Assembly (NCBI GenBank): GCA_009829735.1
Contig: CM020618.1
Location: 13,622,568-13,686,567, forward strand
Source of the DNA: Pyropia yezoensis
Lineage: Eukaryota; Rhodophyta; Bangiophyceae; Bangiales; Bangiaceae
DNA: 64,000 bases
Direction: 5' to 3'
Every line of letters starts with the position of its first letter. The first letter of the stretch is position 1. The translations under genes and the position numbers were made by a program. Positions 1 to 64,000 of this stretch are shown here, one piece after another. Under the pieces are notes generated by a model, which ran no database searches, was not told where the DNA came from, and saw only the letters and a list, made by a program, of their open reading frames with translations.

Positions 1-3000
1 GGGACGGGGGCGCCGGCCTCCACTGCATCTCCTCCTCGTCTGCGCCAGTCGACGCTCACGCAAGCGGGCGCGACCGACGCCCTCAAGAGGCTCTCTGCCG
101 CACGTGGCGGCGCGCGTGGCGCGGCTGCGGCCGCACGTGGTGGCGCGCGTGGCGCGGCCACGGCCACGCGTGGCGGCGAGCGTGGCGCGGCTGCGGCCGC
201 ACGTGGCGGCGCGCGTGGCGCGGCCGCGGCCGCGCGTGGCGGTGCGCGTGGCGGCGCGCGTGGCGCGGCCGCGGCCGCGCGTGGCGGCACGCGTGGCGCG
301 GTCGCTCCCGCGGCGGAAAAGGTAAGCTCGTATGCATCTTTTTCTTCATCATGGCGCAGCGGTGCCCTTTGGCGTTCCTTGGCTTGGGTTGACGGTGTGA
401 CTCTTTTTTGTGTCGTGGTCGGTGGCCGCTTCTAACTTCCGTGTCCCCCGTGTTGTTTGTGCCCCACGCTCGTCCTGGTTGGTCGCCGCGTCTATCTCCC
501 GTGTCCCCTGAGTTGTTTGTGTGCCTCGCTCCAATGACTGTGCTGCACAGGCTGGAAAGAGAAAGATCGGACGGCAAGCGCAGGCTAGCAAGGAGGCGTC
601 AGGCAGTTGCTCGGTACGTTCGCGCAACCTGCGTGGCTCCTTTTGGCAGCACCTTTGTGTCATCTGCATTGCATATGAGCATTTGTCCTCTGTGATGCCT
701 CATGTGGTGTCAACTGGACCACATCTCACTCACATTGAGGCCCCATCTGGATTACCGTATCGCTTCTCAAACGACGTGTGTCCCCGCCCCCCTTGCATTC
801 TCATGATACGTACGTCGCAGTCATCTGCAGAGGATCCTGCACCTGCACCGAAGCGTCCAAAGTACGCTCCACAAGGCAAGAAGCGGCGGCGCTCGATGAG
901 GGAGACATTGCTCCGGGAGCTGGCACCTCCCGGCGACAGCGACGAGGATGGCGGGGACGACTCGGACGGGTCCGCCGCGGCGGCCCTAGAAGAGCGGGAC
1001 GCTGCGCAGGCGCGCGCCATGGAGGCCGCTGTGAAAGCCGCCGATGCCGCCAGGAAGGGAGTCCCGAGGGCGCCCGTTAGGCGGAAGGGGATGACCAAGG
1101 GTGCGCCCCAGGCTGCGCCGCCGCCTTCCACGAAGGGCAAAGGCAAGGGACCGGCTGCACCGAAGAAGGGCAAGAAACTGGCTCTTCTTGCCACGAACGC
1201 GTCGCGGACGGGTGAGGCGAGCAAGCCGACGAGGGCCCAAGGTGAGTTGGCCGGGCCGGCCCTGACGCTCGCCGTCCGCCGGGAGGTGACCGCGCGCACC
1301 ATCGCGCTCTTTAGCAATCCGCAGGACGCCGACGACGTCTTCTTGTGCAACGACGACGCGCGGGCCATGTACATTGCCAGCATCATGGCGGTGGCGCCGG
1401 CCAGCATGGAGCGGGCGGAAGAGTTGGCGCGTCAGGTGGCGGCGGTCAACGCGCGGCCGAAGAAGGAGGAGACCAGCAGCGCGACGCGCACGACGGACAT
1501 TCTGGGGCAATGTGCCCAGGCGCGGTCCACGGCGTACCACAGCTTGTGCACTTGGGTGGGTCGTCGTGGACTGCATGGTGGAGTACGAGTCGACGGAGGT
1601 GGACTACAGGGGCAACGACGAGAGCAAGCGCACGGCAGCCATCGGGACGTGGTGGCTGAAGGGGAGGCGCTACCTCAACACCAAGAGCGGGCGCGCTGCG
1701 CTGTACAACTTGTGCGCCGCGTACATCAATCGGTACGGTATGGAAGACGCCTACACGGACCAGTACCACAAGGGGCGTCGGGTGCTCAGCCTGTTGCTCG
1801 CCGTCATTGCCCTGATCGTCGCGAAGGTATGGACCGTGCCCCTATGTTGTGTGTGTGGGTGTGTGTGTGGATGTGTGTGTGTCGTGTGAACTTTGTCTCT
1901 GTCGTTGTATATCATGTCATTCGGCACCATCTGGCGCCATGCGTCATTGGACTGCATCTTACTCTGCATTGGGCTGCATCTGACCTGTCTTGGGCCCTCT
2001 GTTTTTCTTGGTGACTGCATCTCTCTGGCATGTGGTGTGATTGTGACTGCTGCAGATTCGGTCCCAGCTTCTCCTCGACGTCTACGGACTGTCGGCATTG
2101 AAGAAGATGATGGGAGGCCTGAACCCGTCGCACCGCGCGTACTTCTGTGAGGAGCTCACCGCGCTGCATGCCGCGGCTGTCAAGCCCGGCTGCCAGTGGG
2201 TCAAGCTGTTTGCCACCGACGTGAAGGAACCCTTCTGCGCGGCGGTGAAGGACCCAGACTCTACGCTGGGCACCACCACGAAGGTGGACAAGATCGGGCG
2301 GCGCACGCTTTACCACGGGGTCCAGTCCTCCTTGCAAGCCATCCTGAACCTGCTGAACGACGATAGCGACTCGGAGGAGTCTGACTTGTCGTCCGACGAT
2401 GACGTCGTCCACGTCGTCATCCCGGTGACGGCGACAGCGCCGTCATCTCGCGACGCGAAGCGCCGGGAGCGCCTCATGTCGGTGGCTCGGGTGGGGGGGG
2501 GGGGGGCAGCGGGGATGCCGGCAGTCAAGGCCGAGATCGTTGAACCCGGCGTTGCTCATGACTTCTCCTCGTGGTATTCGGTTTCTTCGGACGACTCCTA
2601 CGAGCAGGAGTCGGACGACTCCTACGTGAGGTTTGACGAGGGGGCCATGGAGGACGCCGAGTTTCTGGACTCGGAGCTGAGGATGGAGGACCTGAAGGAC
2701 CTCGACGCGTCGCACGATCATTTTGAGTATAGGTACACGAAGTTTGGTGGGTCTGATGGTGAGGAGGCAGGGGTGGAGAGGACGGAGAAGCGGCGGCGGA
2801 GGACGAGGACGAGGAGGTGGCGGAGGAGGAGGAGGACGGGGCGGAGGATAAGGGGGAGGAGGAGGAGGAGGGGGAGGAGGAGGAGGAGGGGGATGGGGAG
2901 GGGGAGAAGGAGGAGGAGGCGGAGGCGGAGGAGGAGGAGGAGGCGGAGGAGGTAGAGGAGGAGAAGGAGGCGGAAGAGGAGGAGGGGGAGGGGAGGAGGA

Positions 3001-3116
3001 TGAGGAGGGGCAGGAGGAGGGGGAGGAGGAGGAGGGGGAGGAGGAGGAGGAGGAGGGGGAGGAGGAGGAGGAGGGGAGGAGAAGGGCGAGGAGACGGAGG
3101 GTGACGGAGAGGCTTA
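1..3116 (+). pseudogene. Transposon accessory gene, copy 1 (3' part, frameshifted)
   Basis: Exons read from splice signals are <1..321, 551..613, 821..1826 and 2056..3116, with donors GTAAGC, GTACGT and GTATGG and CAG acceptors. The first exon encodes RGG/Ala-rich repeats. The second is a 21-residue basic exon. The third is a Lys-rich linker plus the conserved core (motif GNDESKRTAAIGTWWLKGRR). The fourth holds a second core segment (motif LNPSHRAYFCEELTALHAAA) and a Glu-rich tail ending EGDGEA. Compared with copies 2 and 3, two single bases are missing at about 1559-1576, shifting the frame inside the core. The Glu tail also contains homopolymer length changes. These may be sequencing errors or real decay. 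Function is unknown; see the copy 2 entry. Confidence 0.7.
109..300 (+). repeat. RGG-like coding tandem repeat
   Basis: Repeats built on GGCGCGCGTGGCGCGGC encode alternating RGGARGAAAAA-type segments in the accessory-gene frame. The same block recurs at 36598-36790 and 47779-47971. RGG-type tracts in other proteins often bind nucleic acid; that role here is inference. Confidence 0.7.
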
Positions 3117-3359
3117 AGAGAGCGACGCGGGCGAGAGCAGCAAGGGCACCACGTGACTCGCGTCGGTCTGTACTTGCTTCGTGCCCGCACCCGGCTTGGT
3201 GAGATACCACCCATGTGTACGCATGGCCTACATTTGGTGTGCGAAGGACTGCATTAGACGTCGTTTGGATGCATGATGCGATCACAATGTGGTTGAGGAG
3301 AACCCAGTTTGTTGATCAATAGCGGTCGACGGTCGGTAGCGTGGTTGAGAGGCTGAGCT

Positions 3360-5690
3360 GGTGATGAAGGCGGGGGGGGGGGGGGGGGGCGGGGGGGGGG
3401 GGGGGGGGCAAGCTCGATGGGGGGAGGGGGTGAAGTAGGGGTGTGGAGGGGGGGTACCGGCGGGTCCTGCCCCTGCATCCGCCGGATCCGCCGCCGCTGC
3501 TGCCCACGCCGGTTGCGGTTGCGGTCGTGGCGGCCTACCATGGCAGGGGGGGGGGGAGGCGCGACGTCCAGGCGGCGGTGTCGGAGGCGGCGTGGCGGAG
3601 GCGGCGTGGCGGAGGCGGCGTGGCGGAGGCGGCCGCGGCAGCCGGTTCGGCGGCGGCAGCGGCGGCGGCGGTATAGGACGCAGTGGCGGCGGCTGTGGCG
3701 AGGGTGTTGGACGCAGTGGCCGTGGCGGCGGTGGCGACGGCAGCTGGGCGGCGGTGGCGACGGTTGCGGTGGTGGTCGGGGCGGCGCCGCTGCCCAGGTT
3801 GGTAAACGGCGCCCCCGTGTCGACGGCGGCAAGGGGCACCACACTGGCCGGTGGGGGGGGGGGGGGGGGGTCAGGGAGGCGGTCGGGGGCGGGGGGCGGC
3901 GGCCTTGCGGGCTGGGCCCCCGGCTCCCCCCCCGGCTGGCCCCCCGCGGACGGGGGCGGGCCGCCGGGGGGGTGGGGCGCGGCGGCGGCCTGCCGCGGGG
4001 CGGGGGGGCGGGCGGCGGCGGCCTTTCCGGCTGGCGCACCGACCGGCGAGAAAGGGAGCGGGGCGACGCGCTCGAGAGGCTGGGATTGCGGCAAGGTATG
4101 GCCGACGGCCGCCCCTCTGCCCACCGCCATCCTTTGTGGTGGCGGTGCCACTAGCGGCGGCGGCGACGGCCGCGCTCTTGCCCTTCGCACCTCCCTTTGC
4201 TCTCCGCTCGCTTGTGCCCCGCCCCGCCCTCCTCTTTCTCCCCCACCTTCCCCCCCCCCCCCCCCCACCCCCCCCCCCCTTTGCTCCCCCCCCCCCCCCC
4301 CCCGCTCGCCAACCTTGCCGCAACTGCCGCTGGGGGGGGCAGGCCGACGACGCTGGTGTGAAGGCGCCCGCGGGGAGGGGGTGCGGCCAGAGGAGCACGG
4401 CGGGGCGCCGCGGTGGCGCGCACCGACCGGCGAGGATGGGAGCGGGGCGACGCGCTCGAGCGGCTGGGATGGCGGCAAGGTATGGCCGACGGCCGCCTCG
4501 CTGCCCACCGCCATCCTTTGTTGTGGCGGTGCCACTAGCGGCGGCGGCGACGGCCGCGCTCCGCCAACCGCCACCGCCGCATCCCCCCCCCCCCCCCCCC
4601 CCCCCCACACCCCGGCGCCACCGCCGCCCCCCCCACCCCCCTGCCGCCTTCTCCACGCCCCGGCGACCGCGCCGGCGGCGGCGGCACTGGCGGCAACGGC
4701 GACGGCCACTCTCCGCCAACCGCCGCCGCCGCCTCCCCCCCGCCCCCCCCGCCCCCTCCACCCCCCGGCAGCCGCGCCGGCTGCGGAGCCGGTCCGTCAC
4801 CCCCGCCGACGCGGTGGCGGCGGTGGCGGCGGTGGCGACGGAGGCGCGTGGCGGTGGCAGCACGCCATCGCTGCGCGCCGCACTGGCGGCAGCGGCGACG
4901 GCCGCGATCGGCGGGGGCGGCACTGGCGGCGGCGGTGGCATTGGCGGCGGCGGCGACGGCCGCGCCCGGCGGCGGCGGCACTGGCGGCGGCGGTGGCATT
5001 GGCGGCAATGGCGACGGCCGCGCCCGGCGGCGACGGCACTGGCCGCGGTGGCGACGGCCGCGCCCGGCGGCGGCGGCATTGGCGGCGGCGGCGACGTCCG
5101 GGCCCTGCGGCGGCGGCACTGGCGGCAGCGGCACTGGCGGCGGCGGCGGCGGCTCGGCTCCACCAAACGCGACCGCCGCCTCCCCCCCCCACCCCGCCCC
5201 TCCCACCCCCTGGCGGCCGCGCCGGCGGCGGCGACATTGGCGGCGGCGGCGACGGCCGCGCCCGGTGGCGGCGGCACTGGCGGCGGCCGCGACGGCCGCG
5301 TTTGGTGGCAGCCGCACTGGCGGCGGCCGCGACGGCCGCGCTTCGCCAAACGCCACGCAAACGCGGCCGCGCTTCGCCAATGGCTATCTCCGCCCCCCCC
5401 CTACCCGCCCCCTCCACCCCTCGGGGGCCGCGCCGGTGCTGCGGAGCCGGTCCGTCACCCCAGCCGACGCGGTGGCGGCGGTTGCGGCGGCGGCGAGGGA
5501 GGCGCGTGGCGGTGACAGCCCGCCACCGCTGCGCGCAGCCGCCACGCCGTCAGAGTCAGAGGGGGGGAGCGAGGCGGACGCGCGCAGCAGCGGTGACGAT
5601 CCGCCGAGGGACACGGACACAGACGTCCGACGGCGGCGGCCATGGCGGTCATTGCCGCACGTACTGACACGTCGTCTGCTCTCTTCTTTT
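3360..5690. repeat. GC-rich minisatellite block inside the transposon (copy 1)
   Basis: The block begins with G homopolymers. GGC/GCC-rich tandem repeats follow, with C homopolymers at about 4252-4305 and 4580-4607. From about 4900 to 5340 the units have the form GGCGGCACTGGCGGCGGCGG followed by GACGGCCGCGCCC. Long ORFs are open on both strands with Ala/Arg/Pro/Gly composition only, so openness reflects GC content. I cannot show a gene here. The equivalent block in copy 3 is 51030-53390. The patch at 3880-4010 differs in sequence from 51555-51630, although both flanks are near identical. Confidence 0.65.
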
Positions 5691-6416
5691 TCTGTTCCAT
5701 GTGTTTGTTTATGATCGGTCGGCTGACGGTTTTCTGCGCACGCTAATCAAGAGACCTCTGTGAGGCTTGCGCATGCTTGGTCATTTAATGACGGGGGCGC
5801 AGCGCAGGTGGACCACGGCTGTCCTGGGCTGAGATGGCATCCAGATGAGCGATAAATGCGGTCTGATTTGAATTACCTTGGCCGATGCGCGCCCGTCACT
5901 CGCCCCCGCCCGTCTCGCCCGGAGCCCCAGCACCGCGGGCCAGCAATGGCCACGGCAGCGTGACCCGACACGACAGTGACCCGTGTCTGAGACGCCGTGT
6001 CTGTCCGGCCGACACGGGCACAACACACAGCTGGCTAATGCTCGTTAGGCGTACGAGTGGCCCGCCTGGATGACGACTCTAGTCGATCTGCGTAACATTG
6101 ACGCAAGCAACAACAAGTGGCGGTAAGTTCTTTCAAGTCAAGGTAACCGGAAGATGGCTGAACAAGATTTGGCGAGCCATTGAGGCTTGATTTAAGTAGT
6201 AAAACAATGAGTATAATTCAAACAAATTATATTTCCCGTCGCCTCGGCCGGTTAAACCGATGACATGTGTTCGTATTAATTCTGTACATCTGGACCAGCA
6301 TCTTACTGCATCTACTGGAAATGCATGTAGAGCTCAAAAAAATGGCAAGGTCTGCGAGATGAAGCCTAGGTCATGTCAGATGCGGCTGAGATGGGGTGGG
6401 CACGGAGGCCGACGAT
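5691..6416. repeat. Right end of the Plavaka/KDZ-like element (copy 1), with terminal inverted repeat
   Basis: This is a lower-GC, non-coding subterminal region. It has several CATCT-type motifs (6288-6318) and ends GGTGGGCACGGAGGCCGAC at about 6395-6413. Read on the minus strand the end is ATCGTCGGCCTCCGTGCCC. It matches ATCGTCGGCAGCCGCGCCC at 28630 at 19 of 22 bases over the first 22, as expected of an inverted terminal repeat. Confidence 0.6.
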
Positions 6417-7665
6417 TGGTCCTTGCTGCCAGCGCTTTGCGCATATCTACCATGTTGCTAGCACGCGCCTGACGGGGAATATGAACGAGGAGTCTGTGCT
6501 GCGCGCGGCGCGGTGTTTGTACACGTCCACGAGTGCCTACTCTGCCGAGCAGAAGGACGTGGACTACGAGAAGGTGCTGAAGGAGCAAGGCAAGAGTGCG
6601 CCGGTGCGCCGTGCGCGCCTCGTGCCAGAGAATTGGCAACCGCGCTGGCAGGTGTTGCGTGGTATGGACAAGTGGAGCGGCGCGTCCGCCAGCCCTGAGA
6701 TGGAACGCCTGTTCATTGACGATGCTGAGGACGTGGACGAGTCGGACTACGACACTGAGTCTCAGAGTGCACCCGCCGACGGCGGCCAAGACAAAGGCAA
6801 GGGAAAAGGCAAGCGCAAGCGGGAGGAGTACGACGGGCTCCAAGGCCGGCCCTTGGGGCGGCAAGCTGCGAAGCGCGCAGCGCACGTGGAGAAGAAGGAG
6901 GATGCATTTGAGGCCTCCCTGAACACATCAAACAAGGCCATGCTGAGCGTAGCGGACTCCATGGCAAAGAAGGCAGCCCTGGCCGAGGCTTCGTACCGTC
7001 TGGAGAGCCGTAAGGTGGCCATCGACTTCTTCTCGCGCCCTGAGAACAGGGGCACGCCGTAGGGGATCGCGTTCCGCTCCATGATGCTGAAGCTGGCGGT
7101 GGACCTGGGGAGGGCGTCGGCGGAGACCGTCCTCGCCGAGCGCGCTGAGAGTCAGGGAGCTGGTGTCGTCGCGCCGTCGTCAGACAGCACGCCGGCGCGT
7201 ACCGGCACGGGGAGTGCAACCGCGGCTGGCAGTTCTGGCCCAAGACGGGGCGAGCGGCCACCTTCACGGGGGACGCGCTCAATGGCCACTAAAGTGGCGA
7301 AAGCCCAGGACGCCATCGACGCCCTGGATGTGGACCCGCCTGTGACAACCCCCCACACTGCTGCAGCGGGAGCTGCTTCTGGAACCGCCCCTGTACCTGC
7401 AGCGAATGCTGGAGGACGTGCTGAGGGCGCACGCCGTGGGAGTGGGCGGTCGGTAGAGGGTGATGTAGCTGAGGACGACGAGGTGGACTTCGACGTCGTC
7501 AATGTCGACGCTTCAGACGTCGATGGTGAGGACAGTGTTGAGCGCGCTGCGATTGTCCTGAGTGGCCACCCTGATGATGATGAGGGCGACGACGGCGACG
7601 ACGACGATGACGAAGAGGAAGGGGACGGGGATGGGGTCGCGGACGTGGACGGGGAGGAGTCGTAG
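6417..7665 (+). pseudogene. PIF/Harbinger Myb/SANT partner protein, C-terminal half
   Basis: The reading frame opens directly at the transposon terminus with IGPCCQRFAHIY, then SGNMNEE-like and LEKREK-like segments. This is the second half of the Myb/SANT (NAM-associated) protein that accompanies plant-type PIF/Harbinger transposases. Typical relatives read RWxxIxxCCxKF, and here the I-to-F spacing is exactly that. A basic GRPLGRQAAKRAAHVEKKE stretch follows, then a helical segment and an Asp/Glu-rich tail ending at 7665. One in-frame TAG at 7060-7062 interrupts it. The N-terminal half is missing here; a matching one ends at 28590. The neighbouring Harbinger transposase is convergent, as in a PIF element. 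Confidence 0.75.
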
Positions 7666-7959
7666 CGCGCTATTGCGCGGTCTGAGCTGGCGGCCTCGTT
7701 TGCGTACGTGCTGTAGTAGCAGTAGATGTAGTGGTAGTAGTAGTTGTTTTAGTGGTTGCCTAAGCTGCGTCGTAGTGTAGGGTAGGCGTACGTCATGCTT
7801 TTTTTTTTTTCCCGGGCTTCATCGCCGGGTTTTTTTTTTCCCACTGGAACAACGTGTCTGTGCACTCCGATGATGCAGCCATCGGCCCTCACAAACACCC
7901 ATCCAAACCGCCAAGTCGTTGTCCTCCACTCTCCCTGTCGTTGTCATCCCCTCCATCCC
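7666..7959. other. Intergenic stretch
   Basis: Short non-coding spacer with a GTAGTAGTAG-like run near 7713-7745 and two T homopolymers (7799-7811 and 7830-7839). No gene seen. Confidence 0.5.
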
Positions 7960-8960
7960 ATCACAGCCTCCCCGGCGCCGCGCAGGCTAACGCCACCACA
8001 AGAGCGGCGACCAGGTCCTTGTTGCCCCCCCCCTGCGCCGCACAGACAATCTTCACCGCAATCGCGGCGGCCAGGTCCTTGTCCCCCCCCCCCAGCACGG
8101 CGCGGGAAAGCGCCGCGGAGAAAGCGGCGGGCACGCCTTTGCCCCCCCCCCCCATCCCGGCGCAGAAAACCGCCACGGCAAAAGCGGCGTCCAGGTCCTT
8201 GTCCCCCCCCCCAGCCCGACGCAGACAAACGGCGCGGCAAAACCGGCGGCCAGGTCCTTGTCCCCCCGCCCACCAGCTCCGCGCAGAAAAATCGCCGCGG
8301 CAAAAGCGGCGGCCACGCCTTTGCCCCCCCCCCCCATCCCGGCGCAGAAAATCGCCCAGGCAAAAGCGGCGGCCAGGTCCTTGTCCCCTCCTCCCCAGCA
8401 CGGGGCAGGAAAACACAGAGGCAAAAGCGGCGGCCACGCCGTTGCCCCCCCCCCCAAGCACAGCGCAGAAAGACGCCACCTCAAGAGCGGCGACCAGGTC
8501 CTTGTTTCCCCGCCCCTGCGCCGCACAGACAAACGTCACCGCAATCGCGGCGGCCAGGTCCTGGTCCCCCGCCCCCCCGCGCCGCACAGGCAAGCGCCAC
8601 GGAAAAAGCGGGGTCCAGGTCCTTGTCTTCCTCCCTTGCCGGCGCCGCACCGACAAACGCCACCGCAATCGCGGCGGCCACGTCCTTCTCCCCCCCCCCC
8701 CCCCCAGCGCCGCACAGACAAATGCCACCGCAAACGCAGACGCCAGGTCGTTGTCCCCCCCCCCCCCCGAGCGCCGCACCGCCAACGCCGCGGCAAACTC
8801 AGCGGCCAGGTCGTTGTCCCCCCCCCACGTAGCGCCCCACCGACAAACGCCGCGGCAAACCCGGCGGCCAGGCACCTGTCCCCCTCCCCCCGGCGGCGCC
8901 AACCAGCGCCGCCGAAAGCGCCACCGCCAGGTCCTTGTCCCCCTCTCCGGTGGTTCGAAC
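7960..8960. repeat. Minisatellite of about 60-bp units
   Basis: About 15-17 imperfect direct repeats of roughly 58-62 bp. Each carries a core like GCGGCGGCCAGGTCCTTGTC, then a run of 8-14 C, then a CGCCGCACAGACAAACGCC-like start. ORFs are open in several frames because the unit is GC-rich. It lies between the convergent partner-gene half and the Harbinger transposase, so it is probably internal to that element. Confidence 0.85.
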
Positions 8961-9154
8961 CAGAACCGCGGCTGCCACCACAGCCGCGCTGTCGTCACCG
9001 CCGCGCCTCGCCAACAGGCGCCGCCGCGAAAACCGACACCACGTCGTCCCCCCCCGCACCGACGTGGGCTCAAGGAGTCCTCAAATTTTGTTGCGCTGCA
9101 GTGATGGAAATGAATAGGAGGAATACGCAAACAAAACAAGGGCGTGGGGTTTAT

Positions 9155-10930
9155 CTACTGATAGGGATGGAGGAAGCGGTCGCGGTGCTGCCAGACGTGC
9201 TCGGTGAGGCAGCCCTTCAGCGCCGCATGCACGTCCCTGTCCGTTGTGTTGGACCAGGACATGAGCACCTGGAGCAACAACCCCTCCGCCGGATCGCCGG
9301 CCGGGGTGTGCGCTTGACCCGGTCCGGCTCCGACCCCGAGTGCCCCAGCACCGCCGACCCCGCCCCCTCCCCCTCCATCAGCTGCCCCTCCACCTCCGGG
9401 GGCACCTCCGCCGCTGCTACCCATTCCCCCCCCACCTCCAGGTGCGCTCCCACCACCCCCACCGCTGCCACCCCCTCTCCCACCACCTCCAGTTGCACCC
9501 CCACCTCCGCCACCCCTTCCCACTTCATCCGCTCCCCCTGCCACGCCACCCACTCCCTCTTCCACTCCACCCGGTTCTTCCCCAACTCCACCCGGCGCAC
9601 CTGCAATTACAGCTGCACCTCTATCGCCACCGTCTGCACGTCCTCCACCGCGTTGAGACTGTGGGGCGGCTCCGTCATGTCAGCCACCTCCAGAGCCGCT
9701 TCCACCGCCGTCTGCTCCATCAACGCTTCCGCCGCCATCTCCTCCATCGCCGCTCTCCATGCCCTCACCTTCCCCCACATCTGGTCCTCCCTGTCCATAC
9801 CCTGGGCGAGAGCGCGACACGTACCTATCACGGCGCTGCTCAGTAACCATGTTGTGCAAAATGGCAATCGCCTTGGCGGTACAGATTAGGTTAGACACAG
9901 AGTGGGCACGGGCAGGGTACAGAGCTACATTAAAGCGGCGCGTCAGTACGGCGTAGAGACGCTCAACGTCCTTCCGTAACGCCTCTTGCAGGCGGTTAAA
10001 AGCACGCTCTTTGTCAGTGGAAGGCTCTGCATGCGGCGACATGAGGAAAGCATAGCGCGGGTATATCCCGTCCACGAGGTCATAAGGCATGCGGAAGCGG
10101 GTCCCATTCACAGAAAAAGACAGCCCAGACGGGGGCCAACGCCCCTGGGTCACCTTGGTCATGAGCGGGCTGTGCGCAAGCACATTGAGGTCATTATTGC
10201 TGCCAGGTGCCCCGGCGTAGATGTGCCAGATCCACATGTCTTCATCACAGACGGTCTCCAGCACGACCGTGCGCTTCCCGTGCCGGTCCTGGTACATGCC
10301 GGCGTGTGCAGTGGGGCATGTGCTCCACTCCCAGTGGGAGCAGTCCAGACTGCCAATACATCCTGGCTGGCTCCTCTCAGCGTTGCGACGCATGATGCGC
10401 CTCAGGTCCTCCAAGGTCGGCGCCCGCAAGTACTCGTCCTGGTATGTGCGCAGAATAAAGGCCACCAGCCGATTGGTTGCCAAGGAGATCGTCGTCTTGC
10501 TCAACGCGACATACTCGTCGCCGCGGTCCATGCACTCCCCATATGCAAGAACACGAAAGGCGCCAATAAGCTTTTGCAGGGGGTGGGCTTGTGGCCGGCC
10601 GGTGGCGCTTGGTCGCTGCTGCCACCAGGGCTCAGTCTTGATGGCGTTGTAGATACGGGAGAAGACAATACGCGGCACACGGAAGCGCCGCTCGAAGTCC
10701 TTCTCATCGTACACGGGCTCCTGCCCGTCCAATCCAAAGTAATGCTCGCGTATGCGCCGCACCGCATCAGAAAAGTCGCGACGTTTGTTGCCGCGCCGGC
10801 CGGGGATGGAGCCCCGGCGCCTGCGATAAATGCGCGACCTCAAGACGCGCAGATGTAGCAAGCGCAGTGTGGTCATGTGTCGGTGGGTGGCGAGGGCGAC
10901 GATAGCGTCCTCGTCATCGTCTGAGTCCAT
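9155..10930 (-). CDS. PIF/Harbinger transposase (DDE_Tnp_4 type)
   Basis: DDE nuclease that would cut and rejoin a PIF/Harbinger element. The start is taken at ATG 10930 (MDSDDDED), since upstream codons look like an intron 3' end (TTTTTTCCTAG near 10954). The triad is visible: D196 in GSLDCSHWEW, D247 in PGSNNDLNVL and E323 in LRKDVERL. The flanking motifs CPTAHAGMYQ and RTVVLETVCDEDMWIWH are typical of plant-type PIF. After the ILHNM segment the frame becomes Gly-rich and stops at 9680. The family-typical end, NTTDRDVHAALKGCLTEHVWQH, lies further on in the same frame, ending at 9155. Between them a coiled-coil-like ORF occupies another frame (9867-9217). An unrecognised intron or frame damage is likely in the last 500 bases. 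Confidence 0.85.
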
Positions 10931-11171
10931 GGGCGCTCCCTGCCTAAGAGGTCTAGGAAAAAATACAGTCAACACACAAACAATCAAAACGCAACACAGA
11001 CCGGAAAGACATCGGAAAAAAGATGGGCACGACGCAAAAAGAGGCACAGACGTGTCAGTACCCAGCGCGCAAGGACACACTGCTGCACAGCCGCCTCATC
11101 AACCAGGAAGAATAAAAGCGCACTCGCACGGCCCACGCGCGGCAGAGGGAGGCGGTGCACGTACAGGCGTG

Positions 11172-11671
11172 NNNNNNNNNNNNNNNNNNNNNNNNNNNNN
11201 NNNNNNNNNNNNNNNNNNNNNNNNNNNNNNNNNNNNNNNNNNNNNNNNNNNNNNNNNNNNNNNNNNNNNNNNNNNNNNNNNNNNNNNNNNNNNNNNNNNN
11301 NNNNNNNNNNNNNNNNNNNNNNNNNNNNNNNNNNNNNNNNNNNNNNNNNNNNNNNNNNNNNNNNNNNNNNNNNNNNNNNNNNNNNNNNNNNNNNNNNNNN
11401 NNNNNNNNNNNNNNNNNNNNNNNNNNNNNNNNNNNNNNNNNNNNNNNNNNNNNNNNNNNNNNNNNNNNNNNNNNNNNNNNNNNNNNNNNNNNNNNNNNNN
11501 NNNNNNNNNNNNNNNNNNNNNNNNNNNNNNNNNNNNNNNNNNNNNNNNNNNNNNNNNNNNNNNNNNNNNNNNNNNNNNNNNNNNNNNNNNNNNNNNNNNN
11601 NNNNNNNNNNNNNNNNNNNNNNNNNNNNNNNNNNNNNNNNNNNNNNNNNNNNNNNNNNNNNNNNNNNNNNN
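11172..11671. other. Assembly gap (500 N)
   Basis: Exactly 500 N, a placeholder length. The upstream exon or left end of the Harbinger element could be hidden here. Confidence 0.99.
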
Positions 11672-12185
11672 CCAATCCGCGGCGGGCGCGCGTCGCAAGC
11701 GGCGGCCGCGACGGGCACCCACGCAGCGCAGCGGCGGGTGCACCGCACCGCACGCCGCCACGCGAGGTGCCGACGCGCGGGGCGACGGGGCGGGGCGACG
11801 GGGCGGGGTGGCGGGGGAGGGCGGGAAGGGGCAGACACTCAGTGCTCGCCAGCCGCATTGGTACGAGCCGCCCCCAGCCAGGGAGACCCCCCCCCCCTGC
11901 CCAGTCACGGGGCGGTCAGCGCGGCGCGGGGGGGGACGGCGCAGGGGGCGCCGCGCAACCTCCAGGGCACCCCTCCCGCGGCGGCCGCCGCGGCGTCGCG
12001 GGTGCGGGGCAAGCCACGGGGAAGGCGTCGGGGGGGGGCAGGGGCCCGGCCGAGCGGCCAACCACCCCCCCCCCCCATCCACAGTACTCCTCCTGTTCTG
12101 CCCACCCGCCGCTCCTCCCCTTGACTTGCCCCCCCAGACCCCCAGCGCCACGCACGCGCGCCCCGGCGGCGGCGGCAGCGGCAAC

Positions 12186-12216
<31 letters not shown>

Positions 12217-13213
12217 GGCGGCCGCCAACGCACCGCGCACCACGCACGCCCGCCCTCACTCCCTCCCCCCCCCCCACCCTCTGCACAACGGGGGGGGGCG
12301 CGCCGCGGTAGGCCGGCGCCAACGATGCCGACGAGCCAAGTGCTGCCCCACCCCGCCCGCCGCCCGCCGGCCGCCCGGTTTCTCCCTCGTGACCACACGC
12401 TTCCAACCCCAAGGGCCACCCCTCGAGGTGGCGTCCACCCCCAGATACACCAACCCGCCCAACCCGAGATGGGTACCGAACACCACACACCTCCCACCTC
12501 CTAATACACCAATCCTCCCACCCCACAGATGCCACACCACCCACTCCCAGATACCACACCTCCCAACCTCACCGCGGACCACCTTCCACCCACCCCCCGA
12601 GGTGCACTCACTCTCCCAACCTCCCGCCGTCAAGGACGGGGGGCGAAGGACGGAGAAAAGAAGGGAGCAAGGGTGGACGGAGGGACGGGGGGGGGGGGGG
12701 GCGGGGGTGCGGGCCCGCGCGCCTCCCCCGCAGCGCCTCACCCCCCCTCACACCTCCCCCCTCCCGCCCCCTCCCGCCAGGTACAGTTGTATACAAACCA
12801 CAACGGCGGCAGCACCACCTCCCCACCCCCTCTTCTCCCTCCTCGCGCTGCCATGACATGCCCCTGCCACCCCCTCCTTTCCCCCCCCCAAACCCGCGCC
12901 CCCCGCCGCGCCGCGCGCACGCGCGCGCGCGAGTCGGCGGCACGCGCCGCGGCGCGGCCGGGGCGGCCCGCAGCCCGCACCACACCCACCGAGCGCGGCG
13001 ACCGCGCGGCACGACGTCGGCGGGGGGACACGCGCGCATGCCGAGGGGCGGGGGGCGGCGCACGACGCCGCGTCGAGCCGACAGGCCGGGTCGGCCGCCG
13101 GGCGGGGGACGCCGCCCGCGGCGGTCCGCGGCGGTCCCACCAGAGCCGGCGGGGGGGGGAAGGAGCGCGGGACGCCGTTCTCCCATGTTCTTCTCTCTTT
13201 TTTTTTTTGCTTT
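11672..13213. other. GC-rich region without a recognisable gene
   Basis: Extreme GC content with C and G homopolymers. A C/A-rich, imperfectly repeated stretch at 12400-12620 is built on CCACACCACCCACTCCCAGA-like words. ORFs are open in all frames and encode only Pro/Arg/Gly/Ala. I see no domain. Confidence 0.5.
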
Positions 13214-19733
<6,520 letters not shown>

Positions 19734-21330
19734 CTAGCGCACAACCCCCGTGCACCATGGTTGAAAAAAAAAAAGGGGATTCTATACACCCCAGATAGAT
19801 TGGTCTATTTAGGTATAGATTAATCTCGGTTTTGAAATTAGTCTTGCTCTTTGCTGGACCTGGCTTGACCTCGCCGCGACGCCATGAAGCGCGCCGCTCG
19901 CATCGTCGCCCAGGCAGTGCGCTCCACCTATGCTCGATCCTCGCGCTCTCGCTGCTGACCTTCTTGTCGCACAGAACGGCGCGAAAGGCGGCGATGGGTC
20001 GGCAGCTGCGGCCCGCGGCGTGGCGGCCAAGGCGACAGAGCCAGTGGCCGTACCAGTCACGGCCGTAGGGTTCTTCCAGCGCCGCACCGACCCCCCCCCC
20101 AACGTACTTGGCGCGTGCAAGCACCAGAGTGGGAGGGTCGGCACCAGGGCGGCGGCGAGGAAGTCTGCGGTGTCAGCGACAGCAGTGGTGGCGCGAGTGG
20201 CGGCGTCCGCGTGAGCGAAGGACGGTCGCGCAGCGCCCGTTCTGCTGTGGCTGCCCCGTGGCATTGCGGGAATATGTACTGGAGTCATGGGCATAAATTC
20301 TCAAGATGGGGTATAAATTCTCACATGGGTGCCTGCCCCAGGTCCCCCCCCGAGAGCGGGCGGGACACCCGTAGCAGGGAGATCCCCATCCCTGTGCTGC
20401 ATACAGCACACCATTGTGCTTCCCATAGCATACGCTCCATGCCCATGTGCTTTTTTCTGTGAAAAGGCAGACAATGCCCACATGGTGGCGCCACACGTAT
20501 GCTATTCATGGTATGCGCCGGTCCGTCGCTTGCCCTGGGGTCCCACCACCACCAGCCACCTGTAGCGTAAACCTGTCGCCGGGACAGCTCCCCCAACACA
20601 CCCCTCCTCTTCTGGTACAGAACGACTTGGTGTGTTTCGATAGGTTATAGCCTAAGAGGGCGCCTCTTCGACTTCTTGCTGGCAGATGCATGTGTTCTTT
20701 GGAGGACCCCCCCTCCTGGTATAAAGAACGGTGAAGGCTGAGCACCGGTATCTTCCAAGCTGTACCTCTACATCCCTGCGTGCCTCCCAGAATGGGTATG
20801 TTTCTCTTCCAGCCTTCCAGCATGTACCCAGCTCTTTGTAGCGTAATCTCGGGCGCCAACGTACGAGCAAAAGACTCCAAGGAGACAAAGAGTGCACGCC
20901 TATACTAACACGTTCTCTCTGTCTCATGGAACTCCATGACATCGCTGCGAGGCTCTGGGCTGAAAAAGCAGTCGCCGACGACTGGTCACGAGGGGCTTAA
21001 GGCGTCATAGAAGCGGGGCACGCCGTGGTGCCCCTACGGGAAAAAAATGACTGTCTTTGAGGGCTGTTTTAACTCGATAAGCAGTCAGTAGGACGGGATA
21101 GTCGGGTGGCCTGAGCTGACGATCGAGTCGTGTTAACTGAATGTCAAGGTATTTTGGCCTCTGAGAATGCCACAACCCAGCGATCCTATTGGCTGCCACA
21201 TGAGCAGCGTGGTAAATTTATTTGCGCATGCTCTCTTCAATATTGACGGGTTCTGGGTACTTCGGTATGAACGGTACATCGACAACGGGACTTTTCTTTA
21301 CTCAAACCTACTGACCGCCACGTTCTTCAC
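19734..21330. other. Upstream of lipase gene, no gene recognised
   Basis: The first part (19780-20300) has minus-strand ORFs of about 150-160 residues with no recognisable domain; a 5' exon of the lipase-like gene could be here. From 20300 to 21330 GC content falls and ORFs are short. No tRNA, rRNA or transposon domain was recognised. Confidence 0.4.
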
Positions 21331-22475
21331 CACCTCCTTCCTCCCCATATCACCTTCTCACTACCATGCCTGCACCACCGCCGTCCTACCTCCCCCTCAC
21401 CGCCCGCCGCCTACCCCCTCTCCCACGCCTTGAGCTGCGCCGCCGTCGTCGCCTAGCGAAAACCACCCCGCTTGCCCCCTCTCCCCCCTCACACCGCTGC
21501 CCACCTCCCCCCCAGCCTCAGCCCTCCCTTACCTTCTCACTCCCGAGCGTCATCGCCTCCCAGCTATCGCCACCCGCTTCCCCCCCCTCCACCCTCACTT
21601 CTATGCTTCTGCCCTAGCCACCACTACAGCACCACCAACTCCCAACCCCTCAACACCCCCAGACACCAGTCGCCCTGCTCCCCCTGCACCCCAGCGCCAT
21701 GCCCCCCCGCCCCACGCCCGTCCTCAAGCTCTGCCTCACCGACACCGTCCACGGGTGAGACGCCCGCCTCGCAGCGAGCCATGACGCCAACCTCAGCCGC
21801 TACTCCGACGCAACATGGCCGCCGGCACCGAGCAAAAGCGCAGGGACGTCTTGGACGGGGGGGGAGAAGGGAGGGAAAAGAAGGACGCAAGGGCAAACCG
21901 AGGCGGGAACAAGAAAAGGGAGCGGGTGGGGCAGGCGGTGGCGGGGGCGAGGAGAGTTGCCATTGCCAGTGGGGGTGGGGGGGGGGGGCGGGTGACCGGG
22001 GGGGGGGGAGTAGTGACAGGGGGAAGGGCGTGCCAGGGCATGGCCGGGGAGGGTAGTGAAGGCGAAGGAAGGGGGGCAACGGGCGACAAGGGCATGCACG
22101 TGGAAGGGGGGCGCCAGATCTACGGCAAGAGCGGCCACTGGGAGTGGGGTATGTTCATGCCACAAACCAGCCCCAGAGGGAGACGGACACCCTCCCCAGC
22201 GCCCAGTCCCACCCCTGCCCGGGGGACACGCCAAGTTAAGACCCCCTCTTGGCGGACATAGAGGTTTTAAAAGGATTGCCAGCGCTCCATTGGCGGACGG
22301 TGAACATCGTCAGCTTTAACTTTTTCCCGCTCAGGGCCCGGAGTCCGAGTGCAGCCTGATGCGCATCAGGTTCACGAAAGTGAGCTGCTAGTTAACGGTC
22401 TTGATGCGGGTTCACCTGATGCGGCCTGGTATACGGCATCACGGGCTGCGGGCTTGATCGACGGTTGTTGCACCG
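21331..22475. other. C-rich then G-rich stretch, no gene recognised
   Basis: Strand-asymmetric composition: C-rich CCCTC/CACC at 21340-21720, then G-rich GGGGGAA at 21830-22080. ORFs encode Pro/Ser or Gly/Arg low complexity. A perfect palindrome lies at 22355-22370. Confidence 0.4.
22355..22370. repeat. Perfect 16-bp palindrome
   Basis: CCTGATGCGCATCAGG is self-complementary. The half-site CCTGATGCG recurs at about 22416-22424. The context is non-coding; the role is unknown. Confidence 0.8.
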
Positions 22476-25400
22476 ATGAAAAACCAGTTTTTTAATGACA
22501 CAACCTCACCCAGTGACCACGGTGTGGCCGCCCCGTCTACCTCTCCCACCGCTGCCGTCCCCGCCAACGCCGGCAGCGTAGCGCCACCCCCTCACGCTTG
22601 CCGGCGCCGCGTAGCACGACTGCCAGCACAGCGGCACTATCCACCACGACGGCCGGCGGCGCGGCGCCTCCCAACATCCCCACATCCGAGCAGCGTAGCG
22701 CCACTCGCCACGACCATCGGCAGCGCAGCGACGCCTCCGACGCCTCCGCCGGCCGCGCGGCTCCCCACCCCCACCGGCAGTGCGGCGCCGCGCTCCAGCA
22801 CCGCCAGTAGCGCGACAACTTCGTACCCAAGTGCAACCTTTCCAGCACGCAATGAGAACCACCAGCGCAGTGAAGGAACAAGAAAGAAGAAAAAGCCACA
22901 GCAAGAACAGGAGTAAGGGATGTGGAAAACACAACGAGCGCACAGGCACCACTGATAGTAAAGGATAAGGCGGTCAGCGATGCTTGCACGCTCGAGGCGG
23001 TGCTGCCCGAGCGCCCCCCTCCCTCGTGTGCCTCCGTGCGCACCTCACGCGCAACTGCCACCTCAAAAATGGGCCTCCGGTGTCGGACACCCTCCACCGT
23101 CACCGAACGATCAGCAGTGGTACCGACTGGCCGCCACGGTCCAACACCCCCCCCGCCCTGCTCAACCCCCCCCGTCACCTCTTCCCCCACCATTCCCGCG
23201 CTCCTCCCCCTCCACTGCTCTTCCGCCCCGCTTTGACCCCCCCTCAGCCCGCGCTCGTCACTCCCAGCGCCTCCGAACGGGCGGGTAGCCGTCATCTCCT
23301 GCTTCCCGCCACCGCCGCCGCCAGCCGTACGCCCGTCGGTCGGGAACGCACTTGCAACGTGGGTTATCAAAGGCTGCGGCAGAGCGCTTCCGGCAGCGGT
23401 GGCCAGGTATGCAGGGCTACTGCCCATCATGGCTGCTGTCCGCCTTGGTTTCCCACCCACGTGTTGTGGCGGGCGCGGGGGGGTGTTGTGCCCGCCCGCG
23501 CACAAGCCTGGCCCCCTGCGCCGATGGCGCGTCACCCTGGTGGCTGCAAGAGCACACCCATGTGAGGTGTGGTCGTCCGCCGCGGGCGGACTGGTGGCCC
23601 GTCGGCCCACGCGCCCGGCCCGTTGGATCCGTTGCGACCGTGGCTGGCCGTCTGGTCTTCCGCCATTGGGGACGGGTCCTGGTCCCAGTGGGCCGCGAGC
23701 GAGTCGGGGCGGGGCCGCGGGGTCCGCCCGCACGTGGCAGCGGTGGGTGCGAGCCAGTGGTGGCGGTGGTTGCAGCACGCCCTCCCCACGCTCCCCGCCC
23801 TTGCTACCTGTTTGAGTCTACCCTCTTCTCTCGGCGCTGCGCGCCTCGGCCTGCCTGTGTGGACGCTCTGTGCGCGGCGTGGCCTGCGTCTGTCGTCGAG
23901 GCCGCCCAGGCTAGGCGCGTGGCGTCGTCACCCGGGTGGCAGCGGCGGGCTTTGGCCAAGCCGTCCACATCCCCACCTGACAAGCGGCGGGCGGCAGAGC
24001 AGGCGGGCTGGCACCCTCCACGTGGGCCGGATGGGGCGGGGCTGTGGGAGCCTCGACCACTCTTCGGTGGCGGCTGCGCGCGCGGGGCGACGACGGGCGG
24101 CAGGGTGTGGAGGTGGAATGAGCGGGGACCAGCGTTTGTAGGGGTGGCTGCACGGGCGGCGCTCACGGCGGGGGACCGCCACTTCCCGCACGCACTGTCT
24201 GGCGGCCCCCTGACTGTGGGTGTCGCGGGTGGCGCGCCGCTGCCGTCGGCAGGGTAGCACAACTGGCGGTGGCCGGTGTGACTCCTGGCGGGCCGGTGCA
24301 CCTGGCGGATGCATGGCGGACGGGCTTGCATTTTGAGCGATAGCGGGTTTGTCTTGACCGGCGGCAGGCAACAGGTGTGGCCGGCACGGCGCAGCGGGGT
24401 CTAAGGGCGTGCCCACCAACGTGAGACTAAAGGTCTGAAATGGTCATTTTAGAACGCCACGTGTGCCACGTGCGAGCATCTCATTGGTGCGGCTATCGCA
24501 ATAGTACCTGGACTATCGGGGGTGCTCTTGACCGCAATGTACTTGAGGTCGAGACATGGGCTACATGCCCAAAACACGACAGCTTCGCCTTCAAGCGGTC
24601 TCGTCCGCGCTTCGTGGCCCTCCACGCAGAAGCAATGAAGCGATGACCAAAACTCTGTCTTTTGACCGAAACTCAACCGGCCAGGCACTGAGAGACGCCC
24701 AAATCCGTCCCACAGGCCTCTCCGATGCCCACTTGTATCGCTCCAACAGCACAGCCATGACTTGGATTATCGGACGGCTCTCACAGAATCAACAATAATC
24801 TGAAGGTTATGCACCGAGTGCAGCCTTGGCGGGCTGTGTATAACTCGCATATCTGTTGCCTTCCTGGGACACGTGCACACAACGCCTTGTGGTCGCCAAT
24901 GGATGGCTCAACGTTGTCGGCATGACATCGATGCACATGACACCTGCAAAATTTCCAGTGTATGGGCCTGGTGGAGTGTCTCTGAGATCGCCAGAGGTCG
25001 TGCGGTGTGGGCCACACGATGGAGTGGTGGTGCATTCGAGGTCCATCAAAGGCGAACTGGTTGAATTGGGAGCTGTCTTTAAGCAGAACTGTACATTTCG
25101 AAGACAGTTTGCGGCAGATCCTGAGAGTTATCGGTCGATTGGAGCTTGCCATTGCAATTTGGGCGCGTTGGGTTTGATTTTTTGGTGTTTTTTTGTGCTT
25201 GCGGTGTAGGCGGTGGTGGACCAACCCGTCTAGGCTGTTGAGGTGCGACCCGCCGTACCCCTCCGTGCGAGATTTTCGTGGAGCATGCCGCGGCATGCAG
25301 CCCCATTGTTGCAACAAGACTGCAGAGGGACCTACGTTCATCATCCACACACGCGCACCCCCTCGCACGAGGTGCCACCGGGGTGCCACCCTGAGAGGCA

Positions 25401-25984
25401 GACGCGTCGCGGCTGCCATGGTTCGCTTCTCTCTTCACCCCCGACTCCCCCGCCGCATGCACCGGGCGGCAGCATGGGCTTTGCCGGCGCCCGCCGTTCG
25501 GATTCTCATCCACGCGCGTGACTTGGCCCGCGTCACTAGTCTGCGAGTCGCCAGATCATTTTTTCTAAAAAAGGACACCCGTCGCAGGACCCTCGGCCGC
25601 CCCCTCCCCAGCGAGCACCCGCCCACCCAATTACTTGGGCCGCCGAGATAGACTTCTCACCACCCGTTCCCCTCCCGTCCTCCCAGGCCATCCGATGCCG
25701 GCGCGAGTACGTTGCGCGGCGGGCCGGCGTGGAGAGAGGCGCCTCGAGCGAAAGGTTTCCTCTCCTCCACCCCCTCGTTTCATCCGGCGCACCTCGTCTC
25801 TTTGCCGTCCTCTGCCTGCGAGGCCACAAAAAAATCTTGGGCCAGCGCGAGTGGTGGGGGGCGTCTGTCCAGTTGCGGCCGCGCCCGCCTGCCCAGCGCG
25901 CCCACGAATTTGGGGGCTCGTTGACAGTGTACGGGTCGGCAGCGTTGTTGCCCCCTTTCCCCCCCCCCCCCCCCCCCCCCCCGG
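22476..25984. other. Region without a recognisable gene
   Basis: At 22560-22810 degenerate direct repeats of a GGCAGCGTAGCGCCAC-like word occur. At 23350-24260 a 301-residue plus ORF is open, but it has no recognisable domain and is Trp/Arg/Gly/Pro rich. From 24440 to 25240 GC is lower, with opposing ORFs of 117 and 212 residues that I cannot assign. The C homopolymer at 25958-25982 precedes the PIF partner gene. Confidence 0.4.
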
Positions 25985-28590
25985 GTGACTCTTTCTTTCA
26001 CTCTCTGCGAAGAGGTCGCGCATACAGGACGCAGTGGGGTCACGCGCGCCGTTGAGGAGCCCGCCGGCCTGTCCACTCGCAGCAAGTCCGAGTCGACAGC
26101 CTCGTCGATAGCCCACGGCGCCCTGCAGCAACGTCGCAAAAACTCTACCCGACTCTTGCTGTGTCGCGGAACCCCCTTGCTGCCGACCTCTCCCCCGCGC
26201 ACGAGCTCCGTACTTCCTGTGCGCTGGTCTAGTGAGTCTCCACTCCGACCTCCCCTCCCCATCGTTCAGAACGTCATCTATCCTGTGAGTGCCATCGAGT
26301 CTGTACGCGGGTGCACCCCGCGGGACCGACATATATGCTGTCGGACGATGAGCGGTCGTCGCCAGCGGGAGGAGGACCACCCGCGCGGCAGCGACTACCC
26401 GACGACTCAACCACACTCCCGGAGACGGCCTTCGTCGCCCCCGCCCCCGCCCCCGCGCCCATTTCCTCCCCAACGTCCACGACCTCCCCCGCTTCCCCCC
26501 CCTGGCCATCCGCAAGACGGCGTTCCGGCGCCTGGACCGCCACTTCCTCGGGGCGGCCCTCCTCCGCCATCCCCACGGTGGAGGGAGCCGCCCCCCCCTC
26601 CCGGGCGGAACGGCCCGCCATCGCCACCACCGCTGTATCGCGGCGCGCAGCCGCCACCGCGGAGCTGGACCTCCCCTCAACCACGGCTGGGGAACTGGAC
26701 CCCCGTGCCACAACCACCTGGGCACTGGAATCCGCCGCCACAGGCGGCGAGCTGGACGTCCCCGTCACCCCCAGTAGCGGGCTGGACGCCACCCGCGGTG
26801 ACGCGGCCGGCGTTGGACGATATCCTGAGCTTCCGTTTGTCCGAGCTGGAGCACGAGGCGCAGCGCTATCGACGAGCCGCTCGGGCGCTCGAGGACGGGC
26901 TGGGGGACCGGTCGCCGTCGCGGTTCGGCCACCGGGCGCGCCGCTGCGGCTGTGGCTCGCGCAGCGTAGCAAGAAGTTCCAGCCGGTCGCCGCCGCCGAG
27001 GCGGCGCTCGAGCAGGAACGACGACACTACGTCGCCTGTGTCGCGCGCAACAGAGCCGAGGAGGCAGTCGCGGCCGCCTGCAAAGCGGCCGACGCCCACT
27101 CCGCCGGCGAGTCCGGAGCGTCCTCAGCGGATGAGGACGCATTTACCGGCCGCCGGTCCATCAACCCCTCTGGACCTGAGGGCGGCGGCGGCGCCTCCCC
27201 ACCAGACGACACCACCCCTCTTGGTGGCGGCGCCAACCCCGACGACGGCAGGGCCTCTACGGTCTCATCCTGCCACTACGCTGAGCCCTCCCAGCAACCC
27301 AGGCCTACCTCTGTCTGCACTACCGCCTGCACTGAGCCTCGCATCTTCAATCCCTCAACCTGCGGCAACTGCAGCAGCAGCCGGTCTGAGCGTTCAAGCC
27401 GGGGCGGCGCCGCCCGGATTTCATTGGGCGCTGATGCCCAGCGTGGCGGGACCCCCTCCCTTGCCCCCTCCGCTGGTGCAGCCTTTTTTTGGAGGGCAGC
27501 CCGCAACCCACCCGGCGACATGGAATCTCCTACCGAGAGCTACGCAGCCAACATTGTGGCTGCCGCCGCAAGGGCCAGCGCCTCATCTGGTGGCGCCACC
27601 CCCTCCGCCGCCCCCGCCCCCGCCGTCACCCACGCCGCCACCTCAGCTCGTGCACGAGCCCCCCCCGGCTCCCCTGCAACGCCAGCAAGCCCGTCACTCG
27701 CCCAAGCACCAGTGACTGGCCGAGGTCGTGCTCGTGGTCGCGGAAGTGGGCGCGGAGGCGGCGCGCGCGGCGGTACACGCGGTGGTGGGAGCAGCGGCTC
27801 ACGCAGTGGCGCCCCTTTTGCTGCTGGCACGTCGCAGGACTTTATGACCCGGTGCGACGAGGTGGAGGACAAAGCCCGCGCGGCGGCCGCCCAGCGAGTG
27901 GCCCAAGACGCTAGCGCTGCGAGGGCGAGGCAGGCTGTCACTGATGATGCCATTGCGCGCAGTGGGAGAGCTGGCGCAGCCGCGGCGCGGGCTGCTATCA
28001 TCAAGCAGATCAAAGACACGGAACGGGCCCGAGAGGTCTCTGCGGCGGCAGCGGCGCGACGCGCAAGCGCGGCGGCTGGACCTGCTAATTCTACCCGCTG
28101 TGTTGGGGGGTTCCGGCGTGGTGGCGGGGCAGGACGTGCAGCTCCGTCGCCCCCTGTTGATGGTGGGGTCGGGCCTGCGGCTCCGTCTCCCCGTGCTGCT
28201 GGGCGGGAAGGGACTGCCCGTCCGTCGCCCCCTGCAGCTGGTGGAGCAGGGCGTGTGAGTGCCTCACCTTCTGCGGCTGGCGAGGCAAGGCATGACGGTC
28301 CGCCACCCTCCGGTGCTGCGAAGACGCCTGACAACGCCTCTGTGCAGGAGGTGATGGCTGGTGGTGGTGGGCCCGGGAAAAGCAAGAATGGCAAGAAGGC
28401 TGGCAAGGGCAGGGTCTGGACTACCCCTGAGCGCGTCGCGCTTTGTGAGGCGTACAAGCAGTGCACGCAAGATGCAGGCGTGGGGACGAGCCAGCAGGTG
28501 CGCACTCTGTGGTCTAGCATCTGGTTCGCGTTTGTTCGCCGCACGCCACCCAAGCTGACATCGTTTGAAATGCGCGGTCGGTGGAGTAAT
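25985..28590 (+). pseudogene. PIF/Harbinger Myb/SANT partner protein, N-terminal half
   Basis: The 3' part is a clear Myb/SANT-like (NAM-associated) domain at about 28400-28590. It has WTTPERVALCEAYKQ, then DAGVGTSQQVRTLW and FEMRGRWSN. Partner proteins of this kind bind element ends together with the PIF transposase. Upstream, two overlapping frames are open. One is Pro-rich (25985-27715, repeated WTSP/NWTP/HWNPP words). The other (26311-28671) leads into the SANT domain and has an RGRG-rich linker. An intron or frameshift near 27715 may join them. Family alignment stops exactly at AGTAAT (SN, 28590). The next residues expected, IxxCCxRF, are absent here but begin at 6417. The 3' half was therefore separated by transposon insertion. 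Confidence 0.75.
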
Positions 28591-28652
28591 CGCCCCCCAA
28601 CGTCGGCCAAGAACGAGTTTCAGCGCAACATCGTCGGCAGCCGCGCCCACCT
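28591..28652. repeat. Left terminal region / inverted repeat of copy 2
   Basis: ACGTCGGCC at 28600 and ATCGTCGGC at 28630 both match the start of the reversed right end (ATCGTCGGCC). The 28630 site matches the right end at 19 of 22 bases. CATCTGA follows in both ends. I cannot tell which of the two marks the exact tip. Confidence 0.5.
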
Positions 28653-29600
28653 GTATCTTGATGACATCTGATTGTACTCGTCACATCTCCACGTTCAGCA
28701 CACCATTAGGACTGCTGTAGGGATTGTTGAAAACGTACCCAACTGCATCTCGGCTGCATCTTTTGGACCCTACATGTCATTTCCATGCTCAGGCGTCGTT
28801 ACCTGCGACCGTTCTGTTTCAAGTCTGGGAGCCTGAGGACTTTGCCAAAGAGATTGTCTTAAAGCTGTCCAGAATGACAGTCAACGCAGGCAAATGCGGG
28901 CGACCATCCGGCCATCCGTATCAATGCTCCGTGGGGTAGTTCTCGATCTGGTTAGGACAGCATTTCAACTTCATCTCAAGCGTGAGGGTGGGGCCTCAGT
29001 CCACCTCAGTGCCCCCAGTGGCCCAAATATGCCCTGCCTTGCCTGGTAAGAAGCGACAGGGACGCTTATTGACTCCGTGCTGGGGGGCTACAGAGAGAAA
29101 CTGAAGCCTGTGAAGGGCTGATAGCAGATGGTTTCTTGGATTCTGTGCTCTATCATGAGCACTAGGTAGGTGCTGCGCCTGGGAGCAACGAGAGAGAGCC
29201 ACATGCCTGCACTAAAATCTACGAAGCGCATGAAGCGACGGCGATTCTCGTTCGGCGTGCTCTCACGGCCAAGGCACAGCCCGAAATGACTTGGCCTGTG
29301 CGCCTGTGTCATGGGACAGGCCACAGAGGCCTCTCAGACCACGTTTGTCAAAACAACGACAATGATTATAGTACTGATTTTTTCTACGAAGCGTCAAAAT
29401 CAAGGCGGACGTGGTGTCTCGCACTCCTGTATCGCTCTTATTTCTCCCCTCTCTCCCTCTCTTCTCTCTCGGTCCAGACGGTCAAACGGCGTTCAATGGC
29501 TTGCCATGCGTGACACGTCATTCAATGGCAGCACAATAAGTCAGATGCAACAAGATACTTGTGTGCACACCATCATGCAGCCGCGTGGCTCTCTCGTGCC
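28653..29600. other. Left subterminal non-coding region of copy 2
   Basis: Lower GC than the surroundings. CATCT-type motifs occur at about 28670-28760, including CTGCATCTCGGCTGCATCT. No coding sequence was recognised. It lies downstream of the transposase stop codon and would hold its 3' UTR. Confidence 0.5.
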
Positions 29601-32600
29601 TCACACAAAGTTATTGGTAAAGAAGCGGTGGTCGCGCCAGTCACATGCATCAGAAGCAAAGCTCTTTGGGAAGCGACACACCCCAGCACGATCCACCCAC
29701 TCCTCCCAGTCGTGCTCCACGCAGAGAACGTCAATGATCTCGTGCGAAGAAATGGCCGCAAGGGTGGGGCGTATCTTACCCTCCCGAACCAGGTGGCACC
29801 ACTGAAGCCTCTCGCACCCGTATGCCGTGAAAGGACACTCAGGCACGGAGCTTGCGGTCTCAGCACAGTGCACCACGACCGTCCGACTGAGCGTGCCGTT
29901 GTGGGCCGCAATAATCGCGCGTGCCTGCCCCACTCCGACCGTCCCGTCTTCTGCTCGGTAGCGAACCCAGTCATACCAAGGGCGTCCCTTCAGGTCCGGG
30001 GTGGCCCAGACCATGGTGCGATCGCCGCGCGCCCGACGGATATCAGCGTCTGGCAACAACATCCCGGACTGCGTCGTGATGAAGTCAGATGAAGCGCACT
30101 GCAGGGCCTCGTCCAATGTCACCATGCCAGACGCAGCTGCGAAGTCGGAGACGGAGCTGAGCGCCCCACGGGCACGCATACGACTCAATTTGGACGCCTT
30201 CTTGGAAGTCGCTTTTGATGTCTGCCGCTGTCGTGAGAGTCGTACGACGCTCTGGATCTGCTCCGTGAGCACCATCTGCAATGCCGCGTTATCACGACTC
30301 TTGTTCGTGAGTGTAAAAGCCAGCTTGACAAATTTGTGCAGGGCCTCGTTCACGCCCGTGTTGCCGTCTTGGAGGTTGCCTCGAAGGAAGAACTCGTCCA
30401 GTAGATGCGACACTGCGCGATGCAGCTTGGTTGTGTGCGAGGGCCCAAAGAGGGGCTGGTAGTCGTTCTCAATCCAACGACTCATACGACGACATACCGA
30501 CTTGGCTTCCGCCCAGGTCTTCGGCCGCACATCAAAGGCGCTCTTCAATATCGCGGCGAGCTCGCAGAGCACCCACGTCAGGAGACGATGATGCTGCCCT
30601 CCTGCTCCAGACCGCCCGAACAAGCCCGCAGCTGCGAAAGGCAAGAAGTGAACCGCCTCACGGTGCTCCTTACCCTTCAAGGTAGCCTGTTTCTCTCCAC
30701 TCTTGATGAAGTACCTGAGGTGCATTTGTAGAGAATCAAGTGCAAGAACCAGCCAGGGCGGTGACTAGAGATCAAATAAAACAGTCAGATATAGTGCATG
30801 CATCTCCAATGGAATGTAGCAACATCAAGATACAATCAGATCTCACGCAGCAGCGTCACAAGGATGAAGCTCTCACGACAAGAAAAAATCTTACCCCGGG
30901 AAGATGGATGGGACACGGTGCGTGCGACTCGCGAACAAGAACCGCTTGTTAGCGATACGCACAGTCTCACCCGCTGTGCCGTGCAAAAGCTTCTTCGAAC
31001 CGGCCAGCTCATGGGCAAAGGAATGTACACCTGTTGTCAGCGTTCTACAGATGCCGAGGTCCATGACCTGCCAATGGCAAAGGAAGGAGAAAGTGGGGGA
31101 CAGAGCATAAACGAACGCAAGCAGAGGATTGTGCGAGTCAGTACGTGTTACGGAGAAAGAGTGACGTGCCACCAGCCCTCTTGCAGGAGAGAAATGTAGA
31201 GATGATACAGTACAGATGCGTGACAATGACATGTACGGCAGCGTCATGCAAGCAGCATCTGGCAATCACCAAGGAAACACAGGAGTATGGAGCGTACGTG
31301 TAGTCGGTCAAACCCGAAGATCTGGTACAGCAGCAGCGGACCAGAGCCGAGTCCAGCCCAGGCGGCCAGTGCAGGTACAACGCAGTGGATGCTGTTGGCG
31401 GTCTCAATCGCATTGATAATGACACCATTGCCCCTTATTCCCCGCATGAGCGCTCCCTTGAGCTGCAGCTTGACAATCTTGAGCACGTTCCGCTTCTTTG
31501 GAGAATTCTTCCTGGAAGGCCGCACCCCGCTCGACGTGGAGCGTGCCATACATGGCGTGCAGTCGTACGCGCTGCCGTGACGCTTGAGGCACAAGACGTC
31601 CCGCTTTTCTGGCTGGTCCGACACGTAGAGTATGAGTCTCGGAATGATCTTCACCACGGCACCGTCCGGCAATGTCATCTCGGCACCGAAATGACTGGCG
31701 AGGATGGTATCTCGAAAGACCAGCGCGATGGTGCGTTGGAGGATCTCCGCCCGAGCCTCTGCAGCCTTTGACAAAGACATTGCCTCGTACCGCGACCGTA
31801 CTTGGGGCATGTATGCCACGACGACCCATTCTGGTTCCTTGGTCACGATGTTCATCACTCTCATACGCAGCGGATACGCAGACACACCTGCCAGAAATAC
31901 AATGGGCCGACACAGCGATGGCCAAATCAACAGTTCGCACGCTCCGTCAGTACAAGTTACGACGAGACGTATGGAGAAGCACAAGCTGTGCTGATGACAG
32001 CAAATGAGGTCATGATGCGGTCAGTAGTGACACGCAGTGTGGTAGTACGAAAATCAATCCCAGTGAGAAAACGTACCACCAGAAGAGGTAACAACCGTCC
32101 CATCTGAGTACAGCGCCAGTGCAAGCATCTGTGCGCACAGCCCAAACACGCGCTTGACGTCCGCCCGCTGAGCTCCGTAGGCATGGCCGTCAAAGAAGTC
32201 ACGCAGTACGTCTCCGTCTTGCATCACCGGGGAGGCTGGAACAATGTCTCCAGTGGCAACAGATGGCGTGCAATGCGCACATGCGGACGTGGGCGTCGTA
32301 GTCCCGGGATCGACGTCTTGCGAGCTTCTTCCGACTGCATCTGGTCCGTTCTGGGATCCGTCTTGACTGTAATGGACGCCAGCCGCACAAGCACAATCCT
32401 CCGAGCCCCGCTCCCACCTGACGGTTGCGGCCGCCGTAAGACATTCTTGCACGACCTTCAGACCCTTGCGAAGGAGGATACGATGGGAACCCACCTTCGT
32501 CGTCACGACGGCCTCCATCCACCCCAGCTTCCGCAGCATGCGCCTCTTCTCGTTCCGCACTGCAGTCTTGAGCGACGATGGCGTGAGGAACGCGACCTTT

Positions 32601-33331
32601 AACGGCAATGTCGTTGAGCCAGTCGCCCGCTCCACCGACAAGCACATCTGATGAGCTGCGGCAATGCGCGTCTCAGACATGGTACAAGCGTTGGCAAACA
32701 CGTCGCGCAGCGATGGGGTGACGAAAGCAAATGTGTCCGTCGGAGCGTTGTCCTCGTACACAGCACGACAGCGCTCCTCATCACCAACCTCATCGAGGTA
32801 GTCCAACACCTTCGCGCAGAGCGTTTCACCGAGGTCCCCCTCACAGACGACGGGAGAGGCGTGATCCGCAAAAGCAGCACCGTGCAAATCATTAGCGGCA
32901 CGCATCTCTGCTGATCTGACCACATCTGGATGTTCCCCGCTCACACAATCATCAGAGCTGGAGTCACTCGGCGCCGACGCGTCACTGTCGTATGCCGAGG
33001 AGCTTTCTCCTTGCGAGTCCCAGTCGTTCTCTCCCGCACCATCTCCACCGTCACCCCTCTCCTCAGCATCCCCGAAATCCTCCTCCTCTTCGGAATCATC
33101 TCCCCCGCCCCCACCCACCAAATCATGATCGATATCCTCCTCCTCGCCAGTCCCATCTCCACCACCGGCCACCCCATCATCCTCTTCTGAGCTCCCCATG
33201 GCCAAGCTCCTCGCAGTCCCAGCTTCTGCAGCATCATCTGCAAGCCTGTGCCGCTTGCGCAGGTGACGGCCAAGGTGGCAGGGACTAAGAAGACGACCGT
33301 CATCACAACCGTCTACGGTACACCGCTTCAT
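29601..33331 (-). CDS. Plavaka/KDZ-type transposase, copy 2 (intact, four exons)
   Basis: Exons on the minus strand are 33331..32077, 31887..31298, 31067..30895 and 30714..29601. Donors are GTACGT, GTACGC and GTAAGA, acceptors end in CAG, and phases agree, giving 1043 aa without a stop. The N-terminus has a zinc-finger-like CTVDGC...HLGRHLRKRH, then a long acidic Asp/Glu/Ser stretch. The RNase-H-fold core is assembled only after splicing: D410 in LYSDGTVVTSSGGVSAYPLR, D618 in GFDRLH-VMDLGIC and E796 in GVNEALHKFVK. The segments RVMNIVTKEPEWVVVAYMPQ, YVSDQPEKRDVLC and DCTPCM, and the C-terminal YGCERLQW, fit Plavaka family proteins. It would catalyse cut-and-paste movement of the element. It is transcribed divergently from the accessory gene, with 1.17 kb between the starts. 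Confidence 0.85.
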
Positions 33332-34501
33332 ACCAGGAACGCGATCAGCCCCCCCCCCCCCCGTCCCCCCCCTCCTCCCCCTGTGACGTCGGGCTCACGC
33401 CAGTAAAGCGGGGAAGACGAGGATGCGTCGCGTCACACGCCTGGAATGCGGGGAAGACGAGGCTGCGTCGCCCATGGGGTAGAGATGCCGGTAGGTGCGT
33501 CGCCCATGCGGCAGACGTGGAAGAGCCCAGGCGAAGTCACGCGCGTCGCCCGTCAGGCAGACGTGGATGAGCGCCGGCGAAGTCACCATCGCAAGGGACT
33601 CTCGGGATTGATAATGCGCGCCCCACCGACACCACCCACTCAGTACATATATTCGATTTCCAGCATACAGGGCTTAACAAATAAATGGATTCACTCGTCC
33701 ACCTGCACTGCGGAACGCTTCAGCGCATTGGCAGTGCTCCAGAGTTTTCGGGCAAACGCGATCACCCAAATGTTCATGGGCTGTCTTGAAAACTAGCGTG
33801 TGTGCCATGCGATTGGGCTGTGGCGTGGACCACAGAGCATAAACCACGAATCTGTGCGTGAAGGTGCGATTTAGAGATGTTTTTCAGAAGTACGGCGTAC
33901 AACTGTCGGAACGAAATACAAAAATGCAATGTGGCATGATGACGGAATTTTGTTGTTCTGAAAATTGTCTCACAAGTTTCTGTCTTAAACTACAGTACGG
34001 CTGGTGTATGTTGGATAAGATATGAGGGAAGGTCGGGGGGGGGGGGGGGGGGGGGGGGGGAGGAGGAGGAGGGAGGAAGGCCGGGTCGGGTGGTGGAGTT
34101 CGCCACGAGGAGCAGGTGGGTGGGATGGATGCGGGGACGGTGAGCCCGGCCGGCGCAGGTCCCGGCTGTGGTGGCACGGCGGGGACGGTTGTGGCGGCGG
34201 CGGTCATCACGGCCAGCTTGGCATGCTGGCGCCCCGGCATCCACTGTTGTCTTTGTCGCCGTCAACAATTGGGCTCGTGTACGGTGCTTTCAATTGGTGC
34301 TGGCGTCGCCAGATGCGGCCAAATGCAACCCCGTTCCGTGCAGTGCATATGCAGTGTGCATGCATTTTGAGGGCCTGACTATCCTGTGACTGTGGGAGGC
34401 CCGCCGTCGTTGGCGGGCGGACCGCGCATCTCCCCTGGGCGGGCCGTCGGCGCAGCTCCCTAGGGGGTGTGCTGATTTGCGGCTTGCCGTGGTGCACTGC
34501 C
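33332..34501. promoter_or_regulatory. Divergent intergenic region of copy 2
   Basis: Lies between the starts of the transposase (-) and accessory gene (+), so it should hold both promoters. It contains GGGGAAGACGAGG repeats at 33408-33465 (two copies, with a related GCGTCGCCCAT pair) and an AT-rich stretch at 33640-33700. A G homopolymer of about 25 lies at 34036-34060. No TATA box is certain. Confidence 0.45.
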
Positions 34502-37500
34502 ATGCACCGCGCGGTACTTCGTGCGTTCGGCCCTGCGGTTGCCGGCGACGCGCTGGGTGTGGCCAGCAGCGATCCAGCGGTGGGCACCGTGGGGGAGGAG
34601 GCTGCCGATCCGTCCTTGCGCGCGGCGGCGGCTGGCGTGGGCGCGGGGGACGCGGAGGCGGGGGCTGCCGATCGGTCCGAGTGCGCGGCGGCGGGGGCGG
34701 GGAAGGCGGCGGCTAGCGGCGCGGCCGCATCGGCGGAGGCGGCGAGGGCTGCCGATCCGGCTGTTGGCGCGGGGGTGGTGGCGGCGGCGGCCGATCCGTC
34801 GGTGGGCGCGGGGGTGGCGGCGGCGGTGACCGATCCGGCTGTTGGCGCGGGGGTGGTGGCGGCGGCGGCCGATCCGTCGGTGGGCGCGGGGGTGGTGGTG
34901 GCGCCGGCCGATCCAGCTGTTGACGCGGGGGTGGTGGTGGCGCCGGCTGGCCGCGCGGTGTTGGGCGCGGCGGTGGTGGAGGCGGGGGAGGCGGCGGCTG
35001 GCGGCGCGGCGGCGGCTGGCGCGGCGGCGGCTGCATCTGGCCCCCCGGCGGGGGACGCGGCTGGGGTTCCCTTGAGGGAGGAGGCGGCTGGCGACGCGGC
35101 GTCGGCTGCATCTGCCCGAGCGGCGGGAGAATCGGCGGGGGACGCGGCGGGGGTGCCCGTGAGGGAGGAGGCGGCTGCTTCTGGCCCCCTTGCGGGGGAC
35201 GCGGCTGGGGTGCCCGTGAGGGGGGAGGTGGCTGGCGACGTGGCGTCGGCTGTGGCGGCGGGGGCGGCGCGCGACGTACCGGTGGACGTGCTGGGGGACG
35301 CGGCTGGGGACGTGCTGAGGAACGCGGCGGGTGACGGGGCGGCGGACGGGGCGGGGGACGCGGCTGGCGCCAAGGCGTCTGACGGCGCGGCGGCTGCATC
35401 TCGCTGTGTTGCGGCTGCATCTGGTGGCGCGGCGGCGGACGCTGGCCGCTTGGCGACGGCGGTGGGCGACGTTCCGGCGCACGTGCTGGGGATCGCAGCG
35501 GGGGACGTGGCGTCGGCTGTGGCGGCGGGGGCGGCGCGCGACATACCGGTGGACGTGCTGGGGGACGCGGCTGGGGACGTGCTGAGGAACGCGGCGGGTG
35601 ACGGGGCGGCGGACGGGGCGGGGGACGCGGCTGGCGCCAAGGCGTCTGACGGCGCGGCGGCTGCATCTCGCTGTGTTGCGGCTGCATCTGGTGGCGCGGC
35701 GGCGGACGCTGGCCGCTTGGCGACGGCGGTGGGCGACGTCCCGGCGCACGTGCTGGGGATCGCAGCGGGGGACGTGGCGTCGGCTGTGGCGGCGGGGGCG
35801 GCGCGCGACATACCGGTGGACGTGCTGGGGGACGCGGCTGGGGACGTGCTGAGGAACGCGGCGGGTGACGGGGCGGCGGACGGGGCGGGGGACGCGGCTG
35901 GAGCCAAGGCGTCTGACGGCGCGGCGGCTGCATCTCGCTGTGTTGCGGCTGCATCTGGTGGCGCGGCGGCGGACGCTGGCCGCTTGGCGACGGCGGTGGG
36001 CGACGTTCCGGCGCACGTGCTGGGGATCGCAGCGGGGGACGAGGCGGGCGAGGGTGCGGACGGCGACGTGGCGGCTCGGCCGGCGCTTTGGGCGGTGTCA
36101 ACCACTCCCTGGCCCGGGGCGAGCGCGCAGACGCTGCCGGCGTCGTCGACCACTGCCGAGATGGCGGGGCAGGCCCGAGGGGCTGCCGCACCGAGCTCCG
36201 GTGGCCGAGGGGCGGTCAAGGCGGGGCGGGGGGGGCCACGGCAGGGCGGGGGGCGGCCAAGGCAGGGCGGGGGGCGGCCAAGGCGGGGCGCGGCGCGTCG
36301 GCCGCAGGGCCGGCGGCGGCAAAAGCTGTAACGGGGGCCGCTGTGTCGGGGGCAGGGCGCGGCGCGTCGGCTGCAGGGCGGGCGGCGGCGAAAGCCGGAA
36401 CGGAGGCCGCAGGGTCGGCCAAAGCCGGAACGGGGGCCGCTGTGTCGAGGGCAGGGCGCGGCGCGTCGACCGCCAGGTCAAGGGGGGGGGGGACGGGGGC
36501 GCCGGCCTCCACTGCATCTCCTCCTCGTCTGCGCCAGTCGACGCTCACGCAAGCGGGCGCGACCGACGCCCTCAAGAGGCTCTCTGCCGCACGTGGCGGC
36601 GCGCGTGGCGCGGCTGCGGCCGCACGTGGTGGCGCGCGTGGCGCGGCCACGGCCACGCGTGGCGGCGAGCGTGGCGCGGCTGCGGCCGCACGTGGCGGCG
36701 CGCGTGGCGCGGCCGCGGCCGCGCGTGGCGGTGCGCGTGGCGGCGCGCGTGGCGCGGCCGCGGCCGCGCGTGGCGGCACGCGTGGCGCGGTCGCTCCCGC
36801 GGCGGAAAAGGTAAGCTCGTATGCATCTTTTTCTTCATCATGGCGCAGCGGTGCCCTTTGGCGTTCCTTGGCTTGGGTTGACGGTGTGACTCTTTTTTGT
36901 GTCGTGGTCGGTGGCCGCTTCTAACTTCCGTGTCCCCCGTGTTGTTTGTGCCCCACGCTCGTCCTGGTTGGTCGCCGCGTCTATCTCCCGTGTCCCCTGA
37001 GTTGTTTGTGTGCCTCGCTCCAATGACTGTGCTGCACAGGCTGGAAAGAGAAAGATCGGACGGCAAGCGCAGGCTAGCAAGGAGGCGTCAGGCAGTTGCT
37101 CGGTACGTTCGCGCAACCTGCGTGGCTCCTTTTGGCAGCACCTTTGTGTCATCTGCATTGCATATGAGCATTTGTCCTCTGTGATGCCTCATGTGGTGTC
37201 AACTGGACCACATCTCACTCACATTGAGGCCCCATCTGGATTACCGTATCGCTTCTCAAACGACGTGTGTCCCCGCCCCCCTTGCATTCTCATGATACGT
37301 ACGTCGCAGTCATCTGCAGAGGATCCTGCACCTGCACCGAAGCGTCCAAAGTACGCTCCACAAGGCAAGAAGCGGCGGCGCTCGATGAGGGAGACATTGC
37401 TCCGGGAGCTGGCACCTCCCGGCGACAGCGACGAGGATGGCGGGGACGACTCGGACGGGTCCGCCGCGGCGGCCCTAGAAGAGCGGGACGCTGCGCAGGC

Positions 37501-39601
37501 GCGCGCCATGGAGGCCGCTGTGAAAGCCGCCGATGCCGCCAGGAAGGGAGTCCCGAGGGCGCCCGTTAGGCGGAAGGGGATGACCAAGGGTGCGCCCCAG
37601 GCTGCGCCGCCGCCTTCCACGAAGGGCAAAGGCAAGGGACCGGCTGCACCGAAGAAGGGCAAGAAACTGGCTCTTCTTGCCACGAACGCGTCGCGGACGG
37701 GTGAGGCGAGCAAGCCGACGAGGGCCCAAGGTGAGTTGGCCGGGCCGGCCCTGACGCTCGCCGTCCGCCGGGAGGTGACCGCGCGCACCATCGCGCTCTT
37801 TAGCAATCCGCAGGACGCCGACGACGTCTTCTTGTGCAACGACGACGCGCGGGCCATGTACATTGCCAGCATCATGGCGGTGGCGCCGGCCAGCATGGAG
37901 CGGGCGGAAGAGTTGGCGCGTCAGGTGGCGGCGGTCAACGCGCGGCCGAAGAAGGAGGAGACCAGCAGCGCGACGCGCACGACGGACATTCTGGGGCAAT
38001 GTGCCCAGGCGCGGTCCACGGCGTACCACAGCTTGTGCACTTGGGTGCGGTCGTCGTGGACTGCCATGGTGGAGTACGAGTCGACGGAGGTGGACTACAG
38101 GGGCAACGACGAGAGCAAGCGCACGGCAGCCATCGGGACGTGGTGGCTGAAGGGGAGGCGCTACCTCAACACCAAGAGCGGGCGCGCTGCGCTGTACAAC
38201 TTGTGCGCCGCGTACATCAATCGGTACGGTATGGAAGACGCCTACACGGACCAGTACCACAAGGGGCGTCGGGTGCTCAGCCTGTTGCTCGCCGTCATTG
38301 CCCTGATCGTCGCGAAGGTATGGACCGTGCCCCTATGTTGTGTGTGTGGGTGTGTGTGTGGATGTGTGTGTGTCGTGTGAACTTTGTCTCTGTCGTTGTA
38401 TATCATGTCATTCGGCACCATCTGGCGCCATGCGTCATTGGACTGCATCTTACTCTGCATTGGGCTGCATCTGACCTGTCTTGGGCCCTCTGTTTTTCTT
38501 GGTGACTGCATCTCTCTGGCATGTGGTGTGATTGTGACTGCTGCAGATTCGGTCCAGCTTCTCCTCGACGTCTACGGACTGTCGGCATTGAAGAAGATGA
38601 TGGGAGGCCTGAACCCGTCGCACCGCGCGTACTTCTGTGAGGAGCTCACCGCGCTGCATGCCGCGGCTGTCAAGCCCGGCTGCCAGTGGGTCAAGCTGTT
38701 TGCCACCGACGTGAAGGAACCCTTCTGCGCGGCGGTGAAGGACCCAGACTCTACGCTGGGCACCACCACGAAGGTGGACAAGATCGGGCGGCGCACGCTT
38801 TACCACGGGGTCCAGTCCTCCTTGCAAGCCATCCTGAACCTGCTGAACGACGATAGCGACTCGGAGGAGTCTGACTTGTCGTCCGACGATGACGTCGTCC
38901 ACGTCGTCATCCCGGTGACGGCGACAGCGCCGTCATCTCGCGACGCGAAGCGCCGGGAGCGCCTCATGTCGGTGGCTCGGGTGGGGGGGGGGGGCAGCGG
39001 GAGATGCCGGCAGTCAAGGCCGAGATCGTTGAACCCGGCGTTGCTGCTCATGACTTCTCCTCGTGGTATTCGGTTTCTTCGGACGACTCCTACGAGCAGG
39101 AGTCGGACGACTCCTACGTGAGGTTTGACGAGGGGGCCATGGAGGACGCCGAGTTTCTGGACTCGGAGCTGAGGATGGAGGACCTGAAGGACCTCGACGC
39201 GTCGCACGATCATTTTGAGTATAGGTACACGAAGTTTGGTGGGTCTGATGGTGAGGAGGCAGCGGGTGGAGAGGACGGAGAAGCGGCGGCGGAGGACGAG
39301 GACGAGGAGGTGGCGGAGGAGGAGGAGGACGGGGCGGAGGATAAGGGGGAGGAGGAGGAGGAGGGGGAGGAGGAGGAGGAGGGGATGGGGAGGGGGAGGA
39401 GGAGGAGGCGGAGGCGGAGGAGGAGGAGGAGGCGGAGGAGGTAGAGGAGGAGAAGGAGGCGGAAGAGGAGGAGGGGGAGGGGGAGGAGATGAGGGGGCAG
39501 GAGGGGGGAGGAGGAGAGGGGAGGAGGAGGAGGAGGAGGGGGAGGAGGAGGAGGAGGGCGAGGAGAAGGGCGAGGAGACGGAGGGTGACGGAGAGGCTTA
39601 A
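34502..39601 (+). CDS. Transposon accessory protein of unknown function, copy 2
   Basis: Exons are 34502..36810, 37040..37102, 37310..38317 and 38547..39601. The product is a large modular protein. It starts with an Ala-rich region carrying a 39-bp VNTR (5 units) and a 267-bp repeat (about 3 units), then RGG-like repeats. A Lys/Pro linker with KKGKK follows. The conserved core spans exons 3 and 4, with WTAMVEYESTEVDYRG, GTWWLKGRRYLNT, NLCAAYINRYG and LNPSHRAYFCEEL. An Asp/Ser then Glu-rich tail ends in EGDGEA. I recognise no domain; it is not a 2-oxoglutarate dioxygenase of the TET/JBP kind seen near some KDZ elements. It has a frame switch in a G run near 36226. One C is missing after the last intron (GGTCCAG against GGTCCCAG in copies 1 and 3), which breaks the exon 4 frame. 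These may be sequence errors. Confidence 0.65.
34751..34945 (+). repeat. 39-bp coding VNTR, 5 units (copy 2)
   Basis: Units GCCGATCCGTCGGTGGGCGC.. encode 13-residue repeats of the DPSVGAGVAAAVT type. Copy 3 has about 11 units at the same place. Confidence 0.9.
35270..36060 (+). repeat. 267-bp coding tandem repeat, about 3 units (copy 2)
   Basis: Near-identical units, spaced 267 bp (for example GTGACGGGGCGGCGGACGGG at about 35331, 35598 and 35865), encode an 89-residue Ala/Asp-rich repeat in the plus frame. The minus strand is also open, as expected for this composition. Confidence 0.9.
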
Positions 39602-40014
39602 GAGAGCGACGCGGGCGAGAGCAGCAAGGGCACCACGTGACTCGCGTCGGTCTGTACTTGCTTCGTGCCCGCACCCGGCTTGGTGAGATACCACCCATGT
39701 GTACGCATGGCCTACATTTGGTGTGCGAAGGACTGCATTAGACGTCGTTTGGATGCATGATGCGATCACAATGTGGTTGAGGAGAACCCAGTTTGTTGAT
39801 CAATAGCGGTCGACGGTCGGTAGCGTGGTTGAGAGGCTGAGCTGGTGATGAAGGCGGGGGGGGGGGGGGGCGGGGGGGGGGGGGGCAAGCTCGATGGGGG
39901 AGGGGTGAAGTAGGGGTGTGGAGGGGGGGTACCGGCGGGTCCTGCCCCTGCATCCGCCGGATCCGCCGCCGCTGCTGCCCACGCCGGTTGCGGTTGCGGT
40001 CGTGGCGGCCTACC
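39602..40014. other. Start of GC-rich block, copy 2
   Basis: Equivalent to 3117-3540 and 50791-51210. It holds the 3' flank of the accessory gene and two G homopolymers (39857-39886), then runs into the gap. Confidence 0.6.
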
Positions 40015-40514
40015 NNNNNNNNNNNNNNNNNNNNNNNNNNNNNNNNNNNNNNNNNNNNNNNNNNNNNNNNNNNNNNNNNNNNNNNNNNNNNNNNNNNNNN
40101 NNNNNNNNNNNNNNNNNNNNNNNNNNNNNNNNNNNNNNNNNNNNNNNNNNNNNNNNNNNNNNNNNNNNNNNNNNNNNNNNNNNNNNNNNNNNNNNNNNNN
40201 NNNNNNNNNNNNNNNNNNNNNNNNNNNNNNNNNNNNNNNNNNNNNNNNNNNNNNNNNNNNNNNNNNNNNNNNNNNNNNNNNNNNNNNNNNNNNNNNNNNN
40301 NNNNNNNNNNNNNNNNNNNNNNNNNNNNNNNNNNNNNNNNNNNNNNNNNNNNNNNNNNNNNNNNNNNNNNNNNNNNNNNNNNNNNNNNNNNNNNNNNNNN
40401 NNNNNNNNNNNNNNNNNNNNNNNNNNNNNNNNNNNNNNNNNNNNNNNNNNNNNNNNNNNNNNNNNNNNNNNNNNNNNNNNNNNNNNNNNNNNNNNNNNNN
40501 NNNNNNNNNNNNNN
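40015..40514. other. Assembly gap (500 N)
   Basis: Exactly 500 N. The sequence before it matches 51210 of copy 3 and the sequence after it matches 29571 of copy 2. For complete tandem copies the true missing sequence would be about 4 kb, not 500. Confidence 0.99.
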
Positions 40515-40551
40515 TGCACACCATCATGCAGCCGCGTGGCTCTCTCGTGCC

Positions 40552-43500
40552 TCACACAAAGTTATTGGTAAAGAAGCGGTGGTCGCGCCAGTCACATGCA
40601 TCAGAAGCAAAGCTCTTTGGGAAGCGACACACCCCAACACGATCCACCCACTCCTCCCAGTCGTGCTCCACGCAGAGAACGTCAATGATCTCGTGCGAAG
40701 AAATGGCCGCAAGGGTGGGGCGTATCTTACCCTCCCGAACCAGGTGGCACCACTGAAGCCTCTCGCACCCGTATGCCGTGAAAGGACACTCAGGCACGGA
40801 GCTTGCGGTCTCAGCACAGTGCACCACGACCGTCCGACTGAGCGTGCCGTTGTGGGCCGCAATAATCGCGCGTGCCTGCCCCACTCCGACCGTCCCGTCT
40901 TCTGCTCGGTAGCGAACCCAGTCATACCAAGGGCGTCCCTTCAGGTCCGGGGTGGCCCAGACCATGGTGCGATCGCCGCGCGCCGACGGATATCAGCGTC
41001 TGGCAACAACGTCCCGGACTGCGTCGTGATGAAGTCAGATGAAGCGCACTGCAGGGCCTCGTCCAATGTCACCAAGCCAGACGCAGCTGCGAAGTCGGAG
41101 ACGGAGCTGAGCGCCCCACGGGCACGCATACGACTCAATTTGGACCGCCTTCTTGGAAGTCGCTTTTGATGTCTGCCGCTGTCGTGAGAGTCGTACGACG
41201 CTCTGGATCTGCTCCGTGAGCACCATCTGCAATGCCGCGTTATCACGACTCTTGTTCGTGAGTGTAAAAGCCAGCTTGACAAATTTGTGCAGGGCCTCGT
41301 TCACGCCCGTGTTGCCGTCTTGGAGGTTGCCTCGAAGGAAGAACTCGTCCAGTAGATGCGACACTGCGCGATGCAGCTTGGTTGTGTGCGAGGGCCCAAA
41401 GAGGGGCTGGTAGTCGTTCTCAATCCAACGACTCATACGACGACATACCGACTTGGCTTCCGCCCAGGTCTTCGGCCGCACATCAAAGGCGCTCTTCAAT
41501 ATCGCGGCGAGCTCGCAGAGCACCCACGTCAGGAGACGATGATGCTGCCCTCCTGCTCCAGACCGCCCGAACAAGCCCGCAGCTGCGAAAGGCAAGAAGT
41601 GAACCGCCTCACGGTGCTCCTTACCCTTCAAGGTAGCCTGTTTCTCTCCACTCTTGATGAAGTACCTGAGGTGCATTTGTAGAGAATCAAGTGCAAGAAC
41701 CAGCCAGGGCGGTGACTAGAGATCAAATAAAACAGTCAGATATAGTGCATGCATCTCCAATGGAATGTAGCAACATCAAGATACAATCAGATCTCACGCA
41801 GCAGCGTCACAAGGATGAAGCTCTCACGACAAGCAAATCTTACCCCGGGAAGATGGATGGGACACGGTGCGTGCGACTCGCGAACAAGAACCGCTTGTTA
41901 GCGATACGCACAGTCTCACCCGCTGTGCCGTGCAAAAGCTTCTTCGAACCGGCCAGCTCATGGGCAAAGGAATGTACACCTGTTGTCAGCGTTCTACAGA
42001 TGCCGAGGTCCATGACCTGCCAATGGCAAAGGAAGGAGAAAGTGGGGACAGAGCATAAACGAACGCAAGCAGAGGATTGTGCGAGTCAGTACGTGTTACG
42101 GAGAAAGAGTGACGTGCCACCAGCCCTCTTGCAGGAGAGAAATGTAGAGATGATACAATACAGATGCGTGACAATGACATGTACGGCAGCGTCATGCAAG
42201 CAGCATCTGGCAATCACCAAGGAAACACAGGAGTATGGAGCGTACGTGTAGTCGGTCAAACCCGAAGATCTGGTACAGCAGCAGCGGACCAGAGCCGAGT
42301 CCAGCCCAGGCGGCCAGTGCAGGTACAACGCAGTGGATGCTGTTGGCGGTCTCAATCGCATTGATAATGACACCATTGCCCCTTATTCCCCGCATGAGCG
42401 CTCCCTTGAGCTGCAGCTTGACAATCTTGAGCACGTTCCGCTTCTTTGGAGAATTCTTCCTGGAAGGCCGCACCCCGCTCGACGTGGAGCGTGCCATACA
42501 TGGCGTGCAGTCGTACGCGCTGCCGTGACGCTTGAGGCACAAGACGTCCCGCTCTTCTGGCTGGTCCGACACGTAGAGTATGAGTCTCGGAATGATCTTC
42601 ACCACGGCACCGTCCGGCAATGTCATCTCGGCACCGAAATGACTGGCGAGGATGGTATCTCGAAAGACCAGCGCGATGGTGCGTTGGAGGATCTCCGCCC
42701 GAGCCTCTGCAGCCTTTGACAAAGACATTGCCTCGTACCGCGACCGTACTTGGGGCATGTATGCCACGACGACCCATTCTGGTTCCTTGGTCACGATGTT
42801 CATCACTCTCATACGCAGCGGATACGCAGACACACCTGCAAGAAATACAATGGGCCGACACAGCGATGGCCAAATCAACAGTTCGCACGCTCCGTCAGTA
42901 CAAGTTACGACGAGACGTATGGAGAAGCACAAGCTGTGCTGATGACAGCAAATGAGGTCATGATGCGGTCAGTAGTGACACGCAGTGTGGTAGTACGAAA
43001 ATCAATCCCAGTGAGAAAACGTACCACCAGAAGAGGTTACAACCGTCCCATCTGAGTACAGCGCCAGTGCAAGCATCTGTGCGCACAGCCCAAACACGCG
43101 CTTGACGTCCGCCCGCTGAGCTCCGTAGGCATGGCCGTCAAAGAAGTCACGCAGTACGTCTCCGTCTTGCATCACCGGGGAGGCTGGAACAATGTCTCCA
43201 GTGGCAACAGATGGCGTGCAATGCGCACATGCGGACGTGGGCGTCGTAGTCCCGGGATCGACGTCTTGCGAGCTTCTTCCGACTGCATCTGGTCCGTTCT
43301 GGGATCCGTCTTGACTGTAATGGACGCCAGCCGCACAAGCACAATCCTCCGAGCCCCGCTCCCACCTGACGGTTGCGGCCGCCGTAAGACATTCTTGCAC
43401 GACCTTCAGACCCTTGCGAAGGAGGATACGATGGGAACCCACCTTCGTCGTCACGACGGCCTCCATCCACCCCAGCTTCCGCAGCATGCGCCTCTTCTCG

Positions 43501-44279
43501 TTCCGCACTGCAGTCTTGAGCGACGATGGCGTGGGGAACGCGACCTTGAACGGCAATGTCGTTGAGCCAGTCGCCCGCTCCACCGACAAGCACATCTGAT
43601 GAGCTGCGGCAATGCGCGTCTCAGACATGGTACAAGCGTTGGCAAACACGTCGCGCAGCGATGGGGTGACGAAAGCAAATGTGTCCGTCGGAGCGTTGTC
43701 CTCGTACACAGCACGACAGCGCTCCTCATCACCAACCTCATCGAGGTAGTCCAACACCTTCGCGCAGAGCGTTTCACCGAGGTCCCCCTCACAGACGACG
43801 GGAGAGGCGTGATCCGCAAAAGCAGCACCGTGCAAATCATTAGCGGCACGCATCTCTGCTGATCTGACCACATCTGGATGTTCCCCGCTCACACAATCAT
43901 CAGAGCTGGAGTCACTCGGCGCCGACGCGTCACTGTCGTATGCCGAGGAGCTTTCTCCTTGCGAGTCCCAGTCGTTCTCTCCCGCACCATCTCCACCGTC
44001 ACCCCTCTCCTCAGCATCCCCGAAATCCTCCTCCTCTTCGGAATCATCTCCCCCGCCCCCACCCACCAAATCATGATCGATATCCTCCTCCTCGCCAGTC
44101 CCATCTCCACCACCGGCCACCCCATCATCCTCTTCTGAGCTCCCCATGGCCAAGCTCCTCGCAGTCCCAGCTTCTGCAGCATCATCTGCAAGCCTGTGCC
44201 GCTTGCGCAGGTGACGGCCAAGGTGGCAGGGACTAAGAAGACGACCGTCATCACAACCGTCTACGGTACACCGCTTCAT
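40552..44279 (-). CDS. Plavaka/KDZ-type transposase, copy 3 (two offsetting frameshifts)
   Basis: Exons 44279..43025, 42835..42246, 42016..41844 and 41665..40552 have the same lengths as in copy 2, and splice sites, zinc finger and all three catalytic motifs are kept. In the last exon one base is missing near 40983 and one is extra near 41146. About 54 residues between them are therefore out of frame, after the catalytic Glu. Sequence error or recent decay are both possible. Few other substitutions separate it from copy 2. Confidence 0.8.
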
Positions 44280-44981
44280 ACCAGGAACGCGATCAGCCCC
44301 CCCCCCCCCCGTCCCCCCCCTCCTCCCCCTGTGGCGTCGGGCTCACGCCAGTAAAGCGGGGAAGACGAGGATGCGTCGCGTCACACGCCTGGAATGCGGG
44401 GAAGACGAGGCTGCGTCGCCCATGGGGTAGAGATGCCGGTAGGTGCGTCGCCCATGCGGCAGACGTGGAAGAGCCCAGGCGAAGTCACGCGCGTCGCCCG
44501 TCAGGCAGACGTGGATGAGCGCCGGCGAAGTCACCATCGCAAGGGACTCTCGGGATTGATAATGCGCGCCCCACCGACACCACCCACTCAGTACATATAT
44601 TCGATTTCCAGCATACAGGGCTTAACAAATAAATGGATTCACTCGTCCACCTGCACTGCGGAACGCTTCAGCGCATTGGCAGTGCTCCAGAGTTTTCGGG
44701 CAAACGCGATCACCCAAATGTTCATGGGCTGTCTTGAAAACTAGCGTGTGTGCCATGCGATTGGGCTGTGGCGTGGACCACAGAGCATAAACCACGAATC
44801 TGTGCGTGAAGGTGCGATTTAGAGATGTTTTTCAGAAGTACGGCGTACAACTGTCGGAACGAAATACAAAAATGCAATGTGGCATGATGACGGAATTTTG
44901 TAGTTCTGAAAATTGTCTCACAAGTTTCTGTCTTAAACTACAGTACGGCTGGTGTATGTTGGATAAGATATGAGGGAAGGT

Positions 44982-45014
<33 letters not shown>

Positions 45015-45454
45015 GGAGGAGGAGGGAGGAAGGCCGGGTCGGGTGGTGGAGTTCGCCACGAGGAGCAGGTGGGTGGGATGGATGCGGGGACGGTGAGCCC
45101 GGCCGGCGCAGGTCCCGGCTGTGGTGGCACGGCGGGGACGGTTGTGGCGGCGGCGGTCATCACGGCCAGCTTGGCATGCTGGCGCCCCGGCATCCACTGT
45201 TGTCTTTGTCGCCGTCAACAATTGGGCTCGTGTACGGTGCTTTCAATTGGTGCTGGCGTCGCCAGATGCGGCCAAATGCAACCCCGTTCCGTGCAGTGCA
45301 TATGCAGTGTGCATGCATTTTGAGGGCCTGACTATCCTGTGACTGTGGGAGGCCCGCCGTCGTTGGCGGGCGGACCGCGCATCTCCCCTGGGCGGGCCGT
45401 CGGCGCAGCTCCCTAGGGGGTGTGCTGATTTGCGGCTTGCCGTGGTGCACTGCC
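44280..45454. promoter_or_regulatory. Divergent intergenic region of copy 3
   Basis: Same content as in copy 2. The G homopolymer at 44984-45013 is about 30 long, against about 25 in copy 2. Confidence 0.45.
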
Positions 45455-48400
45455 ATGCACCGCGCGGTACTTCGTGCGTTCGGCCCTGCGGTTGCCGGCG
45501 ACGCGCTGGGTGTGGCCAGCAGCGATCCAGCGGTGGGCACCGTGGGGGAGGAGGCTGCCGATCCGTCCTTGCGCGCGGCGGCGGCTGGCGTGGGCGCGGG
45601 GGACGCGGAGGCGGGGGCTGCCGATCGGTCCGAGTGCGCGGCGGCGGGGGCGGGGAAGGCGGCGGCTAGCGGCGCGGCCGCATCGGCGGAGGCGGCGAGG
45701 GCTGCCGATCCGGCTGTTGGCGCGGGGGTGGTGGCGGCGGCGGCCGATCCGTCGGTGGGCGCGGGGGTGGCGGCGGCGGTGACCGATCCGGCTGTTGGCG
45801 CGGGGGTGGTGGCGGCGGCGGCCGATCCGTCGGTGGGCGCGGGGGTGGCGGCGGCGGTGGCCGATCCGTCGGTGGGCGCGGGGGTGGCGGCGGCGGTGAC
45901 CGATCCGGCTGTTGGCGCGGGGGTGGTGGCGGCGGCGGCCGATCCGTCGGTGGGCGCGGGGGTGGCGGCGGCGGCGGCCGATCCGTCGGTGGGCGCGGGG
46001 GTGGCGGCGGCGGTGACCGATCCGGCTGTTGGCGCGGGGGTGGTGGCGGCGGCGGCCGATCCGTCGGTGGGCGCGGGGTGGTGGTGGCGCCGGCCGATCC
46101 GGCTGTTGACGCGGGGTGGTGGTGGCGCCGGCTGGCCGCGCGGTGTTGGGCGCGGCGGTGGTGGAGGCGGGGGAGGCGGCGGCTGGCGGCGCGGCGCCGG
46201 CTGGCGCGGCGGCGGCTGCATCTGGCCCCCCGGCGGGGGACGCGGCTGGGGTTCCCTTGAGGGAGGAGGCGGCTGGCGACGCGGCGTCGGCTGCATCTGC
46301 CCGAGCGGCGGGAGAATCGGCGGGGGACGCGGCGGGGGTGCCCGTGAGGGAGGAGGCGGCTGCTTCTGGCCCCCTTGCGGGGGACGCGGCTGGGGTGCCC
46401 GTGAGGGGGGAGGTGGCTGGCGACGTGGCGTCGGCTGTGGCGGCGGGGCGGCGCGCGACGTACCGGTGGACGTGCTGGGGGACGCGGCTGGGGACGTGCT
46501 GAGGAACGCGGCGGGTGACGGGGCGGCGGACGGGGCGGGGGACGCGGCTGGCGCCAAGGCGTCTGACGGCGCGGCGGCTGCATCTCGCTGTGTTGCGGCT
46601 GCATCTGGTGGCGCGGCGGCGGACGCTGGCCGCTTGGCGACGGCGGTGGGCGACGTCCCGGCGCACGTGCTGGGGATCGCAGCGGGGGACGTGGCGTCGG
46701 CTGTGGCGGCGGGGGCGGCGCGCGACATACCGGTGGACGTGCTGGGGGACGCGGCTGGGGACGTGCTGAGGAACGCGGCGGGTGACGGGGCGGCGGACGG
46801 GCGGGGGACGCGGCTGGCGCCAAGGCGTCTGACGGCGCGGCGGCTGCATCTCGCTGTGTTGCGGCTGCATCTGGTGGCGCGGCGGCGGACGCTGGCCGCT
46901 TGGCGACGGCGGTGGGCGACGTCCCGGCGCACGTGCTGGGGATCGCAGCGGGGGACGTGGCGTCGGCTGTGGCGGCGGGGGCGGCGCGCGACATACCGGT
47001 GGACGTGCTGGGGGACGCGGCTGGGGACGTGCTGAGGAACGCGGCGGGTGACGGGGCGGCGGACGGGGCGGGGGACGCGGCTGGAGCCAAGGCGTCTGAC
47101 GGCGCGGCGGCTGCATCTCGCTGTGTTGCGGCTGCATCTGGTGGCGCGGCGGCGGACGCTGGCCGCTTGGCGACGGCGGTGGGCGACGTTCCGGCGCACG
47201 TGCTGGGGATCGCAGCGGGGGACGAGGCGGGCGAGGGTGCGGACGGCGACGTGGCGGCTCGGCCGGCGCTTTGGGTGGTGTCAACCACTCCCTGGCCCGG
47301 GGCGAGCGCGCAGACGCTGCGGGCGTCGTCGACCACTGCTGAGATGGCGGGGCAGGCCCGAGGGGCTGCCGCACCGAGCTCCGGTGGCCGAGGGGCGGTC
47401 AAGGCGGGCGGGGGGGGCCACGGCAGGGCGGGGGGCGGCCAAGGCAGGGCGGGGGGCGGCCAAGGCGGGGCGCGGCGCGTCGGCCGCAGGGCGGGCGGCG
47501 GCAAAAGCTGTAACGGGGGCCGCTGTGTCGGGGGCAGGGCGCGGCGCGTCGGCTGCAGGGCGGGCGGCGGCGAAAGCCGGAACGGAGGCCGCAGGGTCGG
47601 CCAAAGCCGGAACGGGGGCCGCTGTGTCGAGGGCAGGGCGCGGCGCGTCGACCGCCAGGTCAAGGGGGGGGGGACGGGGGCGCCGGCCTCCACTGCATCT
47701 CCTCCTCGTCTGCGCCAGTCGACGCTCACGCAAGCGGGCGCGACCGACGCCCTCAAGAGGCTCTCTGCCGCACGTGGCGGCGCGCGTGGCGCGGCTGCGG
47801 CCGCACGTGGTGGCGCGCGTGGCGCGGCCACGGCCACGCGTGGCGGCGAGCGTGGCGCGGCTGCGGCCGCACGTGGCGGCGCGCGTGGCGCGGCCGCGGC
47901 CGCGCGTGGCGGTGCGCGTGGCGGCGCGCGTGGCGCGGCCGCGGCCGCGCGTGGCGGCACGCGTGGCGCGGTCGCTCCCGCGGCGGAGAAGGTAAGCTCG
48001 TGTGCATCTTTTTCTTCATCATGGCGCAGCGGTGCCCTTTGGCGTTCCTTGGCTTGGGTTGACGGTGTGACTCTTTTTTGTGTCGTGGTCGGTGGCCGCT
48101 TCTAACTTCCGTGTCCCCCGTGTTGTTTGTGCCCCACGCTCGTCCTGGTTGGTCGCCGCGTCTATCTCCCGTGTCCCCTGAGTTGTTTGTGTGCCTCGCT
48201 CCAATGACTGTGCTGCACAGGCTGGAAAGAGAAAGATCGGACGGCAAGCGCAGGCTAGCAAGGAGGCGTCAGGCAGTTGCTCGGTACGTTCGCGCAACCT
48301 GCGTGGCTCCTTTTGGCAGCACCTTTGTGTCATCTGCATTGCATATGAGCATTTGTCCTCTGTGATGCCTCATGTGGTGTCAACTGGACCACATCTCACT

Positions 48401-50790
48401 CACATTGAGGCCCCATCTGGATTACCGTATCGCTTCTCAAACGACGTGTGTCCCCGCCCCCCTTACATTCTCATGATACGTACGACGCAGTCATCTGCAG
48501 AGGATCCTGCACCTGCACCGAAGCGTCCAAAGTACGCTCCACAAGGCAAGAAGCGGCGGCGCTCGATGAGGGAGACATTGCTCCTGGAGCTGGCACCTCC
48601 CGGCGACAGCGACGAGGATGGCGGGGACGACTCGGACGGGTCCGCCGCGGCGGCCCTAGAAGAGCGGGACGCTGCGCAGGCGCGCGCCATGGAGGCCGCT
48701 GTGAAAGCCGCCGATGCCGCCAGGAAGGGAGTCCCGAGGGCGCCCGTTAGGCGGAAGGGGATGACCAAGGCTGCGCCCCAGGCTGCGCCGCCGCCTTCCA
48801 CGAAGGGCAAAGGCAAGGGACCGGCTGCACCGAAGAAGGGCAAGAAACTGGCTCTTCTTGCCACGAACGCGTCGCGGACGGGTGAGGGGAGCAAGCCGAC
48901 GAGGGCCCAAGGTGAGTTGGCCGGGCCGGCCCTGACGCTCGCCGTCCGCCGGGAGGTGACCGCGCGCACCATCGCGCTCTTTAGCAATCCGCAGGACGCC
49001 GACGACGTCTTCTTGTGCAACGACGACGCGCGGGCCATGTACATTGCCAGCATCATGGCGGTGGCGCCGGCCAGCATGGAGCGGGCGGAAGAGTTGGCGC
49101 GTCAGGTGGCGGCGGTCAACGCGCGGCCGAAGAAGGAGGAGACCAGCAGCGCGACGCGCACGACGGACATTCTGGGGCAATGTGCCCAGGCGCGGTCCAC
49201 GGCGTACCACAGCTTGTGCACTTGGGTGTGGTCGTCGTGGACCGCTATGGTGGAGTACGAGTCGACGGAGGTGGACTACAGGGGCAACGACGAGAGCAAG
49301 CGCACGGCAGCCATCGGGACGTGGTGGCTGAAGGGGAGGCGTTACCTCAACACCAAGAGCGGGCGCGCTGCGCTGTACAACTTGTGCGCCGCGTACATCA
49401 ATCGGTACGGTATGGAAGACGCCTACACGGACCAGTACCACAAGGGGCGTCGGGTGCTCAGCCTGTTGCTCGCCGTCATTGCCCTGATCGTCGCGAAGGT
49501 ATGGACCGTGCCCCTATGTTGTGTGTGTGGGTGTGTGTGTGGATGTGTGTGTGTCGTGTGAACTTTGTCTCTGTCGTTGTATATCATGTCATTCGGCACC
49601 ATCTGGCGCCATGCGTCATTGGACTGCATCTTACTCTGCATTGGGCTGCATCTGACCTGTCTTGGGCCCTCTGTTTTTCTTGGTGACTGCATCTCTCTGG
49701 CATGTGGTGTGATTGTGACTGCTGCAGATTCGGTCCCAGCTTCTCCTCGACGTCTACGGACTGTCGGCATTGAAGAAGATGATGGGAGGCCTGAACCCGT
49801 CGCACCGCGCGTACTTCTGTGAGGAGCTCACCGCGCTGCATGCCGCGGCTGTCAAGCCCGGCTGCCAGTGGGTCAAGCTGTTTGCCACCGACGTGAAGGA
49901 ATCCTTCTGCGCGGCGGTGAAGGACCCAGACTCTACGCTGGGCACCACCACGAAGGTGGACAAGATCGGGCGGCGCACGCTTTACCACGGGGTCCAGTCC
50001 TCCTTGCAAGCCATCCTGAACCTGCTGAACGACGATAGCGACTCGGAGGAGTCTGACTTGTCGTCCGACGATGACGTCGTCCACGTCGTCATCCCGGTGA
50101 CGGCGACAGCGCCGTCATCTCGCGACGCGAAGCGCCGGGAGCGCCTCATGTCGGTGGCTCGGGTGGGGGGGAAGGGGGCAGCGGGGATGCCGGCAGTCAA
50201 GGCCGAGATCGTTGAACCCGGCGTTGCTCATGACTTCTCCTCGTGGTATTCGGTTTCTTCGGACGACTCCTACGAGCAGGAGTCGGACGACTCCTACGTG
50301 AGGTTTGACGAGGGGGCCATGGAGGACGCCGAGTTTCTGGACTCGGAGCTGAGGATGGAGGACCTGAAGGACCTCGACGCGTCGCACGATCATTTTGAGT
50401 ATAGGTACACGAAGTTTGGTGGGTCTGATGGTGAGGAGGCAGGGGGTGGAGAGGACGGAGAAGCGGCGGCGGAGGACGAGGACGAGGAGGTGGCGGAGGA
50501 GGAGGAGGACGGGGCGGAGGATAAGGGGGAGGAGGAGGAGGAGGGGGAGGAGGAGGAGGAGGGGGATGGGGAGGGGGAGAAGGAGGAGGAGGCGGAGGCG
50601 GAGGAGGAGGAGGAGGCGGACGAGGTAGAGGAGGAGAAGGAGGCGGAAGAGGAGGAGGGGAGGGGGAGGAGGATGAGGAGGGGCAGGAGGAGGGGGAGGA
50701 GGAGGAGGGGGAGGAGGAAAGGAGGAGGGGGAGGAGGAGGAGGAGGGCGAGGAGAAGGGCGAGGAGACGGAGGGTGACGGAGAGGCTTAA
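45455..50790 (+). CDS. Transposon accessory protein of unknown function, copy 3
   Basis: Exons are 45455..47991, 48221..48283, 48491..49498 and 49728..50790. Exon 3 (1008 bases) is fully open. The last intron joins K to IRSQLLLDVYGLSALKKMM in frame, so the core is intact here. The 39-bp VNTR has grown to about 11 units. Single-G losses at about 46077, 46113, 46446 and 46800 shift the Ala-rich exon. A homopolymer change also shifts the frame at the end of the Glu tail. All of these are in G runs or low complexity. A few substitutions (for example C-to-A in ACGTACGACGCAG at intron 2's end) mark this copy. Confidence 0.65.
45704..46130 (+). repeat. 39-bp coding VNTR, about 11 units (copy 3)
   Basis: Same 13-residue unit as at 34751-34945. 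Variants (AAAVT, AAAVA, AAAAA, VVAAAA) are arranged in a higher-order pattern of two to three units, which suggests block duplication. The last two units carry single-base losses. Confidence 0.9.
46447..47245 (+). repeat. 267-bp coding tandem repeat (copy 3)
   Basis: Counterpart of 35270-36060, with about 3 units. The middle unit lacks one G (46800), so spacing is 266 then 267. Confidence 0.85.
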
Positions 50791-51924
50791 GAGAGCGACG
50801 CCGGCGAGAGCAGCAAGGGCACCACGTGACTCGCGTCGGTCTGTACTTGCTTCGTGCCCGCACCCGGCTTGGTGAGATACCACCCATGTGTACGCATGGC
50901 CTACATTTGGTGTGCGAAGGACTGCATTAGACGTCGTTTGGATGCATGATGCGATCACAATGTGGTTGAGGAGAACCCAGTTTGTTGATCAATAGCGGTC
51001 GACGGTCGGTAGCGTGGTTGAGAGCCTGAGCTGGTGATGAAGGCGGGGGGGGGGGGGGGGGGCGGGGGGGGGGGGGGGGCAAGCTCGATGGGGGGAGGGG
51101 GTGAAGTAGGGGTGTGGAGGGGGGGTACCGGCGGGTCCTGCCCCTGCATCCGCCGGATCCGCCGCCGCTGCTGCCCACGCCGGTTGCGGTTGCGGTCGTG
51201 GCGGCCTACCATGGCAGGGGGGGGGGGAGGCGCGACGTCCAGGCGGCGGTGTCGGAGGCGGCGTGGCGGAGGCGGCGTGGCGGAGGCGGCGTGGCGGAGG
51301 CGGCCGCGGCAGCCGGTTCGGCGGCGGCAGCGGCGGCGGGGGTATAGGACGCAGTGGCGGCGGCTGTGGCGAGGGTGTTGGACGCAGTGGCCGTGGCGGC
51401 GGTGGCGACGGCAGCTGGGCTGCGGTGGCGACGGTTGCGGTGGTGGTCGGGGCGGCGCCGCTGCCCAGGTTGGTAAACGGCGCCCCCGTGTCGACGGCGG
51501 CAAGGGGCACCACACTGGCCGGTGGGGGGGGGGGGGGGGGGGGTCAGGGAGGCGGTCGGGGCCGGGCGGCGGCGGCCTTTCCGGCTGGGCCACCTGCTTC
51601 GCCCACGTCTGTCCCCCCACTGACGGCAGCGGACCGCCGGGGGGGTGGGGCGCGGCGGCGGCCTGCCGCGGGGCGGGGGGGCGGGCGGCGGCGGCCTTTC
51701 CGGCTGGCGCACCGACCGGCGAGAAAGGGAGCGGGGCGACGCGCTCGAGAGGCTGGGATTGCGGCAAGGTATGGCCGACGGCCGCCCCGCTGCCCACCGC
51801 CATCCTTTGTGGTGGCGGTGCCACTAGCGGCGGCGGCGACGGCCGCGCTCTTGCCCTTCGCACCTCCCTTTGCTCTCCGCTCGCTTGTGCCCCGCCCCGC
51901 CCTCCTCTTTCTCCCCCACCTTCC

Positions 51925-51962
<38 letters not shown>

Positions 51963-52267
51963 TTTGCTCCCCCCCCCCCCCCCCCCCCCGCTCGCCAACC
52001 TTGCCGCAACTGCCGCTGGGGGGGGCAGGCCGACGACGCTGGTGTGAAGGCGCCCGCGGGGAGGGGGTGCGGCCAGAGGAGCACGGCGGGGCGCCGCGGT
52101 GGCGCGCACCGACCGGCGAGGATGGGAGCGGGGCGACGCGCTCGAGCGGCTGGGATGGCGGCAAGGTATGGCCGACGGCCGCCTCGCTGCCCACCGCCAT
52201 CCTTTGTTGTGGCGTTGCCACTAGCGGCGGCGGCGACGGCCGCGCTCCGCCAACCGCCACCGCCGCA

Positions 52268-52301
<34 letters not shown>

Positions 52302-53400
52302 CGCCACCGCCGCCCCCCCCACCCCCCTGCCGCCTTCTCCACGCCCCGGCGACCGCGCCGGCGGCGGCGGCACTGGCGGCAACGGCGACGGCCACTCTCC
52401 GCCAACCGCCGCCGCCGCCTCCCCCCCGCCCCCCCCGCCCCCTCCACCCCCCGGCAGCCGCGCCGGCTGCGGAGCCGGTCCGTCACCCCCGCCGACGCGG
52501 TGGCGGCGGTGGCGGCGGTGGCGACGGAGGCGCGTGGCGGTGGCAGCACGCCATCGCTGCGCGCCGCACTGGCGGCAGCGGCGACGGCCGCGATCGGCGG
52601 GGGCGGCACTGGCGGCGGCGGTGGCATTGGCGGCGGCGGCGACGGCCGCGCCCGGCGGCGGCGGCACTGGCGGCGGCGGTGGCATTGGCGGCAATGGCGA
52701 CGGCCGCGCCCGGCGGCGACGGCACTGGCCGCGGTGGCGACGGCCGCGCCCGGCGGCGGCGGCATTGGCGGCGGCGGCGACGTCCGGGCCCTGCGGCGGC
52801 GGCACTGGCGGCAGCGGCACTGGCGGCGGCGGCGGCGGCTCGGCTCCACCAAACGCGACCGCCGCCTCCCCCCCCCACCCCGCCCCTCCCACCCCCTGGC
52901 GGCCGTGCCGGCGGCGGCGACATCGGCGGCGGCGGCGACGGCCGCGCCCGGTGGCGGCGGCACTGGCGGCGGCCGCGACGGCCGCGTTTGGTGGCAGCCG
53001 CACTGGCGGCGGCCGCGACGGCCGCGCTTCGCCAAACGCCACGCAAACGCGGCCGCGCTTCGCCAATGGCTATCTCTGCCCCCCCCCTACCCGCCCCCTC
53101 CACCCCTCGGGGGCCGCGCCGGCGCTGCGGAGCCGGTCCGTCACCCCAGCCGACGCGGTGGCGGCGGTTGCGGCGGCGGCGAGGGAGGCGCGTGGCGGTG
53201 ACAGCCCGCCACCGCTGCGCGCAGCCGCCACGCCGTCAGAGTCAGAGGGGGGGAGCGAGGCGGACGCGCGCAGCAGCGGTGACGATCCGCCGAGGGACAC
53301 GGACACAGACGTCCGACGGCGGCGGCCATGGCGGTCATTGCCGCACGTACTGACACGTCGTCTGCTCTCTTCTTTTTCTGTTCCATGTGTTTGTTTATGA
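50791..53400. repeat. GC-rich minisatellite block (copy 3)
   Basis: Counterpart of 3117-5714. It has C homopolymers at 51930-51990 and 52268-52299. GGCGGCACTGGCGGCGGCGG-type repeats lie at 52560-53030. ORFs of about 690 residues are open in copies 1 and 3 but contain only Ala/Gly/Arg/Pro, with no domain, and the opposite strand is equally open. A coding role is not supported. Confidence 0.6.
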
Positions 53401-54102
53401 TCGGTCGGCTGACGGTTTTCTGCGCACGCTAATCAAGAGACCTCTGTGAGGCTTGCGCATGCTTGGTCATTTAATGACGGGGGCGCAGCGCAGGTGGACC
53501 ACGGCTGTCCTGGGCTGAGATGGCATCCAGATGAGCGATAAATGCGGTCTGATTTGAATTACCTTGGCCGATACGCGCCCGTCACTCGCCCCCGCCCGTC
53601 TCGCCCGGAGCCCCAGCACCGCGAGCCAGCAATGGCCACGGCAGCGTGACCCGACACGACAGTGACCCGTGTCTGAGACGCCGTGTCTGTCCGGCCGACA
53701 CGGGCACAACACACTTCTGGCTAATGCTCGTTAGGCGTACGAGTGGCCCGCCTGGATGACGACTCTAGTCGATCTGCGTAACATTGACGCAAGCAACAAC
53801 AAGTGGCGGTAAGTTCTTTCAAGTCAAGGTAACCGGAAGATGGCTGAACAAGATTTGGCGAGCCATTGAGGCTTGATTTAAGTAGTAAAACAATGAGTAT
53901 AATTCAAACAAATTATATTTCCCGTCGCCTCGGCCGGTTAAATCGATGACATGTGTTCGTATTAATTCTGTACATCTGGACCAGCATCTTACTGCATCTG
54001 CTGGAAATGCATGTAGAGCTCAAAAAAATGGCAAGGTCTGCGAGATGAAGCCTAGGTCATGTCAGATGCGGCTGAGATGGGGTGGGCACGGAGGCCGACG
54101 AT
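53401..54102. repeat. Right end of the Plavaka/KDZ-like element (copy 3)
   Basis: Near identical to 5715-6416. It has an AT-rich stretch at 53870-53935, CATCT motifs at 53975-54001, and the inverted terminal repeat ending at 54102. Confidence 0.65.
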
Positions 54103-54126
54103 CCAGCCATAAGTTACGAGGTGACG

Positions 54127-54352
54127 GGTGGCCAAGCGGCAAGGGCGACCAAGGGGCAAGGGCGGCCAAGGGGCAAGGGCGGCCAAGGCGCAAGGGCGGC
54201 CAAGGCGGGCGGCCAAGCGGCAAGGGCGACTAAGAGGCAAGGGCGGCCAAGGCGGGCGGCCAAGCGGCAAGGGCGACCAAGAGGCAAGGGCGGCCAAGGT
54301 GCGCGTCCAAGCGGCAAGGAAGACCAAGGGGCAAGGGCGGCCAAGGTGGGCG
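54127..54352. repeat. Short-unit minisatellite
   Basis: Imperfect direct repeats of an 18-bp unit, GGCAAGGGCGGCCAAGGG, with higher-order variants containing GGCGGGCGGCCAAGC. It begins just outside the copy 3 terminus. Confidence 0.9.
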
Positions 54353-55001
54353 CGAGGATGCCGGCCAGTCGGCCACGTCCCCACGCTTCGCCTGTTGGTA
54401 TTGTATCAGTCGTAGACTTCTTTGCGCGTTGACGGGCGGCCAAGGCGGCACAGAGAGCATATGGCAAGGTCGGTGTGGGTGGTTGCCCACGGTCCTCGCG
54501 GGTGTGGCGGGCAAGGTTGTTCCGGTGGCGGCCCGTGGTGTGGCCGGAGCTCCGATGAGTGCGTGGAGGCCGCTCGGCCGGTAGTGGGTCACAATCGTAG
54601 CCCACGGTAGACCAACATGGTCGATGGTCGGTAGACCAAGACGATACTCGCATCACGTCGCCAGTGTAAGCGTGCTTTGTGGACCATGATGGTCAAACGA
54701 CCTTGTCCGCGACCCTCAAAAAGGTCGTTCCGCTAAAGATGTGACGACGCCGGAGGTCGCGAAGAAGACGCCGAGCTTGGTGCCTCTTGTGCACCGACGT
54801 CACGGTGAGGACGGTAGTCCTATCGACGAAGACGACGGTGACGTCGACGGGATCGAACACGGGATCTTCAGGTTAAAATTCGTACGCGATGCCAATAGGC
54901 AACAACGTCAGTATTGACTGCTGCGAGAGTTTTAGCAACCATGTTCATCATGCTCAGCCTAGATGGCGGTGCGTTGAGACAGGTGCCACTTGGCTAGCCC
55001 G
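54353..55001. other. Spacer, no gene recognised
   Basis: Non-coding. Some inverted repeats are present: AACGACCTT...AAGGTCGTT at about 54687-54728, AGGAC-GGTA-GTCCT near 54812, and TGCC-AATA-GGCA near 54888. They resemble the hairpin style of the element at 61772-64000. I found no match here to the LTR at 61422-61771. Confidence 0.4.
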
Positions 55002-55619
55002 TCAGTCTTGTTCGTGCTTGAGTCTTGTGCGTTTGCACTGGAACAGGAAGGCAGTCTTTGCCCATTCCGTTGTCGTTGCGTTAGACTTGAGCAGCGGCAT
55101 GAGTATTTTATACTCTTGACAGAGCCCCTTGGCTTTTGCGAACCATGTGGCGTGTTCCCAACGTGGGGTGACCAGGAGTGTGTCCTTTGGACTGGTTTGT
55201 ATCTCTGCGACCACCTGCGCGAGAGTGTGGGTGGGGGGTATCCGAAGGCACATGCCTTGTGAGTGGGGTTGCTCGTGGGGAGTGACGTGCTTCTCGGGTT
55301 GGTAACTCAACCGGCCATAGTGCCTTGTGAGTTCCGGGAGTTCTCCGAGTGGTCCCCATGTGGGGAAGGTGAAGTTCCGACATGCCCAAGGCAATGTTGA
55401 CTTCATGCAGTACACAGGAATGTTCTCATGAACAGAGCGGTCTGCGTTGTCCCATTGGACATTAGCCTGTTCCACCCCCCATGGGTCGACGTAGACCGCG
55501 AGGATGTTGGGCTGCCAAATAGTGGCGCTAGCGCAAGTGAGCGCGGCAAGTCCAGTAGCCAAGGCAACCTTGGTGGTCGGCTTGCGAGGTTTTCGCCACG
55601 TGTATCCAAGTATTTCTAC
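55002..55619 (-). CDS. C-terminal extension after the gypsy chromodomain
   Basis: The pol frame stays open for about 200 residues beyond the chromodomain. It has a hydrophobic helix (KVALATGLAALTCASATIW) and AVYVDPWG. A segment LRIPPTHTLAQVVAEI is followed by TLLVTPRWEHATWF, and the end is CKRTRLKHEQD at 55002. The PP...LLVTPRW...W pattern recalls the Dam-like domain at the end of some retroelement polyproteins such as DIRS; this is a weak, unsearched resemblance. An envelope-like or unrelated host fusion is also possible. Confidence 0.45.
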   Translation of the reverse strand, partial: VEILGYTWRKPRKPTTKVALATGLAALTCASATIWQPNILAVYVDPWGVEQANVQWDNADRSVHENIPVYCMKSTLPWACRNFTFPTWGPLGELPELTRHYGRLSYQPEKHVTPHEQPHSQGMCLRIPPTHTLAQVVAEIQTSPKDTLLVTPRWEHATWFAKAKGLCQEYKILMPLLKSNATTTEWAKTAFLFQCKRTRLKHEQD

Positions 55620-57478
55620 CTTCTTGGACCTCAAATGTCGAATGACTAAGTTACGTGGCAGGTTCTCAACCGGTTCCCACATGTCGTCCTTGGGGGTATA
55701 GTCATACTATCGCACCTTGAATTCGTAGGAATCACCGGTCTTACGATGAGACACGAGCTTGTCGATGACGTACTCGTCGTGGACAGTCGGCTCGGGTCGT
55801 GGTTTGTCAAACCCATCGAGCAGTGGGTGCGGTGCGGACTCTTCCGCGTCGTCCGGGCGTGGTGCCGCAGTGGCGTGGTCGCTGTTGATGCGCTTCTCAA
55901 TTCCATCGACGTCGATGACAAACGTTGACTCGTCGGCGTCGACGACGATGAACTGTCCAATGGCCTTGCTCTGCAGCTTATTAGCTCGCTGGTGGTTTGT
56001 CGTGTAGACATAATCACCGATCTTGATCTTACGGTTGCGATCCCCGATGTGGGCATCGAAGTTACGCTTGTAACGTTGTTGCGTCTTTGTAAGCGCTCTG
56101 ACAACGGCAGGTATCTGCAGTCTCAGTCGGGCCATGAACTCTCGCTTCCTGGCGAGTGGGGAGCCGTCACTCAGCGTGCCGCGCGGGGTGAGGGGTGTGC
56201 CAGGTGGCAAGTTGCGGACTGACAAGTTCGGCACGCGACGTGGGATGACCAGTTCGAATGGTGTCAGTCCTGTGAACCGATGTGGTTGGCTGTTGTAAGC
56301 CATAGAGAGAACGGGCAGAAGCTCGTCCCAGCGCTTGGGGTCCTCCGTGACGTAGTGTCGAAGTTGGGTAGCAATCGCACGATTGTACCTTTCCACTTGA
56401 CCATTGGTCTGCGGGTGGTACGCGGTAGTGCGCACCGTCTCAACACCGAGTACCTTCATCACAGCGATGAAGAAGTTCGACATGAACTGTGGGCCTTGAT
56501 CGGATAAGATCTTGTCCGGGGGTCCATAGCACGCGATCCAGTGCTCAATAACGGCGGCGGATGAGACCGAGATGGCAGTGATGGTCTTCAGTGCTCTGCA
56601 CTTGGTGAGCTTGGCGAACCGGTCGGTAATGACCAAGATGAAGCGGTTTCCGCTCTTACTCGCAGGCAACGGGCCAAGGATGTCAATTGACAACTCGGTC
56701 AATGGTTCCGAAGCTGGGAACAGGGTGAGTGGTGTCGTATGCTTTCGCATCGCCAACCGGTTTTGTGCACAAGTGGTGCAGTTGGTGATAGTGCTGTGGA
56801 TATCGGATATCATGGACGGACAGTAGAACTTTCTTCTCATGGTAAAGTACATCTTGTTCATGCCCGGGTGGGCGGCGGAGGTCGACATGTGTTGGAGCTT
56901 CAAGATGTTTTCTTGTTGAGACTTTGGTATGACCAGTTGGTTTCCATAGGGTGTCTTGCGACGCAGCGCGTTGTCGTCGTCAATGATGAACGACTTGTGA
57001 CCTCCCTTGGCGATGCTGTCCATGATTGACTTGCAGAAATCATCCGATTGCTGCTTGTCTATGACATCGTAGTAGTCGGCGGGTGTCGGGTCGGACTTAC
57101 CCGTGTACCGATGGGTTTGAACGCCGTGTGCCGTCTGGGCAACCGCCAGGCATGGAATGTCATCGTTGATGGGTTCAGTGACTGCGTTGTTGTCCGCTCT
57201 GGACAGAAAGTCGGGCAAGTGGTGACTGGCACCAGGCTTGTACTTGAGCTCGAAGTCAAACTCCGCTAGGCGCATACGCCATCGCATTAGACGCCCGCTT
57301 GAATCGGCAGTGCTGTATATCCAGCTAAGGCTCTGGTGGTCCGAGCGGATCACAAAGCGTTGACCTTCGAGGAAGTGCCTCAATTTAGGACAGCCCACAC
57401 GATGCCTAGGCATTCTCTCTCCGTTGTGGAGTAGTTGAGCTCTACTGTGTTGAGTGCTCAGCTCCAATAACCAACTGG
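55620..57478 (-). pseudogene. RNase H end, integrase and chromodomain of gypsy pol
   Basis: After a single-base shift near 57383 the RNase H continues (FVIRSDHQSLSWI, then FELKYKPGASHHLPDFLSRAD). The integrase has its HHCC zinc site (HMSTSAAHPG...CTTCAQ). The DDE core is SIDILGPLP, LSDQGPQF and YHPQTNGQVERYN. A GPY/F-like SH3 part precedes a chromodomain (DEYVIDKLVSHRKTGDSYEF...DDMWEPVENLP). A TAG at 55707-55709 replaces the usual Trp codon in the middle of the chromodomain. Confidence 0.85.
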
Positions 57479-59454
57479 TTATAGGTCGCCGTCATCGTCC
57501 GATTGGAGCAGCGTGCACCCAAGTTGATACGCACTTGCATCGACATCCAGTGTCAGTTGACGTCCGGCCTTTGGTAAGGCTAAGATGAGAGGGTGCACCA
57601 GGGCGTCACGGAGGTCTTCGAAGGCGGCCTGCTCCTCATCTGAGGGTGGCGCCAAGTCCGGTGGGACTTCCTTCTTTGTCAACGCGTTGAGCGGTCGTGC
57701 TCGCTCAGTGAAGTCGACTGCAAATCGTCGGTAGATGTTGCACATGCCGAGGAAACTCTTGAGTTGGGTCTTGGTCTCGGGGAATGTCGCGTGACGCAGC
57801 GCCTCCGTGTTCTTGTTAAGAATGTGGGGTTTGCCAGGCGTTATGCTGTGGCCGAGGTACTCCACCTCGTTGGAGAACCACTTGCACTTCTCAAGATTGA
57901 GGGTAACGCCCGCTTCCCTAAGTCGGGTGAGGACGGTGTCTACATCATGGATGTGCTGTTTGGCGGTTGCCGAAAATATGATGACGTCGTCTAAGTAGAC
58001 TAGGCAAACTTGCCACTTGAGTCCGGACAGGATAATATCCAGGGCTCGTTTGAAAGTTGCCGGCGCGTTGGTCAAGCCGAATGGCATTGTTGTCCAGTCG
58101 AAGTTGCCGTAGTGCGTCGAGAAGGCCGTCTTTTCTTGGTCCTCCTTTCGCAGGGGTACTTGCCAATACCCGGCAGTGCAGTCGAGAGACGTGAAGACCT
58201 TGGCGTCTCCGAGGGAGTCAAGGCAGTCCTCCATACGAGGAAGTGGGTGCGCATCCTTCTTGGTGACGCTTTTCAATCGTCGATAATCGACGCAGAACCG
58301 GGCCTTCCCGTTCTTCTTCGGGACAATGACGACGGGACTGGCCCAGTCACTGTGGCTGGGTTTGATAACCTTGAGCTTCAACATCTTGTTGATCTGGTCG
58401 ACGATGATCGCCCGTTTGAACGCACCGGCTCGGTGTGGTTGAGCTCGTATGTGGGCGACCCCTGGTGGGGTGACGATGGCATGCTCAGTAGCGTGTATGA
58501 CTCCGAGAGTCCCGTCCCACATCTTGCCGTGTTTGGCTAGCATCGTCTTGATTTGCGCATGCAAATACTCTGGCGCATCTTGCAGGTCAATGTCGTCGAG
58601 TGACGGTTTTGTTTGCTCGTCCTTCGGCGCCGCCGGGTCGTCTTTCTCCGTTGGAGCCGTGAGTACCTGACCGAGGTGTTGTTCGGCGAACGCCACGATG
58701 CTGCCCTTGCAGATGATGGTCATGTCTGGCCCAAAGTTGCACACCTTCACCAGGAATGATTCGTTCGGGTTGACTGTTGCAACTCCTCGGGCAATTGCCA
58801 TTGACTTGTGTCTGCAAAGACGTGCGTTTGGCTGCAGCGTAACCAGGCCGGGTACTTCGCATCTGACCATGATCCATTGTTCGGTCTTGCCGTTGATTCG
58901 TGTTTGCTTACTCGCGCGGACCTTGGATGATCCTTCGGACCATTGTGGTTCCGTAACATTGTTGTACTGGATGCCCGAGATGGGAGAGTGAGCCGTCGAA
59001 CGATCGTTCGAGGATTGCCAAACGATACGTTCGAGTCGGGGCCAGATTGACTCCACGTGCTTGTCCACAAACTCGGTGCCGAGGATGCATTTGACGGACA
59101 GGTTTGGGTTAACGTAGAAACGTTCAAAGGCTTGAACCCCCCCGGTATCAATAAACAGGTGGATGCCTTGTGGCGCGTTGATCGTTTGCCCATTGGCATC
59201 AACCATGTGCGGGGCATTGTGCAAAGTTGTCGCGTGCTCACGCCAATGTGGCGGCAAGACATCCGGTCGGATGAGGTTGACACCTGCCCCGGTGTCAAGT
59301 ATGGGCCTTAAGCTTCGCGTATTCGCTAGCTCAGTGCCGATACAGGCTGCGATCTCATAGTGCCGATGGGCTTTGCTTAGGGTCTTGGTGATCTTACGTC
59401 TTGCGAGTCGTTTGGGCAAGGGTGCGTCGGGGACACTGCCCGCCGGTCCTCGAC
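57479..59454 (-). pseudogene. Protease, reverse transcriptase and RNase H start of gypsy pol
   Basis: The aspartic protease site is PILDTGAGVNLI. The RT is complete, with KARFCVDYRRLKSVT, FTSLDCTAGYWQVPL, FGLTNAPATF and the catalytic CLVYLDDVIIFS. The connection reads SFLGMCNIYRRF. RNase H begins LTLDVDASAYQLGCTLLQ and then meets TAA at 57479-57481 and TGA at 57458-57460. The frame differs from gag, which is usual for a frameshift-expressed pol. Confidence 0.85.
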
Positions 59455-61201
59455 TTACTCGTTTTTTGAGTCAGCCTTGCCGTCACCAACGTCATCGCTC
59501 TCTTCCTCGTCCGAGTCTGGGAGGACTTCGTTCTCGACGATAGCGTTGATTTGGTCGCGGACCGAGTCGTCAATGAGTGCCATCACTCTTGCTTGGCGTC
59601 GGTCACGACGGGGCTTTGGGCACTGAGAGGCAAAGTGCCCAGGCTCGTTACAGTTGTAACAAATGTCGGTAGCCCGCGGCCTCGGGGTGTCTGTTCGAGC
59701 GGCCTTAATAGGCGCATAAGGTCGGTCGACCGTCCGAGTGGGGGGGGGTGTTGCAGCGCTCGAGTCGATTCGACTTACCTTGATGAGGGGCGGGCGACTG
59801 GCCTTGATTGACTGACGCAGTCGGTTAGCGCCCTCCCAGAACCCTTGGGCAACCGCAACCGTGTCTGCCATGGGGCGATCTGGGAACTGGCTGTCCAGAA
59901 CACGGACGTTCGGCTTGATCAGGTCGGAAAGACCGTTGATGAAAACATCTTTCACATCTTGAGCGGAGAAGAGGCCACAGAGGCGGTCGCACGACGCTTC
60001 CACGCGGGTGCCGAACGTGCGTGGGACCTCCGTGTCCAGTTGGGTCATCGTAATGATGTCATGGTACGCCGTTGCCAAAGCGGCATGAGTTGCGTATTTC
60101 TTGAGAAGCCAGTTGACTCCTTCACCATACGTGGTAAGTTCGTAGTGCTTGCCACGAACAATCGTGTTGACCGCGCTAGCGAATGAGCGCTTAGCGGCTC
60201 CCGCCAGCCGGAAGGCAATGAGTGGGAACGCCCGACCGTGGGTCAACCCTGCGGCATCGCAGGCTCTGCGGAACGTCGTGAGGAAGGTGAAGACACCCAG
60301 GGGGTCTCCACCGTTGAAGGTCTCTTGTCCTTGGAACGCGCCGTCGAGACGCTTGTTCATCTTGCTTGTATCTCTCACCATAGATGGTGTATACTTAGTG
60401 CTCCGTCGGAGAAGGAAGTAGGTCCGGTAGTCCAAGAGTGACTTAAAGCGGCTGTTGCCGGGTCTAATGACCATCTTGCGATCGCCCAACTCCGTGGGTC
60501 CGGAGTGGGGCGCGGGTCGGCGCCGGTGCCTGCGCACGTCGACGGTGTGCGTCCGAGCTATCCGTAGTGGACTCCGTGCTTGACGGGCTCGGGCTTGACT
60601 GTGGGGTGGGGTCCCGGCCACCGTCATCAGTTTCGTCCGAAGACGAGAAAGACGAGGATGATGACTTGTCGGATGACAGCCCATCATCAGAGGATGATGC
60701 GTCTCCCTCCCGTGCGTCATGAAGCTTAGTCGTGGCCTTTGCTGTAAGGTCCTCGACCTGGCCCTCAAGCGCGCGGATCCGACGATTCTTCGACTGAAGA
60801 TTGCCAATGGGCAGAATTGTCTGAGAGGCCGCTTGGGTCTTCGGCTTCACGTCCATCTTGCCCATCAGCTGTCGGTTCGACGTCGTCCGTTGACGAAACG
60901 TCTCATTTGAGGGTGGCTTTCTCAGCTCCTCAAGAGTAGTTGCCAGTCTGGTGTTAGACTCCTCCAACGCCTTGTTGGTAACTTCTTGGGCCTCAAGACG
61001 GTCGCGAAGTGTCTCCACCACCGCCTTCAAGCTCTCCAACTTAAAGGTAGTGACATCCTCCAAGTCAGGGTTGGGGGGGGTAACTTCAGGGGCCGGAGGG
61101 CGGCTTGTTCCGCTCCCTCCGCCTGGTGGCGTGTAACCCGAAGGCAGGGCGATCCCCTTACCCTTCGAGCGCCGAGCGCCATCAGGAGCTCCCGAAGCCA
61201 T
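59455..61201 (-). pseudogene. Gag of the gypsy element (frameshifted)
   Basis: Structural protein that packages the element RNA. The first frame (61201-60464) gives a Pro/Gly-rich start, a predicted coiled coil (ESLKAVVETLRDRLEAQEV) and a Ser/Asp linker. The capsid-like part (LLDYRTYFLLRR, TYGEGVNWLLKKYAT) and the CCHC knuckle CYNCNEPGHFASQC continue in a second frame to 59455. The shift is near 60500. The knuckle is complete. Confidence 0.8.
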
Positions 61202-61403
61202 GTCGCAACCCGGCGTAACGTGTGTCGGCGCGCCCCGCGTTACCGACCAAAAGGTCCCCGTGGCATGACGCCCAGCGTCGTCCAGCCTTCACCAATCGGT
61301 GTAGTCGCCCAGCAACACCCGATCGAGAGATCGTCACACACGCTGCCACAAGGCACCAAGGAACACGTACGAGCGTACGGCAGCACCGCACACAAGCAGT
61401 AAT

Positions 61404-61420
61404 CCCCTGATGCTCCACCA
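61404..61420 (-). other. Putative tRNA primer binding site
   Basis: The minus strand reads TGGTGGAGCATCAGGGG directly after the LTR end, the position and TGG start expected for a retrotransposon primer site. The tRNA is not identified. Confidence 0.5.
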
Positions 61421-61421
61421 A

Positions 61422-61771
61422 TGTGGAATAAGTGTTGATCAATAAAAGGATATGGGACCGACCGACGCCCGGAAGGGAAAGAGACAGCTATTACCGTAAA
61501 GGAAAAGAAGACAATCCTTTAGCTCTCAGACGTTCGATGGGGAGCAAGCCGGCCGAGCGGCGGCGGCGAGCCCCCACGTCGCAGATAAGGGCGAAATAAC
61601 ATGCTGGTCGAGCGACCGAGCGGAGGCCAGGCGGCCGATCGCTACGAGCATGGCAATCAACATAAAAGATCCCTCCAAGGCAAGGACAGATAAACAATAC
61701 AAAACAAAAGTAGTCCCCCAAAGGGCGAGCCACAAGTGGGCCCATACCGACAAGGTTGGGGCCACCAGTCA
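61422..61771 (-). repeat. Putative 5' LTR of the minus-strand gypsy element
   Basis: The boundaries are inferred. On the minus strand it starts TGACTGGTGG and ends TTATTCCACA (TG...CA). One base separates it from the primer binding site. Without a second LTR copy the length (350 bp) is provisional. Confidence 0.45.
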
Positions 61772-61844
61772 GGGGGGCTACTAGCCAAACAATACCGGAA
61801 TTCGGTACAAAGGGCGGATATGCTACAGTTCCTCCGTACCTTCG

Positions 61845-62177
61845 TTGTACGGGGGGAAGGCCAAAGTTGGCGCTGATGCGGGGAGGGAGCGTTTAAATCG
61901 CTACCCCAGCCTGGCTTGTAATAGCCATGAGCATTCTACGCGCCGCTGTCCCGACCTTAGTATCGAGACGCGGGCTAAGTTCGAAAAAGCCCGTAAGGAG
62001 CGCGCTTGGGTTGAGGGCCGTACCCCGCGGGGTACGGCGGGGACAGCGCAGCCCGTAGCGGTTGTCACTGAGGGGGGGCCTTCTGGCGCCCCTAAAGGGG
62101 GGCCTAGCCCCCACGGGAATACCAAAGAGTCAGAGGACTCTTCATCTGAGCATACCCCCTCCTCAAAAAACGATTAA
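61845..62177 (+). pseudogene. Gag C-terminal fragment of the second gypsy element
   Basis: The open frame holds a zinc knuckle with spacing C-x2-C-x4-H-x4-C, but the first Cys is Ser (SLACNSHEHSTRRC). A charged tail ends SSKND. The frame has no good start codon and the N-terminal gag is missing. A perfect 20-bp palindrome overlaps it at 62018-62037. Confidence 0.7.
62018..62037. repeat. Perfect 20-bp palindrome
   Basis: CCGTACCCCGCGGGGTACGG is self-complementary over all 20 bases, within the gag fragment. It is one of about 30 inverted repeats in this element. Confidence 0.95.
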
Positions 62178-64000
62178 GGGGGAGGCCTGATGAGGAATAT
62201 TCCTCCCCCGGGGAAGAGGATGTCGTGTTGAAACGCATCTTACCCCGACCGGTCACCACCCACGGCTTATCAATTAGCCGTACGGCTTTTTATTACTAAG
62301 GGATATGAATGGGCGACGAGGGCCATCCTCGATACCGGGAGTGGCCCTTCACTCGTCCGGAAGCAGGCATTACCTCGGGGGTTCCCTATGGAACCCCTGG
62401 GAGACCTGGAAACCTTAAGATTTTATGATGTGAACGGGGGATGGCTCCCCATAGCGGGAAGCGTCACCCTGGGGGTCTGTGTGGGAAAACAAATCTCATA
62501 CATATCCTTTGGCGTGGTTCCGAATATGTGCGTCCCTGTTATCCTGGGGAACACACTCGTGGACCACGAAACTAAGAGTATTAACTCGGAGGACCAGACG
62601 GTCACCCTCTTATCGGGGGAGACCGTCCCCATCCTGCGAGGGGTTCAGAAGAACCCCCGCCGCAAGCCGAACAGGGAGGCGGTGTGTGCGTGTCCCCGGG
62701 GGGGGAACGCCCGCCTGGTCCTTACCCACAAGACGCTTACGCGTCCTGGTACGATTGCGCACGTTCAAGTTCGTGGCAACTTTCAAGGCCACGGATACAT
62801 CCGTGGCAAGAGCACATTGCACTCCATTCATGGAGCGCAACTGGCCGAGGGGCCCGCCACGCTTAAGCCTGGCCAGCCTACTACGGTACAGGTTATGAAT
62901 CCGACTAAGCGGCCGGTACGCTTACGTGCCGGCATGGCCATAGGACACATTACTGTGTTTGATGGCGTCAGCCAAGAGGCTTTCACCGAGGAGTTGCAGG
63001 ATCCGGAGCCGAAACCGGCTCCGAAAGAATCCTCCCTCGCCCCAGGTATAGACCTGGGGTAGGTGCCCGAAGGCCTACGAGCTAAGCTCACGGCACTTAT
63101 AGAGAGATATAATTCTCTCTGGGATGGCACCCTCGGGACTATCAAAGAGACAGTACACCGTATCCGGCTTAAGCCAGGAGCGGTCCCCGTCCGACAACAT
63201 CCCTATAAGTCTGGTCCTAGGACCCAACTAGTGGAAGAGGAGCAAGTCCGACGAATGGACTCGCTCGGGGTCATAGAACCCTCCCACGGGGAATGGGCTA
63301 GCCCCGTGGTAATCGTCCCCAAGCCTGGGGGCGGCAAACGATTTTGCATCGACTACCGTCGTCTTAATGAGATGACGGTGAAGGATGCATATCCTATCCC
63401 GCGTATGGACGAGTGCTTAGATTCACTCGGGAACGCCACCGTCTTTTCGACGTTGGATTGTAATGCTGGCTACTGGCAAATACCGGTAGCCAAGGAGGAC
63501 CGGCCGTTAACGGCCTTTATGTGCCACTCTGGCACTTGGCAGTGCAAGCGCCTCCCTTTTGGGTTGTGCAACGCACCAGCCACCTTTCAGCGTGCCATGG
63601 ACATGACCCTGGCAGGCGTGAAGTGGCAGATATGCCTCGTCTACTTGGATGACGTTATTGTCTTTTCCAAGTCGGCGGAGGATCATTTAGAGCACCTTGA
63701 GACGGTGCTCTCCCTCCTCAAGGCCCATGGGGTTTCCCTCAAGGCCAACAAGAGCCACCTTTTTCAAGAGGAAGTCGCCTACCTCGGCCATGTCATAAGA
63801 CCTGGCCGCGTTCTCGTATGCGGGAAAAATACGAGAGCGCTATGAGGGTTGCAATACCCTCGTACACAAACCCAGATGAAACGTTTTCTGGGGATGTGCG
63901 GCGTCTATCGGCGCTTCGTACGGGACTTCGCCAAGGTAGCGAAGCCCCTAACCGCGCTGACGAGTACCAAGCTTCCTACGAAGCTATCTTCCCCCACAGA
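62178..64000 (+). pseudogene. Protease and reverse transcriptase of the second gypsy element (partial)
   Basis: The protease site ILDTGSGPSLV is at about 62321-62353. A Gly/Thr-rich region follows, and the RT has FCIDYRRLNEMTVKDAYPIPR, FSTLDCNAGYWQIPV, FGLCNAPATFQR and CLVYLDDVIVFS. The connection KRFLGMCGVYRRF follows. One frame runs throughout but contains TAG at 63060-63062, between protease and RT, and TGA at 63843-63845, after RT. Each stop abuts a perfect hairpin. Readthrough or C-to-T decay could explain them. RNase H and integrase lie beyond the window. Confidence 0.85.
63040..63062 (+). other. Hairpin immediately before in-frame TAG
   Basis: CCCCAGGT-ATAG-ACCTGGGG (63040-63059) is a perfect 8-bp stem with a 4-base loop. 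The TAG stop follows with no spacer. Confidence 0.9.

Follow-up and report, generated by a model that had tools for sequence, protein, structure and literature searches.

Genome-wide RNA structure has so far been studied in RNA viruses. In GORS RNA genomes, pairing runs through the whole genome, coding sequence included, and is expressed as folding energy beyond that of randomised controls; the account in PMC3950689 gives a threshold of 3% and a range of −3.6 to 16.0% over a panel of 18 transcripts. Among Ty3/gypsy retrotransposons, the SHAPE map of yeast Ty3 presents an RNA with structured regions, in which stable and dynamic ones form a mosaic (PMC11381356). Template-switch mutation also gives rise to short, perfect inverted repeats within coding sequence, with arm homogenisation and loop inversion described in yeast genes (PMC8604942). 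Among the entries listed by our searches of open-licence literature, we noticed no report of genome-wide ordered RNA structure in LTR retrotransposons. The Ty3/gypsy family of the red alga Pyropia yezoensis analysed here (the target family) shares structured RNA regions with yeast Ty3, if folding predicted from sequence is a guide, but its hairpins are dense throughout. We consider it probable that the Ty3/gypsy elements of this host, the target family most strongly, have been under selection for local self-folding of the genomic RNA over its whole length.

The window, i.e., the whole stretch of 64,000 nt that was analysed (CM020618.1, positions 13,622,568–13,686,567), lies on a contig of 43.6 Mb in an assembly of 107 Mb. 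A Ty3/gypsy copy occupies 61828–64000 on the forward strand with its 5′ part (end of gag, protease, reverse transcriptase); blastn against 30 genomic copies placed the start of homology at 61828 and followed it beyond the window end. These 30 copies were taken for analysis from 40 scored matches (91–100% identity) out of 1112 first-look candidates obtained with a reverse transcriptase query against the genome. The reverse transcriptase (63063–63842, +) matched RVT_1 (PF00078) with an E value of 3.1e-37. The open stretch before it (62232–63059, +) is a candidate protease only, which we take it to be from a DTG-like motif recognised by eye; Pfam gave no aspartic protease match in 62232–63062 or in the pol frame of copy L002. 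Compared with the 30 copies, the window copy had an internal deletion near 62250, and its in-frame stops at 63060 and 63843 were found in only one of them. Thus, the window copy is dead, and its family includes copies that are open.

Copy L002 was about 10.3 kb long end to end and carried two LTRs of 648 bp with 99.07% identity. Its open pol frame encoded, in order, RVT_1 (409–569), RT_RNaseH (665–764), Integrase_H2C2 (885–941), and rve (958–1056). LTRs, gag, and a single pol frame in which reverse transcriptase is followed by RNase H and integrase are the features of Ty3/gypsy retrotransposons. A Chromo domain, the mark of chromoviruses, was matched weakly at the end of the frame (E 2.2e-4; 21.5 bits, below the cut-off of 25.1). 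The open frames of the family and, in L002, the 99% identity of the LTRs suggest that the element may be active. No Rfam match at the gathering score and no tRNA were found in the window, and scans of viral contigs gave no relatives of the element.

Stems were defined as perfect Watson–Crick pairings with a loop of 0–12 nt. Between 61790 and 64000, we counted 32 stems of at least 6 bp against 6.49 in 200 dinucleotide shuffles (top shuffle 13), 14 of at least 7 bp against 1.48 (top shuffle 5), and 8 of at least 8 bp against 0.40 (top shuffle 2). An earlier note on this DNA had reported about 30 short-loop inverted repeats in 2.2 kb, in agreement with our count; its expectation of less than one stem of at least 8 bp by chance also holds, but the "about ten" stems of this length that it mentioned are eight here.

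The five stems and five palindromes quoted in that note were all present, at most one base from the places given. The largest palindrome (11-bp stem, loop 0) had been placed at 62018–62037 and in fact extends over 22 bp, from 62017 to 62038. Other palindromes, all on the forward strand like the remaining features of the stem scan, were found at 62192–62205 and 63502–63515 (stem 7, loop 0) and at 62276–62287 and 63213–63224 (stem 6, loop 0). Hairpins with a loop of 4 nt lie at 62125–62142 and 62640–62657 (stem 7) and at 62378–62397, 63004–63023, and 63040–63059 (stem 8). Those with other loops are located at 62788–62807 (stem 9, loop 2), 63101–63120 (stem 7, loop 6), 63284–63309 (stem 8, loop 10), 63467–63492 (stem 7, loop 12), 63689–63711 (stem 8, loop 7), and 63812–63836 (stem 8, loop 9), the 8-bp form of the last being listed in the window copy only. 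Loop length peaked at 4 nt (18 vs. 1.2 in 12 shuffles); loops of 0 and 2 nt were also in excess, and those of 3 and 5 nt were not. Within the stretches measured, which leave out the region after pol, the longest perfect stem was 11 bp in the window, 12 bp in one copy, and 13 bp, with long loops, in L048.

The excess was not confined to the window copy: the stems were expected by the earlier note in other family members, and all 30 genomic copies analysed showed the excess. The 2.05-kb part with the reverse transcriptase had 19–31 stems of at least 6 bp against shuffle means of 4.1–7.7, and the other 1.5 kb had 14–25 against 3.7–5.9 (15 shuffles; loci in contig orientation, the parts not being on the same side in each copy). 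Stems of at least 8 bp numbered 4–11 and 0–9, respectively. In L002, excess was found in the LTRs (8 vs. 3), the 5′ region and gag, the protease, reverse transcriptase–RNase H, and integrase regions, and the 3 kb after pol, while 1.45 kb of upstream flank showed none (5 vs. 5.3 stems).

In 1-kb steps along the window, the two element steps held 14 and 16 stems of at least 6 bp against 3.0 and 2.7, respectively; the next ratios were 9 vs. 2.3 at 55001–56000, inside the neighbouring gypsy element, and 5 vs. 1.5 at 50001–51000. For stems of at least 8 bp, the element steps gave 3 vs. 0.2 and 5 vs. 0.2, and two other steps, 2001–3000 (3 vs. 0.2) and 50001–51000 (3 vs. 0.0), equalled one of them. 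GC-rich steps were also raised in part (33 vs. 17 at 14001–15000). Short matches between two arms are common by chance in GC-rich DNA, and the few raised steps outside the element are consistent with an artefact of composition, codon usage, repeats, or stem counting. Codon shuffles that kept the protein and codon usage, run both freely (60 shuffles) and with the bases at codon borders constrained, argue strongly against it. The protease-region stretch had 11 stems of at least 6 bp against 2.2 (top shuffle 6) without and 3.2 with the border constraint, and the reverse transcriptase had 10 against 3.1 (top shuffle 7) and 3.0, respectively. None of the three kinds of shuffle, dinucleotide, codon, or codon-plus-border, reproduced the counts of the target. 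Codon shuffles also left an excess in other gypsy frames (L048, 63 vs. 20.4; L047, 32 vs. 10.2; L051, 25 vs. 12.7); in L042, a frame of the neighbour lineage, 9 stems were found against 4.4, and the highest shuffle also had 9. Two actin and two copia frames were at the codon-shuffled level.

Folding energy, an independent measure, agrees. It was calculated in 100-nt windows against codon-shuffled sequence, with one script for all sequences, and exceeded the control by 26.9% in the protease-region stretch of the window, 30.1% in its reverse transcriptase, and 32.9% in the pol of L002 (3255 nt). The folding beyond codon- and dinucleotide-preserving shuffles on which the idea of the earlier note depended was thus borne out at 26.9–32.9% in the pol stretches for codon shuffles, with stem counts in agreement. 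Other gypsy frames gave 17.4% (L070), 12.6% (L047), 11.1% (L036), and 9.6% (L051); the actin frames had 0.1 and −7.7%, and the copia frames had 3.3, 1.4, and −0.7%. With actin and copia showing little or no excess, we regard an artefact as scarcely credible. The stem excess is independent of protein and codon usage, spans the element, and is weak or absent in the actin and copia sequences sampled.

The earlier note had likened the element to RNA genomes with ordered structure, and this likeness held. Under the same script, genes of the ssRNA coliphages MS2, GA, Qbeta, MX1, and M11 folded 21–35% beyond codon shuffles: MS2 mat, 24.7%; MS2 rep, 34.6%; GA rep, 21.2%; MX1 rep, 28.1%; M11 rep, 30.9%; and Qbeta rep, 27.5%. 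The target range of 26.9–32.9% lies within that of these six genes (21.2–34.6%). The longest perfect stem was 11 bp in MS2 and MX1, as in the window. Long stems were rarer in the phages: their genes had one or two of at least 8 bp against 0.23–0.42 in 1.2–1.8 kb, whereas L002 pol had 12 against 0.97 in 3255 nt. The element folds beyond randomised controls in pol, with stem excess in the LTRs, gag, pol, and 3′ region, as GORS genomes do; our 27–33%, from our own shuffle and 100-nt windows, is not directly comparable with the values of the GORS panel. Being an LTR retrotransposon and not the genome of a positive-strand RNA virus, the element appears, judged from its sequence, to work like GORS and is not classed as a member.

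The neighbouring gypsy element (55002–61288, −; ORFs and Pfam) belongs to another lineage, with 52% amino acid identity in the reverse transcriptase. It had 39 stems of at least 6 bp, whereas 100 shuffles averaged 17.0 and reached 27 at most; long stems showed no clear excess (3 vs. 1.2 at 8 bp or more). The earlier note, from a sample taken by eye, had not seen hairpin saturation in it; this agrees with the count of long stems and fails for short ones, in which a weaker excess exists. Nor is the hairpin wealth peculiar to one gypsy family, as that note had supposed: the gypsy lineages sampled in the genome, the neighbour included, showed a varying excess of 1.4- to 5-fold. The L048 family had 84 stems of at least 6 bp against 21.4 and 19 of at least 8 bp against 1.4. 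For stems of at least 6 bp, loci L045–L047 gave 49–51 against 13.7–14.9, L036–L044 29–36 against 11.4–13.9, L051 45 against 18, L049 16 against 6.5, and L050 just 9 against 6.3; the excess at L066–L076 was 2.3- to 4.5-fold. Copia, for which four of six loci obtained were analysed, gave 1.1- to 1.3-fold. Eight stretches of the actin family gave 0.4- to 1.6-fold, except for one stretch of 423 nt (8 vs. 3.6), and seven loci around the actin stretches gave 0.7- to 1.7-fold, the top being L056 (30 vs. 18).

As controls from outside this genome, we analysed 40 gypsy loci from prokaryote assemblies, in which they were regarded as contaminants. They had 596 stems against 471 overall, with a maximum of 2.95-fold, and the stem count in 10 of the 40 was unreached by any of 60 shuffles. 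The codon-level set comprised 35 loci: L096 and L101 were excluded for frames below 250 codons, and L100, L106, and L110 for N in the frame. In this set, z was below −2 in 13 frames and below −4 in 4. The strongest frames, L094 (17%, z −8.5) and L095 (21%, z −6.5), matched or passed the L048 family (14%, z −7.6), and none of the 35 reached the target (33%, z −20.2). Other organisms thus have gypsy elements with a milder form, and among all those measured the target is the most extreme.

The hairpins could owe their origin to mutation instead of selection, if template switching at imperfect inverted repeats, by a host polymerase or the element's reverse transcriptase, perfected quasi-palindromes. 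The stems are indeed perfect, with no G–U preference in the sense strand, and the window stem at 63812–63836 was extended by two changes in one arm. Such mutation has two marks, repair of several bases of an arm beyond the chance level and inversion of the loop; both were sought among the target copies, and neither was found. Relative to the column majority, 2228 substitutions in the 30 copies produced 131 stems through one repaired mismatch against 144.8 (sd 14.7) in 20 random placements and 11 stems through two or more against 15.0 (sd 5.3); none of 1395 loops was inverted. Template switching as the origin of the hairpins was therefore rejected for recent change, mostly post-insertion, which is what this test covers. 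The same copies broke common stems 227 times against 263.4 (sd 12.9, P 0.005); this shortfall of 14% may come from changes that arose during replication or from the choice of common stems. Copia and actin loci of the same genome, moreover, show little or no excess, and template switching alone would not explain a shortage of stem-breaking changes. We therefore consider this mutational origin unlikely.

Such a shortage was found between sister gypsy families, which were used for the selection tests in place of diverged relatives of the target itself. Changes in open frames were placed at random with base change, codon position, and synonymy matched; P values were derived from placement or rotation controls and take no account of phylogeny. 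Stem-breaking changes were depleted up to two-fold in 13 directed comparisons; the two directions of any pair depend on each other, and L066 is almost a copy of L048. The six directions among L045, L047, and L075 gave 13 vs. 24.0, 10 vs. 21.9, 6 vs. 10.9, 5 vs. 10.4, 6 vs. 10.4, and 10 vs. 13.1 breaks; those among L048, L051, and L066 gave 15 vs. 19.7, 21 vs. 23.4, and 14 vs. 19.5; and those with L070 gave 14 vs. 16.6, 15 vs. 17.7, 17 vs. 18.5, and 15 vs. 16.6. The chance of so few breaks was at most 0.02 in nine directions and 0.055–0.11 in the other four. New stems also outnumbered random placement. The ratio was 2.1- to 3.5-fold for the seven diverged directions, a figure that in part repeats the overall excess; for the six close L045/L047/L075 directions it was 1.2- to 2.3-fold, with one at P 0.04 and most not significant. 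Phage pairs behaved in the same way in both tests, with depletion of stem-breaking changes in the Qbeta-type phages. Eight copia directions were at or near the null (lowest P 0.05), and so were the four actin directions, apart from one pair in which stems were very few and breaks fell below random (2 vs. 4.2 and 1 vs. 3.6).

Silent sites gave a similar picture in part. In 7 of the 13 directed gypsy comparisons, those between closer families, fourfold-degenerate sites diverged less inside stems: 0.074 vs. 0.259 (rotation p 0.003) and 0.316 vs. 0.537 (p 0.008) in two of them, and p 0.018–0.075 in the other five. The difference was absent in the four L070 comparisons and in two between L075 and L045. 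Of 10 phage directions, a single one showed it clearly (p 0.036), and it is therefore no general mark of folded genomes. The earlier note had left the choice at "selected, or mutated"; with breaks depleted, creation in the copies at random, and copia at the null, selection is favoured and mutation is not. The selection indicated in the sister families presumably shaped the target family as well.

This selection does not appear to act on single hairpins. The earlier note had proposed that compensatory substitutions would keep the stems; in the sister families, this was not supported. Where both partners of a pair had changed, the outcome was Watson–Crick in 17 of 44 cases in four directed gypsy comparisons at 70–77% identity (shares 0.31–0.50), in contrast to 43 of 54 in three directed comparisons of Qbeta-type phages at 71–72% identity (0.75–0.89), whose stems are kept by compensation. 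The share was 0.24–0.42 between the target and L047, L048, and L051 (50–52% identity) and 0/2 for L047/L039; the MS2/GA pair (57% identity), with 3/20 and 4/11, showed no compensatory keeping either. Homologous sites of the target and L048 were paired at 0.359 and 0.443 against 0.26–0.27 in a shifted control, largely through unchanged pairs, and all 40 target stems were broken in L048, as were all 33 in the reverse direction. Individual hairpins therefore turn over, and the amount of local pairing is what stays. Twenty-nine apparent compensatory changes were also listed within the target copies; 26 of them (copies L003, L004, L007, L023, L025, and L027), in or near blocks aligned to unrelated sequence, were set aside, and three remain (L001, L016, and L025).

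The two strands of the target fold almost equally well (32.9 and 30.4%), as would be expected if selection acted on DNA or cDNA, through cruciforms or hairpins of single-stranded cDNA, and not on RNA. In the same direction, A–C mismatches, which are G–T on the opposite strand, were more enriched than G–T in eight of nine gypsy rows, with no preference for G–T. RNA phages lack a DNA stage and still come close to this symmetry; their G–T and A–C mismatches were about even and not rich in G–T, and the use of G–T versus A–C as a test of the strand was abandoned since it does not discriminate. Folding of the sense strand is the stronger of the two in the neighbour lineage (L047, 12.6 vs. 6.4%; L036, 11.1 vs. 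4.3%). Selection at the DNA or cDNA level thus seems improbable, and the folded molecule is more plausibly the element's RNA.

Regarding the purpose of RNA self-folding, it would hold the element's RNA in a compact state and shield it from pairing with other strands, of which small RNAs of the host or antisense transcripts are the likeliest. Dicer prefers stems longer than those found here, and the perfect stems (13 bp maximum in the stretches measured) would stay too short to be good substrates. A single match to the Piwi family was found in the genome, together with three to RNase III, of which two share a frame of 643 amino acids; this makes it possible to suggest, tentatively, that the folding serves escape from silencing. 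An arms race with RNA silencing, in which gypsy RNA was driven to structure of the coliphage level with stems kept short for Dicer and copia took another way, is a similarly speculative proposal.

Selection on folding could instead serve packaging, compaction, or the control of reverse transcription; this explanation shares the selection part and deserves serious consideration, although we stop short of calling it probable. The excess is alike over the LTRs, gag, and pol, which fits this explanation. Known packaging signals are local, and the full turnover of stems between the target and L048 (40/40 and 33/33) is also hard to reconcile with it. In favour of it, folded RNAs are known from retroelements. 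Yeast Ty3 RNA is described as having a well-folded core (PMC11381356). Packaging and compaction are close rivals of escape from pairing, which we favour.

If selection for folding is real, a signal of folding that goes unheeded in annotation and molecular dating is present in the codon choice, silent-site evolution, and age estimates of retrotransposons. What ordered RNA structure is for could then be tested in an inherited, non-viral element, for which gypsy and copia in one nucleus provide a built-in contrast. If the arms race with silencing is real, the family would represent an ordered RNA genome in a retrotransposon. Among the 16 of 33 matches with letters shown, a diverged relative of the target with another spelling of the motif was found at one place, C1:8805313.

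The gypsy frame of L048, another hairpin-rich family of the same genome, ended in a chromodomain-like stretch followed by a match to a Dam-type N6-adenine methyltransferase (L048:4142-4966, plus strand; C-terminal end of a 1655-aa frame). The methyltransferase match (PF05869) had an E-value of 8.3e-7 and a score of 29.3 bits with a cut-off of 28.1. The stretch upstream of it is called chromodomain-like by its likeness to that of the target family, the hairpin-rich Ty3/gypsy family of window 61828-64000. The neighbouring gypsy, which belongs to another lineage, has a C terminus (window 55005-55706, minus strand) that was a diverged relative of the L048 end with 29% identity (E 1e-17); the alignment of the target family there was limited to a 41-residue chromodomain-like piece (E 1e-5). 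We know of no gypsy element with a Dam-type N6-adenine methyltransferase domain, and no such element was among the entries listed by a search of open-licence papers.

In L002, a target-family copy with an open pol frame, about 3 kb separated the end of pol from the 3' LTR (L032:3104-6142). Long stems, i.e., perfect Watson-Crick inverted repeats with short loops, were abundant in this stretch: 17 of at least 8 bp versus 1.1 in shuffled sequence. Two open frames in it, 277 and 359 aa long, had no Pfam match, and the stretch varied in length among copies.

Gypsy frames on contigs of prokaryote assemblies, taken as contaminants from other organisms, exceeded codon shuffles in folding by 17% (L094) and 21% (L095); both are candidates for the same phenomenon in other organisms.

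Elsewhere in the window, 1-kb steps revealed three stems of at least 8 bp at 50001-51000 (0.0 in shuffled sequence) and three at 2001-3000 (0.2). At about 40.0-40.5 kb lay a stretch of bases, unknown or masked, that appeared as X in the open frames listed. A long direct duplication (window 31096-34313 and 42044-45266, offset about 10.95 kb) showed 100% and 97% identity over two 300-nt stretches, and its halves shared several open frames.
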